In this document: piece by piece, positions 1 through 57,713 of the stretch
Numbering within the stretch: the first letter of the stretch is position 1
How the letters are laid out: the number at the start of each line of letters is the position of its first letter
Position numbers and translations under genes: made by a program
Source: a virus
Direction: 5' to 3' (one strand)
DNA: 57,713 bases
Virus record (IMG/VR): IMGVR_UViG_3300027865_000010
Span: 1-57,713 of that record
Notes under the pieces: model-generated
Told to the model about the DNA's origin: nothing
Database searches by the model: none
Seen by the model: only the letters and a program-made list of their open reading frames with translations

Positions 1-18
1 GAGATCGAGCTTGACCGT

Positions 19-672
19 GTGAGCATTACTGCAGCCATACGGCATTTCGAAGAGGTCATGGGCAGCGTCACTGGTGGCATACACGCCAACGCGCACGCCG
101 TCAACGACGATTCAATTCGTGCCAGCTTCACAGAGTGGTGTCAGCACTGTGTTGCTACCAGCGGCCGCTCCATGTCAATGGTCCGCAACATCGTACGCGG
201 CTCTGTAGGCATTACGCCCGATTTGCGTTTGCAGACCACATTGCAGGACATGATTTCAACTGACACGCAACGCTCGGACCGTGATCTCTCTAACACCACC
301 AACATGCTTGCAGCAGCGGTACACACCATCGAAACAGAGCAGACACACCGTGCGCGTTGTCGGCAGTTTATCGGCATCCTGGGTTTCCTTATACGCGCCG
401 GCGATGCAGTATTTGACGCCAGGTTGCGTAATGCTCTGGCATCCTACTGCCACAGTCGACGCCTGGGTATACCGTACACGGAGCTGAAAGAGTACTTGCA
501 GGAGCACTACGCGGTTGAAACATCGGTAATCGAGATCAGGGACGCCCTGCGCACCCTACGTGAACGGCCCTGGGAGACAGCAGAGCCAACAACAGCACCC
601 GCTACAACGGAAAGACAACCACGCCGTATCCGCTTACGGGAGCGGTCAGACACAGAAGAGCCAGCAACCTAG
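19..672 (+). CDS. Hypothetical protein with RR-x-R-x-R tail motif
   Basis: Soluble, mostly helical-looking 217-residue protein that I do not recognise. The frame is open to the left edge of the window, so the GTG at 19 may not be the true start and the gene may be 5'-partial; there is no good ribosome site before it. The last ~25 residues are a Thr/Pro/Glu-rich linker holding the motif RRIRLR (about residues 202-207), which recurs near the ends of six other proteins here. It lies 44 bases upstream of the AAA+ ATPase gene and reads in the same direction. Confidence 0.75.
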   Translation: MSITAAIRHFEEVMGSVTGGIHANAHAVNDDSIRASFTEWCQHCVATSGRSMSMVRNIVRGSVGITPDLRLQTTLQDMISTDTQRSDRDLSNTTNMLAAAVHTIETEQTHRARCRQFIGILGFLIRAGDAVFDARLRNALASYCHSRRLGIPYTELKEYLQEHYAVETSVIEIRDALRTLRERPWETAEPTTAPATTERQPRRIRLRERSDTEEPAT

Positions 673-689
673 CCGGCATAACACTCAGA

Positions 690-705
690 TAAGAGGCGCA
701 TGCCT
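690..705 (+). repeat. 16-base repeat TAAGAGGCGCATGCCT, copy 1
   Basis: Sits in the leader of the AAA+ ATPase gene, just before its ribosome site. It can form a short hairpin (AGGC, GCAT loop, GCCT). An identical 16-base copy lies at 21143-21158 in the odd tRNA region. Function unknown. Confidence 0.55.
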
Positions 706-716
706 CAGGAGTAGCA

Positions 717-2417
717 ATGGCAACGTTTAGCCAAACGTTTATGGACAAAATCGACAGTGGGTCTACGATCATTTGGGTTTACCTGAATGGCGACGAGGGC
801 CGCGCAGAGCGGCAGATCAAGCAGCTTGTGGAGATCTACAACAAGCAAGCCGACAATGACCTCCAGTGGCACAGCTGGAACAACGTCGCTGGCGCAACGT
901 GGGACAGCAAGGTACTTGATCCGCAGATGGCGCTGCTGCAGTGCCGAGACCAGATCGGCGGTAACGCCCTGATCCTCATGAAGGATCTGCACAAGTACCT
1001 CAACGGAGAGGGCCCCAAAAACCTGTCATTGCGGCGGGCACTCTCTGAGCTCTGCACTACGCATGCGCTGTGCAACGACAAGCAGACACGCGTGATCTGC
1101 TTGCTGTCCGATACCCCGACGCCGCACCCCTGCATTGCAGAGTACTGCGATGTCATCGACTACGACCTGCCGACTTACGACGAGATGGAGGTCGACGTGG
1201 TCGACTTCATCCTCGACTCCGTCAAGAAGGGCAACAAGGGCAAGAAGGCGGCGAAGTGCGCGCCGGAGCTGAAAGAGAAGGTCGTACGGTCGCTGCTCGG
1301 TACCACTGCTGAGGAAGCTGCGCGTATCTTTGCCTTCGCTGTTGCGACGTGCGGCGGCCTCAACGACGGGGTCCTGAACGTCATCGCAGCCGAGAAGGCC
1401 AAAGTGATCCGCAAGATCGACGGCTTGAGGTTCATCCCGAATGAACACATCCCGGATGTCGAGACTGTAGGCGGCTTCAGCAGATTTCTTGAGTGGCTGA
1501 GGCGCCGTGCCCGTGCGTACACGCGGCACGCTCGCACCGTGAAACTCTCGCTGCCGCGGGGAGCCGTACTCATCGGCCCACCAGGCACGGGCAAGACGCA
1601 TGTCGCAAAGACAGCGGCCAAAGCGTTGGGACTGGACCTGGTTCTGCTTGACATCGGTTCCATGTTCGATAAGTATGTCGGCGGATCCGAGGCGAAGATC
1701 AGGGACGCCCTGGCGATGGTGAAAGCCATGCCGAATGCGTTTCTCATGGTGGACGAGATCGACAAGTCGTTCGGCGGCGCCCACGAAGGGCAAGCCGCGG
1801 ACAGTGGTGTAGCCTCCCGCGTATTGAGCTACTTCTTGAACTGGCTCAGCGAACGGGACATGGGCAGCGACGAAAACCGGACATTCGTCATGGTGACGAT
1901 GAACCGGACCGCCGGCGTGCCCGAAGAGTTGCTACGTCCTGGCCGTTTCGATCGAGTATGGTCGACCGATCTGCCAACCCCGGATGAGCGTGCGGAGATC
2001 CTGAAGATTCATCTCAGGCTGCAGCACTGCGAGCCCGACAACTACGACAAGCACCTGAAGCGCGTGGTCACCAAGACCAACGAGTACACAGGGGCTGAGC
2101 TGGAGGAGACTGTCATTTCTGCCCGTAACGACGCCTATGACGACAGAATGTCCGCATGGGAAGACAAGGGCAAGAAGGGCACACCCCCAGGTATCGCTGA
2201 TATCGAGCCAACGATTGAGGAGCTGATGGCGGCCGCGGCAGAAATTTCGCCGGTCTCCCGTCTCAACGTCGAATCGGTCACCGCCATCCGAAAGTTCTGC
2301 CAGGAGAATACCTACCCCGTGAACGGGGAGCGCCTGCAGAATACCACCAAGTCACGTGCAGCCCGCGGAGTCAGTACTCGACGCAGCGCTGCCAAGAGTG
2401 ATCCAGCAAACAACTAG
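717..2417 (+). CDS. AAA+ ATPase, Ycf46-like
   Basis: The C-terminal half is a clear AAA+ module: Walker A GPPGTGKT at residues 287-294, Walker B LMVDEID at about 343-349, then the second region of homology with the arginine-finger segment LLRPGRFDR. The N-terminal ~250 residues resemble Ycf46 proteins (a degenerate ATPase-like domain with the LKDLHKYL segment). The next two genes are DUF1257-like and DUF2997-like; from memory these accompany Ycf46-type ATPases in cyanobacteria and some phages, which supports the call. Substrate unknown; probably an ATP-driven remodeller. Starts at ATG after CAGGAGTAGCA. Confidence 0.88.
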   Translation: MATFSQTFMDKIDSGSTIIWVYLNGDEGRAERQIKQLVEIYNKQADNDLQWHSWNNVAGATWDSKVLDPQMALLQCRDQIGGNALILMKDLHKYLNGEGPKNLSLRRALSELCTTHALCNDKQTRVICLLSDTPTPHPCIAEYCDVIDYDLPTYDEMEVDVVDFILDSVKKGNKGKKAAKCAPELKEKVVRSLLGTTAEEAARIFAFAVATCGGLNDGVLNVIAAEKAKVIRKIDGLRFIPNEHIPDVETVGGFSRFLEWLRRRARAYTRHARTVKLSLPRGAVLIGPPGTGKTHVAKTAAKALGLDLVLLDIGSMFDKYVGGSEAKIRDALAMVKAMPNAFLMVDEIDKSFGGAHEGQAADSGVASRVLSYFLNWLSERDMGSDENRTFVMVTMNRTAGVPEELLRPGRFDRVWSTDLPTPDERAEILKIHLRLQHCEPDNYDKHLKRVVTKTNEYTGAELEETVISARNDAYDDRMSAWEDKGKKGTPPGIADIEPTIEELMAAAAEISPVSRLNVESVTAIRKFCQENTYPVNGERLQNTTKSRAARGVSTRRSAAKSDPANN

Positions 2418-2425
2418 GAGATTTT

Positions 2426-2839
2426 GTGAGCCACACGACTCGCAGAAAGAGTGAGATCAAGGACGCAGATGCGCTGAAGAAGGCCGTCAAGCGTATACCA
2501 GGCGCCAGCTACCTCGGTATCGGCAAGGGTAAGGGCTCGGTCAGGGGCACCGGACACCAGGTCCAGCTGCCTGAATGGCACTACCCGGTGACCATCAACC
2601 AGGAGACCGGCGAGTGCACCTTTGACAACTACGGCGGCCGCTGGGGCGACGAGAAGCATCTCGACTCGCTCAAGCAAGGCTATGCCGTAGAGGCCGCCAA
2701 GGCCATGGCCGAAGCCAGGGACCTCGACTTCGAGGAGACCCAGCTTGCCGACGGTTCGATTAAGTGTGTGATCCCGCTGGGCGGCGATTACGAGGTCAGT
2801 GGAGATAGCACCTGCAGCGACGGATGGGGCGGCGTCTAG
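2426..2839 (+). CDS. DUF1257-like (Ycf35-like) protein
   Basis: 137 residues starting at GTG, with AGGAG overlapping the stop codon of the ATPase gene, so translation is probably coupled. The N-terminus (MSHTTRRKSEIKDADALKKA) matches the start pattern I know for DUF1257/Ycf35, followed by a Tyr-Gly-Gly-rich core. Function unknown in the family; the fixed neighbourhood with a Ycf46-like ATPase suggests one functional unit. Confidence 0.8.
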   Translation: MSHTTRRKSEIKDADALKKAVKRIPGASYLGIGKGKGSVRGTGHQVQLPEWHYPVTINQETGECTFDNYGGRWGDEKHLDSLKQGYAVEAAKAMAEARDLDFEETQLADGSIKCVIPLGGDYEVSGDSTCSDGWGGV

Positions 2840-2846
2840 CCCAATC

Positions 2847-2862
2847 TTGTTCAGCTGAACAG
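2847..2862. promoter_or_regulatory. Palindrome TTGTTC-AGCT-GAACAG (site 1 of 6)
   Basis: Inverted repeat lying between the DUF1257-like and DUF2997-like genes, about 18 bases before the GTG start. It matches five other sites at 22581, 32410, 43789, 44909 and 49608. It could be an operator or an mRNA hairpin controlling translation of the next gene. Confidence 0.6.
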
Positions 2863-2880
2863 AATCAGGAGAACGACCTC

Positions 2881-3084
2881 GTGGCATCTGAGCAACGAAT
2901 CGAAATCACTGTGAAGCCTAACGGCGAAACAGAGACACACGTAATCGGTGTAGCCGGCGGCAAGTGCCGGACCATCTCGGCTGCGTTTGAGGGCTGCTTC
3001 GGCGCCGTCATCGCATCGAATGATACGCAAGAGGCCTATGAGCCACCCGAGCAGGTGGAGATCAAGGCCGAGCAACAGCAATGA
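2881..3084 (+). CDS. DUF2997-like protein
   Basis: 67 residues from GTG preceded by AGGAG. The pattern I-E-I-T-V-K-P-N-G, then V-x-G-x-x-G-x-x-C and a closing negatively charged tail fits DUF2997, a small protein normally found with DUF1257 and the Ycf46-like ATPase. A longer open frame extends back to 2824, but the ribosome site supports 2881. Third member of the module. Confidence 0.75.
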   Translation: MASEQRIEITVKPNGETETHVIGVAGGKCRTISAAFEGCFGAVIASNDTQEAYEPPEQVEIKAEQQQ

Positions 3085-3179
3085 TCCGTCTGCTACAGTG
3101 GCTACTGGGCGTGTGCCTAGACCACAACGACGAGATCGTTGAAACCAAAGAGCTGCAGTCCGCATTCGCACAAGCGTAG
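3081..3179 (+). CDS. Small hypothetical protein (32 aa)
   Basis: Starts with an ATG overlapping the previous stop (ATGA), which favours coupled translation. It has a short hydrophobic N-terminus (MIRLLQWLLGVCLD) and an acidic/polar tail. No family recognised; the call rests on the overlap and position. Confidence 0.5.
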   Translation: MIRLLQWLLGVCLDHNDEIVETKELQSAFAQA

Positions 3180-3224
3180 TAAGAACTGCGGACGGGTGCA
3201 GCGCATTACAACGAGAGGAGCGAC

Positions 3225-3596
3225 ATGACGAGATCAGTTGAGCTGATCGTCGAGAAGGACGGATCTGCCAAACACCTGGTGGATCCGGCTTCCGAGGCCG
3301 TTGGCGCTGTCATCGGCCCGAAGGTCAAAACGTGGCGGAACTCGCATGTGGAAACCTGGTCGTCGCTGTCGCACGATGCGCGCGAATGGCTGGTACTCTA
3401 CGGCCATGTCAGCCGTACGTCGGACGAGCGGACGCGCTGCTTCAAGGACGATGAGGAGTTGACCAACCACTGGTGGGCAGACATGCTCCCGGTGGGTGGC
3501 GCAGTATTGGGCCCGTATGTCAGCCACGCAGCAGCTATAATAGCCGAGCGTGACTGGCTAGGAGCCCATAACCTTCCGGAGCCTATTGGCAGTTAA
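3225..3596 (+). CDS. Hypothetical protein (123 aa)
   Basis: Strong ribosome site (GAGAGGAGCGAC before ATG). The protein begins with a beta-like segment (TRSVELIVEKDG) reminiscent of the DUF2997 start, followed by a Trp-rich region. I do not recognise the family. Its last codons overlap the end of the convergent endonuclease gene by four bases. Confidence 0.75.
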   Translation: MTRSVELIVEKDGSAKHLVDPASEAVGAVIGPKVKTWRNSHVETWSSLSHDAREWLVLYGHVSRTSDERTRCFKDDEELTNHWWADMLPVGGAVLGPYVSHAAAIIAERDWLGAHNLPEPIGS

Positions 3597-4069
3597 GCGT
3601 GTTTTTCCAGGTAGTCTGCGGCTGCGCGCAGGATGGCCGGACTCTCTTGCCCGTAACCTAACAGCGAGTTGCAACGGTAACACAGCAATGCTCGCAGCTG
3701 TGACGTAGTATGGTTATGGTCCACTGCAAGGCGACGAGGCCTGCTGGCATAAGTAGCTGTTTCGGGTTGGTTACAGATGGCGCACTTATGGTGCTGATCC
3801 TGTGCCAACTTCTCATAGGCTTCGACGGTAAGGCCATACTGCTTTAGCATCGATTTACGTCCGGATAGTCGCTTTTCGGCGGGATCGCGAGGGGCGCGTG
3901 CTGCATTATACTGCCGGCGCCGTTCGGGGCGCCTTTCGAAAAATGCACGTGAGTACTCCCGTTTACAGTCACGGCAGTAGTATGCAAGGCCGTCGGGGCT
4001 CCGACGGTCTCGCGTAAAGTATTTCAGTTGCCGCCGCCGGTGGCAACGTCGACATAACTTGGTAGTCAT
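3593..4069 (-). CDS. Endonuclease VII-like HNH nuclease
   Basis: 158 residues on the minus strand from an ATG preceded by AAAGGA. Zinc cysteines are visible: CRRCHRRR and CRDCKREY near the N-terminus, CAICNQPE in the middle, then the catalytic VDHNHTT and LLCYRCN, the hallmark of the recombination endonuclease VII family (T4 gp49-like). These resolve DNA junctions in phages but many copies behave as mobile elements. It is alone on the opposite strand between unrelated genes, so a mobile insertion is likely. Confidence 0.9.
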   Translation of the reverse strand: MTTKLCRRCHRRRQLKYFTRDRRSPDGLAYYCRDCKREYSRAFFERRPERRRQYNAARAPRDPAEKRLSGRKSMLKQYGLTVEAYEKLAQDQHHKCAICNQPETATYASRPRRLAVDHNHTTSQLRALLCYRCNSLLGYGQESPAILRAAADYLEKHA

Positions 4070-4120
4070 GTGGCATCCTTTCTGTTGCATACATGCCACC
4101 ATGGCCTAGGAAATAATGCA

Positions 4121-5224
4121 ATGGCTGATGCTACAGACGCGCAGCTGCCACTACTGGAGAAAGTTACCCGTCATGTTTTCTTGGTCACACTCTCGATCAG
4201 TTGGCCCAAGATGACATACCAGATCGCAGATGCAGTCGTGGAGGTCGCAAACGGCGACGACACAACCGAGGAGATCGACAAGGAGTTTCGGAGTGATCCT
4301 CGGTGGACACTGATGCCCGCTACGTGGCGTAAGCGGATTGTCAACTGGGAAGGGCGCGCCCGTAAACTGCTGGATCAGGCGTCTGTGCGCTTTGAAGCGA
4401 AGGGTATCTCTGTCCTGCCCGTTGTGCGCGCTACTGAGGTCTTTGCTGGCCTCCAGAAGATGCGTACCGAGATGGAAACAATCCGCGATGAGTTCGTTGC
4501 GGAGTACACCGAAATCTTGGCACAGCTGAAGGACCGCCTGAGCGATGCACTGTATAAGAAGGCAGCGAAGCGGCTGCCCGCTGCTGACGAGGTCGCTGAA
4601 AAGTTCAGCATCGTCTGGGCGATCATCCCGATGGGTGGCCCTGGAAACATCCGCAGCGACGACCTTGACGTGCTCGAGTTGACGATCCGCGCGCTCAGCA
4701 TAGACGCTGAAAGCGAGGAAACTGTAGCAGCGGCGCTGGAGATCCTCGAGAAGGCGCGTACCCAGGTGGAGACGCGTGAGCTCACGGATGAGCAAGCTGC
4801 TGAGCTGGTCACTGAGGCCCATGATCAGATGCACAAGTTTACGCAGCGGATGCTTGACGACATGTCCAAGGAGCCGCGTGAAATGCTGTGCAAAGCGGCA
4901 GACAACCTGCTAGAGGCGCTGCAAGACACAAACCGTGTCGTGCGTAACGGCACGCTGGAGCAGGTGCGCCGCGCCTTTGAGATGGTTGAGGGCTTTGCTT
5001 TTCTTACCGGACCGGAGCTAGTCAAGCGCATCGGCAAGTGCCGTAAGCGCCTAGACGCCGTCACACCGCAGCAACTCAACTCTGATGCGGAGGTAGGCGC
5101 AAGACTGGCTGCCGGCTTACGTGGCGTACGCGACGAAGCTGCTGACGTCAAAGCAGCAGCCACAGCCGTACGCCGTTTCCGTGGTATCCGTATCAGGAGA
5201 CGCGCAAATGCAGATGGTGACTAA
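4121..5224 (+). CDS. Helical phage protein with RGIRIRRR tail
   Basis: 367 residues, almost entirely helical with charged repeats; possibly a DUF3150-type phage protein, but I am not sure. I chose ATG 4121 (AGGA upstream) rather than the earlier frame opening, which runs into the divergent endonuclease gene. The C-terminus ends in an Arg-rich RGIRIRRR motif like that of six other proteins here. The two membrane-protein genes follow, the first overlapping its end. Confidence 0.8.
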   Translation: MADATDAQLPLLEKVTRHVFLVTLSISWPKMTYQIADAVVEVANGDDTTEEIDKEFRSDPRWTLMPATWRKRIVNWEGRARKLLDQASVRFEAKGISVLPVVRATEVFAGLQKMRTEMETIRDEFVAEYTEILAQLKDRLSDALYKKAAKRLPAADEVAEKFSIVWAIIPMGGPGNIRSDDLDVLELTIRALSIDAESEETVAAALEILEKARTQVETRELTDEQAAELVTEAHDQMHKFTQRMLDDMSKEPREMLCKAADNLLEALQDTNRVVRNGTLEQVRRAFEMVEGFAFLTGPELVKRIGKCRKRLDAVTPQQLNSDAEVGARLAAGLRGVRDEAADVKAAATAVRRFRGIRIRRRANADGD

Positions 5225-5500
5225 CGCCGACGTAATTGGGTTGCTCTTTGTAGGCTTTTCGTTGGCGCCTTCGTAGCGCTGATAGCGACACGCGTATCGA
5301 TGCACCTCCGGCTGCGTAAAGCGGCAGCCACAGCCGCAAAGCTGGAGCGCTTATTCGAGAAACGCCAGGCTATCCTCGGCCAACGCATCGCTGCGATTGA
5401 AGAGGACGTACAGGCGGCAGCCGTACAAGTGCGCGCAATGTTGCATGCGCATCAACAAAAACCACCTACAACGGAGGCACAAGATGCGACTAGTAACTGA
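5208..5500 (+). CDS. Membrane protein requiring a -1 frameshift (or a lost T)
   Basis: ATG 5208 opens a 22-codon frame that stops at 5274-5276 partway through a membrane helix (VIGLLFVGF). The -1 frame continues the helix as VGAFVALIATRV and then a coiled region to 5500 with tail TTEAQDATSN. Joining the frames at the TTTT run near 5256-5259 gives one protein with an N-terminal membrane anchor, very like the next gene (start M-x-x-VT-x-x-D, tail TEAQD). Either programmed frameshifting or a sequencing or real one-base deletion explains this. Without the join, only a 66-residue piece from ATG 5300 would be made. Confidence 0.6.
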
Positions 5501-5834
5501 CTTCGACTTGATGTTGTTGCTCCTCGTTGGCTGCGTTATTGGCGGCATTTTGGGGTATATGCTGGCGAGCTTAGGTGTGCGCCACGCGAAACGACACGCC
5601 AGCGAAATCCTACGGCGGACACAGCGCGCACTCGCGACCGCCCGTGCCGAACTCGAGCTCATGGAGCACGCTGCCGGTGATAAGCAAGGAGCTGTGTTGG
5701 GTACGATCTGCGCACCAGATTGCTTGTGCGATCGCTGTGCGGGAGAAAAACTGCGGGTCCTGCGGCATATGCGTGAACGCCGTAAAGCGCGTATGCCACA
5801 ACCGACGGAGGCACAAGATGGCGCACCAGCTTGA
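5484..5834 (+). CDS. Membrane-anchored protein, tandem relative of the 5208 gene
   Basis: 116 residues from ATG 5484, with ribosome sequence ACGGAGGCACAAG. One strong N-terminal membrane helix (LMLLLLVGCVIGGILGYMLA) is followed by a charged helix and a CAPDCLCDRC cysteine cluster. The N-terminus, membrane placement and TEAQD tail resemble the preceding gene, suggesting duplication. The two-gene arrangement, one anchored helix each, resembles spanin or paired envelope proteins, but nothing shows that function. Confidence 0.75.
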   Translation: MRLVTDFDLMLLLLVGCVIGGILGYMLASLGVRHAKRHASEILRRTQRALATARAELELMEHAAGDKQGAVLGTICAPDCLCDRCAGEKLRVLRHMRERRKARMPQPTEAQDGAPA

Positions 5835-6198
5835 ATGGACTTTCCGTAACGGCAAGAAGTATGCTGCGGGAAGTCCGCAGGGCCGCGGTCGTGACCCCTC
5901 TAAGGTCAAGGAGACAACCTCGTCAAACGGGTTGACTAAGTACCTGACCATCCTGTGGTCCGACGGTGTTCTGACCTGCGACTGCCGCGGCTGGGCCATT
6001 CGGAAGAAGCACAAGGACGGCACACCCAAACCGCGGATATGTAGGCACTGTACGGAGTCATTGGCCGTAGAGTACGCCGACATGACACCCGTAGATGACT
6101 TCGTGCCTGCGCCGACTTCCTGGTTGCAGGCTAAGCGGCCACAGCTCGACTTCAGTGAGCGACAGCCACGTAGAGTCCACATCAGGAGACGTTCCTAA
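5818..6198 (+). CDS. SWIM-like zinc-binding protein with RRVHIR tail
   Basis: 126 residues. The central LTCDCRGW...RICRHC segment has the CxC...CxxxC/H spacing of SWIM-type zinc fingers, which bind DNA or protein. The C-terminus QPRRVHIRRRS carries the tail motif seen in other proteins here. ATG 5818 overlaps the previous gene and is preceded by ACGGAGGCACAAG, an almost exact copy of the ribosome site of the gene before. Confidence 0.78.
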   Translation: MAHQLEWTFRNGKKYAAGSPQGRGRDPSKVKETTSSNGLTKYLTILWSDGVLTCDCRGWAIRKKHKDGTPKPRICRHCTESLAVEYADMTPVDDFVPAPTSWLQAKRPQLDFSERQPRRVHIRRRS

Positions 6199-6303
6199 CG
6201 AAGACTCGACCCTAAGAACCTGAACCTCGACTGCTACTTGATTTTTGAGGGGTGATGCCGAAGCCGCGGGCTTAGGCGTGCCTCTGACCAGTAGCAAAGA
6301 GGT
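6199..6303. other. Intergenic gap before the Gp88-like gene
   Basis: About 100 bases with no open frame I would support. Contains the hairpin-like CCGAAGCCGCGGGCTTAGG and a GATTTTTGAGG stretch; a terminator or promoter is possible but not clear. Confidence 0.3.
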
Positions 6304-7020
6304 ATGATGTTACAACGAGGTAACACCAAGCTCGGAAACATGCACACCTTCTCCCTGCCAGCACACACGAGCTGCCCGGGAGAAACAGAGGCATGTGCGT
6401 CTGTCTGCTATGCCACAAAGGGCTTCTTCCACATGTGTACAGTGAAGGCGAGTCATCGCCGCAACTTCACACTGTCGAAGCAGTCGAGTTTTGTGCCGCA
6501 GATGGTTGCTGAGATCAAGCAGCAAAAGGTAAAGGTTCTTAGGGTCCATGTCAGTGGCGATCTCTACAGTGCGGCTTACATCCGCAAGTGGGTACGGATC
6601 GCCAAGCAGTGTCCGGGTGCAACATTCTTCTTGTTTACCCGCTCATGGCGCATACCGCGAATGGTAGCAGCGCTACGCGATTTATCGCAACTGCCTAACG
6701 TACGCTTGTGGTGGTCAGCAGATAAGGATACGCATAGCCAGGATGGCGCACCGCCGGTGTGGCCTAGCATACGCGTAGCCTTCCTGCAGCTGGAACACGA
6801 TGACAGTGTTCCAGCCTATACTGATCTGGTCTTCCGCAACAAGCGTGACACCATAACGAAATTTGTAGCCGGGAGGCTAGTATGTCCAGGGGAGAACGGG
6901 AAAAGCTACAAGCCGAAGATGCAGTGCAGCCGGTGCCGCTTGTGCGCCAGCGCGCGGTCAGTCCCACGGGCATCGATGAGGTCACCGCGCAGCTCCGCAG
7001 CAAGTACCGTGCCCGGCTAG
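6304..7020 (+). CDS. Gp88-like protein
   Basis: Begins NTKLGNMHTFSLPAHTSCPG, then C-x-x-x-CYA, R-x-H-x-SGDLYS and a final CPGEN...CSRCRLC cluster: the arrangement of the phage Gene 88 family (conserved Cys/His, function unknown; possibly metal-dependent). The family normally ends soon after the last cysteines (about position 6955); the remaining ~20 residues overlap the next gene and may be meaningless read-through. Confidence 0.85.
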   Translation: MMLQRGNTKLGNMHTFSLPAHTSCPGETEACASVCYATKGFFHMCTVKASHRRNFTLSKQSSFVPQMVAEIKQQKVKVLRVHVSGDLYSAAYIRKWVRIAKQCPGATFFLFTRSWRIPRMVAALRDLSQLPNVRLWWSADKDTHSQDGAPPVWPSIRVAFLQLEHDDSVPAYTDLVFRNKRDTITKFVAGRLVCPGENGKSYKPKMQCSRCRLCASARSVPRASMRSPRSSAASTVPG

Positions 7021-7796
7021 TAGACGAGCCCAGCGCGCTCGAGTTGATTACGCCGTGTCGCGGTATCACGTCAGAGGGGATGGGCGTAAAGGCCAGAGAG
7101 CAAGAGCTAGGGCGCCTGCAAGACTACGAGCGTCGGCATCCACGGTATCCGTGTCCGCCAGGAGACGGTGCGTATCGTGTAGCCTGCACGGACAAGGAGG
7201 AGTATCTAAGCTCTTCGCGATTTGCGACTGGGCAAGGAATTCTTTGCCATCCGTATACGGCTACGTCAGGCATGCTTACGCCGCTCATGCTGCTACTTCT
7301 GCCTGAAGACGAGCTGACATACAGCATAACCGGGCGCTGGCACGGCATGAAGCTGATGAGCGGATGGCAGCACGGGACTCGCAATTACGGATACGTGAAT
7401 GGGAAGGCCGTCAACATCTACACGCATATCGGGCATACTTGCAAAGACATCAGCCACGAGGTATGCACGGAGATGGAACGCAACTGGCCGACGTTCATGC
7501 GCGTAGATGGCGCAGTTGACTTCCGTAATCTGGTTGCTACTGTACAACCCACACCTGGCAACGACTTCACGCATGTGACTGTCGACAATTTGTGGCAGCT
7601 GCGTGAGCGTTGCAAACGCCTGGGCAAGCCAACGTGGACACGGTTGCGGCAGTGGTTGCTCAGGCGGAAACTAACTAACATTGCGCGACGCGCCCTGGGT
7701 GGGCGGCCACAGCGACGAAAACGTAAGTTGCAGGCAGGCGGGCGCGCACTACGACGAATCAAGACGGACAGGCATAACCCTGACGTCAAAACGTAA
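6882..7796 (+). CDS. Hypothetical protein with basic C-terminus
   Basis: Up to 304 residues. The start is uncertain because the frame overlaps the Gp88-like gene by 139 bases; a GTG near 6930-6940 or the ATG at 7080 are alternatives. The middle has scattered Cys/His (HIGHTCKDISHEVC) and the last ~45 residues are very Arg/Lys-rich (RRALGGRPQRRKRK), suggesting nucleic-acid binding. Family not recognised. Confidence 0.7.
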   Translation: MSRGEREKLQAEDAVQPVPLVRQRAVSPTGIDEVTAQLRSKYRARLVDEPSALELITPCRGITSEGMGVKAREQELGRLQDYERRHPRYPCPPGDGAYRVACTDKEEYLSSSRFATGQGILCHPYTATSGMLTPLMLLLLPEDELTYSITGRWHGMKLMSGWQHGTRNYGYVNGKAVNIYTHIGHTCKDISHEVCTEMERNWPTFMRVDGAVDFRNLVATVQPTPGNDFTHVTVDNLWQLRERCKRLGKPTWTRLRQWLLRRKLTNIARRALGGRPQRRKRKLQAGGRALRRIKTDRHNPDVKT

Positions 7797-7849
7797 TTCG
7801 GCTCAGCGGTTGTAAGCAACCGTGCAGATGCCACTTCAAGGAGACACAG

Positions 7850-8776
7850 TTGACACTACAAGAGCTTCAAACAGCGTTCAATGCTGCGTGTGTGCATTCC
7901 GGGTCACGATCCGCGTACATACAAGCCAGTAAGCAGGCGATGAGTTCACTGCGTGACCTCGTACTAAACGGTCACGTCTACATGCGGTACGTGGTACAGA
8001 TTGGCTCACGCCATGACGGCACCCCGATCCTTACGCTGCGGTCGCAGCAAGCAGGCCTTACTGGCCGGTTGGCCGGTCTTGGCCTGGCGTTCTTCCTGCC
8101 TGACGGCACACTATGCGCTGGCGGCGCCTACTGCAACGAGATGGATCGGTGGAACAGATACATCGGTCAGGCGCGTGCACTCCGCACAGCCGTAGAGGTC
8201 CCACGCGATTTCGCCGAAGATCTCCACGAACTGCCGATCCCGACCTACATGCGGCCAAATGCGTCGTTAGCTACGCAGCGCAAGGCAGAGCCCCCGTGGG
8301 ATTTCATATGCGGCAAGCGGCGCGGCTGCGCGCACGAGCTACCTGTAACCGGTACGCGTTGTTCGACCTGTAGGCGTCGCCTTTGGGTCCCACGTTTCCC
8401 GTACTACAGCCAGCCAGCTGTGCTTCACAGCATCCGCAACGCCATCTGGTTCGACAACCGCGAGTCACGCGTCAACGACGTGGTAATCGCTGCGGTCGAT
8501 CAGCATGTTGCCAAGATGGCACCAGCTGTGCCGCTACAGGCAGCGCTTCCGTTGGAACACCAGCCGACCCGCGAAAGTGTAGCAGCAAGCATTGCTGCGC
8601 GGCCTGCGCTACCACATGACAAGGCAACAGTGCAAGCGGCAATGGACAGGATTGCGCGCGGTGATGCCATACTTGGACACCAGGCGCCGCAGCATGTGAT
8701 ACAGGAAGTCACAGCCGATCCAACGCTTACGACCATGGTTCCGGCCATACCCGGCGCCGAAGCCACCAATTCTTGA
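7850..8776 (+). CDS. Hypothetical zinc-binding protein
   Basis: 308 residues from TTG 7850, supported by AAGGAG eight bases upstream. A central CGKRRGCAHELPVTGTRCSTC segment looks like a zinc ribbon; the C-terminal third is Ala/Pro-rich and low in complexity. No family recognised. It is followed by a GC-rich hairpin. Confidence 0.75.
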   Translation: MTLQELQTAFNAACVHSGSRSAYIQASKQAMSSLRDLVLNGHVYMRYVVQIGSRHDGTPILTLRSQQAGLTGRLAGLGLAFFLPDGTLCAGGAYCNEMDRWNRYIGQARALRTAVEVPRDFAEDLHELPIPTYMRPNASLATQRKAEPPWDFICGKRRGCAHELPVTGTRCSTCRRRLWVPRFPYYSQPAVLHSIRNAIWFDNRESRVNDVVIAAVDQHVAKMAPAVPLQAALPLEHQPTRESVAASIAARPALPHDKATVQAAMDRIARGDAILGHQAPQHVIQEVTADPTLTTMVPAIPGAEATNS

Positions 8777-8792
8777 CGACGGTGATCCGCAG

Positions 8793-8816
8793 CCCGGGGG
8801 CAATATCGCCCCCGGG
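8793..8816. terminator. GC-rich hairpin, terminator-like
   Basis: Nine-base-pair perfect stem CCCGGGGGC / GCCCCCGGG with loop AATATC, just after the 8776 stop. No clean U-tract follows, so it may stabilise an mRNA end or be a weak terminator. Confidence 0.55.
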
Positions 8817-8854
8817 CCCGTGGACACGTTCCCCCTTACCCAGGAGATGTATCT

Positions 8855-9091
8855 ATGACAGTACGCACGGATGACGAGAACGATGCGACGGCGCTCAGCG
8901 ATGACGTGCTTCCAATGCTACGCATAGCGCAGACACCGCAGGATCCCGAAGATCCCGCACTGACTGATGGGCCTAGGCCCAATACTGCCGCAGAAGACGC
9001 CGATTTCGATGACGACTTCGATGACGATTGGGACTTCGCCGACGATGACAATGACTTCGAGGCGGATACAGAGGAGAGCAGCCACGCATGA
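8855..9091 (+). CDS. Very acidic small protein
   Basis: 78 residues; the last half is almost all Asp/Glu with Phe/Trp (DADFDDDFDDDWDF). ATG follows CAGGAGATGTATCT. Such acidic proteins in phages often mimic DNA to block host nucleases or defence proteins, but that is inference only. The stop overlaps the start of the next membrane protein. Confidence 0.75.
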   Translation: MTVRTDDENDATALSDDVLPMLRIAQTPQDPEDPALTDGPRPNTAAEDADFDDDFDDDWDFADDDNDFEADTEESSHA

Positions 9092-9228
9092 TCACACAAC
9101 TACTCCTAGCTGCCAAAGACCATCCGTCTGGTCTCACCTTCGGCATCGTAGTGCTTGTTGCTGGCTACGGTATGTACGTACTGTTCACGCTCATTTTCCC
9201 AGGCGATCCCAAAGGCCGCCGGGGGTAG
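9088..9228 (+). CDS. Small membrane protein (46 aa)
   Basis: ATGA overlap with the acidic gene. One clear membrane helix (LTFGIVVLVAGYGMYVLFTLIF) and a basic tail. The 3' end overlaps the convergent 9191-10414 gene by 38 bases. Unknown function. Confidence 0.65.
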   Translation: MITQLLLAAKDHPSGLTFGIVVLVAGYGMYVLFTLIFPGDPKGRRG

Positions 9229-10414
9229 GATTGTGCGCAGCTGCAATGGCTGCGTGATCCTCTGCAGGAATTGCACGACCTACGGATGCAGATTTCTGCG
9301 CAAAGGGACGAATGCCAGCAGCAGCAACGACCTCGTCGAACTGCTCTGCGTCGTCCCGGGGCAGCGTAGGCACGATCGTGGCCAGCTTCTCGGTGTCTAC
9401 CCAGGCACCAGCAGTGCTGATCGCGTCGGCAAAGTCCTCGCCAAGCGTGTCTGCGAGATCACGGACCGGCACCGCTTGCAGGTCCGCGCGTTTGTAGTAG
9501 TTGCCAGTCAGCGAGCCGATCAGCTCGTCAGAGACCTCGGCAGCGATCTTCGTGGTGACGCCAAACAGCACGTCCTCCGGGCGTTCAACGGTGTCGTCGT
9601 ACCGGCGATTCAAGCCGTGCTCGCGATCGAACTGGTCGATGATGCTGGCGATCTTCGTCAGCGGGGCAAAATGCTGCACGGCAATAGCTGGGGACTCCTC
9701 ACACAGTCGAGCCAGTTTTTCCAGCTCTTGCTGGATCGGCGTCGGCTTGAGGGTATTGCCCAGGATGCGCACGCGCGTACGGATCAGCGCTGCGGCGTCC
9801 TTGCTGGCGCAGCCGCCCATACCGGCGGTTTTCTCCAGCATATCGCGGTGTGCGCTGACGTCGGCGCCCAGTTGTGCGGCCTTCTGCAGGATCTTGTCGG
9901 CGACCTGCCGGCGATCCTCGAAGGGCAGTAGATCGCGGCGGGCCTCAAGCCAGGCCGCTGCGGTCTTCACTTCCCGCGGATTCCGCATCGGGTAGTGGCG
10001 TTCCTTTGTGCCATCAGTGTGCTTGAATACGATAGCGAACGTGTCGTCTTCCAGCGTAACCGGCTCGGGCGTTTGAAGCGCTGCAGCTTTCTCCTGGATC
10101 GTCTTGAGGTAGCCGCCGATGCGGAAGTACTTGGCGGCTTTGAGCAGATTCTGCTCCAGCAGCTGGGCACGGCCGCTTGGCATTTCGGCCTTCTTCTCAT
10201 AGAAAAACACCGATGAGATCAGCGTGGCTGGTCCGGTGTGAATCGGAAAGCGCCGGCGCGTTATGTCGGCAAACAGGTGCGGTGGGAGGTCGTCAGTACC
10301 GCACACGTCGTCGGAGTTCGCATTCTTGACAAAGTCAGGCAGCGGGTACAATGCTGCGATACGGTGTAGCTCTTGACCGTTGCGGTCGTCCGTCTGATCG
10401 ATTACGGTGGACAT
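9191..10414 (-). CDS. Hypothetical protein, possibly virion-associated
   Basis: 407 residues from the ATG at 10414 (GGAG nearby on the minus strand). Contains LPPHLFADITRRRFPIHTGP, a pattern I associate with proteins of large phages found near virion genes, but I cannot name the family. Mostly helical, with no enzyme motif seen. It starts 27 bases from the divergent primase gene, so the two probably share a control region. Confidence 0.7.
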   Translation of the reverse strand: MSTVIDQTDDRNGQELHRIAALYPLPDFVKNANSDDVCGTDDLPPHLFADITRRRFPIHTGPATLISSVFFYEKKAEMPSGRAQLLEQNLLKAAKYFRIGGYLKTIQEKAAALQTPEPVTLEDDTFAIVFKHTDGTKERHYPMRNPREVKTAAAWLEARRDLLPFEDRRQVADKILQKAAQLGADVSAHRDMLEKTAGMGGCASKDAAALIRTRVRILGNTLKPTPIQQELEKLARLCEESPAIAVQHFAPLTKIASIIDQFDREHGLNRRYDDTVERPEDVLFGVTTKIAAEVSDELIGSLTGNYYKRADLQAVPVRDLADTLGEDFADAISTAGAWVDTEKLATIVPTLPRDDAEQFDEVVAAAGIRPFAQKSASVGRAIPAEDHAAIAAAHNPTPGGLWDRLGK

Positions 10415-10441
10415 ATTGGGGCTCCTGTACCGGAGGACTAG

Positions 10442-13240
10442 ATGCGACAACGACAACAACGACGTTCACTCAACGCATATGTCGGTTGGCACCAAGTACT
10501 ACCATTGCTTGGGGTTAAGGCCACCACCGGCTCCATGCCGCTGATGGTGCAGTGCCCATTGTGCCACGGACACCGCCTTCACATCTATGATGATACCAAA
10601 TTCGGCGGAAACTGGCACTACTGTCCTGACTGCCGCTCTGCGGGCGATATGATCGAGCTGGCGGCTGCTACCTGGGATTGCGACCTCCCACAGGCGATTC
10701 ACAAGCTAACGGGCCATGGGGCGCCGTTCTCCGGGACAACGCTTACCCTAGACGCCATCGAGGCTTACGCCTACGAGTGCCCTGGAATGCAGGAGAGGTG
10801 CCGCCTGCTGGCGATAGCGGGCCGGAAGCGGCTAGGGAGCGGTCTGCAGGTCGCCGGGCTCCTGCATCAGCTGGGGCTCCCGAAAGATCAGCACCGGCAG
10901 TACTGGAAGTCGCGGATGGGCCGATTTATGGGTGGCGTGCCGCGGTTGCGGGCGCTGCGCACATTTGCGCCCACCGTCACGGAGAAACAGAGCTACGCGA
11001 CCACTCCACATGGCACGCTGTTTCCGGGTAAGGCTTGGCACGACGTGCTTTCTGTGCCTTTTCACGATCTCCCGGGGCGATGTGCCGGCGTCTTGTTCTT
11101 GGGGCGGAAGGGCAAGCCTGACAAGGACTACGCCTTCAAGGTCGTAGACACGAACACACGGGCAGCAGCAGACCCCTCAACAGAAATTGGCTGCTGCATG
11201 TACGACGTGATGGATGCGCCAACAGCACACACTGAGTGGTTCCAGAACACGATCTTCGTGATGAACGATCCGCTGCAGGCGTTGAAGATGCAAGCACGAT
11301 TCATGCGTGACTCAGAGCTGCCGCTGCCGATTGTCGGAACGTACCCAGCACGCGTCAGACGCCGCGCCCATGAGTGGCGCCTCGTATCCCACGATATCTG
11401 GGGCGCACGTCCCGACAAGAAATTCATCTTCTGGGGAGCAAAGCTGTCGCCGGATCTGTTTGACATGGCTGCGCGCGCTGACGGCCTGATCTACATCAGC
11501 AGGCATTTGCTGGACTTGCAACAGCAGCCGATGCAGCTCTGGCTGCGGCACATCCAGAAACGCGCACGGCACTGGACAGAGGTCCTGGAGACGCAGCTAC
11601 GCGTACTGCCAGAGGCTGCCGCAGTGACGCTGCTGCAGCAGATGAACATGCCGCCTGGGCGCATGCAGTACTTCAAGGCAACTTGCGCACCGCAAGTACG
11701 GGAGCTCCTCGACCGGCATCGGCACGACGTACGGCTGCTCAGTTCTGTCATAGTCCGCGGGAAGCGAATCACTGAGTCCGAGGCGGGCTGGTTCCTGCAG
11801 AAGACCAGCGAGTGCATCTCAGACGCTGTAATCCGCGTCGAGAAGGTGATCTGCCGCGATGACGACGAAAACGCTGAAGCCTACTATCACGGACGCATAC
11901 TCTACCAAGAGGAGCAAATCGAGTTCACGGAGCCCATGTCGAAGGTCGACAAGAACCCGGGTGAGTGGCTCAAGAAGAAGCTGTTGGCCAAGGCGAAGAA
12001 GCTTGTGACTGTTCGCCGGGGCTGGACTGTTCACCTCATGGACGTTGCTCGTGCTTTCTATACACCAACGGTCATCAATGAGGACGGCCGTTTTGGCTGG
12101 AAGCCGCGAGACTCGCAGTTCCTGCTGCCGCAGTTCGCTGTGCACCTGGGCGGCTCGGTCAGCGAAGCCGCAGCCCATACCGTTGACGAGTGGACGCCCG
12201 GCCGCAACCTGACGCCGCCCAGTATCCCACCAGCAGACATTGCAATGATCACGCGCGATACGCCGTCCAATCGCATCTTCTGGGCGGCTATGGGCTGTCT
12301 GGGGGCCAACATCATTGCGCCAGCTACGGGCCAACCAGTACGCGGTATCGGGGTAGTGGGTCACGGCGCGTTGATGGTTGGGCACGCCGCCGCCACGGCT
12401 GCTGGTTGCTGCGAGCTCTCTGGCATGAGCACAGGCGGGCGCTACGGAGTGCGCCTCGCTAACCAGCTCACACAAATCACAACACGGCACCGGTGGCCGC
12501 TGTACCTGACACTTACACGCGGATGCAGCAGGACGATCCTCGGTAACTGGCTTAACGGCGACTTCCTGCGCAACGTGATGACGTATCTTGACAAGTATCA
12601 GGCAGATCTCGCCGGCATGCTGGATCCGTGGCGGTTTGTCCGCTGCACTGACCCAGTTGAGCCAGGACCAGAGGTCCAACTGTACGGTAGGCACGTCATA
12701 CCGATGTGGCTTGAACGCGTGGCCAAACGCAAGCTGCTGCTGGAGTCTGACGCCGGTAGCGAAGGCCACCGAGTATTGGATGACATGGCGCACATGATGG
12801 CGCCGTACGGAGATAGTGACTTCATCCAGAGCGCACATACGCTCATTGACGACGAGACCGACGATCCAAGCAGCCAGGCGGTGCGCTTCGTTTCGCTGGT
12901 ATGTCGCTTTGTAATGGACGGGGTTCTACGTACGGAGCAAGCGGGCTATGACGCCGATGCGGGCACAGCCGCCATCGTCAAAGTCGATGACGGTACGCGT
13001 GCGCCTGGGGTCTTCATCGGCCGCGAGATGCTCGCACGTGCTACCACGCAGCGTTATCTGCCACTTCCGGACCCGGGGCGTATCACCGACGCACTGCGGG
13101 CTGCCAATGCGCTGGACTGCGAATGCCAGTATAATGGCGAGACAGGGTGGTTCATTATCGAATCATGGTGGAGCCGGCAGGTTGACCTATGCCAGGCCCA
13201 TCAGCAACAGCGCCTACGGGTGATTGGGGGTTCGCGATGA
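10442..13240 (+). CDS. Primase-like protein with DnaG-type zinc finger
   Basis: 932 residues. The N-terminus has a DnaG-like CHC2 zinc domain: CPLC at 38-41, NWHYCPDC at 58-64, then GDMIEL. The rest is long and unfamiliar. I see no GxxxxGK(T/S) Walker A, so no helicase activity is evident, and the TOPRIM acidic motif is not obvious. Best call is a primase or primase-like replication protein. Its TGA overlaps the ATG of the next gene. Confidence 0.75.
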   Translation: MRQRQQRRSLNAYVGWHQVLPLLGVKATTGSMPLMVQCPLCHGHRLHIYDDTKFGGNWHYCPDCRSAGDMIELAAATWDCDLPQAIHKLTGHGAPFSGTTLTLDAIEAYAYECPGMQERCRLLAIAGRKRLGSGLQVAGLLHQLGLPKDQHRQYWKSRMGRFMGGVPRLRALRTFAPTVTEKQSYATTPHGTLFPGKAWHDVLSVPFHDLPGRCAGVLFLGRKGKPDKDYAFKVVDTNTRAAADPSTEIGCCMYDVMDAPTAHTEWFQNTIFVMNDPLQALKMQARFMRDSELPLPIVGTYPARVRRRAHEWRLVSHDIWGARPDKKFIFWGAKLSPDLFDMAARADGLIYISRHLLDLQQQPMQLWLRHIQKRARHWTEVLETQLRVLPEAAAVTLLQQMNMPPGRMQYFKATCAPQVRELLDRHRHDVRLLSSVIVRGKRITESEAGWFLQKTSECISDAVIRVEKVICRDDDENAEAYYHGRILYQEEQIEFTEPMSKVDKNPGEWLKKKLLAKAKKLVTVRRGWTVHLMDVARAFYTPTVINEDGRFGWKPRDSQFLLPQFAVHLGGSVSEAAAHTVDEWTPGRNLTPPSIPPADIAMITRDTPSNRIFWAAMGCLGANIIAPATGQPVRGIGVVGHGALMVGHAAATAAGCCELSGMSTGGRYGVRLANQLTQITTRHRWPLYLTLTRGCSRTILGNWLNGDFLRNVMTYLDKYQADLAGMLDPWRFVRCTDPVEPGPEVQLYGRHVIPMWLERVAKRKLLLESDAGSEGHRVLDDMAHMMAPYGDSDFIQSAHTLIDDETDDPSSQAVRFVSLVCRFVMDGVLRTEQAGYDADAGTAAIVKVDDGTRAPGVFIGREMLARATTQRYLPLPDPGRITDALRAANALDCECQYNGETGWFIIESWWSRQVDLCQAHQQQRLRVIGGSR

Positions 13241-13518
13241 ATGCGCGTAATATGCTGAAGCTGTGTAGGGCGGCGCATAAACGGCTGTATGCGCTGGAAA
13301 AGGTACTGCCACGCTTTCCGGTAGACCGCGATATCGCTAGTTTCATCTGCGCCGCACGTAGCGATGTCGCAGAGCTGGTGCATATCGCTAAGCTTGAGAC
13401 AGCCAATCGCGTCACCGTTGAACAGGTATCACATGTCCGCCAGATCCTGTCGGCAACACGCAACCACCTACAAAGTGTCCCCGACGCCGCGGAGAAGGAG
13501 CCAGATGAAGAAGTTTAA
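13237..13518 (+). CDS. Small helical hypothetical protein
   Basis: 93 residues from the ATG overlapping the primase stop. All-helical, basic N-terminus, acidic C-terminus. It overlaps the start of the CMP-sugar synthetase gene by 14 bases, so it is the link between the replication gene and the sugar operon. No family recognised. Confidence 0.65.
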   Translation: MNARNMLKLCRAAHKRLYALEKVLPRFPVDRDIASFICAARSDVAELVHIAKLETANRVTVEQVSHVRQILSATRNHLQSVPDAAEKEPDEEV

Positions 13519-14209
13519 GGTCGTCGGCGTCGTGCCGGCAAAGGGCACCAGTACACGCGTGCCTGGAAAGAACATGCGTGTACTCGGCGGACAGGGTCCG
13601 CCATTGGCCGCCAGGGCCTTTAACAAGTTGCGGAGCGTCCCCGAGATCGACAAGGTGTTTCTCGATACGGACTGCCCCGAGATCCGCGCAAGCGTAGAGA
13701 CAGACGAGTGCGCGCACGTCATACGCCGGTCGTCGCAGCTGGACACAAACAGCACGGACGGCAACCATCTGTTGCTCGACACCATGTCACGTATACCGGC
13801 AAGGATCTATGTGCAGTACCTCTGTACCAGTCCGTTTGTGCGTCCGGAGACGATCAGCAAGGCGATAAAGGAAGTCGTTTATCACGACTATGACGGTGCA
13901 TTCCTGGTATGCAAAGCACACCTGCTCCGCTGGCATCGTCGGGGCCTCCCCGTCCAGGATATCTGCCAGCCGTGTTACAACTTGAAACCCCTACCCAACA
14001 GCCAAACTGTACCTGAGACGGTTTGGGACACCACCGCGCTGTACGTAGTCACCAGCGAGGCGTTGATGCGCACACGCTGCCGCACACCGATGCCTAACGT
14101 CTCTATGATCTTCGTCGACGCCCTCGAGGCTATCGATATCAACACAGAAGAAGACTTCGACATTGCCGATCTAATCGCACGCGGGCAGAATGCACTAACC
14201 AAGCACTAG
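13505..14209 (+). CDS. CMP-nonulosonate (CMP-sialate/KDO-type) synthetase-like
   Basis: 234 residues from ATG 13505 with AAGGAG upstream. The N-terminal VVPAKGTSTRVPGKNMR loop (residues 9-24) matches the nucleotide-binding signature of NeuA/KdsB-type cytidylyltransferases, and the C-terminal EAIDINTEEDFDIAD fits the conserved closing Asp motif. The enzyme would activate an acidic sugar (a sialic, pseudaminic or KDO-type acid) with CTP. It is first in a four-enzyme cluster with a glycosyltransferase, an aldolase-like protein and NeuB. Sugar identity cannot be read from sequence. Confidence 0.85.
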   Translation: MKKFKVVGVVPAKGTSTRVPGKNMRVLGGQGPPLAARAFNKLRSVPEIDKVFLDTDCPEIRASVETDECAHVIRRSSQLDTNSTDGNHLLLDTMSRIPARIYVQYLCTSPFVRPETISKAIKEVVYHDYDGAFLVCKAHLLRWHRRGLPVQDICQPCYNLKPLPNSQTVPETVWDTTALYVVTSEALMRTRCRTPMPNVSMIFVDALEAIDINTEEDFDIADLIARGQNALTKH

Positions 14210-14217
14210 GTACTACT

Positions 14218-14970
14218 ATGATCGTCTCTGTTGTAGCAAACGGCCCATCTGCGGCCGGCAAGGGCAAGAGCATCGACAATGCGGACAAGGTCGTCCGTAT
14301 CAAGGCCTTTTGGGCGCACGCTGCCGAGGACGCGGGTAAGCGTACCCACGCGGTCGCCTGGTTTGGTGACCCTTATGGGTGGGACAGCAGGCCTGCTGAT
14401 CTCTACTGTGAGCACTGGTACACGCACGGCCCGACGCAGATAATGCACAACACCGTAAACGGCAAGCGGAATCTGCGAGAGTTCAACAAGCTCGCTGACA
14501 TGCAGCCGATACGGTGGCTTACGCACGAGTACTGGAAGCGGCTAGCCTTCAGACTCAAGCTTTGTCCGTCTACAGGCTTCATTGCCGTGGCTATGGCTAT
14601 GAAGGTCTTCAAGCCAGACGTACTCAAACTGTTTGGCTTCGATTCGACGGTACCCGAGCAACCACACTACTACGATGCGCGGACCCCGTATGTTGACGCT
14701 GGGTTTCCGCACATGATGCTGAAAGAGAAGCTGCTGTTCGCCAAGATCCTTGACGGCAGTTGGCTTGGGCAGCCATGTACGACCCAACTGTGCTGGTGTG
14801 CTATGCCGGATCTCGTACGCCGTCTGCGTACAGAAGACGATCCAGAGCTACTCCAGCGCTATGCAGATGCCTTTGACGTCGGTGTCGAGGGTGCGTTTAC
14901 AGCTGCCGCTGACCCAATGCTATCAGCGTTTCCACTGAAACCAGGAGACCCACGTGCAGACAGTAGTTGA
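14218..14970 (+). CDS. Sialyltransferase-like glycosyltransferase (GT29/GT42 type)
   Basis: 250 residues. The start VSVVANGPS (residues 3-11) and the internal PSTGFIAVAMAM...LFGFD (117-142) resemble the CMP-sugar-binding motifs of GT42 and GT29 sialyltransferases. A late His (150) could serve catalysis. It probably transfers the sugar made by the flanking NeuA/NeuB-like enzymes. Acceptor unknown: DNA, capsid or host surface are all possible. Nine bases separate it from the synthetase gene. Confidence 0.75.
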   Translation: MIVSVVANGPSAAGKGKSIDNADKVVRIKAFWAHAAEDAGKRTHAVAWFGDPYGWDSRPADLYCEHWYTHGPTQIMHNTVNGKRNLREFNKLADMQPIRWLTHEYWKRLAFRLKLCPSTGFIAVAMAMKVFKPDVLKLFGFDSTVPEQPHYYDARTPYVDAGFPHMMLKEKLLFAKILDGSWLGQPCTTQLCWCAMPDLVRRLRTEDDPELLQRYADAFDVGVEGAFTAAADPMLSAFPLKPGDPRADSS

Positions 14971-15610
14971 GCGTCTGCGCCGGCTGTATGCTGGCGTGGT
15001 CTATGACACGATGTACTTCGACATGGACCTACGAAATTTCACGCCGGGTACGACTATCAAACCGCTAGGGCGACACGCCCCGCGGCCGCTTGTTGGCCCT
15101 GCGTTTACGTGTGTGGGACAGCACCTAGCCGACGATAAACTACTCGACGACAGTGTGCGACTTACGATGCTACAGGAAATGACGCCCGGCTGCGTACAGG
15201 TGATCGACGGCGGTGACGACCTGAGCGTTGCGCACTACGGCGACATTTCGGCTAGGCTAGCACGTAAGGCTGGCGCTGTTGGTGCTGTCATTCGTGGCCA
15301 TACCCGCGATGCGCGCATGATCCGGCAGATCAAGTTTCCCGTCTATTGCTTGGGCGTAACGCCGGTAGATGCGTACGGTCGGTGGCAAATTCGTGCATGG
15401 CAAAAACCGATTTGGCTCAGTCCAACGGTCCGAGCACAGCCTAACGACATCATCTTTGCAGATAACGATGGCGTACTGGTTATCCCGCATGCAAAGGCAG
15501 AACAGATCTGTATCCACGCAGAAGCGCGGGCCGTTATCGAAGACAAGATCCGAGCAGACCTGGAAGAGCTCACGCCGGAGGCGCTGTACTCAAGACACGG
15601 GAGGTGGTAA
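14954..15610 (+). CDS. RraA-family aldolase-like protein
   Basis: 218 residues from GTG 14954 after CCAGGAGA. The RraA/HMG-CHA aldolase core is visible: RGHTRDA (114-120) with catalytic Arg-Asp, then FPVYCLGVTP, and DIIFADNDGVLVIP (about 165-178). Catalytic members are metal-dependent pyruvate aldolases; others bind RNase E. Next to NeuB and NeuA a role in making or trimming an alpha-keto-acid sugar is more likely. Confidence 0.85.
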   Translation: MQTVVERLRRLYAGVVYDTMYFDMDLRNFTPGTTIKPLGRHAPRPLVGPAFTCVGQHLADDKLLDDSVRLTMLQEMTPGCVQVIDGGDDLSVAHYGDISARLARKAGAVGAVIRGHTRDARMIRQIKFPVYCLGVTPVDAYGRWQIRAWQKPIWLSPTVRAQPNDIIFADNDGVLVIPHAKAEQICIHAEARAVIEDKIRADLEELTPEALYSRHGRW

Positions 15611-15797
15611 TGCCTACTATCTTGGCCAGCAGGAACGGGAGACGGCAGCAGCTGTACGAGAGGCCAAAGCAGTCATCCGCCAGAAAGAGGCGCGGATCAA
15701 AGAGCTCGAGAAACAGCGTAAGGCGGAACAGCAACATACAGCTGCGTTGCTTGCAGCCGGTGACGTAGTTCCGATACGGGAGGCAGACAATGGTTGA
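15610..15797 (+). CDS. Coiled-coil open frame lacking a clear start
   Basis: The frame read from about 15612 to 15797 encodes a convincing coiled coil (ERETAAAVREAKAVIRQKEA... then EQQHTAALLAAGDVV) whose stop overlaps the NeuB start. No ATG/GTG/TTG lies in frame after the previous gene. The ATG at 15610, overlapping the RraA stop (TAATG), opens a different frame of 52 codons. A -1 shift early in that frame would make one protein. Otherwise the start is non-standard or a base is missing. Confidence 0.45.
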
Positions 15798-16707
15798 GCT
15801 CGTAGCCGAGTTTACGACAAACCACATGGGCCATATGGGGCTGTTGCTCCGCATGGTCAAAGCGGCCAAGCAGGCCGGCGCTGATACCATCAAGATGCAG
15901 AAGAAGCACGTGAAGTCGTTCTACACCCCCGAAAAGCTGAACAGTCCCTATTCCAGCCCGTTCGGGAAGACCTATCGGGACTATCGGACCATGTTCGAGC
16001 TCGATGATGGTGACTGGCACCGCTTCAGCGCAGAGTGCCGCTATGCGGACATCCCGTGGTATGCTACCGCGCAGACTGCAGATAGTATGGCATTCCTGCG
16101 TGGAAACTCAGTACGGCGGCGCATCAAGGTCTCATCCACGAACGCGCATAAGCCAGAAGTCCTGCGACAGATTGCGGCAGAGACGCCGGTATCATGGGAG
16201 GTCGTGCTGTCAGTTGCTGGCTGCACGCTGCCTGAGATCGAGCAGGTGATCGCGATATTCGAGGAGCACAAGAAGCTCTGGATCCTGCACTGTGTCGCTG
16301 TGTACCCGTGCCCGGACCTCTATCTTCGGCTGGAGAACATCCCTACGCTGAAGCGGTTATTCGGGTCAGATAGGATCCGTATTGGCTACTCAGGGCACGA
16401 GATGGGCATCAAGTCATCAATCATGGCTGCACAGCTGGGCGCTGAGATGGTCGAGCGGCATTTCTGCCTGTCCCGCCACTCATTCGTCCATCACATCGAT
16501 TGCAGCCTGGAGCCCGCGGAGTTCAGGGCGCTGGCAGACGCGGTCCACAGTGACGATCTGGCAATAGTTGAGCTGGAGGCGAAGGATGTTCCCGAAGCAG
16601 ATTTCGGGATGTCGGACGCAGAAAAGCCGTTTCTAGTTGACCAGGCGTACGGAACACAGTATCTTGGTACTTCTAGCACGTTCGACCCGCGCTTACGGCG
16701 CACATGA
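15790..16707 (+). CDS. NeuB-like nonulosonate synthase
   Basis: 305 residues. The start LVAEFTTNHMGHMG (residues 4-17), DTIKMQKK and a late IGYSGHEMGI segment are the pattern of NeuB/SpsE enzymes, which condense phosphoenolpyruvate with a six-carbon amino sugar to give a nine-carbon acid. The C-terminal antifreeze-like (SAF) domain common in bacterial NeuB seems absent, so this is a catalytic-domain-only form. Last gene of the sugar operon; a 12-bp hairpin follows. Confidence 0.88.
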   Translation: MVELVAEFTTNHMGHMGLLLRMVKAAKQAGADTIKMQKKHVKSFYTPEKLNSPYSSPFGKTYRDYRTMFELDDGDWHRFSAECRYADIPWYATAQTADSMAFLRGNSVRRRIKVSSTNAHKPEVLRQIAAETPVSWEVVLSVAGCTLPEIEQVIAIFEEHKKLWILHCVAVYPCPDLYLRLENIPTLKRLFGSDRIRIGYSGHEMGIKSSIMAAQLGAEMVERHFCLSRHSFVHHIDCSLEPAEFRALADAVHSDDLAIVELEAKDVPEADFGMSDAEKPFLVDQAYGTQYLGTSSTFDPRLRRT

Positions 16708-16734
16708 TGTGGGGTTGCAAGTTCGTTGCTGGTA

Positions 16735-16763
16735 GGTTAGAGTCACTGCATGTGACTCTAACC
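16735..16763. terminator. Perfect 12-bp hairpin after the sugar operon
   Basis: GGTTAGAGTCAC / GTGACTCTAACC with loop TGCAT. No U-tract follows, so it may be an RNA processing or stability element, or a protein-binding palindrome, rather than a standard terminator. Confidence 0.6.
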
Positions 16764-16773
16764 AAGGTATCGC

Positions 16774-16866
16774 ATGCCAGCCAGCGATCCGAAAGCCTAC
16801 GCCGCTAAGCACTACCAGGCAAACAAAGAGACGTACCTCGCAAGTACACGTGCACTCCCTTCGTAA
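16774..16866 (+). pseudogene. Truncated N-terminus of a homing-endonuclease-like gene
   Basis: 30 codons: MPASDPKAYAAKHYQANKET and then a stop. This Lys/Tyr-rich start is typical of HNH or endonuclease VII-like phage proteins, but the nuclease part is missing. Its 3' end collides with the opposite-strand fragment 16812-16940, as if a deletion removed the 3' halves of both. Confidence 0.45.
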
Positions 16867-16940
16867 TCGGATGTCGGCCAGTTGGAGCAATTCTTGCACC
16901 AGTGCCATGTGTCGCTTCCACGTTTTCGACGGTACGTCAT
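16812..16940 (-). pseudogene. Truncated small zinc protein (GSDTWHWC family)
   Basis: 42 codons from an ATG with GGAGG upstream. It begins MTYRRKRGSDTWHWCKNCSN, which I recognise as a common small protein family of actinobacteria and their phages; normally a second CxxC pair follows. Here the reading ends in unrelated codons, so the C-terminal half is lost. It overlaps the start of the divergent gene at 16939. Confidence 0.55.
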
Positions 16941-17220
16941 GTCAGCCTCCTTCGATCAGGAACTAGGTGTTAGGCAACCCTACGGGGGGTTGTCACGAGA
17001 AATCTGCAAGCTCTGCTATCACCCAAACCCTGTTGGGTTTGACGTGCCTGATGACGTATGGGCTGCGGTTGTGCCCAGCGAGTACCGCAACCGCGTCGTC
17101 TGCCTCCCCTGCTTTGTGCGACTCGCAGATGAGAAATTGATCGCATGGGACACAGATATTCAGTTTTACCCCGTAAGTGTTGCGACCCACCGTTCTGCTG
17201 TCAATAGCTCTTGCATGTAG
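16939..17220 (+). CDS. Small zinc-binding phage protein
   Basis: 93 residues from ATG 16939. Two cysteine pairs (ICKLCYHPNPVGFDVP and VVCLPCFVRLAD) form a likely zinc ribbon of a type I have seen in other phages, function unknown. The tail VATHRSAVNSSCM looks like random extension. The earlier in-frame opening at 16882 would cross the truncated-gene junction, so I chose 16939. Confidence 0.7.
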   Translation: MSASFDQELGVRQPYGGLSREICKLCYHPNPVGFDVPDDVWAAVVPSEYRNRVVCLPCFVRLADEKLIAWDTDIQFYPVSVATHRSAVNSSCM

Positions 17221-17498
17221 ATAGGGGTAGATTTTGCCCCAGAAACCAGCAATCTCTCGGCTGTTGTGCGCGCAATCGCACGTTCATACGTGAGCATAAA
17301 CAAGGCAAGGCCTGTAAGCTCTGTGGCTTTGACGACTGGCGGGCGCTGTGTTATCATCACAGAGTCCCTGCTGAGAAGACGGCTAACGTCGAGCAGATGA
17401 CCAACAGGTCTTTCAGCCTGGCCATGCTTCAAGCTGAGGTCGATAAGTGTGATATCCTATGCATGAACTGCCACACTATCATGCACCATCCAGAATAG
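17211..17498 (+). CDS. HNH-type endonuclease, small
   Basis: The C-terminal half carries ACKLCGF...CYHHRVPAEK and DKCDILCMNCHTIMHH, a clear treble-clef HNH signature with zinc Cys and catalytic His. The start is uncertain: the only candidate is TTG 17211, overlapping the previous stop, and the first ~30 residues look degraded. Probably a free-standing homing endonuclease next to the tRNA-Met gene. Confidence 0.75.
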   Translation: MHVDRGRFCPRNQQSLGCCARNRTFIREHKQGKACKLCGFDDWRALCYHHRVPAEKTANVEQMTNRSFSLAMLQAEVDKCDILCMNCHTIMHHPE

Positions 17499-17508
17499 GA
17501 GTGAACGT

Positions 17509-17581
17509 AGCGCGGTAGAGCAGTTGGTAGCTCACGTGGCTCATAACCACGCAGTCGGCAGTTCGAGTCTGCCCCGCGCCA
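17509..17581 (+). tRNA. tRNA-Met (CAT)
   Basis: Full cloverleaf: D-arm GAGC/GCTC, anticodon stem CGTGG/CCACG with loop CTCATAA, T-loop TTCGAGT. Could also be a CAT-anticodon Ile tRNA needing lysidine. The first acceptor pair is A1 against C72, a mismatch; the other six pair. CCA not encoded. Confidence 0.92.
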
Positions 17582-17587
17582 CTTTCA

Positions 17588-17615
17588 GGGCGACCGTGTT
17601 GGTCGCCCGTTTTTC
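17588..17615 (+). terminator. Intrinsic terminator after tRNA-Met
   Basis: Perfect stem GGGCGACC / GGTCGCCC with loop GTGTT, followed by GTTTTTC. Ends the tRNA-Met transcript before the coiled-coil gene. Confidence 0.85.
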
Positions 17616-17644
17616 ATTGTGCACCAAAGGAGTAGATTCCAGAG

Positions 17645-18538
17645 ATGGCACGAGCCAAAAAGCGCACAACAGTGGAAACAGCAGCGGCGCTCGCTGCTAC
17701 GTCGGAAGCCGACGTTAAGAAGACACTCGATCAGCTCAACGACCTACAGGTAAGCGTGCAGGGCACGCTAGCCGGCGTTGGCGTGTCCATGGCCACCAAG
17801 ATCGAAGAGCTCACCCAGCTGGAGACAGCGATCTCCGCCCGCAAGGATGAGCTAAAAGAGATCCACTCGATCGAGATGGATGCTGACACGCTTGCCAACA
17901 TCAAGCAGCAGATCGAAGAGGAGGAGGAGCGCGCTGCGGAGACAGCGGCCGCCACCGACAAGGCGTTTGCGTTGCGCCGGTCCGAGCAGGACCAGGAGTG
18001 GCAGCGTCGCGGCGAAGAGCATGCATATGCGCAGGGCCGTAGGCTAGAACGCATTGCAGCAGAAGCTGACGACGCGCGCACGACGGCACAACGCGCAGAG
18101 GCAGTCAGGACGGAAGACGTCAACAGGGATCTGGCCGCGCGTGTTGCCGTCGTCGCCGAGCGCGAAGAGAAAGCCGAAGAGCTGCAAACCAAGGTCGACG
18201 GCATCGAGGACCTGGTCGCCACAGCCGCAAAAGAGGCCACGGACGCGGCCACCAAGACGCTTACGGCTGGATTTGGCCATGAGCGCGCGCTGCTGAAGAA
18301 GGACGCCGAGTCCGCAGCACAGCTGGCAGCCGCAACGATTACGAACCTGACGGGCGACGTCCAATCGCTCCAGACACGTATCGAAATGCTCGCGGATCAG
18401 CTGGCAACAGCACAGAAGGACGCAAAGGACGTCGCTACGGCGGCAGTCGAGGCTTCCTCGAACCGTCAGGCACTGTCTACGCTCCAGGCCGCTGTTGAAA
18501 CACAGGCACGCGCAGCTGCAGGCGGGCGCGGCCGCTAG
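17645..18538 (+). CDS. Long coiled-coil protein
   Basis: 297 residues, predominantly Ala/Glu/Lys/Arg heptad-like sequence from about residue 55 to 270 with a Gly/Arg end. No enzyme motif. Such proteins in phages can be tail-tape-like, scaffold-like or membrane-remodelling, but neither context nor motifs decide. ATG preceded by AAAGGAG. A strong terminator follows. Confidence 0.8.
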   Translation: MARAKKRTTVETAAALAATSEADVKKTLDQLNDLQVSVQGTLAGVGVSMATKIEELTQLETAISARKDELKEIHSIEMDADTLANIKQQIEEEEERAAETAAATDKAFALRRSEQDQEWQRRGEEHAYAQGRRLERIAAEADDARTTAQRAEAVRTEDVNRDLAARVAVVAEREEKAEELQTKVDGIEDLVATAAKEATDAATKTLTAGFGHERALLKKDAESAAQLAAATITNLTGDVQSLQTRIEMLADQLATAQKDAKDVATAAVEASSNRQALSTLQAAVETQARAAAGGRGR

Positions 18539-18563
18539 AATTTCTCCTAGGGTTGGAGGACCC

Positions 18564-18604
18564 GGCAGGCGGCTCGATGTGCTCGGGCCGCCTGCCAACT
18601 TTTT
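18564..18604 (+). terminator. Intrinsic terminator
   Basis: Ten-base-pair stem GGCAGGCGGC / GCCGCCTGCC followed by AACTTTTT, directly after the coiled-coil gene. Confidence 0.88.
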
Positions 18605-18673
18605 GAGGCAACTTCGTGTTTTGACATCTTTGATGGCGGCAAGCAGCTGGTCGAGCCGGCTGCTTGCTGCCTG

Positions 18674-18746
18674 CGGACGATAGCTCAGTTGGTAGAGCGC
18701 ATCCCTGATAAGGATGAAGTCGGAGGTTCAACTCCTTCTCGTCCGA
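18674..18746 (+). tRNA. tRNA-Ile (GAT)
   Basis: Acceptor CGGACGA/TCGTCCG, anticodon stem CATCC/GGATG with loop CTGATAA, T-loop TTCAACT. Fully paired acceptor. Lies between the coiled-coil terminator and the 18916 gene. Confidence 0.93.
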
Positions 18747-18915
18747 CCTCAGAGCGGTGGCAAGCCCGGCAAGTGTGGGCCATATGTAGGCCTATGATAA
18801 CGCGCCGTAGGAGCCAGCAGCGTGGGTATGGAGCGCCACGAGACTACTCTCGTACGTCCACAAGTATCGGTGCAAACCCGATCCGCTCTTAACAATCACA
18901 ACAAAGGAGACCCGG

Positions 18916-19134
18916 ATGCCGATTACGAAATGCGTTTGCCGTAATGCGTGGCAGGATGACAGATACGGTCCTGGCATGCGTGTGGTGAACAGAACACGCG
19001 TGGGGACCGTAGGCGGGGAACGATGTACCTCCTGCGGCAAAGACGTCATCAAGGCCGCTCCCAAGAAGCCAAAGGTGTCCGCGAAGGACGCGAAGAAGGA
19101 CGCCAAGGCCAAGCAGAAAGAGAAGCGGCGCTAG
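18916..19134 (+). CDS. Small zinc-ribbon protein with Lys-rich tail
   Basis: 72 residues: KCVCRNAWQDDRYGPGMRV...RCTSCGKDV is a two-knuckle zinc ribbon, then a Lys/Ala-rich tail likely to bind nucleic acid. I have seen this small family in phages but know no function. AAAGGAG precedes ATG. Confidence 0.75.
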   Translation: MPITKCVCRNAWQDDRYGPGMRVVNRTRVGTVGGERCTSCGKDVIKAAPKKPKVSAKDAKKDAKAKQKEKRR

Positions 19135-19175
19135 GAACGTACGGACAGACTCGAACGTCAAGGCGTGTTCGAGTC

Positions 19176-19246
19176 GGCCCCCTAGCCTAATGGTAGGGCG
19201 CCGCGCTGTCGACGCGGAGGCAGGAGTTCAATTCTCCTGGGGGCGC
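19176..19246 (+). tRNA. tRNA-Asp (GTC)
   Basis: Anticodon stem CCGCG/CGCGG with loop CTGTCGA; D-arm GCCTAATGGTAGGGC; T-loop TTCAATT. First acceptor pair is G1 against G72 (mismatch), others pair. Confidence 0.9.
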
Positions 19247-19262
19247 TGAAAGGAGTACAGTG

Positions 19263-19442
19263 ATGAGAAAAGTAGTGCATCGATTCTACCGCGGTGCGTG
19301 CGGGATCGTGGGCGTTGTGGTGTTGTCGCGTCGTACGCAGGACCATTGCCAACACCGCTGGATGTTCCGTGACTGGCCGCAGGGCAAAGAAAGCAACTGG
19401 CCGCTGCTCTGCTCCATATGCGGGGCCTGCAGTAGATCATGA
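19263..19442 (+). CDS. Small hypothetical protein (59 aa)
   Basis: ATG follows AAAGGAGTACAGTG. Basic N-terminus, C-terminal LLCSICGACS cysteine cluster suggesting metal binding. Sits between tRNA-Asp and tRNA-Trp. Family unknown. Confidence 0.55.
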   Translation: MRKVVHRFYRGACGIVGVVVLSRRTQDHCQHRWMFRDWPQGKESNWPLLCSICGACSRS

Positions 19443-19525
19443 CCGTAATCGTAGGCCGAAAGCCGTATCCGTGGCCCTGCCACCGGCGCCGCGGCTGGTG
19501 CTGTTCAATCATTTCAAGACCTTGA
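19439..19525 (+). CDS. Very small hypothetical protein (28 aa)
   Basis: ATGA overlap with the previous gene; sequence rich in Pro, Arg, Trp and Cys (PYPWPCHRRRGWCC). Supported only by the overlap and by filling the space up to the tRNA-Trp gene. Confidence 0.35.
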   Translation: MTVIVGRKPYPWPCHRRRGWCCSIISRP

Positions 19526-19534
19526 TGTAAAGAA

Positions 19535-19604
19535 AAGGCGGTCCGCCTGGGAGCGGCTTGCGGTTCCAAACTGCAAAGATGAGGTTCGACTCCTTGCCGT
19601 CTTG
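19535..19604 (+). tRNA. tRNA-Trp (CCA)
   Basis: Acceptor AAGGCGG/CCGTCTT, anticodon stem TGCGG/CTGCA with loop TTCCAAA, T-loop TTCGACT, discriminator G as usual for Trp. Only three bases separate it from tRNA-Glu. Confidence 0.88.
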
Positions 19605-19607
19605 CCT

Positions 19608-19682
19608 GGCCCGTTCGTCTAGTCGGTCTAGGACACCGGCCTTTCACGCCGGCAACGCGGGGTTCAAATCCCCCACGGGTCA
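19608..19682 (+). tRNA. tRNA-Glu (TTC)
   Basis: Anticodon stem CCGGC/GCCGG with loop CTTTCAC; acceptor GGCCCGT/ACGGGTC; T-loop TTCAAAT. A short hairpin CCGGCA/TGCCGG follows. Confidence 0.92.
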
Positions 19683-19887
19683 CATACACACACACCGCCG
19701 GCACACAGTGCCGGGGAGCCAGGGACAACCAGTAACCACTTAAAACATGCTATGGTTAGAATTGTCCTCCTGTAACGTCGGCTTATGGCGAGCGCGGAGG
19801 GGTCGCAACCGGATGGCCGAGGGGTGATTGGCGTAGGGGCATACAAGGCCCCGAAGCCAATTCCGACTTCGGACGGCGTTATAGCAT
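19683..19887. other. Non-coding stretch with promoter-like and tRNA-like sequence
   Basis: Contains an extended -10 candidate ACATGCTATGGTTAG near 19745-19760, closely matched by ACATGCTATGCTTGG near 27326. Between 19815 and 19884 there is a D-arm-like GGCCGAGGGGTGATTGGC, a 5-bp stem GGGGC/GCCCC with 7-base loop, and a hairpin CCGAAG/CTTCGG, but no pairing acceptor ends. It may be a decayed tRNA or small structured RNA. Confidence 0.35.
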
Positions 19888-19960
19888 CGCCCGCTAGCTC
19901 AATCGGCAGAGCGCATGCCTCTGGAGCATGGTGTTTCAGGTTCAAGTCCTGAGCGGGCTG
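19888..19960 (+). tRNA. tRNA-Gln (CTG)
   Basis: Anticodon stem CATGC/GCATG with loop CTCTGGA; D-arm GCTCAATCGGCAGAGC; T-loop TTCAAGT. The first acceptor pair is C1 against T72 (mismatch). Confidence 0.9.
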
Positions 19961-20071
19961 TTTACGTTTCGCCCAGCAAATGTGGGTGTTTGACTGTGGC
20001 ACCAGTTCCAGCCATGGTACATCAAGGCATGGCGGCAACTGCGGTACCAACCGAAATGGTGGCTATGGCGG

Positions 20072-20341
20072 GTGTACGCGGTTATCCGCTGGACCCTGTC
20101 ACGTCTTTGGCGAGAACCGCCAGCAGAAGACTACCAACTTGATGACTTTGAGACCTGGTCGGGCGGTATGCGCCGTATCAATAGCTACGCCAGCGCGATG
20201 GCTGGCTTCGCTATGGGGCACTACTACGCGGCAGCCGAAGCCATTGACAACCTGCGAGTACGCAGCGACACTCGGGGAAACACCACCGAGGTTACAGTAG
20301 GCCAAGAGTCGGCCAACCCAGAAGTTGAGCAGCAGCAGTAG
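20072..20341 (+). CDS. Hypothetical protein, start uncertain
   Basis: About 89 residues from GTG 20072: DDFETWSGGMRRIN then an Ala-rich helix with HYYAAAEAIDN. The same frame is open upstream to about 19998 and encodes a Trp-rich piece (WRQLRYQPKWWLWRVYAV) that looks genuine, but no standard start codon lies there. The gene could start at a rare codon upstream. Unknown function. Confidence 0.55.
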   Translation: MYAVIRWTLSRLWREPPAEDYQLDDFETWSGGMRRINSYASAMAGFAMGHYYAAAEAIDNLRVRSDTRGNTTEVTVGQESANPEVEQQQ

Positions 20342-20351
20342 GAGGGCCACA

Positions 20352-21110
20352 ATGCCCACAAAGTTGAGTCAGATTGTCGCCGTAACGAACGGCAAGAAGA
20401 AACGCACCCAGGCGAAGATCACCGAGGTGTACCACAGGATCCAGAAGGACACCCTGTTCTCAGGCATCACCCGCGAGTACAGGCCCATCGATGACGAGGG
20501 CGTAGATCTTCCGCCGGAGTCCCGTGGCGTGCAGATGCAGGTCGCACATGCGGTCAAGCAGGTGGCGGATGCCATGACAGACCTGTTTGACACGGTCGCC
20601 ACACAAGACTATAACAACTGCACTGCGACGGCCCATGTTGTCGTCAACGGCAAGGTCATCCTGCGCGACGTTCCGGTTACCAATCTGCTCTTCCTGGACA
20701 AGCAGTTGGAAGACATCCGGACGTTCATCTCGAAGCTACCGCTTCTGCCGCCGGAGAAGGAGTGGGTATGGAGCACCGAGCACGGCTGCTTCAAGTCGAA
20801 GACGGAGGAGACAAGCAAAACCAAGCGCGTCCCGAAGGCGCACGTATTGTCCGAGGCTACGGAGCATCATCCGGCCCAGGTCAACGAGTTCCACGAGGAC
20901 GAGATCGTCGGTTGGTGGCACACCGTCCACCTGTCCGGCGCAATGCAGGCGCAGAAGCGCAGTGAAATGGTCGAGCGGGTGACGAAGCTGCACGACGCAG
21001 TCAAGTTCGCCCGACAGAAGGCCAACGAAATGGAAGTTACGTCGTACAAGGTCGGCAAGCCGATCTTCGACTTCATTTGCGAAGGAGCAACGCCACAGCC
21101 GGAAGGCTGA
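20352..21110 (+). CDS. Conserved actinophage-type protein (DUF7873-like)
   Basis: 252 residues beginning MPTKLSQIVAVTNGKKKRTQ, with LPPESRGVQ, an NLLFLDKQLEDIRTFISKLP block and IVGWWHTVHLSGAM near the end. From memory this is a widespread family in actinobacteria and their phages (I believe DUF7873), function unknown. ATG 20352 after AGGAGGGCCACA. It gives the clearest host hint in the window. Confidence 0.85.
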   Translation: MPTKLSQIVAVTNGKKKRTQAKITEVYHRIQKDTLFSGITREYRPIDDEGVDLPPESRGVQMQVAHAVKQVADAMTDLFDTVATQDYNNCTATAHVVVNGKVILRDVPVTNLLFLDKQLEDIRTFISKLPLLPPEKEWVWSTEHGCFKSKTEETSKTKRVPKAHVLSEATEHHPAQVNEFHEDEIVGWWHTVHLSGAMQAQKRSEMVERVTKLHDAVKFARQKANEMEVTSYKVGKPIFDFICEGATPQPEG

Positions 21111-21142
21111 TGGCTTTTCGAAGCTTAGACTGAGATTGAGGC

Positions 21143-21158
21143 TAAGAGGCGCATGCCT
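21143..21158 (+). repeat. 16-base repeat TAAGAGGCGCATGCCT, copy 2
   Basis: Identical to 690-705. Here it overlaps the putative 3' half of a permuted tRNA. Coincidence of a shared control element with tRNA sequence must be considered. Confidence 0.55.
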
Positions 21159-21266
21159 TTGAGCCTGGGTTCGAGTCCCAGGGCCGGTGACTAACATACT
21201 CCCTGACGTTCCATGAGGATGTCAGGTCACAATCACACCGGCTAGCCCAGTGGTCGAGGCAAGGCA
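21154..21266 (+). ncRNA. Possible circularly permuted tRNA (3' half before 5' half)
   Basis: 3' half: TGCCT at 21154-21158, a canonical T-arm CTGGG-TTCGAGT-CCCAG and acceptor GGCCGGT ending 21188. After 48 bases comes a 5' half: ACCGGCT at 21237-21243 (7 bp with GGCCGGT; 8 if C21236-G21189 is counted), D-arm GCC...GGC, then AGGCA at 21262-21266, which pairs with TGCCT as a 5-bp anticodon stem. The linker itself folds (CCTGAC/GTCAGG). Anticodon not determinable. No permuted tRNA is known to me in a phage, so confidence is limited. Confidence 0.4.
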
Positions 21267-21357
21267 TTGCCCATCAGACCCAGATTCTCGCTCCAAGCTG
21301 ACAACCCCGATACAGTCAGCCACATCATCAAGCGCCGTGCCATGACAACACATGGAT

Positions 21358-21440
21358 GGGAGTTCGATTCTCTCCCCCGGGCACTCGCTAACCAACCCAC
21401 AAGCCCGGGTCGTATAACGGTAATACAATCTGTTTGACAG
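21358..21440 (+). ncRNA. Second possible permuted tRNA
   Basis: T-arm GGGAG-TTCGATT-CTCTC and acceptor CCCGGGC (21376-21382), a 20-base linker, then GCCCGGG (21403-21409), canonical T8 and D-arm GTAT-AACGGTA-ATAC (21412-21426), then an anticodon-like AATCTGTTTGACAGACT. The acceptor halves pair perfectly only in this inverted order. The join in the anticodon/variable region is unresolved. Confidence 0.35.
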
Positions 21441-21537
21441 ACTAAAACCACGGCTTAAACGGATACAGGATGTGGCACGCATCAGTGCTAGTATCGAAAC
21501 CAGTCCGCTCCACTAGGTTAGCGTGGGGCGGACTCCA

Positions 21538-21610
21538 GTCCCTTAATCGTCCAATGGGCAGGACACCGGGCGGACACCCGGAGACGCCGGTTCGAACCCG
21601 GCAGGGGCAC
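21538..21610 (+). tRNA. Degenerate tRNA-like sequence
   Basis: Good D-arm (GTCCAATGGGCAGGAC) and T-arm (GCCGG-TTCGAAC-CCGGC), but the acceptor ends pair poorly and the anticodon region CCGGG-CGGACA-CCCGG has no T33 and an abnormal loop. Decayed tRNA or a part of a split/permuted gene. No amino acid assigned. Confidence 0.4.
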
Positions 21611-21647
21611 TTATCGGTGACCTTTGACTAAACGAGAAGGCATGGAG

Positions 21648-21679
21648 GTCTGTAACGGGTTCGAATCCCGGCCAAGCGC
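21648..21679 (+). other. Isolated T-arm-like 3' tRNA fragment
   Basis: ACGGG-TTCGAAT-CCCG followed by GCCAAGCGCC, with no matching D-arm upstream. The end pairs with the following GGCGCTT as a hairpin (AAGCGCC-ACC-GGCGCTT). Remnant tRNA or part of the next structured transcript's upstream terminator. Confidence 0.35.
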
Positions 21680-21709
21680 CACCGGCGCTTGTGCAAGCCG
21701 AACCGATTT

Positions 21710-21738
21710 TTGAGACACTACTCCCTCTACAGTATATA
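21710..21738 (+). promoter_or_regulatory. Sigma-70-type promoter for the structured RNA
   Basis: -35 TTGAGA (21710-21715), 17-base spacer, -10 TATATA (21733-21738). Transcription would start near 21745, at the base of a 10-bp hairpin. Confidence 0.65.
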
Positions 21739-21740
21739 CG

Positions 21741-22178
21741 AGCATACGTGTTCTTGCCAAAACACGTATGCTCCACTCTTTCGTACGTAAAGTGTCGTGT
21801 CTACTGGCAAGTGAGCTCAAGCGAACAGAACTCGTCCCTATCGCCGACGGTAGCGGGACTATGTTCGCGAGCGGCTTAAAAACGGATGTAAGGGCTCTGC
21901 GACAGTCGGCGCAACCCGAAGCATCTGTGCTTGGAGAGAGGGCCTTTCTGAGGACCCCGAGGGCCAAGCCGACGCTTCTTTCTACAGACGCTGGCCGAAA
22001 GGCAATCCGACAGGAATCACGCATAGTAGGGGAAGGCCAGTCCGATCCGAACCCGTTGATTCAGTCCGGTTCTGAACACCTATGGGGCAACATCGTCGGC
22101 TGGCCGTGTGTCGAAAGTGTTCATGGATGCCCAGAGGGTTAGTACAGCCCAGGGCGCGCATCCAAGCAGCGCCTTTTT
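21741..22178 (+). ncRNA. Large structured non-coding RNA (~430 nt)
   Basis: No convincing protein frame. It starts with a perfect hairpin AGCATACGTG/CACGTATGCT (21741-21772), then GCGAACA (21821) pairing TGTTCGC (21862) enclosing GTCCC/GGGAC and TATCG/CGGTA, then a three-way junction closed by GTCGGC (21905)/GCCGAC (21968) with hairpin AAGCA-TCTG-TGCTT, further stems CTGGCC/GGCCAG and GGATGC/GCATCC, and a terminator. Size, tRNA neighbourhood and ornate folding recall GOLLD or ROOL RNAs of phages, but I cannot match either consensus by eye. Confidence 0.6.
22153..22178 (+). terminator. Intrinsic terminator of the structured RNA
   Basis: Stem GGCGC/GCGCC (22153-22157/22169-22173) followed by TTTTT. 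Confidence 0.75.
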
Positions 22179-22208
22179 CTACAACCCAGAGAGGACCGAA
22201 GACTTCTG

Positions 22209-22412
22209 ATGCCATGTAAGTGTGGCCAGCCTACTGGCCCGTACGGCGACCTTTGTGAAGATTGCTGGGTCGCACGACAAACCTTCCGGAGCGTTGGTCC
22301 TACTCGGCGACCAGCACGACGGAATCGTCGCGCAATTTCGCGCCCACGCGGCACTGTGTCGCGCGGACCGCAGCCTGCAGCCGTTGAGGCCTTTGAGGCC
22401 CTGTTCAGCTAG
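22209..22412 (+). CDS. Small zinc-binding protein
   Basis: 67 residues. MPCKCGQPTGPYGDLCEDCW is a compact zinc ribbon of a kind common in actinophage small proteins; the rest is Arg/Pro-rich. A second plausible coding stretch follows in another frame (to 22573), so the original gene may have been longer and frameshifted. Confidence 0.6.
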   Translation: MPCKCGQPTGPYGDLCEDCWVARQTFRSVGPTRRPARRNRRAISRPRGTVSRGPQPAAVEAFEALFS

Positions 22413-22417
22413 TAGCG

Positions 22418-22573
22418 CACTACCACGCCACGCCTCTGAAGATCCTTGGCGTCGACGACAACGTCTTCGACACGCTCAAGGAGATGGTGCCAAGCATCGC
22501 AGCTCGGCTCCTGGACCCGCTGACAGGTGTCCGCGGCAACGGTCAAGACGTTGCGGAGACGACGCGAGTCTAG
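22418..22573 (+). pseudogene. Protein-like frame without a start
   Basis: The frame ending TAG 22571-22573 reads LKILGVDDNVFDTLKEMVPS... and looks genuinely coding, but has no start codon between the upstream stop and the helical part. Likely the 3' end of a broken gene, perhaps the frameshifted continuation of the 22209 gene or the remains of another. Confidence 0.4.
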
Positions 22574-22580
22574 CTGAACC

Positions 22581-22596
22581 TTGTTCAGCTGAACAA
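22581..22596. promoter_or_regulatory. Perfect palindrome TTGTTCAGCTGAACAA (site 2 of 6)
   Basis: Sixteen-base perfect inverted repeat after the broken frame and before the GC hairpin upstream of tRNA-Pro. Best example of the TTGTTC-N4-GAACAA family. Confidence 0.65.
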
Positions 22597-22628
22597 AATC
22601 AACGAAACTACGACCATTCGTGGTTTGG

Positions 22629-22664
22629 CCCGGGGCTCCTTCCTACCGAAGGGGAGCCCCGGGT
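22629..22664 (+). terminator. Strong GC hairpin before tRNA-Pro
   Basis: Eleven-base-pair stem CCCGGGGCTCC / GGAGCCCCGGG with a ~12-base loop, followed by TATTTCT. A terminator or tRNA-processing hairpin. Confidence 0.6.
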
Positions 22665-22670
22665 ATTTCT

Positions 22671-22744
22671 CGGGCATTGGGGAAGCCTGGTATCCCGCCT
22701 GCTCTGGGAGCAGGAAGGCGCTGGTTCAAATCCAGCATGCCCGA
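22671..22744 (+). tRNA. tRNA-Pro (TGG) with C33
   Basis: Acceptor CGGGCAT/ATGCCCG, D-arm GGGAAGCCTGGTATCCC, anticodon stem CCTGC/GCAGG with loop TCTGGGA, T-loop TTCAAAT. Position 33, nearly always U, is C here. Confidence 0.9.
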
Positions 22745-22774
22745 CTTTACAATCACTACAAAAAGGAGAGACAC

Positions 22775-23080
22775 ATGGCAAACTGGATCGCCCTTGAGGG
22801 TGACACACTGACTGATCTCAATGGCTTCGATCTGATCACTATCGACGCGTACGATACGGCAAACAAGGCGCCGCATGATGTAGACAACATGCCGCCTGGC
22901 CTGTCGGTTAATGACCCAGATCTGTGGATCATCCGCGCCTGGTTCCGCAGCGTAGACGATTGCCAAATCATTTTGGCGGCAGGCTCGGAGGCCTACTGCA
23001 AGCGGGTACATGCAGCAATTATCTACTCACTAAACGCACAAACCCTCACTGAGGTGCTCGAAAACGCCGGCAAAGCCTAA
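22775..23080 (+). CDS. Hypothetical protein (101 aa)
   Basis: ATG after AAAAGGAGAGACAC. Begins ANWIALEGDTLTDLNGFD, like an immunity- or scaffold-type small alpha/beta protein, but I cannot name a family. Its neighbour is a decayed gene. Confidence 0.75.
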   Translation: MANWIALEGDTLTDLNGFDLITIDAYDTANKAPHDVDNMPPGLSVNDPDLWIIRAWFRSVDDCQIILAAGSEAYCKRVHAAIIYSLNAQTLTEVLENAGKA

Positions 23081-23094
23081 CCTGCGAGGAAAGC

Positions 23095-23226
23095 ATGCAG
23101 ATCATCAGCGACTTCAAGGACTACTACGACGTAATCGCGTCGGCGGGGCAGGATCTGACGTTGAGGCCAAGGGCTTCGACCCGAAGTGGAGTTTCCGGAA
23201 GCCGCCCACCAAACACAGATGACTAA
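23095..23226 (+). pseudogene. Internally deleted phage gene (MQIISDFKDYYD family)
   Basis: The start MQIISDFKDYYDVIASAGQD matches a phage family I recall as ~200 residues long. After 20 codons the frame turns to nonsense, while another frame gives VEAKGFDPKWSFRKPP and a stop at 23222, the expected C-terminus of that family. The centre has been deleted and the join is out of frame. Confidence 0.6.
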
Positions 23227-23392
23227 CCATATTGGTGCTGCTATTCAGTGGGTGCTGTGCCGCCTGGGTTTTCACGAATGGGTGAAGATCCTTGGATCAC
23301 TGCCACCCCGCCGCCGATGCCTATACTGTGCAGCTGCTCAGATGTGCCATGTTAATGGCTGGGAGAATGCGCCCCTACCCAAAGAGGAGTAA
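23219..23392 (+). CDS. Small protein with CxxC
   Basis: 57 residues from ATG 23219 inside the tail of the decayed gene: LCRLGFHEWVKILGSLPPRRRCLYC resembles small Cys/His zinc proteins of phages. Followed directly by the 23396 gene. Confidence 0.6.
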   Translation: MTNHIGAAIQWVLCRLGFHEWVKILGSLPPRRRCLYCAAAQMCHVNGWENAPLPKEE

Positions 23393-23395
23393 ACC

Positions 23396-23986
23396 ATGGA
23401 CGTAGTGATTGCTGACGGATTCTGGAAGGGCTTCAAGCGTATCTGCCGGCCATGGTATCACCCGGCAAACCTGTGGTACAGCTTCAAGTGCTGGGCATGG
23501 AAGCGCCACACCACGATCAAGCCACGGTACCTGTCGCACACCTGGCATGACCGCTGCGTCATCTTGCCACACATGATGTTCGAGATACTGTCGCAGTTCA
23601 TCGAAGGAGAGTGCGGCCCTGATGGCCACGTAGAGTGGTACGGCGAGAATGCGCACATGATCACTGTGGCCGGCGAAGAGAAGTACGTCCGCGACGAGAT
23701 GCAGGAGCTCTATGACTGGTGGCACAAGAAGTACAACAAGAGGTACGAGGAGCTCGCTGAGTACATCCACGAAGAACGAGAGAAGCTCGACCTGATTAGC
23801 CACTTTCAGGACATACCCGATAGGCCCGGGATATGCCAGTGGAAACCGACGTATGGCATACCCGAAGACGCGCAGCGCGCTAAGGAGCTGTCAGAGTGGT
23901 ACAGCTTCTATGACATAGCCGTGGAGAACTCGCTGAAGCGACACATGCACAGGCTTGTTGCCATTTACCGGTCCATGTGGACATGA
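23396..23986 (+). CDS. Conserved phage hypothetical protein
   Basis: 196 residues rich in Trp, His and Tyr: KPRYLSHTWHDRCVILPHMMFEILSQFIEGE is similar to a phage family I have met as unknown. AAAGAGGAGTAAACC precedes the ATG. The stop overlaps the start of the next gene. Confidence 0.8.
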   Translation: MDVVIADGFWKGFKRICRPWYHPANLWYSFKCWAWKRHTTIKPRYLSHTWHDRCVILPHMMFEILSQFIEGECGPDGHVEWYGENAHMITVAGEEKYVRDEMQELYDWWHKKYNKRYEELAEYIHEEREKLDLISHFQDIPDRPGICQWKPTYGIPEDAQRAKELSEWYSFYDIAVENSLKRHMHRLVAIYRSMWT

Positions 23987-24192
23987 TCTCGCTCAAAGCC
24001 ATTGACCTGAGCAAAGGCCATGACCACGAACATCCAGACATCAAACTCAGCGCGCCGTACCTGATTAAGTGGTGCAATCGCTGGTCTGCGGGCCACTTCA
24101 ACCGTGTGTCGCAGGCATCACCGCCTTTACGTAACCTAAGGAGAGTGAGGATTCGAGATGAGAGAGGAACTGGAGCAGCAACTGTTCACTAA
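23983..24192 (+). CDS. Small hypothetical with RRVRIR tail motif
   Basis: 69 residues from ATG 23983 overlapping the previous stop. The first half looks folded (LIKWCNRWSAGHFNRVSQ); near the end LRRVRIRDER repeats the tail motif found in six other proteins. The bases encoding it also supply the ribosome site of the next gene, so part of this resemblance could be coincidence. Overlaps the 24158 gene by 35 bases. Confidence 0.55.
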   Translation: MISLKAIDLSKGHDHEHPDIKLSAPYLIKWCNRWSAGHFNRVSQASPPLRNLRRVRIRDERGTGAATVH

Positions 24193-24586
24193 GTACCCGG
24201 GGCTCTTCCGCGACCGCCACGGCGATACGCAACAAACGCGTATGGTGGACGGAGTTGGTTGCGGCGACGGGTGGTACGACCTGCTCGACAAGCTGTGCGC
24301 CGACATTACGGCGCAGCCTAACAGCGAGGACGTCGCGATCTTCCAGATTAAGGAGAAGTTCGGCGGCCTGCGCTTCTACGTTGGCGCCGCTAGCTCAGCA
24401 GTCCACGATCTAATATCGGCGGCCGAGGCGCAAGCATACAAGGTTTGCGAGGTCTGCGGCAGTGCTGATGACGTCAAGGCATGCGGGCCGCGATGGCTTA
24501 AATCGCTTTGCCCTGCTTGCCGCAAGGTACGCATTGCCGAGGTCGAGGCCCACCATCAACGACAGCAGCAAGGAACCAGCACTTGA
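24158..24586 (+). CDS. Conserved zinc-binding phage protein
   Basis: 142 residues. GVGCGDGWYDLLDKLC, FQIKEKFGGLRFYVG and CEVCGS...LCPAC form a pattern I know from many phages, function unknown; the C-terminal Cys pairs suggest a zinc ribbon. AAGGAGAGTGAGGATTCGAG precedes ATG. Coupled to the next gene by a TTGA overlap. Confidence 0.8.
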   Translation: MREELEQQLFTKYPGLFRDRHGDTQQTRMVDGVGCGDGWYDLLDKLCADITAQPNSEDVAIFQIKEKFGGLRFYVGAASSAVHDLISAAEAQAYKVCEVCGSADDVKACGPRWLKSLCPACRKVRIAEVEAHHQRQQQGTST

Positions 24587-24867
24587 AATTGCTCTTTTGT
24601 GATGCCTGCGGCGACATTGTCAAGCTGCGAAGCGAGACACGGACATGTAGCTGCAAGAAAAGCGGCGGGCATTACACCAACCACCTTGATGCTGTCTACT
24701 GGGGGCCAGCAATGCCCCTCGGTGTCGACAACATGAGCTTCGCCACAGCGCTGCATGAGCGCCCAACCGAAGGCAAGGGTTTTCGCTTTGCGGCCTTTGT
24801 AATCCCGAAACGATGCCCTACAATGATACAGCTCGAAGGCCCGGACGGTACACCCGTGGCCATCTGA
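24583..24867 (+). CDS. Small conserved protein with zinc ribbon
   Basis: 94 residues from TTG 24583, supported by overlap with the previous stop and AAGGA upstream. LLFCDACGDIVKL...CSCKKSGGHY followed by GPAMPLGVDNMSFATALHERP and FVIPKRCPT is a small conserved family in phages and actinobacteria as I recall. Function unknown. Confidence 0.75.
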   Translation: MKLLFCDACGDIVKLRSETRTCSCKKSGGHYTNHLDAVYWGPAMPLGVDNMSFATALHERPTEGKGFRFAAFVIPKRCPTMIQLEGPDGTPVAI

Positions 24868-24899
24868 GAGCTGACTGCAGCGTAGAACCGGCAGAAGCC

Positions 24900-24973
24900 G
24901 GCTCGGTAGGCAACTGGCAGACCACCTTGGCTTAGAACCAGGGATGCTGTGAGTTCGAATCTCACCTGAGCCA
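24900..24973 (+). tRNA. tRNA-Leu (TAG), short variable arm
   Basis: Acceptor GGCTCGG/CTGAGCC, anticodon stem CTTGG/CCAGG, loop CTTAGAA, T-loop TTCGAAT, A73. The variable region is only GATGCT, whereas bacterial Leu tRNAs normally carry a long arm. Confidence 0.9.
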
Positions 24974-24980
24974 TTCAGCA

Positions 24981-25063
24981 GGGCGATGTTCCCGACGGCA
25001 GACTGTAAATCTGTTGGCATTATGTCGGGCGGTCACCAAGAGGTGCGACTCCTCCATTTCCCA
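24981..25063 (+). tRNA. tRNA-Tyr-like (GTA), D-arm disrupted
   Basis: Anticodon stem GCAGA/TCTGT with loop CTGTAAA and a long variable region fit Tyr. The acceptor pairs six of seven (GGGCGAT/ATTTCCC). The D-arm lacks about nine bases after CCCGACGG; instead CCCGAC (24991-24996) can pair with GTCGGG (25024-25029) in the variable region. T-loop is TGCGACT instead of TTCGACT. Possibly a pseudo-tRNA. Confidence 0.55.
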
Positions 25064-25066
25064 TTG

Positions 25067-25140
25067 GGGCCGATAGCCCAATTGGCAGAGGCGCTAGGTC
25101 GAGGGCCTAGCCAGTGCGGGTTCGACTCCTGTTCGGCCTA
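25067..25140 (+). tRNA. tRNA-Leu (GAG) with C33, short variable arm
   Basis: Acceptor GGGCCGA/TCGGCCT (G1-T72 wobble), anticodon stem CTAGG/CCTAG, loop TCGAGGG: position 33 is C. Variable region CCAGT. T-loop TTCGACT. Confidence 0.82.
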
Positions 25141-25145
25141 CTCGA

Positions 25146-25219
25146 TGCCCAGTAGGCAAGTGGCAGACCACCTGGACTTAAAATCCGGGATGCTGTGGGT
25201 TCGAATCCCACCTGGGCCA
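25146..25219 (+). tRNA. tRNA-Leu (TAA), short variable arm
   Basis: Anticodon stem CTGGA/TCCGG, loop CTTAAAA, variable GATGCT, T-loop TTCGAAT, A73. First acceptor pair T1 against C72 is a mismatch; the rest pair. Confidence 0.9.
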
Positions 25220-25223
25220 CTAC

Positions 25224-25298
25224 GGTCCGGTGCGTCCAATTGGCAGAGCGGCCCGGCTCAAAACCGGGCGGTTGTAGGTTCGAATCCTACCCGGACTA
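25224..25298 (+). tRNA. tRNA-Leu (CAA), short variable arm
   Basis: Acceptor GGTCCGG/CCGGACT, anticodon stem CCCGG/CCGGG, loop CTCAAAA, variable CGGTT, T-loop TTCGAAT, A73. Confidence 0.9.
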
Positions 25299-25415
25299 TT
25301 GGGAATCCAGATCACGGGGCCGCTTGGGCTGGACGATGGCGTTGAGGAGCGGCGGTGTGTACCAGAGAGGGCTGAGAGCGCCACTTACCTACTTGAATGA
25401 CTAAAGGAGATGCTC
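25299..25415. other. Leader of the Clp N-domain gene
   Basis: No gene seen. Ends with a clear ribosome site AAAGGAG at 25403-25409, six bases before ATG 25416. Confidence 0.4.
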
Positions 25416-26129
25416 ATGTACGAGCGGTTCACAGATGATGCGAGGAGGTTGTTCCAGCGGGCCAACAAAGAGGCGCAGCGGTTCAATCACGAATACATCG
25501 GCACCGAGCACATCCTGCTTGGGCTGGTCAAAGGGGACGGCGAGGTCGCAGTCAACATACTGAAGAACCTCGACGTCGATCCGCGGAAAGTCCGGCTCGA
25601 GGTAGAGAAGCTTATGCATAGCGGGCCCGACATGGGCACCGTGGGCAAGCTACCGCAAACGCCCAGGGCTAAAAGGGTCATCGAGTACGCGCAAGGGGAG
25701 GCCCGAGTTACCGAGTTCAACTACGTGAGCACCGAGCAGGTCCTGATCGGCCTGCTGCGCGAGCAGGAAGGCGTCGCGGCCCAGGTGCTGACGGGCCTCG
25801 GGGTAACGCTCGAAGCCGTGCGTGCGCAGGTAGCAGTTGCACCCGATACGGATACGCCCAAGACTTGGGACGCAGAGCGCGGCGCGCTGCTTGCCCATCA
25901 GGCGGCAACAGATGCGCGTATTCGCGCGATGACGGCCCAGTTCAATCGGCTGCTGGAGCTCGTAAAGATCCCGAATCCCGCACGAGACATCGCCAATGAG
26001 GCCAATGAGCTGCTTGCAGCCAAGGATCGCAGGATCGAACAGCTGGAGCGACAGCTGGAGCAGCAGCTGGCGGAGCAGGAGCAAGCTTGGGCCGCGGCGC
26101 ACCAATCTGCCGGGGAGGCCGATGAATGA
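25416..26129 (+). CDS. Stand-alone Clp N-domain (ClpC-like) protein
   Basis: 237 residues. Two Clp repeats: MYERFTDDARRLFQRANKEA...YIGTEHILLGLVKG and RVIEYAQGEA...YVSTEQVLIGLLREQEG, as in ClpC N-domains. No AAA+ ATPase part follows, only a coiled coil (LERQLEQQLAEQEQ). In ClpC this domain binds adaptors, phospho-arginine and substrates, so a solo copy could compete for or redirect host Clp protease partners. ATG 25416 fits the ribosome site better than ATG 25410. Confidence 0.88.
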   Translation: MYERFTDDARRLFQRANKEAQRFNHEYIGTEHILLGLVKGDGEVAVNILKNLDVDPRKVRLEVEKLMHSGPDMGTVGKLPQTPRAKRVIEYAQGEARVTEFNYVSTEQVLIGLLREQEGVAAQVLTGLGVTLEAVRAQVAVAPDTDTPKTWDAERGALLAHQAATDARIRAMTAQFNRLLELVKIPNPARDIANEANELLAAKDRRIEQLERQLEQQLAEQEQAWAAAHQSAGEADE

Positions 26130-26371
26130 CACGCATCTGGAACAAGCGGACGCCGCTATGGATGCGGATCTGGGTCTGGTGGCAGTTCTTGCGGCAGCCC
26201 AAAGACGAGTTCAACTGGCGGTACAATTTGGATCCCGTCGTAATGGCGCACATGTGCAGGTGCGAGTGTGGTCGATACACGGCTGAACTGCTCAGGCGGC
26301 GGCGACGCGCGCACAACGACGATATTGAGCGCCAGGCCAAGGAGATGGACAAGCAATGCTTTTCGCCATAA
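26126..26371 (+). CDS. Small Trp/Arg-rich protein with CxCxC
   Basis: 81 residues, ATGA overlap with the Clp N-domain gene. Trp-rich N-terminus (LWMRIWVWWQF) and central HMCRCECGRY cysteine set, then an Arg-rich helix. Unknown function; translated as part of the 25416-27138 operon. Confidence 0.65.
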   Translation: MTRIWNKRTPLWMRIWVWWQFLRQPKDEFNWRYNLDPVVMAHMCRCECGRYTAELLRRRRRAHNDDIERQAKEMDKQCFSP

Positions 26372-26691
26372 AGCAGGCAATCGCTAACCGTCGTCGCCGC
26401 GAAGCGCTAGTCAAGCAAACCTGCGAGGTTGCACGGCTTACCGCTGCTCTCGAGACCTTGCGTGCCAACTACGAGGCAGACAACCGCAAGCATCAGAGCC
26501 AGATCACAGCGCTACAGGCGTTGTATCGACGGGAACGTGCCGCCCACCTCAGGGACATGTTTGATGACCCTACGCCGGAGACCGCGGCGAACGTCCGGAG
26601 AGAAACAGAGCAACGGCTGAACGTAGCCATGCTCACCCTTCCAGAGCTAAAAAAGGAGAGCGACCGTGGCATTGCAGCAGACGAAAGCTGA
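26356..26691 (+). CDS. Small coiled-coil protein
   Basis: 111 residues; hydrophobic start (MLFAIKQAIANRRR) then a long amphipathic helix. Overlaps both neighbours by short stretches. No family recognised. Confidence 0.65.
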   Translation: MLFAIKQAIANRRRREALVKQTCEVARLTAALETLRANYEADNRKHQSQITALQALYRRERAAHLRDMFDDPTPETAANVRRETEQRLNVAMLTLPELKKESDRGIAADES

Positions 26692-26899
26692 CAAGGAGAA
26701 GGCCAGGAAGGCCTACAAGCACGAGTGGAAGCGCAGAAACAGGGGCCTGGGCCCGGGCGGCAACGCTACGCCTGGTAGCGTCAAGGTGGCGTCCTGCCAG
26801 GCGAGCAGCTTGGACAGGTACATGGCCAACAGAAACCGGAGCTACAAGCACCCCGGGTACGAAGCGTGGCGACTTGGCCACAGTACGGAGATGCGATGA
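26666..26899 (+). CDS. Small basic protein
   Basis: 77 residues from GTG 26666, supported by AAAAAAGGAGAGCGACC. Lys/Arg-rich with Gly/Asn, likely nucleic-acid binding. Overlaps the next gene by four bases. Confidence 0.65.
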   Translation: MALQQTKADKEKARKAYKHEWKRRNRGLGPGGNATPGSVKVASCQASSLDRYMANRNRSYKHPGYEAWRLGHSTEMR

Positions 26900-27138
26900 A
26901 CAGCGTATGGACAGACCGCGCCATTACGGCGCTAGTCGGCTTCGCTGGCGGCGTCATCGGTATCCTGGTGGTACTGGTGTTATCGCTGCTGTGCGGGTTC
27001 GTCGGCTGGGTGAACCCGAATACCGAAGAGAGTTTTATCCAGTGCGTTGCTTACGGAGCGGCTGGATGGGCCGTAGTCCTTTCGGGTGTTATCGGCACAG
27101 CGCTGGCAATCTTCAAGTTGCCCAACGGGCCTGTATGA
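26896..27138 (+). CDS. Small membrane protein, two helices
   Basis: 80 residues with two clear membrane helices (VGFAGGVIGILVVLVLSLLCG and AAGWAVVLSGVIGTALAIF). Last gene of the operon that begins with the Clp N-domain protein; tRNA-Gln follows eight bases later. Confidence 0.7.
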   Translation: MNSVWTDRAITALVGFAGGVIGILVVLVLSLLCGFVGWVNPNTEESFIQCVAYGAAGWAVVLSGVIGTALAIFKLPNGPV

Positions 27139-27145
27139 ACAACGG

Positions 27146-27218
27146 TACCCGGTAGCTCAATTGGCAGAGCGCAGGGTTTTGGTCCCTGAGGTTCCAAGTT
27201 CAAGTCTTGGCCGGGTTG
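27146..27218 (+). tRNA. tRNA-Gln (TTG)
   Basis: Anticodon stem CAGGG/CCCTG, loop TTTTGGT; D-arm GCTCAATTGGCAGAGC; T-loop TTCAAGT. First acceptor pair T1 against T72 is a mismatch. Confidence 0.9.
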
Positions 27219-27219
27219 T

Positions 27220-27291
27220 GGGCTATGAGTGTGATGGATCGCACGGCAGATTACGGATCTGCAAGAAGGGGTTCGACTCCTCTATGGCTCG
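27220..27291 (+). tRNA. tRNA-Arg (ACG)
   Basis: Acceptor GGGCTAT/ATGGCTC, D-arm GTGTGATGGATCGCAC, anticodon stem GCAGA/TCTGC, loop TTACGGA, T-loop TTCGACT. One base separates it from tRNA-Gln. A34 would need inosine editing by the host deaminase. Confidence 0.88.
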
Positions 27292-27311
27292 CTTAATTTC
27301 TTGCTCTTTTC

Positions 27312-27335
27312 TTCGTACCCTAAACATGCTATGCT
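27312..27335 (+). promoter_or_regulatory. Extended -10 promoter candidate
   Basis: AAACATGCTATGCTTGGGG ahead of the HNH gene; TG-C-TATGCT looks like an extended -10. Nearly the same string (AAACATGCTATGGTTAG) lies near 19745. No good -35 seen. Confidence 0.4.
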
Positions 27336-27353
27336 TGGGGTAAGGAGCAAAGT

Positions 27354-27941
27354 ATGCAAGAACAGATACTAGCGCTGCGCGCAAAGGGGTGGTCCTATAA
27401 CCGCATCACCGCAGAGCTCGGATGCTCTAAAGGCACAGTTGCATATCATTGCGGCAAGGGACAGAAAGCCAAAGCGCAGCGCCGCCAGCAGCATTACCGC
27501 CGTAATGACGTCCTGCTCAAGAAGTGCGACAACTTCAAGAACCGACCCGCAAAGCGTCAGCATGTACCCGAAGCCAAAACAACTGACAGCCAACGCCTGC
27601 ATAACAAGCGTAGGGACTTTCAACGTAAACGTGTCAACGGTAATCGCTACGGTAAGCGCGGCAGCTATACGCTCACAGCAGCCACTGTTCGTGAAAAATA
27701 CGGGGAGACGACTACCTGTTATTTGACCGGACGCCCTATCGACCTGTCGCAACCAAAAACGTACCATTTTGACCACATCGTACCGCGAGCGGATGGCGGT
27801 AGCTGTGAGGCAGATAATCTCGGTATCGCTTGCAGCGCAGCAAACAAGGCCAAAGCAGACATGTCTGTCGACGCATTCTTGCAGCTGTGTAAAGAAGTGC
27901 TAGAGCACCACGGCTATGTCGTGGATGAAAAGGTGCGGTAG
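27354..27941 (+). CDS. HNH homing-type endonuclease with N-terminal HTH
   Basis: 195 residues. The N-terminus (ILALRAKGWSYNRITAELGCSKGTVAYH) is a helix-turn-helix for DNA recognition; the C-terminus has CYLTGRPIDL...YHFDHIVPRADGG...NLGIACSAANKAK, the HNH core. A free-standing homing endonuclease whose 3' end overlaps the tRNA-Phe gene by ten bases, suggesting insertion next to or into the tRNA array. Confidence 0.9.
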   Translation: MQEQILALRAKGWSYNRITAELGCSKGTVAYHCGKGQKAKAQRRQQHYRRNDVLLKKCDNFKNRPAKRQHVPEAKTTDSQRLHNKRRDFQRKRVNGNRYGKRGSYTLTAATVREKYGETTTCYLTGRPIDLSQPKTYHFDHIVPRADGGSCEADNLGIACSAANKAKADMSVDAFLQLCKEVLEHHGYVVDEKVR

Positions 27942-28004
27942 CTCAGCAGGTAGAGCACTGGATTGAAAATCCAGGTGTCGGCGGTTCAACTCCACCCCGT
28001 ACCA
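27932..28004 (+). tRNA. tRNA-Phe (GAA)
   Basis: Acceptor GGTGCGG/CCGTACC, anticodon stem CTGGA/TCCAG, loop TTGAAAA, T-loop TTCAACT with one C-A mismatch in the T-stem. Its first ten bases are also the end of the HNH gene. Confidence 0.9.
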
Positions 28005-28013
28005 CTCTAGGAT

Positions 28014-28086
28014 AGGCGAGTAGCTCAGCTGGCAGAGCTTCCGGCTTACATCCGGACGGTCGTGGGTTCAAGTCCCTCCTCGCCTA
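28014..28086 (+). tRNA. tRNA-Val (TAC)
   Basis: Acceptor AGGCGAG/CTCGCCT, anticodon stem TCCGG/CCGGA, loop CTTACAT, T-loop TTCAAGT with one T-T mismatch in the T-stem. Confidence 0.92.
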
Positions 28087-28087
28087 C

Positions 28088-28208
28088 TGGCGTGCGAAGC
28101 AACCATAGGCGTCGTTCATCCGTGACGCCAACAACGGATGCCGAGAACTTCGCACGCCAACAAAAGGCGTGTCGGTCGGGTTCGAGATTACTCACTGATC
28201 GACACGCC
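28088..28208 (+). ncRNA. Structured spacer RNA: pseudoknot plus 12-bp hairpin
   Basis: A 12-bp stem TGGCGTGCGAAG (28088-28099)/CTTCGCACGCCA (28148-28159) encloses an H-type pseudoknot: GGCGTC (28108)/GACGCC (28124) and loop ATCCGT (28118) with ACGGAT (28134). Next, a second 12-bp stem GGCGTGTCGGTC (28166)/GATCGACACGCC (28197) closes a 19-base loop with TTCGA. It fills the gap between tRNA-Val and tRNA-Ser. No known family recognised. Confidence 0.6.
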
Positions 28209-28211
28209 GAC

Positions 28212-28296
28212 GGAACGGTGGCCGAGTCTGGCTAAAGGCCCTTGTCTTGAAAACAAGTTGACGAAAGTCACGTAGGTTCAAATCCTACCCGTTCCG
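28212..28296 (+). tRNA. tRNA-Ser (TGA)
   Basis: Acceptor GGAACGG/CCGTTCC, D-arm GGCCGAGTCTGGCTAAAGGCC, anticodon stem CTTGT/ACAAG, loop CTTGAAA, proper long variable arm (TTGACGAAAGTCAC), T-loop TTCAAAT. Shows that class II arms are kept for Ser in this genome. Confidence 0.93.
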
Positions 28297-28357
28297 CTCG
28301 AATAAAGCTCTTGCGTCGCGTCAAGCTGCAACAGGAACTCAGTGACAAGGAGAAAGA

Positions 28358-28762
28358 ATGAGCAAGGTTCTAATGACCGGCACGGATATTGCGGCGCTGC
28401 TCACGCTCTCTATCAAGTCAGACACGGCGCTAAAAGCAATCGCCGTGGCGGAGGAGTGGATAGAGGCCGCAGAAGAAGAGATCAGTACGCTGCGTGCCAC
28501 ATTTCCGTTCAAGACCGCGGACAAACATGTCATCTCCAGCCTACCGTACAAGTTCTGGACGATAGAGACCGGCCGGGTTGTCGAGCGCTGTGCGCACGCG
28601 ATTACCGAGCACGGTCTTAGAATAACCGTGGAACGGTATGCCGGACTGCGGCATGAGTTGGTATGCTTCCGCGACGTGTTCAGTACATCGGCGGCTGTTG
28701 TGGCAGAGCTCGAGATACGGAAGCAGGCCTGGACCGAGTACCCCGCAAAGGTTACTGTGTAA
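28358..28762 (+). CDS. Hypothetical protein (134 aa)
   Basis: ATG after AAGGAGAAAGA. Helical, acidic in the middle, no motif I recognise. Sits between tRNA-Ser and the HNH fragment. Confidence 0.72.
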   Translation: MSKVLMTGTDIAALLTLSIKSDTALKAIAVAEEWIEAAEEEISTLRATFPFKTADKHVISSLPYKFWTIETGRVVERCAHAITEHGLRITVERYAGLRHELVCFRDVFSTSAAVVAELEIRKQAWTEYPAKVTV

Positions 28763-28769
28763 TGAGTGT

Positions 28770-28800
28770 GCGGGTGTAGTGTAGACGGCAATGCATGCTG
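28770..28800 (+). other. Orphan 5' half of a tRNA
   Basis: Acceptor-like GCGGGTG, T8, D-arm GTGT-AGACGGCA-ATGC with A14, G18, G19 and A21 all present, then TGCTG. No matching 3' half (CACCCGC) is nearby. The HNH frame starts inside it, so the tRNA was probably interrupted or replaced by the nuclease gene. Confidence 0.45.
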
Positions 28801-29001
28801 TGCAGACGGAAGCAATGGCAGGGCAAGCCTATACCGCTCGTATTGGACCATATCGACGGGCGTGCAAACAATTCGTCACTCAGCAACTTACGACTAATCT
28901 GTAACAACTGCGACGCGTTGCTGCCAACCTATAAAGGCAGGAATCGCGGCAATGGGCGGCACAGCCGCCGTCAGCGGTACGCTGCTGGCAAAAGTTACTA
29001 G
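28795..29001 (+). CDS. Small HNH endonuclease
   Basis: 68 residues: MLCRRKQWQGKPIPLVLDHIDGRANNSSLSNLR then LICNNCDALLPTYKG, a clear HNH core. The family normally starts with a CxxC; here the first Cys (CMLC) lies one codon upstream of the ATG, behind a stop codon, so the N-terminus is clipped. Ends exactly at the first base of tRNA-Thr. Likely a homing endonuclease that invaded the tRNA array. Confidence 0.8.
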   Translation: MLCRRKQWQGKPIPLVLDHIDGRANNSSLSNLRLICNNCDALLPTYKGRNRGNGRHSRRQRYAAGKSY

Positions 29002-29073
29002 CCGCCGAGCCCGACTTAGTGAGGGAGTCGATTTGTAATTGACCAGTAGATGGTGCAAATCCATCCGGCGGCC
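29001..29073 (+). tRNA. tRNA-Thr (TGT)
   Basis: Acceptor GCCGCCG/CGGCGGC, anticodon stem GTCGA/TTGAC, loop TTTGTAA. T-loop is TGCAAAT, lacking the usual T55, and the discriminator is C rather than A. Both are odd for Thr. Confidence 0.8.
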
Positions 29074-29225
29074 CTGTCTCTTGTGTCAAGCTTTGGCGTT
29101 CGCTATGACCACAAGCAGGAACCCGCTCCTCGCTAATATACGCGCTATGTCCAAACCAGCGCGATAGGGGCTATGGCTCTGTGGCTGCGGGAGAGCGCCA
29201 TTTCACACACACAAAGGAAATCGTG
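29074..29225. other. Leader region after tRNA-Thr
   Basis: No gene supported. TTGTGT (about 29088), a 17-base gap and TATGAC form a possible promoter; an AT-rich CTAATATACG follows. ACAAAGGAAATCGTG gives the ribosome site for the 29226 gene. Confidence 0.35.
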
Positions 29226-29453
29226 ATGCCAAGAAGCATGGTTTGGGGCTGGGCCTGCATAGTGGCCTGCTTCGTCGACTCGATATGGGCTAACTGTCAT
29301 TTGCTGGATCTGTTTGAAGGCGGCGAAGAGGCGCCCCGGCAGCCACGACGCGTCCGCCTCAAGGATGAGAAGGGGCCATCCACGGTTCCTGTGGACACAC
29401 CCAGCACGGACGCGACAGTGGACACATACGTTGAACCGGAGATACCGTTTTGA
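29226..29453 (+). CDS. Small membrane-anchored protein with RRVRLK motif
   Basis: 75 residues. N-terminal hydrophobic segment (MVWGWACIVACFVDSIW) that could be a membrane anchor or signal, then QPRRVRLKDE (residues 39-48) and a Pro/Thr/Glu-rich tail. The basic motif is the same tail motif as in other small proteins here, though internal in this one. Confidence 0.65.
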   Translation: MPRSMVWGWACIVACFVDSIWANCHLLDLFEGGEEAPRQPRRVRLKDEKGPSTVPVDTPSTDATVDTYVEPEIPF

Positions 29454-29491
29454 GACGACTCGTCAGACACCAAAAACCACGGAGAAAACCG

Positions 29492-29617
29492 ATGAGTGAT
29501 CCTGTTGATACCGGTTGTTGCGTCATGGTCATCATTGCCGGCGGGCTTGTTGTCGGGCTGTGCTCCGGCATCATCGCCGTGCTTTTTGCCTCGGCTTGGA
29601 ACCTCATAGCCGGCTAA
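29492..29617 (+). CDS. Small membrane protein (41 aa)
   Basis: ATG 29492 after ACGGAGAAAACCG. A single long membrane helix (CVMVIIAGGLVVGLCSGIIA and on). It ends one base from the convergent terminase stop. Could be a holin-like or accessory envelope protein; not determinable. Confidence 0.6.
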   Translation: MSDPVDTGCCVMVIIAGGLVVGLCSGIIAVLFASAWNLIAG

Positions 29618-31498
29618 CTACTGAATGAGCTCGTCGTCCCATTCGGAGTCAGACAGCGGCACAGATGCGCGTAGCTGCTCATCAGAGATCGCAGCAATCT
29701 CGTGCAGCCGTGGCCATTTCTTGGTGCGGTACCAGATACCGACGCAGCCCAGGTTCACAGCCTGTGCAAAGTCGTCGGTGAAGCCTGCCTGCCGGTCAAT
29801 ACGGTAGATCTCGCCAGCAGCCATCGTGGTCACCTTGTCTTCGACGAGCGCCAGGAAGTCACGGATCAGTCCGGGGTCTTCCTGGCTGCTGTAGTCGGAG
29901 TCAAAGAACCGCAGCTGCTTACACTTGATCATTGCGCATGTCAGCAATAACGAGCGGCTCTTGTCCACGCGGTAGTGCGAGCGCGGATGATCTACTGTTG
30001 GAGCCACATGGTAGCACGGCTGCTGCTTGGCCGAGCGTACGTACATACATGGCATTACGCAGCGGCTAGGTACGCCGGACTGAATCAGGAACGTCTCACG
30101 AAGTGAGCCGGCACCCGTGTAGTCATGGCAGATCATGGTCGGGCGGAAGGCGTCCCAGTACTGCTTGATCTCGCGCGCCTCGCGTAGATGGTCATGCGGC
30201 GTGAGTAGCCGCTTGCCCCACAACACGTCGATCTTGCCGTCGTGTTTGACGCCAAGTAGTGCCACTGTCGTGAAGCTCAGCTTCTTCTCGCCACCGCCAC
30301 CCCAGTCTACACCCAGCACGCGCATCTGGTACTTACCACACTTGCCTTTGGCCACTGAGAAGTCGTTGGGGCCTAGGTTCGACACTGCTTCGATTTCCGT
30401 CAGCGTGACGATCTTGGCAGCTGTATCGTACGATTCGCCCAACACTTCGTTATAGAAAACATTCAGCGGCGTGTTACCTTTACCGGCCATCTTGGCCAGC
30501 AGCTCGGCCCACTTGTCTGGCTTCGCGTAGTGCAGCGGCATGATAATCTGCGGCACGTGATAGCCAGCTGACCCCCACACGCGTTTTGGGTAGCGGTGCA
30601 CCCAGCGCCCCATCCGCGGCGATATCGGCTTACCGCACTTGAAGCAGATCGTCGCGGGGTGTTCCTCGCTGATCCCGCTGTGGTACGGTCCGATGATCTT
30701 CTCAAGATGGAACTCCATAGTCGGGATGTTCCATGTTGGGCTGCCATGCGTGGTGCAGTGCATACACGGGATAAACCACTCTGCCTGCGATGACTCTGTC
30801 CACAGCGCCTCGAGCGTATTGTCCAGCGTCTTGGGTGTGCCAGTGAACTGCCGTAGCGCCCACTTGGAGGCCGACATCGTCTCACGGATGATCGGCAGGT
30901 GCTCGCGATTCATATCCTGGACTTCATCAATGGCGACCTTGTCTGCGGAAATACCGCGGACACGATCCGCATTGAGGAAGGCGAAGGAGAAGAGCATCTT
31001 CGAGCGGTTGCGGAAGCTACGATGCAGTACGCTGTTCACCGTGTCGGTTCCGGACCACAGATGCCGTACCGGGCTCTGGTCAATGAACGGTGCCACGAAC
31101 ATTGAGCTGAAGCGGCGCACTTGCTCGAACAGCGGCATCACATACAGCGTAGTAAGATCTGGGATGGATATCGACGTGGCGATGCCGTGCGCGGCTAGTG
31201 ACGTCGACTTGGAGACCTGGCGTCCGGTCTTGTATGTCAGCGATGACGGCATGCGGAACCTGAAAATCTCTTCGAACGGGAAGTGATTTATCAGCGAATA
31301 TGGCTCACCTTTGAGGTTCAGCAGCAGCGGCAATGCCTGCGCCAGCGTATCCATGCGCCCGCTCTCCATCATGGAGGTGAGGCCGGCTATGCGGTCGCCA
31401 GCAGACACGTCATCTGCGTCTTTTGCCGCGAGAAGTGGCCGTATTTGCTGGTGCGCTTGCTCTAGCGCATGCGGTTCGTCGAAGAGCAGCTGGTCCAT
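29618..31498 (-). CDS. terL: Terminase large subunit
   Basis: 626 residues. ATPase part: Walker A-like TGRQVSKST (91-99), Walker B VAIDEVQD (188-195), coupling motif TGTPKT (219-224). Nuclease part: GVDWG (396-400) with catalytic Asp398, HDYTGAGS (Asp459) and a final DDFAQAVN. Two Cys pairs (245/248, 285/288) between the domains suggest a zinc insert. It packages DNA into proheads. It is one of few minus-strand genes here and stands apart from portal or capsid genes; no small subunit is identified nearby. Confidence 0.93.
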   Translation of the reverse strand: MDQLLFDEPHALEQAHQQIRPLLAAKDADDVSAGDRIAGLTSMMESGRMDTLAQALPLLLNLKGEPYSLINHFPFEEIFRFRMPSSLTYKTGRQVSKSTSLAAHGIATSISIPDLTTLYVMPLFEQVRRFSSMFVAPFIDQSPVRHLWSGTDTVNSVLHRSFRNRSKMLFSFAFLNADRVRGISADKVAIDEVQDMNREHLPIIRETMSASKWALRQFTGTPKTLDNTLEALWTESSQAEWFIPCMHCTTHGSPTWNIPTMEFHLEKIIGPYHSGISEEHPATICFKCGKPISPRMGRWVHRYPKRVWGSAGYHVPQIIMPLHYAKPDKWAELLAKMAGKGNTPLNVFYNEVLGESYDTAAKIVTLTEIEAVSNLGPNDFSVAKGKCGKYQMRVLGVDWGGGGEKKLSFTTVALLGVKHDGKIDVLWGKRLLTPHDHLREAREIKQYWDAFRPTMICHDYTGAGSLRETFLIQSGVPSRCVMPCMYVRSAKQQPCYHVAPTVDHPRSHYRVDKSRSLLLTCAMIKCKQLRFFDSDYSSQEDPGLIRDFLALVEDKVTTMAAGEIYRIDRQAGFTDDFAQAVNLGCVGIWYRTKKWPRLHEIAAISDEQLRASVPLSDSEWDDELIQ

Positions 31499-31561
31499 GT
31501 TGACCCCGTGTTCGTCCTGACTTTACGACAAATCATCACCATCTGCCCCGCTAGGCTAATC

Positions 31562-31591
31562 TTGATGGTGATCCGCTATCTGTGATATGAT
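31562..31591 (+). promoter_or_regulatory. Promoter with extended -10 and operator-like half-site
   Basis: -35 TTGATG (31562-31567), 18-base spacer, TGA-TATGAT (-10 at 31586-31591). The -10 runs into ATGATAGCAC, half of the palindrome found at 39982 and 55960, suggesting regulated transcription of the 31643-38812 genes. Confidence 0.65.
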
Positions 31592-31642
31592 AGCACTGGC
31601 TTACTGAAATGTGAAGCCTCATACTCTCGGCCTGGAGCCGCT

Positions 31643-31879
31643 ATGGCAGTAACCAGAAATGCGCGGTTGTTCTTGGAGAGGGCAGGACTGCGGCCGACGT
31701 TCCGTCGCCCAGTACCGACCATGGTCCCCGGTGATAGTCTGATGCATGCGTATCCGTTGGATCGGCCATTGCCGCTCCCGGGCACGCTACGCGATGGCTT
31801 CCCGGCACCTGACCGTCCCTCTACTGGCGTCGATGAAGGTGACGTGAACGACCCGTGGCACATTGGACCGGAAGACTAA
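31643..31879 (+). CDS. Pro/Arg-rich small protein
   Basis: 78 residues, Arg/Pro-rich (GLRPTFRRPVPTMVPGD), probably disordered or forming an extended tail. First gene after the promoter at 31562. Unknown function. Confidence 0.65.
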   Translation: MAVTRNARLFLERAGLRPTFRRPVPTMVPGDSLMHAYPLDRPLPLPGTLRDGFPAPDRPSTGVDEGDVNDPWHIGPED

Positions 31880-31880
31880 C

Positions 31881-32039
31881 GTGTTCAAGAGCTGGCTAAC
31901 TACCGCCATCCTATTTGGAGCGGTTGGCATCGGCTGTGCGAGCCTCTGTGAGGGGCTCCCGGCCTTGATACCGCTTGTTTGTATGGGTGGTGCAATCTAC
32001 GTGGCGTACTGCGTCATGAAGGGTTTCACAACGCAGTGA
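31881..32039 (+). CDS. Small membrane protein (52 aa)
   Basis: GTG 31881 one base after the previous stop. Two membrane segments (LTTAILFGAVGIGCASL and LIPLVCMGGAIYVAYCVM). No family recognised. Confidence 0.6.
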   Translation: MFKSWLTTAILFGAVGIGCASLCEGLPALIPLVCMGGAIYVAYCVMKGFTTQ

Positions 32040-32067
32040 AACACACACCATGATAGGATAAGTAGCT

Positions 32068-32403
32068 ATGTGCTGGCTGGATTTTGTAGCTATCGTTGCT
32101 GCAACCGGGGCTATCGTAAATGCGTGGCTCCATCCCGACGGCCTGTTTGAGGACACGCGTGATTGGCTCAGTGTGCGGGCGCCCGCCATAGTCGCCCAGC
32201 TTGCTAGTTGCCGGTTGTGTCTCTCATATCATGTCGCGTTCTGGCTCATAGTGCTCCTCTATCTACCCAGCCTTTGGCTGATGCCGCCATGGAGTATGAT
32301 CGTCAAGGTGCCGATCTACTCTCTGGCGGCTACTCGTTTGTCCATCCTCATTGGTCTCTATACTGACCGCTGGGGGCTCGAGGACGATCCTGAAAATAGC
32401 TAG
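32068..32403 (+). CDS. Membrane protein, DUF1360-like
   Basis: 111 residues with three hydrophobic stretches. The central SCRLCLSYHVAFWLIVLL resembles the CxxC-x-SxxV core of DUF1360 membrane proteins. ATG after GATAAGTAGCT. Function unknown in the family. Confidence 0.65.
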   Translation: MCWLDFVAIVAATGAIVNAWLHPDGLFEDTRDWLSVRAPAIVAQLASCRLCLSYHVAFWLIVLLYLPSLWLMPPWSMIVKVPIYSLAATRLSILIGLYTDRWGLEDDPENS

Positions 32404-32409
32404 TCAATT

Positions 32410-32425
32410 TTGTTCACAGGAACAA
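32410..32425. promoter_or_regulatory. Palindrome TTGTTCACAGGAACAA (site 3 of 6)
   Basis: Lies directly before the ATG at 32428; its right arm contains AGGA, the only ribosome-site-like sequence for this gene. An mRNA hairpin here would hide that site, so translational control is plausible. Confidence 0.6.
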
Positions 32426-32427
32426 GT

Positions 32428-32835
32428 ATGGCTGAACGTAAACGATTCAATGAGCAGGTTGCTGAGCGCCTCACAGAGGCTGTCCGCACGCTGCTCGACG
32501 ATGTGCCAGAGCTGGATGGTGTTGCGATCGCATTGACCTATAATCCGTCCGTTGGTGACCCCCTGCCCCAGTGTTTGGTGCTAGGCAATCCCCACGATCC
32601 GGACTTGCTCGGTCGCATGTGCTTGCAGTCCGTGCGTCTGCTACAGACGCACACAGAAGGCATGGCAGCCCACTTCGCATTGGCAGCGCAGACACGTGAT
32701 ACGCTGCAGAAGGAAATAGATGCCCTCAAGCAACAGTCCGCCGAAGCCGCGCCGCAAGGTGCCGGGCAAGCGGAAGGTGCAGCTACCAGGGATTCCGCGT
32801 TTGGCGGACCTCCTGACTCATCTCAAGATCACTGA
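32428..32835 (+). CDS. Hypothetical protein (135 aa)
   Basis: Helical N-terminus (NEQVAERLTEAVRTLLDDVPELD), then a compact alpha/beta-like middle and a low-complexity Gly/Ala tail. Ends inside the RNase H-like gene, which overlaps it by 116 bases. Confidence 0.7.
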   Translation: MAERKRFNEQVAERLTEAVRTLLDDVPELDGVAIALTYNPSVGDPLPQCLVLGNPHDPDLLGRMCLQSVRLLQTHTEGMAAHFALAAQTRDTLQKEIDALKQQSAEAAPQGAGQAEGAATRDSAFGGPPDSSQDH

Positions 32836-33370
32836 CTGGGACGTAATCATCATAGGGGACGGCTCCGGCACGGGCTGGAAGCAAGGAGCAGGCTGGGCCT
32901 CGGTACTCATCGACAGGATGAGCGGCGCACGTAAGCTCTTCTTTGGCGCCATGAACACAGGGACGATCACACTGGGTGAGCTCTTCCCGTATCTGCATGC
33001 GTTGTCCTGGTATACCGGTAAAGACGGACCAGGACGCAATCGACGGCTGGAAGCCCAGCAGGCAGGCCGTCAGATGCAGGCGCATCTCATCACCGATTCA
33101 GAGATCATCGCAACAGCTGGTAACCATCCAGCATCACGACGGTCCCATCGCGAACTCTGGTCCGCATTCAACGAGTACCAGAAGCGCGGTTTCGTACTCA
33201 GCTTTCATTTCGTTGCGCGCGATCGGGTCAATCTGAACGTCCTGGTCGACGAGGTCGCACGTCAGGCACGACTTGACGTTGTAGACACGTACGGGCGTGC
33301 GGTGACGAAGCTTCAACGGCGTTATCCTGGGATACCAGACGATGTCTCAATCTACGATTTCTCGACCTAA
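32720..33370 (+). CDS. RNase H-like protein
   Basis: 216 residues. DVIIIGDGSGTGWKQGAGW, GTITLGELFPYLHALSW and HLITDSEIIATA give the order Asp, Glu, Asp expected of RNase HI-type folds. It could remove RNA primers or act on RNA-DNA hybrids in replication. The first ~35 basic residues (PPKPRRKVPGKRKVQ) overlap the previous gene, so the start may be later. Confidence 0.75.
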   Translation: MPSSNSPPKPRRKVPGKRKVQLPGIPRLADLLTHLKITDWDVIIIGDGSGTGWKQGAGWASVLIDRMSGARKLFFGAMNTGTITLGELFPYLHALSWYTGKDGPGRNRRLEAQQAGRQMQAHLITDSEIIATAGNHPASRRSHRELWSAFNEYQKRGFVLSFHFVARDRVNLNVLVDEVARQARLDVVDTYGRAVTKLQRRYPGIPDDVSIYDFST

Positions 33371-33797
33371 AGCGGCCATCTACCATCCTGAGCTGTACTT
33401 CGATGATACGCCGCTTGTGCTTATCCGCTTCTTTGAGGGGCGCGTGCGCTGCATACGGCGCAACACGCCTACACAGCACTATCGTTTTCACTACGGACAG
33501 GTACGTACCGGCCGCTCCTGGGGCGATACTGCAGAGGGATTTGTACGCCTTAGCGCCGGCAAAACGCCACATCTGATCGTATGCGATTTGCCTTTGGCAG
33601 CTGCGGGTCCGCGAATCATGCTGAACTCGATCGTGAAGGTCGAAAACACGGCCAAAAACAGTACTATCTATCGACATCCATACTTCCATACACACAACAC
33701 GAAAGCGTCCGTATTCGCAGACGAAGGCACCGACACTCGGGAAGCCCGTCGTATTCGAATCCGGCCGACATCTGATAATGGCGACACCGACGAGTGA
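33342..33797 (+). CDS. Hypothetical protein with RRIRIR tail
   Basis: 151 residues, beta-rich (LIRFFEGRVRCIRR...HYGQVRTGRSW). The C-terminus EARRIRIRPTSDNGDTDE carries the recurring tail motif at about residues 136-141. Overlaps both the RNase H-like gene and the GHKL ATPase gene by a few codons, so the three are likely translated together. Confidence 0.72.
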   Translation: MSQSTISRPKAAIYHPELYFDDTPLVLIRFFEGRVRCIRRNTPTQHYRFHYGQVRTGRSWGDTAEGFVRLSAGKTPHLIVCDLPLAAAGPRIMLNSIVKVENTAKNSTIYRHPYFHTHNTKASVFADEGTDTREARRIRIRPTSDNGDTDE

Positions 33798-35610
33798 GCG
33801 GCGTAGTTTTCAGACACACAGCGCGCTGCTGGTTAGCGTAATCAAGCGCCAGGCCGGCAGCCTGTGGAGGGGCATCATCGAGGGCGTTATGAACTCCATC
33901 GATGCCGGTGCCTCACAATGTACAATCTTGCTCGATCAGGATAGCCTGACTATCCGGGACGACGGGAAGGGATTTCGCTCGCAAGAAGACGTCGAGCACT
34001 ACTTCGAGGTCTTTGGGCAGCCGCACGACGATCGGGAGCAGAAGGAGTTTGGGGCCTTTCGTATGGGGCGCGGCCAGCTCTTTGCCTACGGCGTAAACGC
34101 GTGGCGCTCCGGTACCTTCGCGATGGACATCGACATCAACACGGACGGACTGGATTACGTCCTGCGCAGCGGACTGCCGCATCACGATGGCTGCGAGATA
34201 CGCGTAGCGCTCTACAAGCCACTGTCCCACACCGATCTTCGGGGCGCATGCGATAACCTTCGGCAGGCTATCCGCTTTCCACGGGTACCTGTCACGCTAA
34301 ATAACCTGCAGCTGCAGAAGGATCCAACAAAGATCAACTGGGATCTTGAGCTGCCCGAGGGCGACATCCGTTTCAAGGAATACGGAAACCTGGTTGTCTA
34401 TAATCAGGGCATCAAGGTACTGGATTTCACCCGGTTCCACTTGGGCATCGGCGGCGACGTTGTAACGAAGAAGCCGATCCTGGTCAATTTTGCACGCAAT
34501 GACGTGATGGAGAACTGTCCGACGTGGCAGGTGATCAAGAAAGCTATTGCAGCCCATGTCGTTGAGCGGGATACCAATACGCGCGATACACGCGACCGCG
34601 AACAACGTGAGCGCGCTGCACGCGTGTCTGCAAATCGTCGCCGTCGTCTCACCGAGGCAGATCGTGTCCGCCTTGTCAATCAGGCACGCGACAAGGAGCT
34701 GACACTCAGGCAGTTTGAGAACGCGGGCGTCTTCATGTACCACGGACGACGCGTTAACCCAAATGTGCGCGCAGTGTTTAAGGTGGCAAATGGCCGCGTA
34801 ACTCTGCCACCAGCGGGTACCTATGCAGGCACCTATTCGGGCGGCACCGTTGCACGTCTCCAAAGCTATAAGCTAGCCTGCGTGCTCAATCGCGGGATGC
34901 TGGAACGCTTCAACGTTGCGAGCGGGCAAGAGCTGGTAGCAGTAGTCAACCGCATACTGGGCCAGTGGCACTCGAAGCGTCTTAGCTACGTGGCGTGGCG
35001 CGACCTCGAGTCCGTGCTTGACAAGAAGTGCTCACTTGTATCAGACGACCTGCTAATGCCGTTTGAGCGCATTGTGATCAGGGTACTGCGCGAGAAGCGT
35101 AAGTATCTATACGGTACAGGCCGTTTCGGTCCGCCGAATCCGGAGATGCGCGAAATTATGGCAGGGCTGGGCCCTAACGAGTCGTGGACTGACGGAAGGT
35201 CAGTCATAGCGCTTAACAGGGATACCATACGGCGTTTGGGCGCGGGCCCAATCGCGTGGCAGAAATACGCTGCGCTACTCATGCATGAGTACTGCCATCT
35301 CCGCCCGTCAACGCGTCAGCGACATGTGCATTCCGCTGCATTCTATAAGCGGTACCACGACCTGGCATTCAACGATTTTGCGGTAGCACACTTCACGTAT
35401 GAGTGCTCACGCGTAATGGCAGCATACGCAAGCGCAGAGAACACGCTTACTGACGACCAACTAGCAGAAGCACGCGCCGCTGCGGTCGAAGCACGGACTG
35501 CACATACCTTCGTTGATGACCATCCAGCGCTGATGCTGCCGCAAGAAGCGGCACTCATTCCGCGGACAACAGCAATTGTTGCAGAACCCGCAGCAGAGGT
35601 TACCACATGA
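33778..35610 (+). CDS. GHKL ATPase fused to an HExxH metallopeptidase-like region
   Basis: 610 residues. N-terminal Hsp90/MutL-type ATP site: N-box EGVMNSIDAGAS (Glu35, Asn39), DDGKGF (61-66) and a GAFRMGRGQLFAYG lid. The C-terminal part has LLMHEYCHL with HEYCH at 503-507, followed by RHVHSAAFYKRYHDL, resembling zincin peptidases such as SprT-like or gluzincin types. A central Arg/Glu-rich helix joins them. I know no characterised protein of this layout. It could be an ATP-driven protease, a chaperone or an anti-defence factor; none is proven. Confidence 0.8.
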   Translation: MATPTSERRSFQTHSALLVSVIKRQAGSLWRGIIEGVMNSIDAGASQCTILLDQDSLTIRDDGKGFRSQEDVEHYFEVFGQPHDDREQKEFGAFRMGRGQLFAYGVNAWRSGTFAMDIDINTDGLDYVLRSGLPHHDGCEIRVALYKPLSHTDLRGACDNLRQAIRFPRVPVTLNNLQLQKDPTKINWDLELPEGDIRFKEYGNLVVYNQGIKVLDFTRFHLGIGGDVVTKKPILVNFARNDVMENCPTWQVIKKAIAAHVVERDTNTRDTRDREQRERAARVSANRRRRLTEADRVRLVNQARDKELTLRQFENAGVFMYHGRRVNPNVRAVFKVANGRVTLPPAGTYAGTYSGGTVARLQSYKLACVLNRGMLERFNVASGQELVAVVNRILGQWHSKRLSYVAWRDLESVLDKKCSLVSDDLLMPFERIVIRVLREKRKYLYGTGRFGPPNPEMREIMAGLGPNESWTDGRSVIALNRDTIRRLGAGPIAWQKYAALLMHEYCHLRPSTRQRHVHSAAFYKRYHDLAFNDFAVAHFTYECSRVMAAYASAENTLTDDQLAEARAAAVEARTAHTFVDDHPALMLPQEAALIPRTTAIVAEPAAEVTT

Positions 35611-35945
35611 AAACGCACACGGTGGGCGTACAAATGCCTGTAGCGTTGCACGGCCGTGAGATCAAAATCGTCGAGACGACGCTCGAGCTCCCGCGAACGT
35701 ACCAGCCACAGGAAGGACAGTGGTTCTACCATCCGATCTTCAACGGGCTGATGCCGCTGGGGCCGATCTTTTTCGACGGATTCAGGGGGTGGGTGGTAAT
35801 TACAACCGCCGGTGTTGCATACGACTATACGCGTACGCTAACGGAGTGGCTTAATGCGCACCCCGTGTGGTCTGAGACAGAACACCCATTCATCGAGCCA
35901 AGCAGTATAGTGCTGGCTGACGACACTGACAACGAGGAGCCATAG
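35607..35945 (+). CDS. Small hypothetical protein after the GHKL gene
   Basis: 112 residues, ATGA overlap with the GHKL-peptidase gene, so probably made with it. Beta-rich, with Phe/Tyr/Trp in the centre (EGQWFYHPIFNGLMPLGP) and an acidic end. Could be a partner or inhibitor of the upstream protein; no family recognised. Confidence 0.7.
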   Translation: MKTHTVGVQMPVALHGREIKIVETTLELPRTYQPQEGQWFYHPIFNGLMPLGPIFFDGFRGWVVITTAGVAYDYTRTLTEWLNAHPVWSETEHPFIEPSSIVLADDTDNEEP

Positions 35946-35946
35946 C

Positions 35947-38055
35947 ATGGCAAAGAAGACACAGGGCGTGCGCGAACACGCGGGGCTTGTCGCCCAGATC
36001 CGGCGCCACGACCGCGCATACTACTGCGAGGGCATCAAAAACGTCACTGATCGGCAGTACGACACGCTCATGGATCGACTCGTTGCGCTTGAGCTGTGGG
36101 ATCCCGCGCTGTGCTCGCCTGACAGCCCCACGCAGCGCGTTGGCGGCAAGCCTCTCAAGGGCCTGCCAAAGGTCACGCACGCAGTACCAATGCTGTCCAT
36201 CGACAACAGCTTCGATCTCGGTGGGCTCAGCGCCTTCCACGCGCGCACGGCTGCTGCCGTAGATGACGACCTGCGGTACGTCCTCGACTACAAGATCGAC
36301 GGCATGGCCGTGGCGCTCATCTACGAGGATGGCATGCTCAAACAAGCTGTTACTCGCGGCGACGGCAAAGTTGGCAGCGACATCACAGCGCATGCCCGCG
36401 CGATGGCCAGCGTACCGCACGAGCTGCTTCCGCCAGATGGCGGCACGGCCCTGGTGCTGGACACACGCGGTCGCATCGAGATTCGGGGCGAGGCGTTCAT
36501 CGGTAACGAGGACTTTGCTGCCGTCCAGAAAGAGCGGCGACTCGCGGGGAAAGAGCCGCATAGCTGCTCGCGCAACGCTACCACCGGTGCGTGTAAGTCT
36601 AAGCGGCCAGGCGACATCGTTGAAAACCGGGTGCAGTTTGTTGCGCACGGCATCGGCGCCATCGCGTTCCTCCCGCCGTCCATACGTGAGTCGTACTGGG
36701 CGCTGATGCGCACGCTGCAGGCCTTTGGCATCCCGACCATTCAAGACGCTACCGGGCCAATGGCCTTCGAGTCGCTCTTCACGGCGATCCAGAAGAAGAC
36801 AGCCGCAATGGCAGCAGAGGACTTCGAGCTGGACTACCCGATCGACGGGCTGGTGCTGAAGGTCGATAGCTTTGCTGCGCGCAAGACGATCGGGCACTCG
36901 TCCAAGCATGTTGGCTGGGCCGTGGCCTACAAGTGGAAGCTCTTTGAGGAAGAGACCAAGGTTACTCGGCTGGAGACGCAGGTCGGTAAGACCGGCATCA
37001 TCACGCCCGTAGTCTACTTCGAGCCGGTTGAGGTTGCTGGTGCCGTACTGCAGAAGGCGACGCTACACAACTTCAACTACGTCGAGGACATGGACATCCG
37101 CATGGGCGACACGATCGTCGTGGAGCGGGCCGGCCAGGTGATTCCCAAGGTGCGCGCAGTCCTGACAGACCGGCGGAAGCCCACGGCGCCGCTCCGGCAG
37201 CCACTGATGATCCCGGGCAAGTGTCCTGTGTGCAGCGCCAAGACGAAGGTCACCGGGCGCAGGGCGGGTCACATCCACGTCCGCTGCACCGCGACAGCCC
37301 TGAAATGCCCAGCACAGCTACAGGGCCTCATCGAGAGCGCGGGCGAGCGCACCCGGCTGGACATCGACGGCCTGGGCGAAAAGCTCGTTTCTGGGCTGAT
37401 CGAGAAGAAGATCGTGAAATCCTTCCCAGACCTGTGGCGCCTGAAAGGCCACAGGAAGGCCATAGAGGGCCTCGAGCGAATGGGGCCTAAACGGACGTCG
37501 AAGCTGCTGGAGGCGCTAGAGGGGGCAAAATCACGCGAATCCTGGCGTTTGCTGGCCTCTCTGGCGATTCCGCACGTCGGCCGGACGCTTTCTGAGCTGT
37601 TTACTACCACCTGCGGGGGGATAGACGGCCTGCGCGAGACGCCCGAGGCCGAATTGCTGGAGTACGAGGGCATCGGCACTGCCGTGGTCACATCGCTGAC
37701 GAAGTGGTTCTCGCTGAAGCGCAACCAGCAGCTGCTGGAGGATCTACGGGAACTTGGACTCAATCTTGGCTCGAACGATGAGATCCCGTCGATACTGCCC
37801 GCCGGACCGCAGCCGCTGGCCGGCAAGAAGATCTGCGCTACTGGCAAGCTGGTCGGCTATTCGCGTGAGAGCATCAAGGCCTGCATCAAGGACGCCGGCG
37901 GTACGGCACAGTCGAGCCTGTCGAAGGGTACGGACTACCTGGTAGCCGGCGAGAAGGCCGGCAGCAAGCTGGCAAAGGCGCAGTCGTTGGGGATCGCCGT
38001 GCTCACAGAGCAGGAGTTCACAGCGCTACTGGGCGAGACGGCAGATGCTAAATGA
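35947..38055 (+). CDS. ligA: NAD-dependent DNA ligase
   Basis: 702 residues, full length for LigA. Adenylation site YKIDGMAV with Lys116, OB-fold region with VERAGQVIPKV, a four-Cys zinc finger (CPVC...RCTATALKCP), helix-hairpin-helix segments and a C-terminal BRCT domain (GKKICATGKLVGYSRESIK). Joins nicks in replication and repair using NAD+. Many phages carry ATP ligases; complete NAD-dependent forms are less usual. Its end overlaps the next start. Confidence 0.96.
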   Translation: MAKKTQGVREHAGLVAQIRRHDRAYYCEGIKNVTDRQYDTLMDRLVALELWDPALCSPDSPTQRVGGKPLKGLPKVTHAVPMLSIDNSFDLGGLSAFHARTAAAVDDDLRYVLDYKIDGMAVALIYEDGMLKQAVTRGDGKVGSDITAHARAMASVPHELLPPDGGTALVLDTRGRIEIRGEAFIGNEDFAAVQKERRLAGKEPHSCSRNATTGACKSKRPGDIVENRVQFVAHGIGAIAFLPPSIRESYWALMRTLQAFGIPTIQDATGPMAFESLFTAIQKKTAAMAAEDFELDYPIDGLVLKVDSFAARKTIGHSSKHVGWAVAYKWKLFEEETKVTRLETQVGKTGIITPVVYFEPVEVAGAVLQKATLHNFNYVEDMDIRMGDTIVVERAGQVIPKVRAVLTDRRKPTAPLRQPLMIPGKCPVCSAKTKVTGRRAGHIHVRCTATALKCPAQLQGLIESAGERTRLDIDGLGEKLVSGLIEKKIVKSFPDLWRLKGHRKAIEGLERMGPKRTSKLLEALEGAKSRESWRLLASLAIPHVGRTLSELFTTTCGGIDGLRETPEAELLEYEGIGTAVVTSLTKWFSLKRNQQLLEDLRELGLNLGSNDEIPSILPAGPQPLAGKKICATGKLVGYSRESIKACIKDAGGTAQSSLSKGTDYLVAGEKAGSKLAKAQSLGIAVLTEQEFTALLGETADAK

Positions 38056-38812
38056 GCCCAAGCTAGTTACGATCAGGCCTGCCTACGAAAGTGGCAACGA
38101 CATGCCGCTCGCTGCCTACTACGTAACCGGCACCGAGGAAACGTTGGCCGTGCACCGCAACAAAAAGGACAGGTGGTCGATCACACATGTGCCCTCTGGC
38201 CGCGCAATGAAGCACGGTATCTTTCACCGCGAAGCGGCTGAGGATCTTGCATCGTGGGTGTGGCTGAACATCGTTGACAGGGAGGGCTGGCAGAGCAGCG
38301 ACGTCGAGACAGTTTCTGCCGCCGCCGGGGCTTATGTGCGGTCTCGCTGGAAAGATTGGCACAAACAAGCCGCAACGCGAACGCCGCTTCTGTTTGGAAC
38401 GAGACCGGACATGAGCAAGGCTGAGGAACAGTACGGCAAGCTGATCGAGGCACTTGCAACGCAGCAGAAGGAGCTCGAAGCACGTGAACGCGCGATCGAG
38501 CAGCGTGAGGAAGATCTGTTATCGCAGAACCGCATAATGGATACGGCGCAGGAGGTGCTTGCGGTGCGTCAGCGCGCGTTGCAGACGCAGGTACAGGCGA
38601 CCCAAACGCGGGAGCAGCTAGCAGTAACAACGCACCAGCAGCTAAACCGGCGGGCCGCGGAGCTCGAACGGCTCCGCGGCCGCATTCTTGGCGCTATCCA
38701 GAGGATATCGCCGCAGGACGTTGTGCCCGATTGCGAGGCTACGCGTGCGCTGCGACGGATCCATTTCCGTGAACCGACGCCGCCTGAAGAAGCTGACCCC
38801 GAAAACAGCTGA
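38045..38812 (+). CDS. Coiled-coil protein with RRIHFR tail
   Basis: 255 residues. N-terminal ~110 residues look globular (beta-rich with Trp); then a long coiled coil (QQKELEARERAIEQREEDLL) and the tail LRRIHFREPTPPEEADPENS with the recurring motif at about 237-242. Begins inside the ligase stop codon region. Unknown function. Confidence 0.72.
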   Translation: MLNEPKLVTIRPAYESGNDMPLAAYYVTGTEETLAVHRNKKDRWSITHVPSGRAMKHGIFHREAAEDLASWVWLNIVDREGWQSSDVETVSAAAGAYVRSRWKDWHKQAATRTPLLFGTRPDMSKAEEQYGKLIEALATQQKELEARERAIEQREEDLLSQNRIMDTAQEVLAVRQRALQTQVQATQTREQLAVTTHQQLNRRAAELERLRGRILGAIQRISPQDVVPDCEATRALRRIHFREPTPPEEADPENS

Positions 38813-39005
38813 TTGAGCACGTCAGGCCCAGGTGGCGTTGTCCCCACGTGTACAGCGCCTGCATGGGCACGCCGGCGTATGTGCCGTCGCCGAAGCGCTC
38901 AGCCAGCTTATCCCAAAGTTCCTTCTGCTCTCCTTTGAGTCTACGCGGCGTAATGCGTACGGGTGTTGGGTCCAGTTCTGCGAACGGGTCGATCTTGGTC
39001 GCCAT
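38739..39005 (-). CDS. Small hypothetical protein, minus-strand operon
   Basis: 88 residues from the ATG at 39005. The first ~60 residues (PRRLKGEQKELWDKLAERFGDG) look genuine and helical; the last ~25 overlap the convergent 38045-38812 gene and may be noise. Follows the SPFH gene by four bases, so co-transcribed with it. Confidence 0.6.
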   Translation of the reverse strand: MATKIDPFAELDPTPVRITPRRLKGEQKELWDKLAERFGDGTYAGVPMQALYTWGQRHLGLTCSISCFRGQLLQAASVHGNGSVAAHA

Positions 39006-39008
39006 CTT

Positions 39009-39584
39009 CTACTCCTCTTCTGGATCAGCAGCAACATCTGCTACGGGCAAGATAGTCGTACTGCCGATTACTCTGTGCATTGATGTGAGATGGAAGTCAC
39101 TCATGAAGGCGACTTCCACGTGTACGCCAAACGGCTCCAAGTCTGTACGGATCCGCTTGGTAATCGCGTTGTTCACACGCTGGTGCCGACGTACGAGCTC
39201 GTCGACGCTCTTGCCGATGACTGACCGGATGACACCGGCTTGCGCGCGATCTCTGATGGTCGCCGTGAAGTCAAAAGTGTCAACAAGGGCTTTCATGATA
39301 TCCGTGATGGTGTATACTACCGTAACGGAAATCGTGATGCCGACTGGCAGCTCACCACTGAAGGGCAAAGATTGTGGCGCCAGGTTGAGTGTGTCGCGTT
39401 TGACCGGATGGACCATCGGCCTCATAACTGGAGGCCAATACCAGTGAACGCCGGGCCCTAGGCGATAGGCATGGCGGAACCAGAACATGACGCCTTCCTG
39501 CGTTGCATCCACGTGCAGCAAATGCGGGAAGACCTTTGCGAGGGTACGCATCAAGTCCGATATCCAGCCAAGGCCGACGTCCAT
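39009..39584 (-). CDS. SPFH/band 7 (stomatin-like) protein
   Basis: 191 residues. GPGVHWYWPPVMRPMVHPVKRDTLNLAPQSL followed by VVYTITDIMKALVDTFD and a NNAITKRIRTDLEPFGVHV segment is the SPFH core: a beta domain, then a helix carrying regular positions. Most SPFH proteins sit at membranes and organise microdomains or control proteases such as FtsH. There is no clear membrane helix, so host factors or the phage membrane proteins may recruit it. Rare in phages as far as I know. Confidence 0.85.
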   Translation of the reverse strand: MDVGLGWISDLMRTLAKVFPHLLHVDATQEGVMFWFRHAYRLGPGVHWYWPPVMRPMVHPVKRDTLNLAPQSLPFSGELPVGITISVTVVYTITDIMKALVDTFDFTATIRDRAQAGVIRSVIGKSVDELVRRHQRVNNAITKRIRTDLEPFGVHVEVAFMSDFHLTSMHRVIGSTTILPVADVAADPEEE

Positions 39585-39588
39585 CAGG

Positions 39589-40077
39589 TCACCTCAACAT
39601 GTGTGTTACGGCAGCGAAACGGGAAAGCCGGGTGAACAACGCATCCAGCGTCCCGTCGTTCGGGACAGTGATATCGCAGTCGCTAGCTACCAACTCACAT
39701 GACGGGTCACGCGGGACATCGCGGGCAATCCAGAGCGTCAGGTCGAGCATGCCTGCGTCCAGCAGTGCTTGCAGCTCGCCAGCGCGACGGATACCGTTCA
39801 GGATGTCATTGGTCTCTAGCATACCACGATAGAGGGTGAGACCGTCAGGGCGATTGTAATCCCAGATGATCTTCGCCCATTCTTCCCGGTGATTCCGGCG
39901 GTCGTCGAAGGCCTCTTTGGCGTCTGCGTAGGCGTATTTGTAGCGCAGGGCGTCAAAACAGACCCCGGCCGCAGCCTCACTTGTGCTATCATGATAGCAC
40001 AGTGTCGTATTGTCAGCTAGCCACTGGGACGCCGCGTCCTTGCCGCACTGGCCGGGACCGCAAATCGCAATCTTCAT
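39589..40077 (-). CDS. Deoxynucleoside monophosphate kinase-like P-loop protein
   Basis: 162 residues starting MKIAICGPGQCGKDAASQWL, a P-loop (GPGQCGKD) like T4 gp1-type dNMP kinases. Such kinases supply dNTP precursors, including modified ones. An earlier frame opening exists, but ATG 40077 places the P-loop at the usual position. Contains a perfect 20-bp palindrome in its coding sequence (39982-40001). Confidence 0.75.
   Translation of the reverse strand: MKIAICGPGQCGKDAASQWLADNTTLCYHDSTSEAAAGVCFDALRYKYAYADAKEAFDDRRNHREEWAKIIWDYNRPDGLTLYRGMLETNDILNGIRRAGELQALLDAGMLDLTLWIARDVPRDPSCELVASDCDITVPNDGTLDALFTRLSRFAAVTHMLR
39982..40001. promoter_or_regulatory. Perfect palindrome TGTGCTATCATGATAGCACA
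   Basis: Twenty-base inverted repeat inside the dNMP kinase gene. Fourteen of its bases (GTGCTATCATGATA) recur at 55960 over the helicase promoter, and half of it at 31587. Suggests a protein-binding operator. Confidence 0.6.
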
Positions 40078-40645
40078 CGTTTCCTCGCAGGTGCTTGTAC
40101 TGCTCCCTGACGGCCGCCATGCGGTCGCCAAGGCGTTCTCGAAACTTGTTGTAGCTCTGCGGGAAGATGATCTGGCGACCACCTGCAGCCTCAAAGCGTT
40201 CGATGTACTGCTCATCATCGTCGATGAGTAGCACGCCTGGTTGTGACAGTAGGTGCTTCTCGGCTGTGAACACTACGTCCTTGAAGTCAGCGCCGAATTG
40301 CCTGCGTAGCCATGCCATCTTGCCATGGACGCAGTAGCCGATATCGGTTGCGTCAAACAGTGACAAGTCCAACGGACGCGTGAGCACATACACTTCGGCA
40401 CCGGTGTCGCGAGCAAAGTGCATGATCTCATCAGTCCATGGATACCGGTCCAGCGTAGCCCAGAAGGTAGGCCCATCTACAAGCGTTGGGAGCCATGTCT
40501 CGTGGCGGTCCCAGTCAATCGATTCGGTGACTTTGCGATGCGGCATGCGATTATAGAGATCCATGCGGCCGTGCTCGGTAAGGATTGCCTTTACCAGGTC
40601 GCATAGCACCCCATCCATGTCTACGTAGATGCGATGGAACGTCAT
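40013..40645 (-). CDS. HAD-family 5'(3')-deoxyribonucleotidase-like
   Basis: 210 residues from the ATG at 40645. HRIYVDMDGVLCDL is HAD motif I (nucleophile and acid Asp), TRPLD motif II and LIDDDEQYIERF motif IV, as in 5'-nucleotidases such as YorS/NT5C-like phage enzymes. Likely removes phosphate from dNMPs. Its end overlaps the kinase start by 65 bases, giving a linked dNMP metabolism pair. Confidence 0.82.
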   Translation of the reverse strand: MTFHRIYVDMDGVLCDLVKAILTEHGRMDLYNRMPHRKVTESIDWDRHETWLPTLVDGPTFWATLDRYPWTDEIMHFARDTGAEVYVLTRPLDLSLFDATDIGYCVHGKMAWLRRQFGADFKDVVFTAEKHLLSQPGVLLIDDDEQYIERFEAAGGRQIIFPQSYNKFRERLGDRMAAVREQYKHLRGNDEDCDLRSRPVRQGRGVPVAS

Positions 40646-41736
40646 ATGGTGTGGGATTCTCCGCAGAAGACGGGCATCGTGATCCACTTGCCGTGCTCGT
40701 AGTCGACCCCGATGATCGTCTGCGATGGCGACTGCATCGGCGCAGCGATGCTCTGGGCGTACGCGTTGTAGCCCATCAGCGATCCGCACAGCACGTAGTT
40801 CGGGTCGTCGCCGTACTGGTGGAAGTGCCCAAGCACGTCAAAGGCGGCTAGCCCCTCGTTGAGGTTCCAGTTGCCGATGGCACGCCGCAGCGGCACATGC
40901 ACGCCACCGACACCGTTCTTGTAGCGGATATCGTCGCCGTGGTGGAAGCGGACCTGGTGGCCCTGTACGGGCAGCTTGTTGAAGTAGCCGTCCGCGATTT
41001 TGGCCCGGAATTTGGAATTGTCCTGGCACCGCTTGGCCACATTGTGGTACGCTGCCCATTCCCAATGAGACTTGTAACCAGTGGAGATCCGGCGCTTCCG
41101 CGTCGTACGTCCGTGGTTACCGAAGCTGGTGACAAACACCACCGAGTCCGTCTTTGGGTCTTTCATGAAGCGGTTCAGGCCGTGCACCAGATGCTCTTGT
41201 ACGAGCTGGATTGCCTCCGCGGGGCCCAGGCTGTTGTTCTCCTGCAACTCAGGATGAATGTAGCCGCTGATCATGTCGCCGCCGGCCCAGAGGATAACCT
41301 CCTTGATTGAGGCCATGCTGCGCAGCATGTCTAGCAACCACTCAGCCTTATCCCAGGTGTTGTTGATGCGCTTTTCGGCGATCCGCAGATTGAACTTACA
41401 GTTGTCGACCACGGACGCTTCGACGGTCTCTTCGATGTGCCAATCGTTGACACAGATGATCGCAGAGGCCTTACCGCGGCCTTTGCGCATACGCGATCGC
41501 TCGAACTTGGCGATCTCTACTGGGTCCTGCGTAGCCAGCAGCAACTCTTCGCGGTCTGCCGAGAGCTGCAGATCTGCTTCTGCTTGTTTGTGCTTGGCTA
41601 CTGCGTTCTTACGGGCAATGTTGGCCTTGGCCAGCCTGGACTCAAGCCGACGGATCTCCCGAATCTTGTCGTCGTCAGACAGGTCAGCTACGCGCTGGAG
41701 CCCCGCCAACTCCTCCAGGGGGTTATCCTTGCTCAC
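40642..41736 (-). CDS. Calcineurin-like metallophosphoesterase
   Basis: 364 residues from GTG 41736 with AAAGGAG correctly spaced. Metal-ligand motifs appear in order: NDWHIEE, GGDMISG, FGNHGR, HHGD and GHFHQYG. The N-terminal ~80 residues form a coiled coil. Probably a phosphodiesterase or nuclease; many phages have such proteins of unknown substrate. First gene of the minus-strand operon (promoter at 41794-41821). Confidence 0.82.
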   Translation of the reverse strand: MSKDNPLEELAGLQRVADLSDDDKIREIRRLESRLAKANIARKNAVAKHKQAEADLQLSADREELLLATQDPVEIAKFERSRMRKGRGKASAIICVNDWHIEETVEASVVDNCKFNLRIAEKRINNTWDKAEWLLDMLRSMASIKEVILWAGGDMISGYIHPELQENNSLGPAEAIQLVQEHLVHGLNRFMKDPKTDSVVFVTSFGNHGRTTRKRRISTGYKSHWEWAAYHNVAKRCQDNSKFRAKIADGYFNKLPVQGHQVRFHHGDDIRYKNGVGGVHVPLRRAIGNWNLNEGLAAFDVLGHFHQYGDDPNYVLCGSLMGYNAYAQSIAAPMQSPSQTIIGVDYEHGKWITMPVFCGESHTI

Positions 41737-41793
41737 CACTACTCCTTTCACACTCAGGACTACATCAGCACAACCGTAGTGCTCACTGTGTAG

Positions 41794-41821
41794 AGTATAA
41801 CAAACTGTATGCAGAATACAA
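41794..41821 (-). promoter_or_regulatory. Promoter of the minus-strand operon
   Basis: Read on the minus strand: -35 TTGTAT (41821-41816), 16-base spacer, -10 TATACT (41799-41794), about 60 bases before the phosphoesterase start. Confidence 0.65.
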
Positions 41822-41887
41822 GCCAGCACAGAATTTCTATGATGGCGACGAACATAGCACTATCACACTGCTGAATCGGAGAGGCAC

Positions 41888-42202
41888 ATGCCCGCAATTC
41901 TCGTCGACAAATGCCCTGATGTCGCGCTGATCAAGCTGCCGCATAAGGACATCACCACCTTTGACGCGAAACGCCTAAAGCTGGGCGCTAAAGTCTACTT
42001 TCGATTTGCACCGGGGGACGAAGCAACGGAGTACGTTGTCATCTCTGACCGGGCTATTCAATATCAGGGTGAAACCAAGATCCTGGTAATCGGCCCGCGG
42101 GGAGTCCCGACGGGTATGAACCCAACGCACTTTGTGCAAGACAAGAAGATCTGGTGGGAGTTCCACCAAAAACGGCACGGAGCCGCACCAGGCAGGAGTT
42201 AG
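41888..42202 (+). CDS. Hypothetical protein (104 aa)
   Basis: ATG after GGAGAGGCAC. Beta-rich small protein (LKLGAKVYFRFAPGDEATEYVV), perhaps SH3- or OB-like. No family recognised. Divergent from the minus-strand operon. Confidence 0.7.
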   Translation: MPAILVDKCPDVALIKLPHKDITTFDAKRLKLGAKVYFRFAPGDEATEYVVISDRAIQYQGETKILVIGPRGVPTGMNPTHFVQDKKIWWEFHQKRHGAAPGRS

Positions 42203-42207
42203 CCATA

Positions 42208-42837
42208 ATGGCAGACGAAGAGAACAAGAAAGCATTGCCCGCCCTCGTAGACGTCAGCTTGAAGATGGACAAGGACGACGTCGCCGCGATCTTGCTATCG
42301 CGCGCCGAAGAGGCGATCAAGAAGAGCATACAGGAATGCCGCAAGCAGGAGACCGCGCTGCAGAAGCAGATTCGGGCGCGCAACAAAGAGCAGACAGCTG
42401 CGGCGCAGTCACAAGCCGAGAAGGCACTGGCAGACGTAGAGGGCACGCTGCGCGAGGCGGCAGCCAAGCTCAAGTGCAAAGACGTCGAAACAGTGCTCAC
42501 GCACCACTTCACGGCGGACGAGACACAACTTCGCTGCGCGCTCAAACTCGGCGCACGCGACCCGGCCATCATCTGGAACGTATCCATCAACGTGCTGCGA
42601 GGCGAGGAAGTCACGACGCTCGCCGCACAGAGCGCGCAGCTGGAAAAAGAACTCACGGACAACAAGGCAACGTGGCAGGACTGGCGCAAGAAGCTGGCCG
42701 ACCTGCCCGCACTGGAACGACGCGCGAAAGCCGCCGTCGCAGAGCATCGCCTGGCCGCAACGGACGAAGGCAAAGCGCTCGTCGAGATGCTGGCTGGGGA
42801 GCTTGATGAGAGCCTGCGCCTGCTCGGCGTTGGCTGA
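42208..42837 (+). CDS. Coiled-coil protein (209 aa)
   Basis: ATG 42208 after GGAGTTAGCCATA. Two helical regions rich in Lys/Glu/Ala flank a segment DPAIIWNVSINVLRGEEV. No enzyme motif. Stop overlaps the next ATG by one base (TGATG). Confidence 0.7.
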   Translation: MADEENKKALPALVDVSLKMDKDDVAAILLSRAEEAIKKSIQECRKQETALQKQIRARNKEQTAAAQSQAEKALADVEGTLREAAAKLKCKDVETVLTHHFTADETQLRCALKLGARDPAIIWNVSINVLRGEEVTTLAAQSAQLEKELTDNKATWQDWRKKLADLPALERRAKAAVAEHRLAATDEGKALVEMLAGELDESLRLLGVG

Positions 42838-43835
42838 TGTCTTTTGAGCAGGACACACCGCTACTCGGGTTTGCGTGCCAAGGGGATGACGAGGACACAC
42901 GCAAGTGGGAGCCATTCTGGGACGAAGAAACGGCTCTGCATGCTGACATCAACAGGCTCGTTTTTGGCGATGATCGGGAGACGTGCCTAACGAAGCTGCA
43001 GCAGAAGTTTCCGTGTGAAGATCCGCGATTGTCGTATGTGCATGAGTACTGGCACTATGGCTACAGATCACGTACGGCATGGAGTCAGCACGATTGCATC
43101 ACCGTCGCTACGGGGCAAGCACCGTGGTACATCGGTACGAATCCGCTGGAAGCGCTTGCGCTGGCGAAAGAGCTTGGCACGATCACCTGTAGGGCGCTTA
43201 CCTACGACGAGGACTGCAACCATAGGCGGATCCAGATTGACTGGGAAGCAGCAGGTTGTGAGATCATGCACAACGGCATGTCCGGCCGCATACAGATCGA
43301 CTACGTCCCGGATCTCATCAAACGCCGTCTGCGGGCAAAGGCGCGCAAGAAGGTAAGAGCGCAGCGCGTTCTCGTGTGCGACATTGTCTCCATGACGTAC
43401 AGTGTGTACGACGTCGTACGGAACCACGTCCGAATGCGGCATGATTGGTCATGTAGCTCACGGTACGGGGCCTGCGGCGGTGCGATGGAAGCGATCAAGC
43501 TCCTCAACATGCTGCACGGTAAAAACGCGCACAGGCGGCACCCGGCCTTCCGTAAGCTCAAAGAGCACTGGAAGAAGACGGCTGCGGCCTCGCGTTCGTC
43601 CATGTATAACACGGGTTCGCAGTGGAGTCGGGACACGATCCAGCGCTTTTGCAACTTCATGGCAGAAGAGATCACGGTCCGCAACGGCAAGCTGCATGCC
43701 GGTGACACATGGGAACTGCGTATAGCGCTCGAGTCCTTCGACGCGTATGCGCATGACGCGTATGTGAAGGAGGAGCCCGCTGCAGATCTTGTTTCTGTGA
43801 ACAAAAAGGAGCAAGAGGTTTGCCGATCGACATGA
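42837..43835 (+). CDS. Hypothetical protein (332 aa)
   Basis: N-terminal acidic part, a His/Cys/Trp-rich middle (VHEYWHYGYRSRTAWSQHD) and a basic region (IKRRLRAKARKKVRAQR). May bind nucleic acid; no catalytic motif I can name. The gene ends just after the palindrome at 43789 and overlaps the methyltransferase start. Confidence 0.7.
   Translation: MSFEQDTPLLGFACQGDDEDTRKWEPFWDEETALHADINRLVFGDDRETCLTKLQQKFPCEDPRLSYVHEYWHYGYRSRTAWSQHDCITVATGQAPWYIGTNPLEALALAKELGTITCRALTYDEDCNHRRIQIDWEAAGCEIMHNGMSGRIQIDYVPDLIKRRLRAKARKKVRAQRVLVCDIVSMTYSVYDVVRNHVRMRHDWSCSSRYGACGGAMEAIKLLNMLHGKNAHRRHPAFRKLKEHWKKTAAASRSSMYNTGSQWSRDTIQRFCNFMAEEITVRNGKLHAGDTWELRIALESFDAYAHDAYVKEEPAADLVSVNKKEQEVCRST
43789..43804. promoter_or_regulatory. 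Palindrome TTGTTTCTGTGAACAA (site 4 of 6)
   Basis: Variant of the family with one G-T position. Its right arm runs into AAAAGGAG, the ribosome site of the methyltransferase gene. Confidence 0.55.
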
Positions 43836-44323
43836 CGTACCGGAGTGCCATCAAACGCGCCAAACTATCCGCACCAGCACGATGGCTGTACGGGCGGGGG
43901 CTGATCAACAGGACGCAAACCGTACTCGACTACGGGTGCGGTTACGGCGGCGACGTGAAGCACCTGTTCAATCGCAGCATCGATATCGAGGGCTACGATC
44001 CGCACTACGGTCCGCCGTGGCAGCGGCCGCATACTCGCTTTGACGTTGTGCTGTGCACGTACGTGCTTTGCGTCATCCCCGATCGAAGTACGCGTCTAGA
44101 GGTTCTAGCCAGTATCTTCGAAAGGCTGCAGCGTCCCGCAGGGGTCGCCTACATCACAGTACGGCGCGATACGGCACGGCTGGGCTACCGCCCAGACGGC
44201 ACATGGCAGGGTCGCATCGTAATGGACCTGCCGATCACATACGAGTGTGCCAAGTTCACGATTTACGAGATGACTCGAGATGACCTGGCGCTTCGTGGAT
44301 CACGTAACCCCTACAAGGTCTGA
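43820..44323 (+). CDS. SAM-dependent methyltransferase
   Basis: 167 residues from TTG 43820 (ATG 43832 is an alternative). VLDYGCGYGGDVKHL is motif I of class I methyltransferases, then IEGYDPHYG and DVVLCTYVLCVIP. The early RAKLSAPARWLYGRG-x-L segment is like putative methyltransferases found with DNA phosphorothioation systems; no other genes of that system are seen. Substrate unknown. Confidence 0.8.
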   Translation: MPIDMTYRSAIKRAKLSAPARWLYGRGLINRTQTVLDYGCGYGGDVKHLFNRSIDIEGYDPHYGPPWQRPHTRFDVVLCTYVLCVIPDRSTRLEVLASIFERLQRPAGVAYITVRRDTARLGYRPDGTWQGRIVMDLPITYECAKFTIYEMTRDDLALRGSRNPYKV

Positions 44324-44484
44324 TGAGTAAAGAAGCTTGGCTCTGCATCGTAGCAATCGTCCTCGGGTGCCTACTCATTCGTGGTGCGTGCTCTGATGCA
44401 CGTCGTGATCTTGAGTCACAACTCGAGGTCGAGACTACCGAAACTGACCCCGGTTTGCCCCCAATGTCAAATGGGGCAGACTAG
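44323..44484 (+). CDS. Small membrane-anchored protein (53 aa)
   Basis: ATG overlaps the methyltransferase end. One hydrophobic helix (WLCIVAIVLGCLLIRGA) then an acidic Pro-rich tail. Could be a small envelope protein; not recognised. Confidence 0.6.
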   Translation: MSKEAWLCIVAIVLGCLLIRGACSDARRDLESQLEVETTETDPGLPPMSNGAD

Positions 44485-44532
44485 AGAGTCTAGGGTGTTA
44501 GCGTAAGATACATAAACACCCCCGCTTTTGTT

Positions 44533-44681
44533 GGAATGAGGAGCGTAAGCTCCGAGTTCCGACGAAGGTTCTATCGGATAGCCGATCAGGCTATACGATA
44601 GACTACCAAATCGAACGCCAAATTGGCTGTACGATTTGGTAGTCTATAGTATGCTACACTCACTACGTGAGTGTAGTATAC
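44533..44681 (+). ncRNA. AT-richer array of four hairpins
   Basis: H1 44533-44560: GGAA, 3x3 internal loop TGA/GAG, GGAGC/GCTCC with a GTAA tetraloop (GNRA type). H2 44571-44601: CTATCG/CGATAG and ATAGCC/GGCTAT with one G-A mismatch. H3 44600-44645: 14 perfect pairs AGACTACCAAATCG/CGATTTGGTAGTCT. H4 44649-44681: about 15 pairs around CTACACTCAC/GTGAGTGTAG. H2 and H3 share bases, so alternative folds are possible. Candidate regulatory RNA, leader switch or replication origin. Confidence 0.6.
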
Positions 44682-44741
44682 CTCGAGCTTACCCAGCTTA
44701 CCCAAACTACGTAATCGTACACCCCCCAGAAGGAGGACGTT
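44682..44741. other. Leader of the 44742 gene
   Basis: Direct repeat AGCTTACCCA twice in a row (44687-44705), then AGGAGG at 44731-44736, an ideal ribosome site. Confidence 0.45.
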
Positions 44742-44900
44742 TTGGAGGATTTCCAGTCGACTGTTTGCCTGTTGGGTGTCTTTGTCACTGCCGTGTACAC
44801 GCCGACCGTTTGTGGTTTGGTGCAAGCGGCACCGCGGTGGCGGCACTTCGTACTGTGGGGCGCTAGCGTCACTGCGATTGCGCAGAAGTTCCTGTTCTGA
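44742..44900 (+). CDS. Small membrane protein (52 aa)
   Basis: TTG 44742, five bases after AGGAGG. Two hydrophobic segments (STVCLLGVFVTAVY and HFVLWGASVTAIAQKFLF). Expressed downstream of the hairpin array, which may control it. Confidence 0.6.
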   Translation: MEDFQSTVCLLGVFVTAVYTPTVCGLVQAAPRWRHFVLWGASVTAIAQKFLF

Positions 44901-44908
44901 CCGGGAAC

Positions 44909-44924
44909 TTGTTCAGCGGAACAA
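44909..44924. promoter_or_regulatory. Palindrome TTGTTCAGCGGAACAA (site 5 of 6)
   Basis: Between the small membrane protein gene and a strong terminator hairpin. No gene starts within the next 150 bases, so here it is not a simple ribosome-site mask, arguing for a DNA operator or an RNA processing role. Confidence 0.6.
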
Positions 44925-44960
44925 GATTGTCGCGGCCCGCAAGGGCCCACCAAAACAGCT

Positions 44961-45014
44961 GGACAGCGGAGACCGCCTCTCTGATTCTCTCGAGGCGGCT
45001 CCGCTGTCCTTTTC
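44961..45014 (+). terminator. Strong intrinsic terminator
   Basis: Long stem GGACAGCGGA...CCGCCTC / GAGGCGG...TCCGCTGTCC followed by TTTTC. Ends transcription before the 45084 gene. Confidence 0.85.
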
Positions 45015-45083
45015 ATTTCTGCCTACCCGCCCGGGTGGGTGTGTCTGGCCAGCCTGGGGCTGGCGATGTCAAAGGAGACTCGC

Positions 45084-45812
45084 ATGGCGAGCACCACGAC
45101 GCGTATTGCAACCAACCGGAAGCACGACGCAAAGCGCATGAAGAAGATCAAGACCATGGCCCAGCGCTGCGAGCGCAAGGGCATGTCGACGCCTGACTTC
45201 GTGCAACAACTGACCACGGCTTTTCCGCAGCTGCTGGAGGAGACGAAAGGCACCAAGAAAGCGCGCCTCAACCGCGTGTGCGGCGTCGCACAGCACCAGC
45301 TCTCGGCCGCCCGCTTCCGCCGCCTTGGCCTTGCGTGGCTGGCTACGAAGACCCGTATGCCGTCCGTCCAGGCGCTGCAGAAGCAGGCCGCGGGATGGTC
45401 CACGAAAACCGTCGCTACCGACGCCGCGTGTAAGACGCTGATCGCCGAGGCGAAGAAGCGGCTGGCGTCGCGAAAGCAGCGCAACGGTGCAACCAAGTTC
45501 CCCGGAGCCGCGAAGCAAGACAAGCGCAGCACGCGTCGTGCGGCCGGTGTCGGCACCAAGTGTGCCGCCGTCGCCCCAGGCACGATTGCGCCGTGCGCCA
45601 TCAAAACACCGCCCAGCAAGGTCGAGCAGTCGCTCACCGCCCAGCTTACCGAGGCGCGCGACCTTCTCAAACGGGCCTACGCAACCATGAAGAGCGCCGT
45701 AACGCGCTGTGAGACGATCGAAGCACGAATCAAAGGCTATGAGACCGCCAAAACGCGGCAAGCCAACGGCCAGCGGCGCGCCGCGGTCGACGCGGTCATG
45801 GCTGGCAAGTAA
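45084..45812 (+). CDS. Basic helical protein, likely DNA-binding
   Basis: 242 residues, about a fifth Lys/Arg, helical throughout. ATG 45084 lies six bases after AAAGGAG. Could be a histone-like or virion DNA-associated protein; no family recognised. Confidence 0.7.
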   Translation: MASTTTRIATNRKHDAKRMKKIKTMAQRCERKGMSTPDFVQQLTTAFPQLLEETKGTKKARLNRVCGVAQHQLSAARFRRLGLAWLATKTRMPSVQALQKQAAGWSTKTVATDAACKTLIAEAKKRLASRKQRNGATKFPGAAKQDKRSTRRAAGVGTKCAAVAPGTIAPCAIKTPPSKVEQSLTAQLTEARDLLKRAYATMKSAVTRCETIEARIKGYETAKTRQANGQRRAAVDAVMAGK

Positions 45813-45869
45813 CAACGAGCAGGAATCGTCGGGGCCCGCGCCACCGTAGACGGACGGCTAGCAGCTAGC

Positions 45870-46727
45870 ATGGTTCCGGGCCCCGACGTGCTTTTCATGC
45901 GCACAATCGACCTCACCTACGCCACCAAACGAACGTCGCCAACGATGCGCGTCGAGGACTACTGCGTGCTGAGCCCGTTGTGTCGCAACAGCACGGTTGC
46001 TGATGCTGACCTCGTGTCTCGCATAAAGTACATTCGTAGGCGTTGGCAAGGACGATGTGCTGAACTACTGGACGGCGGCTGGGCAGCAATCGCCAGTACG
46101 AAGCACGCATATGCGCGAAACTGTCCCCCGTGTAGCGTACACGTCACGCCGAAGACGCGGCCGTGTACGCTGAGCATCTGCCCCTTCTGCTATGCGCGGA
46201 AGATCGCAGGGCTCTATACACGCCTACGGCAGCTACTTGCAGAATGCGGTCCTGCCGTCCGCGTCGTGAGTTATAGGCATTATCAGGGACACATGGCCGA
46301 CAACAGGACAGGCCTCTACCTCGATTCCGCTGGCGGTCTTGCAGGCACACTCACACCTGTGTTGGCAGCACATGCTGCAGTACCGCCGGCTTTTCGTCGG
46401 AAACGCTTGAGTGGAACACTCGGTGGTTTCTACCTGTATGGTCTTGCACCAAGGACGTGCGAATACACGAGCGAAGATGGCAGCAATGGCTGCTGGTATT
46501 CCATGCACAGTTGTGTGGCAGTGATGCCACCAGCGTGGGAGGCAGAGCTGCCTGGGCCCTACGTCGTGCGCACCGCTCCTACCGATTTCACTCTGGCATG
46601 GCTTGTTGGCCGTGCGTTCAAGTACCGGCCGCTGTGGCTGACCGCAGAACCGTACATCATGGCCGCGTACTTGAACGTAACACGCCGGATCAAGTTTCTA
46701 TCATCCTTCGGAGGAATCCGTGGCTGA
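45870..46727 (+). CDS. Cys-rich hypothetical protein
   Basis: Up to 285 residues; ATG 45897 (MRTIDLTYATK) is as likely a start as 45870. Cysteines cluster at CPPCSVHVTPKTRPCTLSICPFCYAR, giving a possible zinc or iron-sulphur site similar to plasmid Rep-type zinc regions. The C-terminal part is beta/alpha with Tyr/Trp. Unknown function; overlaps the next gene by eight bases. Confidence 0.68.
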   Translation: MVPGPDVLFMRTIDLTYATKRTSPTMRVEDYCVLSPLCRNSTVADADLVSRIKYIRRRWQGRCAELLDGGWAAIASTKHAYARNCPPCSVHVTPKTRPCTLSICPFCYARKIAGLYTRLRQLLAECGPAVRVVSYRHYQGHMADNRTGLYLDSAGGLAGTLTPVLAAHAAVPPAFRRKRLSGTLGGFYLYGLAPRTCEYTSEDGSNGCWYSMHSCVAVMPPAWEAELPGPYVVRTAPTDFTLAWLVGRAFKYRPLWLTAEPYIMAAYLNVTRRIKFLSSFGGIRG

Positions 46728-47406
46728 ATCACCACTTGCTGCACGCCTTCGCGATATTGCGGGGCAGTTTGACCTAACGGTAGAGCAGCAGCGCGATATC
46801 TTGCTCATCTTTATCCAGGACCATGCTGGCGCGCAATTCGACAAATTCATGGGCTACTACGTGGAAGCAATGCTTGAAGCGCGGTCGACAGCGCCCGCTG
46901 CGCAGAAGGTACCCGAGGCTGCGCAAACGCCCTACACGGGCCAATGTGCCGAGCTCGAGGGCTTCTTCGACCGTAGCCTTGCTAAGGCGTCATTGCAGCG
47001 GCTGGTACAGCTACCGTCTGACGGCAAGATCCACGAGCAAGCGGGCTACGATACTGCCAGGCTGGTGCTGCCGATAGACGAGTGGACTGCTGTTAAAGGC
47101 CTTCTCGACGACCCGACCCGGCGAGGACGGAATGACACGATACCAGAGAACGGCCAGATCCTTTGCGGCTGGTATCACATCTTTGCCGACGGCGCCATTG
47201 GTGCCATTGCGATGACATGGAACAGCCCCGAGAACGGCGGACCGTATCTGGATCCATTCGTGATCATCCCAGACGGCGTGCATCCAACGGTCCCGAACCC
47301 AACGCTCCAACCGTGTCGTACATTGGACGAGGACTTCATGTTTCGCTATCCTGATAGTACCTTCAAGGTGCTCCGCTTAGTCCCACCCTCACCGCAACGT
47401 CGCTAG
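46720..47406 (+). CDS. Hypothetical protein (228 aa)
   Basis: GTG 46720 after CGGAGGAATCC. N-terminal helical part, C-terminal beta-rich part (GWYHIFADGAIGAIAMTWNSPENGG) that could be a binding domain. Immediately precedes the HldE-like gene. No family recognised. Confidence 0.7.
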   Translation: MAESPLAARLRDIAGQFDLTVEQQRDILLIFIQDHAGAQFDKFMGYYVEAMLEARSTAPAAQKVPEAAQTPYTGQCAELEGFFDRSLAKASLQRLVQLPSDGKIHEQAGYDTARLVLPIDEWTAVKGLLDDPTRRGRNDTIPENGQILCGWYHIFADGAIGAIAMTWNSPENGGPYLDPFVIIPDGVHPTVPNPTLQPCRTLDEDFMFRYPDSTFKVLRLVPPSPQRR

Positions 47407-47408
47407 TA

Positions 47409-48962
47409 GTGAAAGACGACTCAATGACGAATCCAGCAGAAGACGCGGCACAGCCGGACGTACAGCCTGGCAAGAACCAGCGTGCCGTAGTTGTAGGACC
47501 AGTCATACTGGACCACTACCACGTCGGCAACATCCGCGGGCTCGACCAAACGGCGCCTGTACCCGTTACGATGATCCAGCGCGAGTTTGTTGGCGCGGGC
47601 GGCGCGGCTAACGCTGCGGATAGCCTAGCCTACCTGGCAATGCCAACAGCCTTTGTTAGCGTTGTCGGCGAGGACGACGCCAGCCGCGTGTACCTCGACA
47701 AGCCGGCTGCGGGCCGGGGTGTTACGCGCTATGTTGCGGTAGAAGCGGCGTATACAACGCCAATCAAGCACCGTGTCTACGCGAATCACCGGTTGGTGGC
47801 GCGCTATGATCATGAGCGCCCGCCTACCAGCGACATGTCGCAACCCATGCTGATGCGTCTGCGTCAGTGTTTTGATGAAGTCACGCCGCTGGTCATCCTG
47901 ATCTCAGACTACAACAAGGGCGTGTGTACGCCGGCTGTGTTAGAGTTCATCATGACGTTTGCACGGGAACACGAGATTCCCGTGGTTGTCGACCCAACGC
48001 CGTCGCATATGGAATACTACGCTGGCGCCTATGCTGTAACGCCAAATGCTTTGGAGCTCATGGCGGCTGCACCAGCGTCTTCAGCGCTCACAACTATGAA
48101 AGCAGTTGCGGCATGGGTGCGCGCTAAGTACAACATCACGCACTTGTTTGTCACGCTCGGAAGCGGTGGCATAATCCGGGCCTCTTCTGACGGTACTACT
48201 ACTGACTGCCCCGCTGTACCCGCACATGAGTTGGATACCTGTGGCGCGGGCGACACTGTTGCAGCGGCCGTAGCGTATGGGGTAGCTGCGGATATGCCGC
48301 CGGAAGTGGTTATGCGGTTTGCAAACATTGCCGGTGCGCTTGCTGTTGAGCAGATCGGCGCGCAGCCAGTCAGTTTGCACGCAATTCATTGCGCGTCCTC
48401 AAGAGCGCATCTACCCGCGAAGCAAGTAGACCCCGTATCAATACCGCTGCTGCGCCGGTCCCTGATTGTTGCTGGCCAGACATTTGGTATCGCTAACGGC
48501 GTTTTTGATGTGCTCCACCCTGGGCATATCTCGATGCTCAGGCAGGCACGTGCGCAGTGCGACTTCCTGTGCGTACTGCTGAATACCGACAAATCTGCCA
48601 CCCGCATCAAGCGGACGCCACTACAGCCCTACAGTATCCGGGCTGCAGCACTGGCTGCGCAGCCTGCTGTGGATGCGGTGCTGCCGTTCGACGGCGATAC
48701 ACCGGTCCCGGAGATCCGGCAACTACGGCCTGATCTTCTCGTCAAAGGCCCAGAGTACGCTGACAAGATCGTACAAGGGCGCGAGGCGGTAGAAGGGTGG
48801 GGAGGCAAGGTGCTGATCACGACGCTCGAACACGATACGTCGACGTCAGCCGTGCTCTATGACCAACCACACAATGTCGACGTCGAAGAAGCTACTCCGT
48901 CACCAGCGTCTGGCGACAGCTCAACGGGAGCTGCCGTCCCTGATGACGGAGCTGGCGTTTGA
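47409..48962 (+). CDS. HldE-like sugar kinase/nucleotidyltransferase
   Basis: About 517 residues (ATG 47424 is an alternative start). N-terminal PfkB kinase: VVVGPVILDHYHVGNIRG, GAGGAANAADSLAYL and signature DTCGAGDTVAAAVAYG. C-terminal nucleotidyltransferase: IANGVFDVLHPGHISML. This is the two-domain layout of HldE/RfaE, which phosphorylates and adenylylates heptose for ADP-heptose. Phage ADP-heptose could serve glycosylation or mimic a signalling metabolite. The final ~35 residues are low-complexity and overlap the next gene. Confidence 0.88.
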   Translation: MKDDSMTNPAEDAAQPDVQPGKNQRAVVVGPVILDHYHVGNIRGLDQTAPVPVTMIQREFVGAGGAANAADSLAYLAMPTAFVSVVGEDDASRVYLDKPAAGRGVTRYVAVEAAYTTPIKHRVYANHRLVARYDHERPPTSDMSQPMLMRLRQCFDEVTPLVILISDYNKGVCTPAVLEFIMTFAREHEIPVVVDPTPSHMEYYAGAYAVTPNALELMAAAPASSALTTMKAVAAWVRAKYNITHLFVTLGSGGIIRASSDGTTTDCPAVPAHELDTCGAGDTVAAAVAYGVAADMPPEVVMRFANIAGALAVEQIGAQPVSLHAIHCASSRAHLPAKQVDPVSIPLLRRSLIVAGQTFGIANGVFDVLHPGHISMLRQARAQCDFLCVLLNTDKSATRIKRTPLQPYSIRAAALAAQPAVDAVLPFDGDTPVPEIRQLRPDLLVKGPEYADKIVQGREAVEGWGGKVLITTLEHDTSTSAVLYDQPHNVDVEEATPSPASGDSSTGAAVPDDGAGV

Positions 48963-49212
48963 GCGGATTCATATCGTTCAGACCGATCCCGCCTCGGAGC
49001 TGCTTCCAGTAAAAGCATTTCGACACTGGCAATTCTATCTCGGTGCTATGCATATTGCGGATTACTGGCCTGCTTCCGGCCGCGGCCAAGTCATCGGAAC
49101 ACCGAAATCTGTCCGTTGTGGCAGTACGGCACAGGCACAGAAACTTGCCGTAGCGGCGAAACGACAACTCACGACGGCAATTGCTGGCGCAATGCGTGCG
49201 CAGCGCTGCTAG
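48859..49212 (+). CDS. Hypothetical protein (117 aa)
   Basis: Overlaps the HldE-like gene by 104 bases from ATG 48859; an ATG near 48943 is an alternative. Core segment RHWQFYLGAMHIADYWPASGRGQ looks like a small folded domain with Arg/Ala-rich end. Not recognised. Confidence 0.6.
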   Translation: MTNHTMSTSKKLLRHQRLATAQRELPSLMTELAFERIHIVQTDPASELLPVKAFRHWQFYLGAMHIADYWPASGRGQVIGTPKSVRCGSTAQAQKLAVAAKRQLTTAIAGAMRAQRC

Positions 49213-49245
49213 TCTAGGCTATCACCCAACACGGAAGGATTGATA

Positions 49246-49605
49246 ATGGGCGCACACCATTTTGCCCAGATGCATGCAGATGCGCTGGAGCTTGACCAGC
49301 AGGCGATGCCCATTGCAATGACTTTGCATGGGGCAGAAAATGCTGCAGCGCAGTCAGCGCTTGGCGGCGGTTTCTGGGACAAGCTCCCCAGCGACGCTGT
49401 GATGGAGAAAGCACGACGGCTCATTGACATGCGTGACTCGTTTTCAGAGGGGCTAAAGGTTATGCTGTTAGACAGACGCATAACCGTCTTGGCGTACGTG
49501 CCAGGCCAGATCGCACCGCGTAAGATCACGGATCCCAACGTCATCGATTTCGATGATCCGAAGCTCTCGCTGGCAGCATTTACGCGCATGCTTGAGACCT
49601 TCTAA
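49246..49605 (+). CDS. Hypothetical protein (119 aa)
   Basis: ATG 49246 after GGAAGGATTGATA. Helical His/Met/Ala-rich start (GAHHFAQMHADALELDQQ), then a mixed region. Directly upstream of the SbcD-like gene and its palindrome. No family recognised. Confidence 0.68.
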   Translation: MGAHHFAQMHADALELDQQAMPIAMTLHGAENAAAQSALGGGFWDKLPSDAVMEKARRLIDMRDSFSEGLKVMLLDRRITVLAYVPGQIAPRKITDPNVIDFDDPKLSLAAFTRMLETF

Positions 49606-49607
49606 TC

Positions 49608-49623
49608 TTGTTCATGGGAACAA
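49608..49623. promoter_or_regulatory. Palindrome TTGTTCATGGGAACAA (site 6 of 6)
   Basis: Begins three bases after the stop of the previous gene and ends four bases before the SbcD-like ATG. As at 32410, no separate ribosome site is visible apart from GGGAA in the right arm. Confidence 0.6.
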
Positions 49624-49627
49624 AATC

Positions 49628-50797
49628 ATGCCAGAACCGCTAGCCCTCATCAGTGCCGATTGGCACGTACGCAAACTCGATCGTGTGTGGTACCGCCGCG
49701 ATGCCCTGTGGGGTGACACTGAATGGGGTATCCAGCAGGTCCTAGCCCTCGCTGAGGAGCACGATCTGCGCGATATACTGCTGCTCGGCGACCTGTTCGA
49801 GCAGAAGCTGCAGCAGTCTGATGCCCTATTGACGATGCGGCAAGCCCTGGACACGTGCCAGCGGCAAGAGCGTGCTGTGCATTTCATACAGGGTCAACAC
49901 GAGCGAGCAGTGCCTACGCTGTTATCGGCACTGCACAGCTGGCCGACGCATATGCACGGCGATTTCCTCCGTTTGGCCCCTGACATTGTGATCTACTTTC
50001 TGGACTACCAGATACCGGCGCTTGTGCGTGAGGCGCTTGAGGGTGTCCCGGCAGAAGCCAATGTGCTGGCCACGCACCAAGTCTGGAAGGACTTTCTGGG
50101 GCATGACCGCGGGGACGCGTGGTTTGCAGACGTACCCGACAGCGTCGAGATGATCATCACCGGTGATTTTCACAAGACGCTTGTGAAGAAAGAGGGCCGA
50201 CAGATGATCGTGTCCCCGGGACCGCTCTGCATGCAGAATATCGGCGAGCCGCCGGACAAGTACGCACTCATCCTGAACGACGATCTGTCGATCACACGGT
50301 TGGCGCTCCGTAGCCGTGGTTACTACCAGGCACGGTTGCACTCCCAAGAGGAACTAGACGCATTCATTGCGGGCTGGCTGGATCATCCTGCGCGTAGACC
50401 GCAGCAAGGTGTGCCCGCTAACATAGCCACCAACCTGCTGCGCGTGTGGTACCTTGCTGACTTACCAGAGGCCAAAAAGCGCCTCGAGACCACAGTGGGC
50501 CAGGCTGCTCACCTGTTCCTGTCTCCAATCCCTGTAGCGACAACGCAGCAGGCTGCCGACACAACACGGCGACAGCACGCCGTATTGCGTGCTGGCCTTA
50601 CAGGATGTATTACTGAGTTCTATGCCGATGACGTACAAGTACGCGACGATGCGGTACGCCTGGCAAACACTCGTGACATTCAAACAGAGATTACTGACAT
50701 CTTCAAGGAACACATGAATGGGCCTGACCCAGACCGAAAAGGACCACTTCAAGACGCGACTTCTGAAGCACTCGCATGCGATACGCGACCGGCTTAA
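49628..50797 (+). CDS. SbcD/Mre11-like nuclease (phage gp47 type)
   Basis: 389 residues. Metallophosphoesterase motifs: SADWHV, LLGDLFEQ, QGQHER (where GNHD/E is usual; Asn is replaced by Gln), ATHQVW and TGDFHKT. With the SbcC-like protein encoded at 52151, this would form the nuclease complex that processes DNA ends for recombination-dependent replication. The Asn to Gln change at a catalytic position is odd. The C-terminus overlaps the next gene by 80 bases. Confidence 0.85.
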   Translation: MPEPLALISADWHVRKLDRVWYRRDALWGDTEWGIQQVLALAEEHDLRDILLLGDLFEQKLQQSDALLTMRQALDTCQRQERAVHFIQGQHERAVPTLLSALHSWPTHMHGDFLRLAPDIVIYFLDYQIPALVREALEGVPAEANVLATHQVWKDFLGHDRGDAWFADVPDSVEMIITGDFHKTLVKKEGRQMIVSPGPLCMQNIGEPPDKYALILNDDLSITRLALRSRGYYQARLHSQEELDAFIAGWLDHPARRPQQGVPANIATNLLRVWYLADLPEAKKRLETTVGQAAHLFLSPIPVATTQQAADTTRRQHAVLRAGLTGCITEFYADDVQVRDDAVRLANTRDIQTEITDIFKEHMNGPDPDRKGPLQDATSEALACDTRPA

Positions 50798-51308
50798 CGG
50801 CGCGAACCCCACATGGAAGCGCGATATCGTAGCGAAGGCACAGAAGCAAGCAGAGAACCGGCTTGACCTTGCCGAGCTGATGGGCAAACTAGAGCAAGCA
50901 CGCACCGACGTTGCGTTTGCGAACGCTAAGGTTGACAGTATTGAAGGAAAACTACTGGAGCGCGCAACTGGACGTAAAGCCCCTGATGTCGATACCCGTG
51001 ATGAGCCGCTACCGTATCATGCGCGCAACTCTACCGATTTCCCAAATTACCCTGGCGGCGCACGTACTGTCCTGCGTGCGCAGTGTAAGCATGAGGAGAT
51101 GCTGCTTACGCGTGAGCATGCAATCGGCAAACAGCTGCATGACCTCCAGGTGAAAACAGACAAGTTTGTAGATCAGATTGCGCTGTGCCCTACGCACATC
51201 AAGCTGGAAACACTCTGGACTGAGATCACCAATAGCCTTGAGCTCCTTGAGGCTGCACCTACCGCACGTAAGCCGCGCGGCGTACGTACCAACCGCGCCA
51301 AGCGCTAG
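50718..51308 (+). CDS. Helical protein between sbcD- and sbcC-like genes
   Basis: 196 residues, coiled-coil-like with basic C-terminus (RKPRGVRTNRAKR). ATG 50718 has AAGGA upstream. A possible partner in recombination or a DNA-binding factor, from position only. No family recognised. Confidence 0.7.
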   Translation: MGLTQTEKDHFKTRLLKHSHAIRDRLNGANPTWKRDIVAKAQKQAENRLDLAELMGKLEQARTDVAFANAKVDSIEGKLLERATGRKAPDVDTRDEPLPYHARNSTDFPNYPGGARTVLRAQCKHEEMLLTREHAIGKQLHDLQVKTDKFVDQIALCPTHIKLETLWTEITNSLELLEAAPTARKPRGVRTNRAKR

Positions 51309-51338
51309 CGTATACAGCCACAAACCGCGGAGGCCATT

Positions 51339-51566
51339 ATGGCCAAGCATCGCTTTACGTGGCGTTCTGCTGCCGCGCCAAGCACAGGCCTTTTGCTGTG
51401 TAAGGGCAACAAAGTACTAATGACGCTCGAGCGTACAGGCTCGGGTTCCTGGTACTACTATGGCATGGGTATGAATTCGTCTTGGGCGAATACCACGTTC
51501 GATGATCTGGAGAAGGCCAAGAAGGCCGTAGAAAGGGAAGCAGCCGCAAGGCTGGGCAAATCATGA
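51339..51566 (+). CDS. Small hypothetical protein (75 aa)
   Basis: Compact beta-hairpin-like start (RFTWRSAAAPSTGLLLC), SGSWYYYGMGMNSSW, then a helix. ATG after GGAGGCCATT. Overlaps the next gene by four bases. Confidence 0.68.
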   Translation: MAKHRFTWRSAAAPSTGLLLCKGNKVLMTLERTGSGSWYYYGMGMNSSWANTTFDDLEKAKKAVEREAAARLGKS

Positions 51567-51910
51567 GCAAGGCAATCAACCTCGCACACACGAAGTGTCT
51601 ACGCCTAGCGAAGGCGCTTGTCCACGAGTCGCGCGAGCTTAGCAAGCTGCTGGCTGAAGCGTATGATGTCGTAGCACGTGGCGACATCCATGACGACCTA
51701 CCAGACGACCCAGATCCAAATGACGCGTGGGAGCGCTGGATCACAGAAAGCACCGCACTCAGTGTGCTGGAGGGCTGGACGCTGCTAGACTACGAAGCAA
51801 TCAGCGACGTACGTGCTGCCAGTGTCCTTCCCGGCGATAACTGCACGCTGACGCAGACATGGGATCTGCTGGGCTACCTCGAGACCGAGGCCGCGGACGA
51901 TGACGAATAA
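51563..51910 (+). CDS. Small helical protein (115 aa)
   Basis: Helical with an acidic central stretch (DIHDDLPDDPDPND) and acidic end. Coupled to both neighbours by overlaps. No family recognised. Confidence 0.68.
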   Translation: MSKAINLAHTKCLRLAKALVHESRELSKLLAEAYDVVARGDIHDDLPDDPDPNDAWERWITESTALSVLEGWTLLDYEAISDVRAASVLPGDNCTLTQTWDLLGYLETEAADDDE

Positions 51911-52154
51911 CACACTTGGGTGGATCGTTGTCTGGCGCGATAGGCCGCTGGTATGGACACTACGACGTAGTCGTAGCGACGCCATTACGACATTCCTGCT
52001 TAGTGGCTGGGCCATCAGGTGCCCAAAGCCGGACCTTCAATTTGCGCGACTGCGCCCTGGCTCGCGCGGACGCATCTCCAGGGCTGACTGGCGACGCCAT
52101 CGACGCGCCGGTAATTTAGCAACACGACGCGTGTACTACGAGGACACGAAATGA
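51900..52154 (+). CDS. Small basic protein (84 aa)
   Basis: Trp-rich start (NTLGWIVVWRDRPLVWTLRR), Arg-rich middle. Overlaps the previous gene by 11 bases and the SbcC-like gene by four. Unknown function; possibly part of the recombination operon. Confidence 0.6.
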   Translation: MTNNTLGWIVVWRDRPLVWTLRRSRSDAITTFLLSGWAIRCPKPDLQFARLRPGSRGRISRADWRRHRRAGNLATRRVYYEDTK

Positions 52155-54292
52155 TCATCGGCGATGTCCGACTGACGAACTTTTGCCAGCACCGTGACTT
52201 GTATGTCACGCTGGAACCAGGCCTCAACCTCATCGTGGGGCCGAACGGCAGCGGAAAGACAAATTTCCTGCGCGCCCTGCAGCTGTTGCTTACCGGCGAC
52301 GCCGGCGGCGATCGCAACAAGGCTGACGATATTACCCAGGGCATTGCTGACGATGCACCGTCGTTCGTGGAGACAAACCTATCGCACGGCGGTTCGATCA
52401 TCTACGTACGGCGGGCCGTGGGCAAGTACAACAGCTCCAATTTCTTATGCATCGGCGACACCGAGATATCATCCATCAATGAGATGAATGCGGAGCTGTG
52501 GCGGCGCCTGGGCGCGACTAAGCGCCAGATCCAAGACTATGTCTTCGTTCGCCAGCGCAAGATCGACGAGATGTTCGACCAGCGCCCTGCTGATCGTGCT
52601 GCAGCACTCGCTGCGCTGTTTGGTATCGACCAGGCGGAGAAGGTCTGGCGCCAAATGGGCGAGTTCCTCAGCAACATCGAGGTGCCTACCACGACGTTGG
52701 ATGCGGATGAACTGCGTCAACAACTGGCGCAGCACGCAGAGACAGGCGCCCGCCTCAGTGGCGAGCTCTTGGCCTACCGCGACGTTGTTGACGCTAGCGA
52801 ATACATGGATCAGCAGCTTGCCATTATCAGGGGCTACGACGAACGCACAGCGGCGAATGCGACGGTCTTGCAAGCAGCAGGAGCCGAAAGCAGCAAAAGG
52901 CATGATGTGCTTGCGCAAAGAGCAGCTGCTCGTCGGTTTACGGCCGACATCGGCGACATCGCGTTGGCGATAACTGCTATGGCTGACGATGTACGTAATG
53001 CCGAAGGAAAGCTGCAGCAGTGGCGCACATACGATGCAACAAAGGCTACGCGTGAGCAGTTTGCGCAGGACCAACAGGCCTACACCGAACGATGGGCCAA
53101 CGGCGTCGATGTACCGCAGGAGCCCTGCGCGGCGCTCTCGGATGCCGAGCGGGAGCAATTGGACTGGCTTACGGAAGCGCATACGCGCGTGGTCGTGGCC
53201 CTCAGTGCGCTGTCGCAGTCACTCGATAACTGCCCCACGTGCGGACAGCGCATGCCAGATTTTGCAGAGGCAGAAGCACGACGTACAACGCTGCTGAGCG
53301 AGCAAGCTACTATCGTGCAAGAACGCGACCCGTTGTGCACACGGGACGACGCACGTAAGCAATATGCGGTGGATATGGTGGTATACCGCCAAGAGCAGCA
53401 TACATGGGAGACAGAGCAAGCACAGCTCGAGCAACGTAGCAACGCATTGGCTGAGCTGGTACTTCCAGACACTGATCGTGTAGTGTTGCGCAACTGCCTT
53501 GACGAACGTGACAGTTTTGCCACAGCACTTACTGAGCTGCAAACACAATCAAGTACGCATGCTACACAGCTAGCCGAGGCAGAGGGCGAACTGACACAGT
53601 TGGCAGCGCGTACGGAAGAGGCGCGTGCAGTGCTTGTTACGAGCCCACCGTATACGAAGGCAAACGCGGAGGCAGCACAACGTGCGCGCGATACGGTACG
53701 CCGGCGCTATGCCGCCATGCTTGCGCTGCAAAAGCAACACGCTGTTGCTGAGGCGAACGTAACAACTGTGCAGGCGCAACTGGACGACATCCAGCGCATT
53801 ACGCAGCAAGGTGAGCGGACACGGGAAACAGTGGCACACCTGGAAAACATACGACAGGTATTCCATCGTAATGAGTCACCACGTATGGTGTCCTACACCT
53901 ACATCGAGACAATGCTCGACGAGGTGAACAGCGTACTGGAGACGTTCGAGGCACCGTTCCGTGTGGAGATGGATGAGAGTCTAGGCTTCATCGCGCGCTT
54001 CTTGGACGGTGTTAGGGTGCAGCCAGACAAGCGCCTATCTGTGGGCGAACGCATTGTGCTGGCTATGGCCTTCCGGGTCACCGTGAACTCAACTTTTGCT
54101 GGGCAGGTCGGCGTCCTTGTGCTGGACGAACCTACGGCAGGCCTGGATGAGCACAATCTGGGCTGCCTTCCAACAGCCATCGCCCGCCTTCGTGAATTAT
54201 CAGCGGAGCGCGGCTTGCAGGTGCTATTCGTAACACATGAACCAAGGATCCAACACTTGTTTGACCATACGATCACGTTGCCGACGATATGA
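52151..54292 (+). CDS. SbcC/Rad50-like ATPase (phage gp46 type)
   Basis: 713 residues. Walker A GPNGSGKT (30-37), Q-loop region, two long coiled coils around a zinc hook CPTC (361-364), ABC signature LSVGE (629-633) and Walker B VLVLDEPT with Asp659-Glu660. Partner of the SbcD-like nuclease in end processing. Shorter than bacterial SbcC (about 1000), as usual for phages. Its stop overlaps the next ATG. Confidence 0.94.
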   Translation: MIIGDVRLTNFCQHRDLYVTLEPGLNLIVGPNGSGKTNFLRALQLLLTGDAGGDRNKADDITQGIADDAPSFVETNLSHGGSIIYVRRAVGKYNSSNFLCIGDTEISSINEMNAELWRRLGATKRQIQDYVFVRQRKIDEMFDQRPADRAAALAALFGIDQAEKVWRQMGEFLSNIEVPTTTLDADELRQQLAQHAETGARLSGELLAYRDVVDASEYMDQQLAIIRGYDERTAANATVLQAAGAESSKRHDVLAQRAAARRFTADIGDIALAITAMADDVRNAEGKLQQWRTYDATKATREQFAQDQQAYTERWANGVDVPQEPCAALSDAEREQLDWLTEAHTRVVVALSALSQSLDNCPTCGQRMPDFAEAEARRTTLLSEQATIVQERDPLCTRDDARKQYAVDMVVYRQEQHTWETEQAQLEQRSNALAELVLPDTDRVVLRNCLDERDSFATALTELQTQSSTHATQLAEAEGELTQLAARTEEARAVLVTSPPYTKANAEAAQRARDTVRRRYAAMLALQKQHAVAEANVTTVQAQLDDIQRITQQGERTRETVAHLENIRQVFHRNESPRMVSYTYIETMLDEVNSVLETFEAPFRVEMDESLGFIARFLDGVRVQPDKRLSVGERIVLAMAFRVTVNSTFAGQVGVLVLDEPTAGLDEHNLGCLPTAIARLRELSAERGLQVLFVTHEPRIQHLFDHTITLPTI

Positions 54293-55353
54293 CAACAACG
54301 GACACGCTAGCCCTACGCATGCACGTTGCCAACGACCACGTATGGTACGTGGACCACGATGGCTATGCGCAGCCCACCAAGATGGCGATACACGACTTCT
54401 TTGAGGGGCCTATTTTCTGCGCAGCAACGTGTGTACATGTTGTGGGTACCCACAGCAATGCCAGGTTGATCACGAAGCTATACGAGCTGAAACGTGATGG
54501 CCAGTTGCAAAGCGTCAAGGTTGTTACGCCACTCGTCTGTAAGACGGTAAAAGAGCGGCAGCGCCCGGAGGCGTTACTGCTCTACATGCCAATATGCCAC
54601 TTGGCGCCAAGCCAGGGTGGCCTCCACGAGGTCGTAGCTGCGGATTACCACGCATATGCGCTGGCCGCAGAGGTACAACAATGCCGACACGCCCGGCCCG
54701 ACAGCAAGCTCAGCCCGCGTGCACAGCAACTATTGCGTGCGCATCCGGTGTGGCACCATCTATCGTTCATCAAGGGAATCAACCCGACGATGGTGGCGGG
54801 GCTACTCGCACAGATCCTGGATCCGCGCTGGTACATCGATGGCTGCGCACCGGATCGCTCGTGTAAGCTGGAAGCGGCAATGGGGCTGAACCCAAAGACG
54901 CAGGCAGGCGTTACCGTGGCGAACTTTCCGCAATGGCGCCACCACCGCCGCTGCAAGCTGGTGCTACATAGCTGGAAGGACCTCAAACAGCAGAGCGCAG
55001 TACGCAAACTGTTTGAGATCACTACACCGATACCGGTGGAAGGCAGCGACCGTACCGGCGTAGCGCCGTGCGATTTTGCGTGGCGTATATGGGGTATGCG
55101 TATGGGTTACGGGCTAGCGGAGCCGCATGTGCGGCCAGATCCCGTCATTGCAGACCTGCGCGCGTCGCAACGCTTCATCAGGTTCCTACGTTATACGTGG
55201 CTAGGCGAGCTATATGCGGCGTCGCAGGCAACACCAGAGCAGCAAGCGCCGCTCTTCCGTCCTGCCGACTTCTTCAAGCACCCGTCCGAAATCGCCGCGT
55301 ACGAACTACATCAACTCATGCGAAAGCAGACAGATGACACCAGAGGAGATTAA
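54289..55353 (+). CDS. Hypothetical replication-region protein (354 aa)
   Basis: Follows the SbcC-like gene with an ATGA overlap. Middle segment WHHLSFIKGINPTMVAGLLAQI is helix-hairpin-helix-like, seen in DNA-binding and transposase-like proteins; basic patches surround it. Cys/His residues are scattered. No catalytic motif recognised. Position suggests recombination or replication. Confidence 0.7.
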   Translation: MTTTDTLALRMHVANDHVWYVDHDGYAQPTKMAIHDFFEGPIFCAATCVHVVGTHSNARLITKLYELKRDGQLQSVKVVTPLVCKTVKERQRPEALLLYMPICHLAPSQGGLHEVVAADYHAYALAAEVQQCRHARPDSKLSPRAQQLLRAHPVWHHLSFIKGINPTMVAGLLAQILDPRWYIDGCAPDRSCKLEAAMGLNPKTQAGVTVANFPQWRHHRRCKLVLHSWKDLKQQSAVRKLFEITTPIPVEGSDRTGVAPCDFAWRIWGMRMGYGLAEPHVRPDPVIADLRASQRFIRFLRYTWLGELYAASQATPEQQAPLFRPADFFKHPSEIAAYELHQLMRKQTDDTRGD

Positions 55354-55726
55354 GTCAGCCGTTCGGGATACTATCGCAGCACAGATACTCGAAGGCCTTG
55401 ACACCGAGACGCGAGACGCATTGCTACAAGAGGCGATCGTAAAGACGATCGGTAGCTGGGAAATCAGGTCAGAGATCCGTGACGTCATCGCCGAGAAGGC
55501 GCGTGAACGGGCTGCAGAGATCATGGCCACCGACGCGTACGCGAAAAAGTTGGCACGGGCGGTTAAGCAGGGCTGCGAGGACTGCTTGAAGACACTGCGC
55601 GCGTCGACGTGCGAAGCGGTATCTGAGTTGTTCGTTGGTCCGGACTACTCTGGCCATGAGCACCATCGCTCGATGATCGGCAAGCATATGCAACGCAAGT
55701 TGAATGCTGCAGCTAAGGAGGCATGA
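55334..55726 (+). CDS. Small helical protein (130 aa)
   Basis: ATG 55334 lies within the previous gene's end. Helical throughout (RDTIAAQILEGLDTETRDALLQE), one CEDC pair. No family recognised. Confidence 0.68.
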   Translation: MTPEEIKSAVRDTIAAQILEGLDTETRDALLQEAIVKTIGSWEIRSEIRDVIAEKARERAAEIMATDAYAKKLARAVKQGCEDCLKTLRASTCEAVSELFVGPDYSGHEHHRSMIGKHMQRKLNAAAKEA

Positions 55727-55729
55727 GCC

Positions 55730-55804
55730 ATGCCTGTGATGAGTGACCCACAAGACCTAGTGGGTAGCGGGTCGTCTGCATACAAAATGTGGGTCCACCT
55801 GTGA
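55730..55804 (+). CDS. Possible tiny protein (24 aa)
   Basis: ATG 55730 is eight bases after AAGGAGG, an excellent ribosome site. Sequence MPVMSDPQDLVGSGSS... ends at TGA 55802. Could be a leader peptide. Confidence 0.4.
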   Translation: MPVMSDPQDLVGSGSSAYKMWVHL

Positions 55805-55820
55805 CCTGCGTGGCGAGCCA

Positions 55821-55849
55821 TTGACAGGATGATTTGGGCGTACTAGGAT
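55821..55849 (+). promoter_or_regulatory. Near-consensus sigma-70 promoter
   Basis: -35 TTGACA (55821-55826), exactly 17 bases, -10 TAGGAT (55844-55849). Start expected near 55856. Confidence 0.75.
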
Positions 55850-55855
55850 TGCATG

Positions 55856-55928
55856 TTCCCCATGCGATAAGCCACACGGTACATACGAAAGAAAGAGATA
55901 GCCCGCCTGTCGGGGCGGGCTAAGTTTT
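55856..55928 (+). ncRNA. Candidate small RNA (~75 nt)
   Basis: Lies between the promoter at 55821 and an intrinsic terminator at 55899; no convincing frame. Either a true small RNA or the untranslated start of a transcript that is attenuated before the helicase gene. Confidence 0.5.
55899..55928 (+). terminator. Intrinsic terminator
   Basis: Nine-base-pair stem TAGCCCGCC / GGCGGGCTA, loop TGTCGG, then AGTTTT. Confidence 0.85.
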
Positions 55929-55959
55929 GCGACCTTGTAGACAAGCGGCCGGTAGCAAA

Positions 55960-55973
55960 GTGCTATCATGATA
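55960..55973 (+). promoter_or_regulatory. Helicase promoter -10 within operator sequence GTGCTATCATGATA
   Basis: TGC-TATCAT (extended -10; TATCAT 55964-55969). The 14 bases are identical to those of the palindrome at 39982-40001, so the same regulator may bind both. The downstream helicase ATG is at 56028. Confidence 0.6.
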
Positions 55974-56027
55974 CCGCTATCTGCGCAGCCGGTCAACCCT
56001 CCAATGGGTGGACGATGCAAGGACTTC

Positions 56028-57566
56028 ATGGCGAATTCGGCGGTAGTCAGAAAGGGGGGCCCGTTCATTGAGGTCTCCGCGAACGGGCAAGAACCTCTCC
56101 ACCCGCGTGTGTACCGGGCGCTAGAGCAGCCTCTTATCTACACACACATCACGCACTTGTTCGGTGCTAAGGCCTACAATCCGAAGACCGGCGAGCACCA
56201 GCCACGCAAGGCCGAGAAGCGGCGCCTCTTCCAGTACGACGCCAAAGGCCGTTTCGTCTGTTTGAAGGGCTTCTACCCGCGAATCCGCGGTATGCTGCAA
56301 GAACAGGGCCTTACAGTCGAGTACATCGACAAGGACCCGCCGAAGGCGCCGAACATCTATGAGGCACAATGGGACAGGCTCTTCCAGCGATTTGAGCTAC
56401 GCCCCCGGCAAGATGCGTGCCTCGCGCAGATCGATATGCATGACTACGGCACGATCGTTGCGCCTCCAGCATTCGGCAAGACGTACGTGATGGCTATGAT
56501 GGGCGTACTGTACCCCAAGGCCAAGATCGACATCGTGACGAAGAGGAAGGACGTGGTGGGCCGCATACGCGACCTGCTGACCCGCTGGATCCCCAGCGTG
56601 GGCCAGGTCGGTGGCGGCAAGAAGCGGCCGGGACGCGTGACCGTCTTCACAGCCGACTCCCTGCACCACTCGGACCATACGGCGGACTTCCTGCTGGCCG
56701 ACGAGGGGCATGAGCTGATGACTGACCGCTTGTCCGAGCAACTGGCGTACTACGGCACATCGCGCAACTACACGTTCACAGCCACGCCAGATATGCGCCT
56801 GGACAATGCGCATCATCGCATGGAGGGGCTATTCGGCCCGCGCATCTTCGAGATGACACAGCAAGAGGCCGAAGCAAACAGCCTTGTGGCGCCCGTCATT
56901 GTGCAGTGGCTGCCCGTGGAGATTGAGTGTAACCCTGCTGCGCCGTACAGCTCGCTAGTGGCACAGAAACGCCATGGTATCTGGCGCAATCAGTGGCGCA
57001 ACCAGACCATTGCTGGCGCCGCACGATCCTTCCGCGAAGACAACCAACAGGTGCTGATCCTTGTAGACACACTGGATCATGCGTTGCATCTTCGAAAGGT
57101 GCTTCCCGAAGCAGAGCTCTGCTATTCCGAGGGCGCCCTGGCTGACATCGAGAAGCGCAGACGCCTCATTCGTGACAACCTGTTGACAGCTGACGATGAA
57201 GCAATGACGACGCAGCGACGCGTCCTGCTACGCCAGCGTTTTGAGTCACGCGACTTGATGCTGTGCATTGCTACGGGCGTCTGGTCCGTCGGCGTCAGCT
57301 TCGACTCGCTGAATGTACTTATCCGGGCAGACGCCGGAGCCAGCGAGACCTCTAACATCCAACTACCGGGTCGTGTATGTCGCATTGACCCGAGCACAAA
57401 TAAGCAGTGTGGCATCCTGATTGACTTCAACGACAGCTGGGATGCAAAGTTCCGTGGTCGCGCCGCTGATAGGCGTCGTGACTACCACCAACGCGGGTGG
57501 ACGCAGCTAATGACAGATGGCACCGTATGGCTCCCAGGCAAGCGAATCAACCGCGGCACACTCTAG
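56028..57566 (+). CDS. SF2 DNA helicase, UvsW-like
   Basis: 512 residues from ATG 56028 (an upstream in-frame ATG at 55968 lies inside the promoter). Walker A APPAFGKT (145-152), DEGH box (225-228), TATP (251-254) and a late LPGRVCRID motif VI. The N-terminal ~100 residues match the small DNA-binding lead domain of UvsW-type helicases, which unwind branched DNA and support recombination-dependent replication, consistent with the SbcC/SbcD-like genes just upstream. Confidence 0.92.
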   Translation: MANSAVVRKGGPFIEVSANGQEPLHPRVYRALEQPLIYTHITHLFGAKAYNPKTGEHQPRKAEKRRLFQYDAKGRFVCLKGFYPRIRGMLQEQGLTVEYIDKDPPKAPNIYEAQWDRLFQRFELRPRQDACLAQIDMHDYGTIVAPPAFGKTYVMAMMGVLYPKAKIDIVTKRKDVVGRIRDLLTRWIPSVGQVGGGKKRPGRVTVFTADSLHHSDHTADFLLADEGHELMTDRLSEQLAYYGTSRNYTFTATPDMRLDNAHHRMEGLFGPRIFEMTQQEAEANSLVAPVIVQWLPVEIECNPAAPYSSLVAQKRHGIWRNQWRNQTIAGAARSFREDNQQVLILVDTLDHALHLRKVLPEAELCYSEGALADIEKRRRLIRDNLLTADDEAMTTQRRVLLRQRFESRDLMLCIATGVWSVGVSFDSLNVLIRADAGASETSNIQLPGRVCRIDPSTNKQCGILIDFNDSWDAKFRGRAADRRRDYHQRGWTQLMTDGTVWLPGKRINRGTL

Positions 57567-57581
57567 CACAAAGGAAAGAGG

Positions 57582-57713
57582 ATGGCAGACAGAACCCCTG
57601 AACAGCAAGAACTCGTTGATGCGGTAGTGCGCATACGGGGCGGCGCAGGCATGTGCTCATTCCGCTGCCCAAAGTGCGGATCGAGCCACTTTGGGTCGAC
57701 GCAGGCCGTTAAG
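57582..57713 (+). CDS. Zinc-ribbon protein, 3'-partial
   Basis: ATG after AAAGGAAAGAGG. 44 codons before the window ends: MADRTPEQQELVDAVVRIRG then MCSFRCPKCGSSHFGS, a zinc-ribbon start. Function cannot be judged from the part present. Confidence 0.7.
   Translation, partial: MADRTPEQQELVDAVVRIRGGAGMCSFRCPKCGSSHFGSTQAVK

Follow-up and report, generated by a model that had tools for sequence, protein, structure and literature searches.

Synthases of the NeuB family join PEP and an aldose to give a 2-keto-3-deoxy acid. Arg314 of the SAF domain is essential in Neisseria NeuB, and KdsA-type synthases do without that domain (PMC6795526). RraA-family proteins are widespread and annotated mostly as RNase regulators or catabolic aldolases. 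In the HMG/CHA aldolase, D124 and E199 are metal ligands and R123 stabilises the enolate (PMC5065237), and FlDet is an RraA-family enzyme acting on 2-keto-3-deoxy hexarate (PMC8563752); catabolism is the role of the RraA-family enzymes known so far (PMC5065237, PMC8563752). Among phages, one Azotobacter phage has been annotated with a putative sialyltransferase (PMC12772287). For a module pairing RraA with NeuB, we found no report in the open-access literature.

Here, we analyze a four-gene cassette on a 57,713-base IMG/VR virus fragment, an incomplete phage genome henceforth termed the window. The reading that we favor, and consider fairly probable, is that the cassette is a phage copy of a rare, uncharacterised bacterial 3-deoxy-2-ulosonic acid pathway, combined with its own transferase.

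Results

In addition to the cassette, the window holds genes for a GpA-type terminase large subunit, a primase-like protein and an NAD-dependent DNA ligase as well as 16 predicted tRNA genes. The cassette occupies positions 13505-16707 (Table 1). An initial annotation made from the sequence had recognized a CMP-sugar synthetase, a GT29/GT42-like transferase, an RraA protein and a SAF-less NeuB, and Pfam matches and coordinates confirm these identities. The four genes had also been called adjacent: they do share one strand and are tightly packed, with a 17 bp overlap of the transferase and RraA genes, but NeuB is set apart from RraA by a gap instead of following it directly. This gap contains an open, coiled-coil-like frame that runs to 15797, with no usual start codon near the gap start. 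The RraA gene itself has a GTG start with a good ribosome site 5' of it. PHROGs provided no name for any of the four proteins, and the cassette contains no phosphatase gene. An HldE-like gene at 47409 was considered as a supplier of a heptose acceptor and rejected, as we found no evidence linking it to the cassette.

Table 1. Features of the cassette in the window, with the supporting match or source.
Feature	Coordinates	Strand	Support
CMP-ulosonate synthetase, NeuA/KdsB/PseF superfamily, 234 aa	13505..14209	+	PF02348 E=2.3e-17
GT29/GT42-type sialyltransferase-like transferase, 250 aa	14218..14970	+	PF00777 2.4e-8
RraA-family protein, 218 aa	14954..15610	+	PF03737 7.4e-24
RraA-NeuB intergenic gap	15611..15789	.	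179 bp (sequence)
SAF-less NeuB-type PEP-dependent ulosonate synthase, 305 aa	15790..16707	+	PF03102 4.9e-45

The synthase combines a conserved catalytic center with a replaced acceptor pocket. Its PEP/metal residues E25, K53, K129, S132, S213, H215 and H236 are all present, and a residue map shows that Q55, T110, S154, Y186 and E234 of the Neisseria enzyme are likewise retained. In the same map, five Neisseria residues are exchanged (N74 to S, F112 to Q, E134 to N, N184 to A and D247 to H). These five residues lie on the acceptor side. Throughout the clade to which the window NeuB belongs, all five exchanges are invariant or nearly so. Three of the affected positions, F112, E134 and D247, are common to Neu5Ac and Pse synthases and correspond to Q95, N118 and H235 in the window. 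In non-clade viral NeuBs, the D247 equivalent is Asp in 82 of 83 sequences, and position 112 is mostly W or F in those without a SAF domain; Q, N and H at positions 112, 134 and 247 are specific to the window's clade. A Pfam domain search found no SAF domain, including Arg314, in the window NeuB, which thus lacks both this arginine and the F112/E134/D247 set of N-acetylneuraminate and pseudaminate synthases. With five acceptor-side residues exchanged and no SAF arginine, the enzyme is unlikely to use ManNAc-type acceptors. Loss of activity, considered as an alternative, is ruled out for the PEP/metal site by the kept residues and accepted for the acceptor site only.

The CMP-synthetase gave an NCBIfam match to PseF (7e-15) that lies under the cutoff of that model, and profile searches of the PDB returned PpNeuA (9t4z, 4e-30), murine CMAS (1qwj, 8e-26) and the Neisseria enzyme (1eyr, 7e-22). 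Its P-loop-like N-terminal motif is present with Arg12 replaced by Lys (K13 corresponds to Neisseria R12), and K22 and N23 are retained. In the DIN motif, D211 corresponds to Neisseria D209 and is kept, and N213 stands at Neisseria D211. The latter is a metal-binding Asp in CMAS structures, and the two metal aspartates are described as invariant in CMAS enzymes (PMC6580227). Both replacements, Arg12 to Lys and Asp211 to Asn, are conserved throughout the CMP-synthetase clade in an alignment with the Neisseria enzyme. Because the second exchange removes one of two metal aspartates, CMP-synthetase activity is likely but not certain. The initial annotation had staked its reading on intact NeuB and NeuA active sites; this holds for the metal/PEP site of NeuB, but the NeuB acceptor site is replaced and NeuA carries the two exchanges.

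The transferase matches PF00777 above the gathering score and shows recognizable sialylmotifs L (VVANGPS...ID), S (PSTG), III (HYYD) and VS (H165...E170), with the motif residues N8, G120, H150 and the catalytic-His position H165 present. One motif-L position that is Asn in most relatives is Lys (K29). A profile of 14 viral relatives, a few rows of which look more GT42-like, matched the PDB entries for ST3Gal-I (E=9e-25) and ST6Gal-I (8e-20) ahead of the GT42 enzyme CstII (1e-6). The predicted structure is of moderate quality (pLDDT 66, pTM 0.70); its best 25 Foldseek matches are all GT29 sialyltransferases, and VIA re-ranking placed Cst-I (Z 12.9), CstII and ST8SiaIII first at Z 12-13, followed by thiamin pyrophosphokinases at Z 11, so that the GT29/42 fold alone is not decisive. 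Taken with the motifs and the profile matches, these data support the earlier placement of the protein encoded at 14218 among sialyltransferases.

To place the cassette in an evolutionary context, we collected relatives of its NeuB. Scanning IMG/VR with a single NeuB or GT29 sequence gave no matches; in INPHARED, the GT29 and RraA proteins had no counterpart and NeuB had just three, all distant. The relatives were reached by alignment-based scans. The resulting NeuB clade comprises 17 loci, made up of six distinct viral contigs (L005, L006, L007, L085, L086 and L090) and 11 bacterial genomes from Pseudomonadota, Myxococcota, Eisenbacteria, Cyanobacteriota/Melainabacteria and Oscillospiraceae. 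The RraA-synthase-activator set is not confined to viruses but also present in scattered bacteria. The clade is rare: among sampled genomes, it turned up once in 385 from the class of Eilatimonas and three times in 386 from the phylum of Prochlorococcus, and such counts are too few for host assignment. Four-gene sets including GT29, a block that the initial annotation had proposed to look for in other phages, occur in L085, L005 and L086. The closest relative of the window is L085 (52% identity in NeuB, 46% in GT29, 48% in RraA and 32% in NeuA), and the two are sisters in the NeuB and RraA trees (91/89 and 83/88). In related phage pairs, dN/dS values of about 0.08-0.09 for NeuB, 0.05-0.18 for RraA and 0.08-0.16 for NeuA reveal purifying selection on these genes; the window's own genes lie outside this comparison because even its closest relative reaches no more than 52% identity in NeuB. 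Recurrence of the cassette and the dN/dS values in related phages rule out a chance assembly or a decaying cassette.

The RraA gene had originally been regarded as an unexpected member. Instead, in phages as well as bacteria, it is the regular 5' neighbor of NeuB genes from this clade: RraA lies directly upstream of NeuB in 14 of the 17 clade loci, an arrangement absent from all 77 further viral loci with a SAF-less NeuB (Fisher p=4e-14, for sequences that are related and hence not independent). Clade-type RraA occurs in eight of the 11 bacterial genomes at E<=1e-91, each time adjoining NeuB, and the remaining RraA matches in these genomes are at 5e-37 or weaker. RraA is thus a pathway member and not a surprise insertion. 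Its absence from three of the 17 loci indicates that some versions of the module can do without it. In two of the three RraA-less genomes, a short-chain dehydrogenase, 74% identical between both, is found just upstream of NeuB.

This linkage, fixed over several phyla, also bears on whether the locus might be an ordinary nonulosonic acid cassette, in which NeuB and NeuA turn a precursor supplied by the host into an activated standard acid (sialic, legionaminic or pseudaminic) for transfer by GT29, with RraA as a bystander or active elsewhere. The nearest Pfam and NCBIfam families of NeuB and NeuA (NeuB_NnaB, PseI and PseF), the intact PEP/metal site and the sialyltransferase family of the GT29 protein agree with such a cassette. 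We nevertheless regard it as quite improbable: the scores fall far short of every NCBIfam equivalog cutoff (140 versus 400 bits for NeuB_NnaB), residues shared by the standard synthases are exchanged and the SAF arginine is absent, and the cassette contains no precursor enzymes (UDP-GlcNAc epimerase, aminotransferase).

The RraA protein has the residues of a class II pyruvate aldolase. G96, D97, R118, D119 and E196 correspond to G101, D102, R123, D124 and E199 of the HMG/CHA aldolase, and the equivalents of R123, D124 and E199, like that of G101, occur in all 15 aligned RraA rows. An AF2 model (pLDDT 94) superimposes on the HMG/CHA aldolase 3noj with Z 22.4 and an rmsd of 2.1 Å over 196 residues, and Z values to RraA-fold structures of 15-27 place it in the RraA family. 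It does not score as an E. coli-type RNase E regulator (21 and 55 bits for TIGR02998 and PRK09372 versus cutoffs of 241 and 136). Because the class II pyruvate aldolase residues are retained, RraA probably acts on a 2-keto-3-deoxy sugar acid, and given its Mg2+-enolate site and the FlDet precedent, the most economical reading is that it works on the keto-acid portion of what NeuB would produce. An antagonistic RraA that breaks down ulosonic acids or oxaloacetate by cleavage or decarboxylation, shaping the supply of keto acids or of pyruvate/PEP, would suit the intact aldolase residues and the catabolic character of the known family members, yet it seems unlikely to us. Wherever present, in bacteria and phages, RraA sits directly 5' of a biosynthetic NeuB, and in two genomes a dehydrogenase takes its place; tailoring therefore fits better than degradation.

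Discussion

The replaced NeuB acceptor site and the clade-wide Arg12-to-Lys and Asp211-to-Asn exchanges in NeuA suggest that the product is probably something other than a standard sialic-type acid; neither a standard sialic or pseudaminic acid nor standard KDO is what the sequences suggest. A clue to the acceptor comes from the bacterial operons (L092-L101) and the phage contig L090, in which a histidine phosphatase adjoins NeuB or NeuA. Along with the lost ManNAc-side residues and SAF arginine, this phosphatase suggests an aldose phosphate as the acceptor of the clade NeuB. Such an acceptor raises the possibility of a KDO-like route, in which NeuB would be a KdsA analogue converting an aldose phosphate, e.g., D-arabinose-5-P, and leading to CMP-KDO or a KDO isomer. 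The His phosphatase would then stand in for KdsC and NeuA for KdsB, and RraA would set the C4 configuration or edit host KDO. We hold both the route and these assignments to be conceivable but doubtful. The SAF-less architecture of KdsA-type synthases, the operon phosphatase and a fusion of NeuA to a KdsB-like domain in the Gastranaerophilales copies are in their favor, but NeuA is closer to NeuA/PseF than to KdsB, the KdsB-like domain in the fusion suggests an additional sugar different from that of the module, and in L100 the module lies beside a KdsC-like HAD gene, so that L100 may have a KDO route of its own.

Our preferred reading remains a distinct ulosonic acid pathway. Gene identities, RraA-NeuB-NeuA linkage, purifying selection in related phages, retained catalytic residues and the exchanged acceptor pocket are established here; for the acceptor, the RraA reaction, the order of steps and the target, we infer the following scheme. 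NeuB would join PEP to an aldose that is not ManNAc and probably carries a phosphate, yielding a 2-keto-3-deoxy sugar acid. If phosphorylated, this product would be dephosphorylated by the His-type phosphatase in the bacterial operons and the one phage, and by a host enzyme in other phages. RraA, as a Mg2+/enolate enzyme, may then work on the C1-C4 keto-acid end prior to activation, with C4 epimerization by retro-aldol/aldol chemistry or C4 dehydration as candidate reactions. The NeuA-like enzyme would yield the CMP-sugar and the GT29 enzyme would move the sugar onto a glycan or protein, two steps deduced from the family assignments. The capacity to make, activate and transfer a sugar, proposed in the initial annotation, is thus supported by profile, fold and family assignments. 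In a bolder version that we put forward only tentatively, the RraA-NeuB-(phosphatase)-NeuA module represents an unknown class of ulosonic acid with an unrecognized acceptor and a biosynthetic RraA that re-sets C4, taken up several times by phages together with sialyltransferases to coat the virion, DNA or host.

Through this module, a biosynthetic role of RraA-family proteins becomes open to experimental test. The module also points to a surface-borne acidic sugar that would receive the wrong name from the gene-based methods now used to predict sialic-type sugars. For phage biology, it exemplifies a virus with genes to make, activate and transfer a charged sugar packed into one short block.

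Compared with known systems, the cassette resembles NeuB/PseI/LegI synthase loci (PF03102) in its TIM-barrel NeuB domain, PEP and metal ligands and adjoining CMP-synthetase, but differs in the missing SAF domain, the five acceptor-side exchanges and a constant RraA partner in place of epimerase/aminotransferase genes. With the KDO-8-phosphate pathway (KdsA-KdsC-KdsB) it shares a SAF-less synthase, a phosphatase in the bacterial operons and CMP activation, whereas its synthase is NeuB-type, its CMP-synthetase NeuA-type and its phosphatase of the His type rather than HAD, and RraA is an addition. The transferase has the sialylmotifs, fold and catalytic motif-VS His of GT29 and GT42 sialyltransferases; unlike these, it is small and viral, carries K29 for the motif-L Asn and probably uses a donor other than Neu5Ac. 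SAF-less NeuB genes beside GT29-like genes are also found in the huge phage LR756508 and other viral NeuB-GT29 islands, which belong to a different NeuB clade and lack RraA. FlDet, a 2-keto-3-deoxy-hexarate dehydratase/decarboxylase, is likened to the window RraA by its description, as both belong to the RraA family and the FlDet substrate class equals the NeuB product class, but FlDet functions in a catabolic alginate pathway (PMC8563752). Finally, the window RraA shares with the HMG/CHA aldolase its fold (Z 22.4) and the Gly101/Asp102/Arg123/Asp124/Glu199 equivalents; it is only 20% identical, however, and forms its own clade with a C-terminal GRW motif, and while the aldolase belongs to an aromatic degradation operon, the window RraA is found in an operon for sugar biosynthesis.

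Relatives of the window NeuB are encoded on at least 487 IMG/VR stretches. Among the 80 best viral NeuB loci (L005-L084), a CMP-synthetase gene lies close by in most and a GT29-like gene in 12. In two viral contigs of the window's NeuB clade, L006 and L007, the cassette contains two methyltransferase genes (L006 6878-7994, L007 6878-8003), one of them TylF-like, the position of the GT29-like transferase is taken by an MptE-like protein, and terminase- and portal-like genes follow just downstream. In the bacterial Gastranaerophilales loci L097 and L101, a second, KdsB-like CMP-synthetase domain is fused to NeuA (L097 3195-4577, L101 11473-12864).

Within the window, a coiled-coil-like open frame (15611-15797) lies between RraA and NeuB, with no usual start codon near the start of the gap. 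Further genes of the fragment are listed below; the HldE-like gene is a second sugar-nucleotide gene on it.

Window features outside the cassette
Feature	Position	Strand	Remark
Small HNH endonuclease gene	17211-17498	+	Short distance behind cassette
Cluster of 16 predicted tRNA genes	17509-28297	+	Shortly after cassette
HldE-like bifunctional heptose kinase/adenylyltransferase	47409-48962	+	PRK11316, 8e-79, under model cutoff

A SAF-less NeuB of a different clade is found in the 484 kb phage LR756508 (locus L002, 7253-12074), where it is surrounded by four GT29-like genes.

What the first reader, a model, noticed from the sequence alone, without database searches (positions are those of the whole stretch)
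21154..21440. Two apparent circularly permuted tRNA genes in tandem
In each case a canonical T-arm plus 3' acceptor precedes, by 20 to 48 bases, a D-arm with the exactly complementary 5' acceptor (GGCCGGT/ACCGGCT and CCCGGGC/GCCCGGG). In the first, anticodon-stem halves AGGCA/TGCCT also match and the outer flanks can pair further. Permuted tRNAs are known in some algae and archaea but, to my knowledge, not in phages. Bacteria lack the usual splicing endonuclease, so the molecule might act nicked, as a decoy or structural element.
Basis: partly seen in the sequence, partly recalled or inferred. Interest (0 to 1): 0.8.

Follow-up and report, generated by a model that had tools for sequence, protein, structure and literature searches.

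The report
Twin tRNA-mimic RNAs beside DUF7873
The two 'back-to-front' tRNAs are real and conserved, but they look like a pair of tRNA-imitating noncoding RNAs (relatives of bacterial Y RNAs) that sit beside one uncharacterised protein gene in many phages and actinobacteria, rather than tRNA genes that must be spliced.

Summary
Window 21118-21298 and 21322-21474 each carry T-arm + 3' acceptor, a spacer, then 5' acceptor + D-arm, with perfect acceptor pairing. The layout is conserved directly downstream of one gene, DUF7873 (20325-21110), in relatives of this phage, in cultured phages of Gordonia, Rhodococcus, Arthrobacter, Rhizobium and Klebsiella, and in 80 of 80 sampled actinobacterial DUF7873 loci. 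Models built without the window find both units (59.0 and 48.5 bits, E about 1e-10). Acceptor, T, D and basal stems covary strongly, so these are not relics.

They are probably not permuted tRNA genes. The would-be anticodon loop shows no U33 and no purine 37, and the 'anticodon stem' continues into a long conserved basal stem. This is the architecture of bacterial Y RNA (Rfam YrlA), whose own consensus runs T-arm, acceptor, D-arm. YrlA matches cultured-phage units at 31-38 bits (E down to 1e-7), below its cut-off of 69. The usual partner, Ro60/TROVE, is undetected in 7 of 8 complete phages carrying the units, whereas DUF7873 is the constant neighbour.

Verdict: a tandem, DUF7873-linked, Y-RNA-like tRNA mimic: a new variant of a known kind. 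That DUF7873 binds it is inferred, not shown.

The parts
20325..21110 (+). DUF7873 protein (PF25283), likely ATG start 20352; constant upstream neighbour of the RNA pair
   Evidence: Pfam E 1.7e-94; orthologs in phages and actinobacteria; AlphaFold mean pLDDT 94.6, no PDB match at E<=0.001
21118..21298 (+). Unit 1: Y-RNA-like tRNA mimic (T-arm, acceptor, D-arm order) with basal stem
   Evidence: model R2 59.0 bits, E 5.7e-11, alignment; covariation
21164..21190 (+). Unit 1 T-arm, 3' acceptor GCCGGTG and next base
   Evidence: sequence; R2 alignment
21236..21266 (+). Unit 1 5' acceptor CACCGGC, D-arm, AC-like 5' strand AGGCA (pairs with TGCCT 21154-21158)
   Evidence: sequence; R2 alignment
21322..21474 (+). 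Unit 2: Y-RNA-like tRNA mimic with basal stem
   Evidence: model R1 48.5 bits, E 3.4e-11; covariation
21320..21339 (+). Unit 2 basal stem, 5' strand CCACATC-[ATCAAGC]-GCCGTG (consensus loop ATCGA)
   Evidence: single-strand fold of window pairs it with 21449-21475; consensus helices 1-2
21358..21383 (+). Unit 2 T-arm and 3' acceptor CCCGGGC
   Evidence: sequence; R1 alignment
21403..21426 (+). Unit 2 5' acceptor GCCCGGG and D-arm
   Evidence: sequence; R1 alignment
21449..21475 (+). Unit 2 basal stem, 3' strand CACGGC-[TTAAACGGATACAG]-GATGTGG with conserved CTTAAACG
21502..21534 (+). 3' hairpin, 12-bp stem (92% complementary), loop TAGGTTAGC; a GGNTA loop recurs in relatives
   Evidence: I6; GGNTA in 73 of 117 loci that have a strong 3' hairpin

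Best explanation
The region encodes a tandem pair of anticodon-less tRNA mimics of the bacterial Y-RNA architecture, coupled to DUF7873. Each unit folds as a T-arm, a 7-bp acceptor stem closed by a spacer, and a D-arm, stacked on a long two-strand basal stem where a tRNA would have its anticodon arm. No splicing or re-joining is needed: the apparent permutation is the native topology of this RNA class. Inferred mechanism: transcription downstream of DUF7873 gives one roughly 400-nt RNA carrying both mimics and a 3' hairpin; a protein, most likely DUF7873, grips the conserved internal loops of the basal stems (ATCGA facing CTTAAACG in unit 2); the tRNA-like heads then recruit or occupy tRNA-handling factors, or tether an RNase as Y RNA does with PNPase. 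Shown: position, predicted structure, conservation, linkage to DUF7873, lack of an anticodon. Inferred: transcription, DUF7873 binding, molecular function.
For: Same order directly downstream of DUF7873 in the window's relatives G005/G002, G006 and G009, further huge phages, cultured phages, 80/80 actinobacterial loci and 75/80 viral contigs, with 0 and 3 hits in the upstream controls. Models made without the window find both window units. Covariation: unit 2 97.2% paired cells against 72.9% shuffled, 26 of 29 pairs with double changes, acceptor helix 100%, slid controls 39-45%; unit 1 97.8% against 82.7%, acceptor 100%. No anticodon: U33 23/122, purine-37 58/122. YrlA CM (RF02553) aligns full length over the T-arm, acceptor, D-arm and basal stem of Gordonia phage Phendrix (37.1 bits, E 9.6e-7) and hits the units of other cultured phages (Kp24 37.9, TM30 35.9, Talia1610 32.9, Ziko 31.3 bits). 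Linkage: of 60 sampled genomes of one class, the 4 with DUF7873 are the 4 with R1 matches above 110 bits, each about 200-270 nt downstream. Neighbouring genes differ between genomes, so DUF7873+RNA looks like a free-standing module.
Against: No RF02553 match in the window units themselves at E<=10, and no unit reaches the Rfam gathering score; tandem ordinary tRNAs also give weak RF02553 matches (11 of 14 control genomes ring below the cut-off). TROVE-linked Y RNAs in the same genomes have a different basal-stem sequence, so homology to YrlA beyond the tRNA-like module is unsure. 79 of 202 distinct units encode CCA right after the 3' acceptor, a real-tRNA trait that a pure mimic need not have. 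DUF7873 occurs without any detectable unit in a few phages (L047/L048, L066, L071). No expression or binding data.
Confidence: 0.78

Rival explanations
1. True circularly permuted tRNA genes: the pre-RNA folds, an endonuclease and ligase (or a ribozyme) join the 5' half to the 3' half at the anticodon arm, and RNase P and a 3' nuclease then free the acceptor ends, as in red algae and some archaea.
For: Order and acceptor pairing fit; AC-like stem 5/5 paired in 122 of 202 units against 11 of 202 at a control position; CCA encoded in 79 of 202; some phage unit-1 copies look like tRNA-Leu with a long variable arm (G005; L051/L052).
Against: Positions 33 and 37 are random; loop lengths on both sides vary and no anticodon is conserved; the basal stem beyond is conserved and covarying, which an intron-like flank need not be; no group I intron or other splicing ribozyme family matched at E<=5.
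Confidence: 0.1
2. A canonical Y RNA of Ro60 (Rsr): DUF7873 is only a neighbour and the real partner is a TROVE protein from phage or host.
For: RF02553 similarity; TROVE present elsewhere in G006, G009, G015-G017, several actinobacteria and Rhizobium phage TM30; in TM30 the TROVE gene lies about 6 kb from the DUF7873 unit.
Against: No TROVE match in complete phages Phendrix, NiceHouse, Talia1610, Ziko, D470, FBKp24, Y1_11, nor in 4 of 10 actinobacterial genomes tested; different basal-stem sequence from TROVE-linked Y RNAs; DUF7873 linkage is exact in the sampled set.
Confidence: 0.15
3. Relics of two broken tRNA genes in a decaying tRNA array.
For: Degenerate tRNA-like sequence does lie just downstream (21540-21607, 32.8 bits; 21640-21690).
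Against: Strong compensatory covariation and conservation across phages and actinobacteria.
Confidence: 0.01

Closest known systems
Bacterial Y RNA, YrlA (Rfam RF02553), partner of Ro60/Rsr and PNPase
   Same: T-arm, acceptor, D-arm order on a basal stem with an asymmetric internal loop; tRNA-like domain; no anticodon (PMC8394870 describes the module and its binding to Rsr and PNPase)
   Different: Two units in tandem in one locus with a 3' hairpin; linked to DUF7873, not regularly to TROVE; below the RF02553 cut-off; basal-stem motif ATCGA / CTTAAACG; CCA often encoded after the 3' acceptor
Circularly permuted tRNA genes of red and green algae and some archaea (PMC3978253, PMC3218864)
   Same: 3' half precedes 5' half, complementary acceptors, short spacer that can include CCA
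   Different: Those carry an anticodon and a BHB splice motif at the junction; here no anticodon signal and a conserved basal stem
Permuted two-piece tmRNA (alphaproteobacteria, cyanobacteria; from general knowledge)
   Same: Permuted tRNA-like domain without an anticodon
   Different: No tmRNA found by ARAGORN; canonical D-arm present; no tag reading frame recognised
YrlA-like RNAs near TROVE genes in the same Streptomyces and phage genomes (L247-L253)
   Same: tRNA-like module matched by model R1 (32-49 bits)
   Different: Basal stem carries GGTTACTTC-like sequence instead, and most matches cover only the tRNA-like module

Membership tests
Bacterial Y RNA (YrlA) | tRNA-like module (T-arm, acceptor, D-arm) on a basal stem | tested here: met
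Bacterial Y RNA (YrlA) | Score above the Rfam gathering threshold (69 bits) | tested here: not met
   best DUF7873-linked unit 37.9 bits; no RF02553 match over the window units
Bacterial Y RNA (YrlA) | Encoded with a Ro60/TROVE protein | tested here: not met
   TROVE undetected in 7 of 8 complete phages that carry the units; the window itself is a fragment
Bacterial Y RNA (YrlA) | Physical binding by Ro60/Rsr and PNPase | not testable with these tools
   needs pull-down
Circularly permuted tRNA gene | 3' half upstream of 5' half with complementary acceptor stems | tested here: met
Circularly permuted tRNA gene | Anticodon loop (U33, purine 37) restored on joining | tested here: not met
   U33 23/122, purine-37 58/122 over distinct related units
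Circularly permuted tRNA gene | BHB splice motif at the junction | tested here: inconclusive
   no BHB-like regularity seen by eye in alignments A5/A6; no formal BHB search run
Circularly permuted tRNA gene | Circular or joined RNA product | not testable with these tools
   needs RNA-seq
DUF7873 (PF25283) | Profile match above the curated cut-off | tested here: met
   316.5 bits against 27
Ro60/TROVE fold for DUF7873 | Structural similarity to solved Ro60 | tested here: inconclusive
   no PDB match at E<=0.001; best VIA match 3kdq_A Z 9.0, rmsd 8.7 over 147 residues

The most novel reading that the evidence does not exclude
DUF7873 is a Ro60-independent Y-RNA-type RNP protein that carries a two-headed tRNA mimic. 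Because many units encode CCA at the acceptor end, and two phages nest a complete tRNA-Thr inside the acceptor loop (whose excision would open it), the acceptor ends may be opened by tRNA-processing enzymes and present a true CCA end, giving anticodon-less tRNA-like molecules that act on charging, CCA addition, ribosome or RNase systems.
Probability: 0.2. Interest if true: 0.85.

Novelty: new variant of a known kind. Interest (0 to 1): 0.62.

Why it matters
A conserved, seemingly unannotated noncoding RNA sits in the roughly 300-500 nt 'empty' gap after DUF7873 in cultured phages of Gordonia, Rhodococcus, Arthrobacter, Rhizobium and Klebsiella and in many Streptomyces and related genomes. It extends the Y-RNA/tRNA-mimic theme to a locus without a regular Ro60 gene, offers a candidate function for DUF7873 (RNA binding), and gives tractable phage and actinobacterial systems in which to ask what tRNA mimics are for. 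It also warns that permuted-tRNA signatures in bacteria can be tRNA mimics rather than spliced genes.

Tried and rejected
Group I intron (permuted intron-exon) hypothesis: the flank helices first suggested a shared catalytic core, but no group I, group II or other catalytic RNA family matched the window at E<=5 and there is no anticodon to restore. Permuted tmRNA: ARAGORN negative. Broken tRNA relics: refuted by covariation. DNA-level similarity searches in phage records found nothing at this locus; the protein route worked. The single-protein scan for DUF7873 in viral contigs found no relative; an alignment was needed. DUF7873 fold: Foldseek top rows were Pur-alpha at E 0.1-0.3 and TM 0.1-0.2, too weak to use; TROVE/Ro60 is not among the listed rows, which does not exclude it. 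I first took the RF02553 hit at G021 C8:445629 as DUF7873-linked (a notebook entry still says so); one search places DUF7873 of that genome at C6:216720, so the C8 hit is a separate Y-RNA-like locus. Paper searches for permuted tRNA in phages and for DUF7873 gave no prior report; the library lacks the main Y RNA papers, so prior mention there cannot be excluded.

Full report
Observation. In unit 1 a T-arm and 3' acceptor GCCGGTG (21164-21189) precede 5' acceptor CACCGGC and a D-arm (21236-21260); in unit 2 a T-arm and CCCGGGC (21358-21382) precede GCCCGGG and a D-arm (21403-21426). ARAGORN and default Rfam see nothing there, while calling 16 tRNA-like genes elsewhere in the window. The window is an IMG/VR virus fragment.

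Relatives. A terminase scan found relatives. Four contigs among them, two nearly identical to each other (G002, G005), encode the protein just upstream of the finding, 20325-21110. In all of them the same two permuted units follow that gene. Acceptor pairs differ between phages yet stay complementary: unit 1 CACCGGC/GCCGGTG, GTCCGTG/CGCGGGC, TGTGGGG/CCCCACA, TATGGGG/CCCCATA; unit 2 GCCCGGG/CCCGGGC, GGCCGGG/CCCGGCC, GCCCCGG/CCGGGGC, GGCCCGG/CCGGGCC.

Breadth. The protein is DUF7873, PF25283. It occurs in 73 cultured-phage records. In Gordonia phages Phendrix and Ziko, Rhodococcus NiceHouse, Arthrobacter Talia1610, Klebsiella FBKp24 and Rhizobium TM30 and Y1_11 the unannotated gap after the gene holds one or two such units (confirmed by models R1 or R2); Vibrio D470 has one weak match (21.8 bits). 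A scan of bacterial genomes gave 80 actinobacterial loci: all 80 have at least one unit within 900 nt downstream and 56 have two, with no hit in the upstream control; of 80 further viral contigs 75 have at least one, with 3 control hits. A few viral hits far downstream may be tandem ordinary tRNAs, which give the same signature (window 25195-25250).

Models. R1 (unit 2, 36 sequences) and R2 (unit 1, 41 sequences) contain neither the window nor the annotated cultured-phage records. R1 finds window 21322-21474 at 48.5 bits, E 3.4e-11, including CTTAAACGG. R2 finds 21118-21298 at 59.0 bits, E 5.7e-11 over 194 kb. Covariation on A5: 97.2% of cells paired against 72.9% after shuffling and 39-45% when slid; 26 of 29 pairs have double changes; the acceptor helix is 100% paired; the two basal helices (columns 4-9/144-149 and 17-23/125-132) are 97.7% and 91.5% paired with double changes in 12 of 13 pairs. 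On A6 the T, acceptor and D helices are 99-100% paired. The window's own fold pairs CCACATC/GATGTGG and GCCGTG/CACGGC around the conserved internal loop of unit 2 (z -4.6 for the 423-nt region).

Not tRNA genes. In 122 distinct units with a perfect 5-bp stem where the anticodon stem would be, the base at position 33 is T in only 23 and the base at 37 is a purine in 58, that is, random; U8 is present in 201 of 202 (U8 was rewarded and the T-loop required by the finder, so those two are not independent). A joined product would therefore have no anticodon. The stem leads instead into a conserved basal stem.

What it resembles. A permissive Rfam scan of actinobacterial loci returned YrlA, the bacterial Y RNA, on unit 2 (35.4, 32.9 and 27.6 bits). 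For Phendrix the alignment is full length and shows that the YrlA consensus itself runs basal strand, T-arm, acceptor, D-arm, basal strand. Across 27 records DUF7873-linked units score up to about 38 bits and TROVE-linked Y RNAs in the same genomes 25-44 bits, all below the cut-off of 69 (control genomes also give weak hits). So the permuted look is the normal topology of this class. PMC8394870 describes YrlA as a tRNA-like D/T/acceptor module on a basal stem that binds Rsr and PNPase.

What differs. TROVE is undetected in seven of eight complete cultured phages with units and in several actinobacterial genomes, though present in others. DUF7873 is the constant neighbour: in 60 genomes sampled from one class, the four with DUF7873 are the four with R1 matches above 110 bits, each about 200-270 nt downstream; every other match is at most 52 bits. 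Pfam hits of genes beyond the pair differ between genomes. The basal motif differs from that of TROVE-linked Y RNAs. There are usually two units plus a 3' hairpin with a GGNTA loop in 73 of 117 loci. CCA follows the 3' acceptor in 79 of 202 distinct units, well above the roughly 2% expected from base composition (my estimate). In G006 and G009 a complete tRNA-Thr lies inside the acceptor loop of unit 1.

Partner protein. DUF7873 is predicted with high confidence (mean pLDDT 94.6) as an alpha/beta protein without a significant PDB match. Binding to the RNA is inferred from linkage only.

Conclusion. Best reading: a tandem, anticodon-less, Y-RNA-like tRNA mimic coupled to DUF7873. It works like a Y RNA in architecture, but I do not file it as YrlA, because the score and Ro60-association tests were not met. 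Function (RNase tether, tRNA-enzyme decoy, or other) is open.

Noticed in passing
window 22158; L003 10671-11193: L003 is 100% identical to the window over 22158-23100 (and carries the same tRNA order further on) but has a different sequence, with a tRNA-Ala(TGC), upstream of 22158: a recombination or replacement breakpoint inside the RNA-rich region.
   Followed up: partly
window 21540-21690: A degenerate tRNA (32.8 bits, 21540-21607) followed by an orphan T-arm and a perfect 8-bp hairpin CAAGCGCC-ACC-GGCGCTTG.
   Followed up: partly
window 21740-22180: Noncoding stretch with a perfect 13-bp inverted repeat (21740-21773) and a second structured segment ending GCGCCTTTTT; short blocks (GGCCGAAAGGC, GGATGCCCAGAGGG, GCATCCAAGCAGCGCC) recur in the otherwise different L003 sequence, suggesting another RNA.
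   Followed up: no
L044 4072-4144, L045 3867-3941: A complete tRNA-Thr(TGT) gene sits inside the acceptor loop of unit 1 in two relatives.
   Followed up: partly
L075 4012-4091 (Klebsiella phage FBKp24): The annotated tRNA-Sup-TTA starts between the two units and runs into the T-arm of unit 2, so it is probably a misannotation.
   Followed up: partly
L247 1479-2030 (G016), L242 1354-1574 (Rhizobium phage TM30): Several Y-RNA-like units lie in series near TROVE genes in phages.
   Followed up: partly
G021 C8:445629-445742 (Streptomyces dioscori): Y-RNA-like match (39.3 bits) away from both the TROVE gene and DUF7873 of that genome, a possible further class.
   Followed up: no
control genome Deinobacterium chartae: Rings for both DUF7873 and TROVE, so the two can coexist outside Actinobacteria.
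   Followed up: no
window 27202-27292: ARAGORN calls a tRNA with a four-base anticodon reading (gatg), overlapping tRNA-Gln.
   Followed up: no
window 18681-18732: The tRNA-Ile gene shares about 51 bases at 90.6% with Prevotella Lak phages, the only phage DNA match in the array.
   Followed up: no

What the first reader, a model, noticed from the sequence alone, without database searches (positions are those of the whole stretch)
21710..22178. Large structured non-coding RNA with own promoter and terminator
About 430 nt with no credible protein, a good promoter (TTGAGA-N17-TATATA), a 10-bp first hairpin at the start site, a three-way junction, several further stems and a U-tract terminator. 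It sits among tRNAs, as GOLLD and ROOL RNAs do, but I cannot match either. It may be a new class of phage ornate RNA.
Basis: seen in the sequence. Interest (0 to 1): 0.85.

Follow-up and report, generated by a model that had tools for sequence, protein, structure and literature searches.

The report
Phage tRNA cluster with tRNA-shaped RNAs

Summary
Window: 57.7-kb IMG/VR phage record. It is not shown to be one ~430-nt RNA. A sister contig (L025) is 100% identical from 22158 onward, but upstream it keeps only a 12-nt island and a diverged 3' module (21986-22173, several helices re-formed). In between it has an ordinary tRNA-Ala. Promoter hexamers and terminator hairpin are not conserved. Rfam finds nothing (no GOLLD, ROOL or OLE).

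The strong result is 170-600 nt upstream. Window 21118-21535 holds two RNAs with a circularly permuted tRNA layout (3' half before 5' half), directly behind DUF7873 (20352-21110). The unit recurs in most DUF7873 loci examined: isolated Gordonia, Rhodococcus, Arthrobacter, Rhizobium, Vibrio and cyanobacterial phages, and 70 of 80 bacterial loci. With halves chosen blind to the acceptor, 30 of 32 acceptors pair 7/7 (cross-phage control 4%). The topology matches bacterial Y RNA (YrlA): basal stem plus tRNA-like head. But scores stay below Rfam's YrlA cut-off, and Ro60 is absent from most genomes checked. Best reading: a DUF7873-linked, often Ro60-less, Y-RNA-like RNP. Function is inferred, untested.

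The parts
20352..21110 (+). DUF7873 protein gene (252 aa), partner gene of the two permuted-tRNA RNAs
   Evidence: Pfam PF25283 E 1.7e-94; family also in 73 phage records and >=556 bacterial stretches; AlphaFold model pLDDT 92, no fold match
21118..21300 (+). RNA T1 with flanks: permuted tRNA-like RNA, 3' half (AC stem TGCCT 21154-21158, T arm 21165-21181, acceptor GCCGGTG 21183-21189) before 5' half (acceptor CACCGGC 21236-21242, D arm 21245-21260, AC stem AGGCA)
   Evidence: acceptor 7/7 Watson-Crick, AC stem 5/5; YrlA model places a weak match here, 21151-21270, 11.8 bits
21305..21535 (+). RNA T2 with flanks: second permuted tRNA-like RNA; acceptors CCCGGGC 21376-21382 / GCCCGGG 21403-21409, T arm 21358-21374, D arm 21412-21426; basal stem Px GCCGTG 21334-21339 / CACGGC 21449-21454, conserved TTAAACGG 21455-21462, Py CCACATC 21320-21326 / GATGTGG 21469-21475; end hairpin 21502-21534
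   Evidence: anticodon stem weak in this copy (two G-U)
21536..21612 (+). ordinary-order tRNA gene (weak, odd anticodon loop)
   Evidence: Rfam tRNA 32.8 bits, E 1.4e-4
21613..21707 (+). RNA module D, about 95 nt, closing helix ATCGGT/ACCGAT
   Evidence: homologue L008 13978-14083, E 4e-9 for the BLAST match, helices re-formed with different bases; two sequences only
   Evidence: in the sequence; not kept in sister L025, which instead keeps ACACTACTCCCT (w 21715-21726)
21740..21773 (+). 13-bp perfect hairpin
   Evidence: 0/300 shuffles; not in sister L025
21774..21985 (+). structured central stretch, no homologue found; sister L025 has tRNA-Ala in this interval
21986..22173 (+). RNA module E2: P1 GACGCTG/CAGCGCC, P2 GCC-GAAA-GGC, P4 GAACAC/GTGTTC, P5 GGATGC/GCATCC, then U5 (22174-22178)
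   Evidence: diverged homologue L025 341-539 keeps P1, P2, P5 and re-forms P4 with other bases; model R1 finds it only in these two records

Best explanation
The marked stretch is the downstream end of a phage tRNA cluster, built of several small structured RNAs that recombination swaps between close relatives. Only its 3' ~190 nt (module E2) is supported as an RNA unit by a diverged homologue. The conserved system in this cluster is the unit upstream: DUF7873 followed by two RNAs (T1, T2), each with an L-shaped tRNA head (acceptor, T and D arms) encoded in permuted order, whose anticodon arm is replaced by a long stem formed by the RNA's own 5' and 3' flanks. Proposed mechanism (inferred): like bacterial Y RNAs, the tRNA-shaped head recruits or occupies a tRNA-handling enzyme (a tRNA-modification enzyme, RNase P, PNPase or an anticodon nuclease) while the basal stem with its conserved UUAAACG // AUCGA internal loop is held by a protein, most likely DUF7873. 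The RNP would act as tether or decoy in tRNA protection or RNA turnover. Shown: permuted layout, covarying helices, conserved loop motif, linkage to DUF7873. Inferred: protein binding, partner enzyme, benefit.
For: Mosaic: L025 identity break at 22158, tRNA-Ala inside, islands only. T1/T2: a permuted-tRNA detector finds 85 hits in DUF7873 loci, nearly all within about 300 nt behind the gene, against 1 in 573 kb of shuffled sequence. Choosing halves without acceptor information, 30/32 loci pair 7/7 versus 4.3% across phages. Helix covariation on 39 T2 sequences: 98% paired versus 55.7% shuffled, score 1.07 versus 0.22, and it collapses when slid by one column. TTAAACG-type motif in 92/105 T2 flanks versus 1/105 shuffled; basal helix Px in 60/77 versus 14% control. 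70/80 bacterial DUF7873 loci carry at least one. Y-RNA likeness: topology as described for YrlA (PMC8394870); YrlA model hits GodonK T2 at 38.2 bits, E 3.7e-8, equal to the Ro60-linked RNAs of Rhizobium phage TM21B at 36-37 bits, and those Ro60-linked RNAs trip the same detector.
Against: All YrlA scores are below Rfam's 69-bit cut-off. The YrlA model also rings weakly on ordinary tRNAs. No RNA-seq or binding data. DUF7873 has no fold relative, so its role as binder is a guess from linkage. In the window copy the T2 anticodon stem is weak. E2 and D rest on two sequences each, and the E2 alignment is uncertain inside.
Confidence: 0.72

Rival explanations
1. One reading: 21740-22178 is one large stand-alone RNA, and L025 carries a recombined or damaged version with a tRNA gene inserted.
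For: Fold z of -3.76 over the whole stretch; 13-bp hairpin; shared islands at both ends in L025.
Against: No homologue of the central part anywhere searched; promoter and terminator hairpin not kept; MFE helices across the whole stretch cannot form in L025.
Confidence: 0.13
2. T1 and T2 are true circularly permuted tRNA genes that are spliced into decoding tRNAs, as in red algae and Thermofilum, with DUF7873 as endonuclease or ligase.
For: Perfect acceptor, T and D arms; CCA often encoded right after the 3' half with 3-4 nt before the 5' half; DUF7873 always adjacent.
Against: The anticodon loop is replaced by 12-17 nt and 5-10 nt linkers without a regular U33-anticodon pattern in T2 (read by eye); a conserved stem beyond the linkers would be waste if it were an intron; Ro60-linked Y RNAs show the same layout.
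Confidence: 0.15
3. T1/T2 act like a two-headed, two-piece tmRNA: RNase P and end trimming free charged CCA ends and the flanks encode a tag.
For: Permuted tmRNAs have the same order of pieces (general knowledge); T1 flanks show a six-base periodic pattern (R-R-R Y-T-N) and some end in stops (by eye); GodonK has a separate ordinary tmRNA.
Against: No tmRNA model hit at T1/T2; no conserved resume motif or pseudoknots recognised.
Confidence: 0.05

Closest known systems
Bacterial Y RNA YrlA (Rfam RF02553) with Ro60/Rsr
   Same: Basal stem of 5' and 3' ends plus a head imitating acceptor, D and T arms of tRNA; Ro60-linked copies in Rhizobium phage TM21B have the same permuted layout and the same model score.
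   Different: Linked to DUF7873 instead of Ro60; Ro60 (PF05731) absent from 14 of 22 records searched, among them complete phages GodonK, Mimi, NiceHouse, Pam2; usually two RNAs in tandem; conserved UUAAACG // AUCGA internal loop; below the YrlA cut-off.
Circularly permuted tRNA genes of algae and archaea (PMC3978253)
   Same: 3' half precedes 5' half, acceptor stem formed across the junction.
   Different: There 34 genes were listed, only in algae and archaea, with BHB splice motifs and real anticodons; here no BHB motif was identified and no clear anticodon.
GOLLD and ROOL large ornate RNAs
   Same: Structured RNA in a phage tRNA cluster.
   Different: No Rfam match at any threshold tried; the marked stretch is not one conserved unit.

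Membership tests
GOLLD / ROOL / OLE / HEARO | match to the family's covariance model | tested here: not met
   no hit in 21100-22800 at E<=5 except tRNAs and chance matches
YrlA Y RNA (applied to T1/T2) | tRNA-like head with acceptor, T and D arms in permuted order | tested here: met
YrlA Y RNA (applied to T1/T2) | basal stem made of the RNA's 5' and 3' ends | tested here: met
   Px helix 60/77 versus 14% control; Px and Py read in window, L004, L013
YrlA Y RNA (applied to T1/T2) | score above Rfam gathering cut-off | tested here: not met
   best 38.2 of 69 bits
YrlA Y RNA (applied to T1/T2) | a Ro60/Rsr (TROVE) protein encoded in the genome | tested here: not met
   absent in 14 of 22 records, some of them fragments
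YrlA Y RNA (applied to T1/T2) | physical binding of Ro60 and PNPase | not testable with these tools
   needs pull-down or structure
circularly permuted tRNA gene | junction processed by a BHB splice motif into a decoding tRNA | tested here: inconclusive
   no regular anticodon loop seen in the linkers (by eye); processing not testable
tmRNA | match to tmRNA models | tested here: not met
   no tmRNA hit at T1/T2 in Rfam or ARAGORN runs

The most novel reading that the evidence does not exclude
DUF7873 plus two tandem permuted-tRNA RNAs is a previously undescribed, widespread ribonucleoprotein of phages and bacteria: a Ro60-independent Y-RNA system with its own binding protein of unknown fold.
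Probability: 0.6. Interest if true: 0.85.

Novelty: new variant of a known kind. Interest (0 to 1): 0.72.

Why it matters
If right, bacterial Y RNAs are far more widespread than Ro60, many annotated phages carry an unannotated gap of ~400-530 nt behind DUF7873 that is really a pair of tRNA mimics, and DUF7873 gets a testable role. It offers a route to why phages keep tRNA-shaped RNAs next to their tRNA sets: protecting, baiting or repairing tRNAs in conflict with host nucleases. It also warns that a long, well-folding stretch in a tRNA cluster need not be a single RNA.

Tried and rejected
(1) Rfam at gathering and loose thresholds for the marked stretch: only tRNAs. (2) DNA similarity of the stretch against phages and relatives: nothing beyond 14-mers; gapped local alignments were at shuffle level. 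(3) 'Module D is a permuted tRNA/tmRNA acceptor piece': rejected, because the L008 homologue has no T arm there. (4) Degenerate patterns for D and E2 in IMG/VR: the only new hits (L037, L040, L232) were coding sequence, i.e. chance. (5) Group I intron halves around T1/T2: a memory-based resemblance of 'CAGACUAAA' only; flanks too short, no Rfam hit. (6) DUF7873 by PADLOC, NCBIfam, PHROGs, PDB sequence and fold searches: nothing significant. (7) Neighbours of bacterial DUF7873: no recurrent family; RtcB once, in Nonomuraea. (8) Literature search: no paper on DUF7873, none found on permuted tRNAs in phages; the key Y-RNA paper (PMC4201824) was not held, so novelty is not proven.

Full report
What the window is. 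The record is a 57.7-kb IMG/VR virus contig with a GpA-type terminase, an NAD ligase and a tRNA cluster at about 17.5-28.3 kb. Relatives at roughly 45-50% protein identity keep the gene order: L004/L011, L006/L012, L008/L013, L026/L123.

Checking the observation. The stretch folds better than its shuffles, the hairpin is beyond chance and no overlapping frame has this phage's codon usage. So 'structured and non-coding' is right.

Why it is not one RNA. Contig L025 is identical to the window at every base of 22158-28773 and 29537-32747, yet diverges abruptly upstream of 22158. There it shares ACACTACTCCCT, then carries an ordinary tRNA-Ala, then a diverged copy of the 3' module. In that module P1 (GACGCTG or GGCGCTG with CAGCGCC), P2 and P5 are kept and P4 is rebuilt (GAACAC/GTGTTC versus GATCACC/GGTGATT). 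The promoter hexamers are missing too. A model of the module finds only these two records. A second module just upstream (21613-21707) has a homologue in L008 with re-formed helices. The parsimonious picture is a string of small RNAs shuffled by recombination. With two sequences per module, covariation is suggestive, not proof.

What lies upstream. Reading the L008 and L004 counterparts showed tRNA 3' halves sitting before their own 5' halves. In the window, GCCGGTG (21183) pairs with CACCGGC (21236) and CCCGGGC (21376) with GCCCGGG (21403). L004 and L008/L013 have the same pair with different but complementary acceptors. An automatic search found the layout again right behind DUF7873 in Gordonia phage GodonK, then in most of 80 DUF7873 loci from IMG/VR, in Phendrix, NiceHouse, Mimi, Pam2, and single copies in Rhizobium TM21B and Vibrio D472, and in 70 of 80 bacterial loci from actinobacteria, planctomycetes, spirochaetes, delta-proteobacteria and others. 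In the annotated actinobacterial and Rhizobium phage records the place is an unannotated gap of about 410-530 nt.

Is it real? The detector selects for complementarity, so a blind test was made: halves located by D-arm and T-loop patterns only. 30 of 32 acceptors then pair at 7 of 7, against 4.3% between phages. On 39 anchored T2 sequences 16 of 17 pairs have double changes and sliding the partner by one base destroys the signal; those sequences were detector-selected, so this count is descriptive. Outside the tRNA head, T2 has a conserved basal helix and the motif UUAAACG in 92 of 105 flanks. T1 has its own, different flank motif, unexplained.

What it most likely is. The topology, a stem of the RNA's own ends carrying a head with acceptor, D and T arms, is how YrlA, the bacterial Y RNA, is described (PMC8394870). 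Rfam's YrlA model scores GodonK T2 at 38.2 bits and the Ro60-adjacent RNAs of Rhizobium phage TM21B at 36-37 bits, all below its 69-bit cut-off. Those Ro60-adjacent RNAs also show the permuted layout. Ro60 is absent in 14 of 22 records; several are fragments or drafts, but GodonK, Mimi, NiceHouse and Pam2 are deposited as complete genomes. I therefore do not file T1/T2 as YrlA, but say they work like it: a DUF7873-linked variant, usually in tandem and often without Ro60. Jumbo phages are known to carry TROVE proteins with a tRNA-like partner (PMC7824862), and YrlA's head has been proposed to compete with an anticodon nuclease (PMC7790460), which fits a phage tRNA cluster. DUF7873 as the stem-binding protein is inference from strict adjacency; its predicted fold matches nothing solved.

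Limits. No expression data. The open literature held here has no DUF7873 paper and lacks the main Y-RNA papers, so 'undescribed' is a judgement, not a proof.

Noticed in passing
L006 17276-17359 (+), IMGVR_UViG_3300025133_006513: Free-standing phage copy of the 23S rRNA L1-stalk region (Rfam LSU model positions 2129-2212, 58 bits), followed by a T-rich end, in the tRNA/terminase interval of a relative: looks like a ribosomal L1 decoy.
   Followed up: partly
L024 7381-7909 (GodonK): Phage-encoded tmRNA (90 bits), overlapped in the deposited record by a tRNA-His annotation, about 2 kb upstream of DUF7873.
   Followed up: no
window 28774-29536: 763 bp present in the window but absent from the otherwise identical sister contig L025/L014.
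   Followed up: no
L004 17454-17571: A complete tRNA-Thr gene (17483-17557) sits between the 3' and 5' halves of the permuted T1 RNA.
   Followed up: partly
L004 about 20770-22766 and L011; NiceHouse L128 2871-3720: Band-7 / possibly vault-like protein gene close downstream of the RNA pair in two phages (L004 by eye; NiceHouse annotated band-7-like); worth testing as a partner.
   Followed up: no
T1 flanks in many DUF7873 loci: Six-base periodic pattern (RRR YTN repeated) on both sides of T1, readable as alternating basic/hydrophobic codons; may be coding or a repeated protein-binding site.
   Followed up: no
L008 14247-14311: tRNA-like element with perfect acceptor and T arm but no D or anticodon arm, directly after the module D homologue.
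   Followed up: no
L134 1090-2241 (Nonomuraea): RtcB RNA ligase gene next to DUF7873, in theme with RNA repair but seen once.
   Followed up: no
L006 1775-2604: Group I intron inside the AAA ATPase gene of a relative.
   Followed up: no

What the first reader, a model, noticed from the sequence alone, without database searches (positions are those of the whole stretch)
33778..35610. GHKL ATPase fused to an HExxH metallopeptidase-like domain
An Hsp90/MutL-type ATP site and a zincin-like HEYCH motif with a following H-x-x-x-F-Y-x-x-Y-H stretch occur in one 610-residue protein. I know no characterised protein of this layout. It could be a nucleotide-driven protease, a remodeller with a metal site, or an anti-defence factor. 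It is translated together with two small unknown proteins on either side.
Basis: partly seen in the sequence, partly recalled or inferred. Interest (0 to 1): 0.8.

Follow-up and report, generated by a model that had tools for sequence, protein, structure and literature searches.

The report
GHKL ATPase fused to zincin domain
A large phage carries a protein that joins an ATP-driven clamp of the MutL/Hsp90 type to a zinc-protease-like domain; relatives with the same layout occur on conjugative plasmids and in other phages, and their function is still unproven.

Summary
Window 33778-35610 encodes 610 aa with an intact GHKL ATP site (N39, D61, GxFRxGRGQ) and HEYCH (503-507) followed by H518-x3-FY-x2-YH. 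It is not a singleton: relatives occur in 193 plasmid records, 19 viral loci and 71 genome loci. In 60 non-redundant full-length proteins the core ATP-site residues are invariant and the HExxH...H set is intact in 55. Predicted structure: a GHKL+S5 module (MORC2 Z 16.8; Hsp90/TRAP1 Z about 20), a small middle region, then a minimal zincin whose best structural match is the DNA-protein-crosslink protease Wss1 (Z 7.9, 104 residues). Five rows lost the metal residues but kept the ATPase, so proteolysis is dispensable in some lineages. Neighbours (NAD ligase in phages; topB, SSB, T4SS, ParB on plasmids) point to DNA handling. My reading: an ATP-gated clamp that cuts protein on DNA, in the manner of Wss1/SprT. 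No activity is shown. It is a new architecture of known domains; by the tests run it is not an rIIA or ArdC member and passes no Pfam SprT/WLM/YgjP cut-off.

The parts
33778..35610 (+). GHKL-zincin fusion protein, 610 aa (P0001)
33778..34581 (+). residues 1-268: GHKL ATPase plus S5-like transducer
   Evidence: Pfam PF13589; MORC2 ATPase Z 16.8, rmsd 3.9, 250 residues over model 14-268
33880..33903 (+). N-box, E35 to D42 (E35, N39, D42 invariant 60 of 60)
34051..34077 (+). G2 box / ATP-lid motif GAFRMGRGQ, residues 92-100
34675..35034 (+). residues 300-419: middle alpha/beta region, variable, no sequence family found; Hsp90 middle-domain chains align over it loosely
35035..35403 (+). residues 420-542: minimal zincin domain (helix, three strands, HExxH helix, second helix)
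35284..35298 (+). HEYCH, residues 503-507: predicted zinc ligands and general base
35329..35361 (+). HSAAFYKRYHD, residues 518-528; H518 predicted third ligand
33342..33797 (+). 151 aa protein overlapping the start; homologues only in sister phages
35607..35945 (+). 112 aa protein overlapping the stop by 4 bases; homologues only in sister phages
35947..38055 (+). NAD-dependent DNA ligase, neighbour in sister phages and in the metal-site-lacking phages L023, L025, L026
32720..33370 (+). 216 aa protein, conserved neighbour in sister phages; looks RNase H-like by eye only, no Pfam match
29618..31498 (-). terminase large subunit (phage marker, syntenic in sister phages)

Best explanation
The protein is an ATP-gated, DNA-associated metallopeptidase of mobile elements. 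Its N-terminal GHKL-S5 module (shown by motifs and predicted fold) would bind ATP and dimerise into a clamp in the way MutL and MORC do (inferred from those families). The C-terminal minimal zincin with three-histidine site H503/H507/H518 and general base E504 (shown as motif and predicted fold; zinc and catalysis inferred) would then cut protein held in or next to the clamp, as Wss1 and SPRTN do on DNA-bound or DNA-crosslinked protein. The element would profit by clearing proteins, perhaps covalent topoisomerase, relaxase or other DNA-protein adducts, from its replicating or incoming DNA. Lineages that lost the metal site would keep the clamp as a remodeller.
For: Architecture and conservation: in the 60-row alignment E35, N39, D42, D61, G63, R95, G97, G99, Q100, R240 are 60 of 60; H503 55, E504 56, H507 57, H518 55 of 60. 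Mean pLDDT 85.5 for the whole model, 87.2 for the C-half. N-part: MORC2 ATPase, Z 16.6-16.8, 250-252 residues; PMS2/MutL are the PDB sequence matches, best E 2.8e-7. C-part: rows 1-20 of the structure list are all zinc metallohydrolases (by name or by my knowledge), Wss1 first (Z 7.9, rmsd 3.1, 104 residues), then selecase and abylysin. Wss1 has HExxH plus a third His (115, 119, 125) and degrades the protein part of DNA-protein crosslinks (PMC5557861, passages). Profile match to YgjP over the HExxH..H..F stretch E 2.3e-5 (probability 76), to SprT 0.002 (probability 14), against 0.08-0.51 in five control pairings. Context: NAD ligase near the gene in two phage groups; topB in 9 of 74 loci, 8 of them within 2 kb, on either side; SSB, ParB, Y-family polymerase, cytosine methyltransferase, DinG, UvrD-like helicase, VirB9-11 and coupling-protein genes near plasmid copies.
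Against: No activity, zinc or ATP turnover was measured. Foldseek alone gives no C-half match at E <= 0.001, and the tool warns that Z under 8 may reflect only a common arrangement. Pfam SprT-like reaches only E 0.039 (2 of 60 rows) and WLM 0.032 (1 of 60). The profile match to YgjP is confined to the metal motif, 21 columns. Metal geometry in the model was not inspected, as coordinates are not readable here. Five of 60 rows lack the site, and two fetched loci hold only a GHKL part (L022 295 aa, L039 277 aa), so the ATPase can act without it. The topB link has no background rate: mobile elements often carry topB among their core genes.
Confidence: 0.45

Rival explanations
1. A GHKL remodeller or DNA clamp in which the zincin domain is a structural or protein-binding module (pseudo-peptidase) and catalysis is secondary.
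For: ATP-site residues are stricter than metal-site residues: core residues 60 of 60 against 55 of 60; 4 changes of metal-site state on the tree of the N-part; GHKL-only loci L022 and L039.
Against: H503, E504, H507, H518, F522 and H527 stay in 55-57 of 60 rows that share only about 22-44% identity with the window protein, which a purely structural role would not demand.
Confidence: 0.25
2. An early effector that digests a host protein, for instance a restriction, recombination or transcription factor, so as to protect incoming DNA (counter-defence), like the MPTase domains of polyvalent proteins.
For: Shared by phages and conjugative plasmids, as polyvalent-protein peptidases are (PMC5512222, passages); LPD1, ArdR and LPD7 proteins near some plasmid copies; SprT-like and ArdC-like peptidases of jumbo phages are read as host-directed by others (PMC7824862, passages).
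Against: In the window phage it sits with DNA ligase, not in a recognised counter-defence cluster; no specific PADLOC match.
Confidence: 0.2
3. A metal-dependent hydrolase with another substrate, such as RNA (YbeY has a related fold).
For: YbeY-type chains 1oz9 (Z 5.4) and 7y7o (Z 5.1) are among the structural matches.
Against: The glutamate of HExxH, the general base of peptidases, is kept in 56 of 60 rows, and peptidases rank higher.
Confidence: 0.05

Closest known systems
Wss1 / WLM and SPRTN / SprT DNA-protein-crosslink proteases (minigluzincins)
   Same: Minimal zincin fold, HExxH with a third histidine; Wss1 is the top structural match; DNA-related setting; Wss1 works with an ATPase, Cdc48 (PMC4559962, abstract and passages).
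   Different: Here the ATPase is GHKL-type and in the same chain; the third His follows HExxH after 7-12 residues in the intact rows (10 in the window protein) against 5 in Wss1; no Pfam-level membership.
MORC / paraMORC and MutL GHKL ATPases
   Same: GHKL plus S5 module, conserved ATP motifs; MORC2 Z 16.8, MutL/PMS2 sequence matches.
   Different: C-half is a zincin, with no MutL C-terminal or nuclease family found; far below the MutL curated cut-off (18.1 against 180 bits).
Phage T4 rIIA and rIIA-like proteins
   Same: N-terminal GHKL with a different C-terminal half; rIIA-like models match in the viral library; described as GHKL plus variable C-terminus (PMC7824862, passages).
   Different: No significant BLAST match to T4 rIIA and a profile match only over GHKL columns, probability 18; no rIIB-named PHROG in the two small neighbours.
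ArdC / polyvalent-protein MPTases
   Same: Zincin peptidases shared by phages and conjugative elements (PMC5512222, passages).
   Different: Those use a glutamate as third ligand by that paper; here the conserved residue is histidine (H518, 55 of 60); no ArdC-N or MPTase Pfam hit.

Membership tests
GHKL ATPase superfamily (PF13589) | Profile score over curated cut-off | tested here: met
   30.1 bits against 25; all 7 relatives scanned (6 plasmid, 1 Acinetobacter record) also over 25
GHKL ATPase superfamily (PF13589) | N, G1 and G2 box residues | tested here: met
GHKL ATPase superfamily (PF13589) | ATP binding and hydrolysis | not testable with these tools
   needs protein
MORC / paraMORC | GHKL plus S5 fold | tested here: met
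   MORC2 Z 16.8, rmsd 3.9, 250 residues
MORC / paraMORC | Neighbouring restriction-modification genes | tested here: inconclusive
   A cytosine methyltransferase near one annotated plasmid copy; none among the window neighbours scanned
Minigluzincins (Wss1/SprT/YgjP) | HExxH plus third His | tested here: met
   55 of 60 rows
Minigluzincins (Wss1/SprT/YgjP) | Helix, three strands, HExxH helix, second helix | tested here: met
   DSSP of model mb83b88af763f; Wss1 alignment over P0001 420-542
Minigluzincins (Wss1/SprT/YgjP) | Pfam SprT-like, WLM or YgjP score over cut-off | tested here: not met
   so it is not filed as a member of any of these Pfam families
Minigluzincins (Wss1/SprT/YgjP) | Zinc binding and proteolysis | not testable with these tools
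   needs protein
T4 rIIA | Sequence relation beyond the GHKL domain | tested here: not met
T4 rIIA | rIIB partner gene adjacent | tested here: inconclusive
   The two adjacent proteins match no rIIB-named PHROG; the whole phage is not available
ArdC / polyvalent MPTase | HExxH with glutamate third ligand, ArdC-N domain | tested here: not met
   H518 conserved as His; no such Pfam domain

The most novel reading that the evidence does not exclude
Phages and conjugative plasmids share a self-contained, ATP-gated DNA-protein-crosslink protease: a GHKL clamp closes on DNA and its built-in Wss1-like zincin digests covalently trapped proteins (topoisomerase, relaxase, methyltransferase), doing in one chain what eukaryotes do with Wss1 or SPRTN plus Cdc48/p97.
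Probability: 0.2. Interest if true: 0.85.

Novelty: new variant of a known kind. Interest (0 to 1): 0.6.

Why it matters
A protein family annotated mostly as 'ATP-binding protein' turns out to pair a MutL/MORC-type clamp with a Wss1-like zincin on mobile DNA in Pseudomonadota, Paenibacillus, Deinococcus and several uncultured lineages. If it works as proposed, mobile elements bring their own means of removing protein roadblocks during replication or entry, and the phage and plasmid forms give simple systems for asking how ATP binding gates a DNA-linked protease. The natural losses of the metal site offer a ready comparison of ATPase-only and peptidase forms.

Tried and rejected
rIIA orthology: rejected on sequence, though rIIA-like models are common in the viral structure list, plausibly through the shared GHKL fold. 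PADLOC: only weak GHKL-driven matches. phrog_6203 (unknown function) matches 53 of 60 rows; for the window protein the match covers only residues 28-82, so it says no more than GHKL. SprT-like and WLM never pass Pfam cut-offs in the C-half. PDB sequence searches with the C-half gave only chance-level matches. The single-sequence scan of viral contigs found no relative; the alignment scan did. Chains missing from the structure list (SPRTN, for example) are not excluded. I did not compute a background rate for topB, inspect model coordinates, or test dN/dS. The RNase H reading of 32720-33370 is by eye and has no profile support. A first profile comparison held wrongly oriented SprT and YgjP rows; it was redone with corrected frames, and only one search is used. 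Literature searches. The only paper holding 'GHKL' with 'zincin', or 'GHKL ATPase' with 'metallopeptidase' and 'conjugative', was PMC7824862, and the passages seen do not describe this fusion; the library is open-licence PMC only.

Rows dropped: the 90 loci L009-L098 gave 71 distinct full-length proteins; 59 of these remained at under 90% identity and with P0001 make the 60. Incomplete or disrupted copies (for example L014, L015, L022, L039, L055, L078, L080, L082-L084, L090, L093, L095-L098) and identical copies were left out. Plasmid-collection copies L003-L008 and Acinetobacter P0004 are outside the 60; all 7 keep the metal motif. The neighbour count took 74 loci: 59 non-redundant loci, 14 annotated records and the window; 72 of them gave a GHKL ORF.

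Full report
Setting. The window is a 57,713-base virus record, G000. It carries a terminase large subunit (29618-31498, -; phrog_675 E 2.4e-59, Pfam GpA_ATPase), 16 tRNA genes and an NAD-dependent DNA ligase (35947-38055). Sister contigs sharing the neighbourhood reach 153 and 226 kb (L016, L010), so the window is probably a fragment of a large tailed phage (inference).

Observation. The 610-residue ORF at 33778-35610 is real. HATPase_c_3 is over its cut-off. HEYCH is at 503-507 and is followed by HSAAFYKRYHD from 518. The motif HE..H followed by H...[FW] arises in 0.042% of shuffles of this protein.

Family. tblastn finds 193 plasmid records, 10 of them with one place covering at least 80% of the query; annotated rows mostly read 'ATP-binding protein'. 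Among phage records there are 2 matches, both Acinetobacter phage MD-2021a, whose 704-aa protein keeps the motif. A scan with an 8-row alignment gives 19 viral loci, and an 18-row alignment gives 71 loci in species genomes: Pseudomonas, Burkholderia, Erwinia, Paenibacillus, Acidithiobacillus, and MAGs labelled Saccharibacteria, Planctomycetota, Armatimonadetes, Nanosalina and others. MAG labels may be wrong for phage or plasmid contigs.

Conservation. In 60 non-redundant rows the ATP-site residues E35, N39, D42, D61, G63, R95, G97, G99, Q100 and R240 are invariant. H503 is kept in 55, E504 in 56, H507 in 57, H518 in 55, F522 in 56 and H527 in 56; all four metal-site residues together in 55 of 60, and in 11 of the 14 viral rows. 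The five exceptions (L023, L026, L024, L086, L091) keep the listed GHKL residues, apart from G65S in L091; three of the five (L023, L026, L086) keep the WTDG strand. L025, left out of the 60 as a near-copy, also lacks the motif. On a tree of the N-terminal part the metal-site state changes 4 times; L091, L024 and L086 are on long end branches and L023/L026 on a long stem, where placement is unsure. Two fetched loci, L022 (a 202-kb viral contig) and L039, show only a GHKL part; no other ORF in those loci matched the family profile at E 1e-3.

Structure. The full model has mean pLDDT 85.5 and pTM 0.58, so domain placement is less sure than the domains themselves. The N-part aligns with MORC2 (Z 16.8, rmsd 3.9, 250 residues) and with TRAP1/Hsp90 chains (Z up to 20.1, rmsd 6.4 and above). 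The separately predicted C-half (residues 326-575, pLDDT 87.2) has, in P0001 numbering, helix 428-440, strands 459-464, 469-471 and 476-480, helix 481-487, HExxH helix 491-505 and helix 520-530. Foldseek gives nothing at E <= 0.001 for it; the best zincin is selecase at 0.17. The second-look aligner puts yeast Wss1 first (Z 7.9, rmsd 3.1, 104 residues), then selecase, abylysin, EryP, jannalysin, YbeY, BepA and aminopeptidases. The first 20 rows are all zinc metallohydrolases (the identity of the unnamed entry 1oz9 as a YbeY is recalled), and the first other protein is row 21. Z under 8 alone would be weak, as the tool says; the agreement among rows, the conserved motif, and the profile match to YgjP over the same stretch (E 2.3e-5, 21 columns; SprT 0.002; five control pairings 0.08-0.51) make a zincin fold the sound reading. 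That the ligands form a site in the model was not checked.

Neighbours. In sister phages the genes terminase, 32068, 32410, 32720, 33342, this gene, 35607 and ligase recur in the same order where the contig reaches, with one or two extra small ORFs before the 35607 homologue in L009 and L013. The 33342 and 35607 proteins have homologues only in these sister phages at tblastn E <= 1e-4. DNA ligase also lies downstream in L023, L025 and L026, whose copies have lost the metal site. On plasmids the gene sits inside or beside transfer and maintenance genes: virB9-virB11 and coupling protein, topB, ParA/ParB, a cytosine methyltransferase, SSB and a Y-family polymerase, ArdR, DinG, a UvrD-like helicase. 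Other annotated copies have mostly hypothetical neighbours. A neighbour clustering of 74 loci gives topB as the most widespread cluster after the family itself, in 9 loci, 8 of them within 2 kb and on either side; L005 and L052 are near-copies, and there is no background estimate.

Interpretation. Shown: a conserved two-domain family, intact ATP motifs, a conserved three-histidine HExxH site in most members, a zincin-type predicted fold, and presence on phages and plasmids. Inferred: ATP-driven clamp closure as in MutL and MORC, zinc, proteolysis, DNA association, and a role in clearing DNA-bound protein. The Wss1 comparison rests on fold rank, the three-His site (115, 119, 125 in Wss1; PMC5557861, passages) and the DNA-handling neighbourhoods. 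The natural loss of the site in some lineages argues that the ATPase has a function of its own.

Relation to the literature. PMC7824862 (passages) describes rIIA orthologues as GHKL plus a variable C-terminus and mentions SprT-like and ArdC-like peptidases in jumbo phages as separate proteins. PMC5512222 (passages) describes zincin MPTases of polyvalent proteins with a glutamate third ligand. PMC2292703 and PMC8011034 (term searches and passages) cover MORC/paraMORC and hold no 'peptidase'. None of the ten searches of the open PMC library turned up a description of a GHKL-zincin fusion in what I read; absence from that library is not proof of novelty.

Verdict. A real, conserved and, as far as searched, undescribed combination of two known domain types; its function is open, with DNA-linked, ATP-gated proteolysis the most likely reading at about 0.45.

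Noticed in passing
window 47409-48962: 517-aa protein with PfkB kinase and cytidylyltransferase-like domains (HldE-like heptose kinase/adenylyltransferase), with a CTP_transf_3 protein at 13364-14209: a possible phage sugar-nucleotide pathway.
   Followed up: no
window 39009-39584 (-): SPFH/Band 7 domain protein (Pfam E 9.2e-13), conserved in sister phages L009, L010, L012, L013, L016.
   Followed up: no
window 17509-28297: 16 tRNA genes including four leucine tRNAs close together (24900-25298) and one with a four-base anticodon call (27202-27292, overlapping tRNA-Gln).
   Followed up: no
L005, L006, L007 C-termini: Plasmid members of about 805 aa carry a long extra C-terminal tail ending in a conserved stretch ERNAAAAGF..V..YL.WR, absent from the phage protein.
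   Followed up: no
L041, L044, L046 (Pseudomonas cerasi plasmid p58T3): Three copies of the family on one plasmid record.
   Followed up: no
L024 and L043: ORFs of the same length and score appear in a viral contig and in an Alphaproteobacteria MAG contig of similar length, so the MAG contig is probably the phage.
   Followed up: no
window 52151-54292 and 717-2417: SbcC-like ATPase and an AAA ATPase matching phrog_8638 (unknown function): further candidate DNA-metabolism genes of this phage.
   Followed up: no
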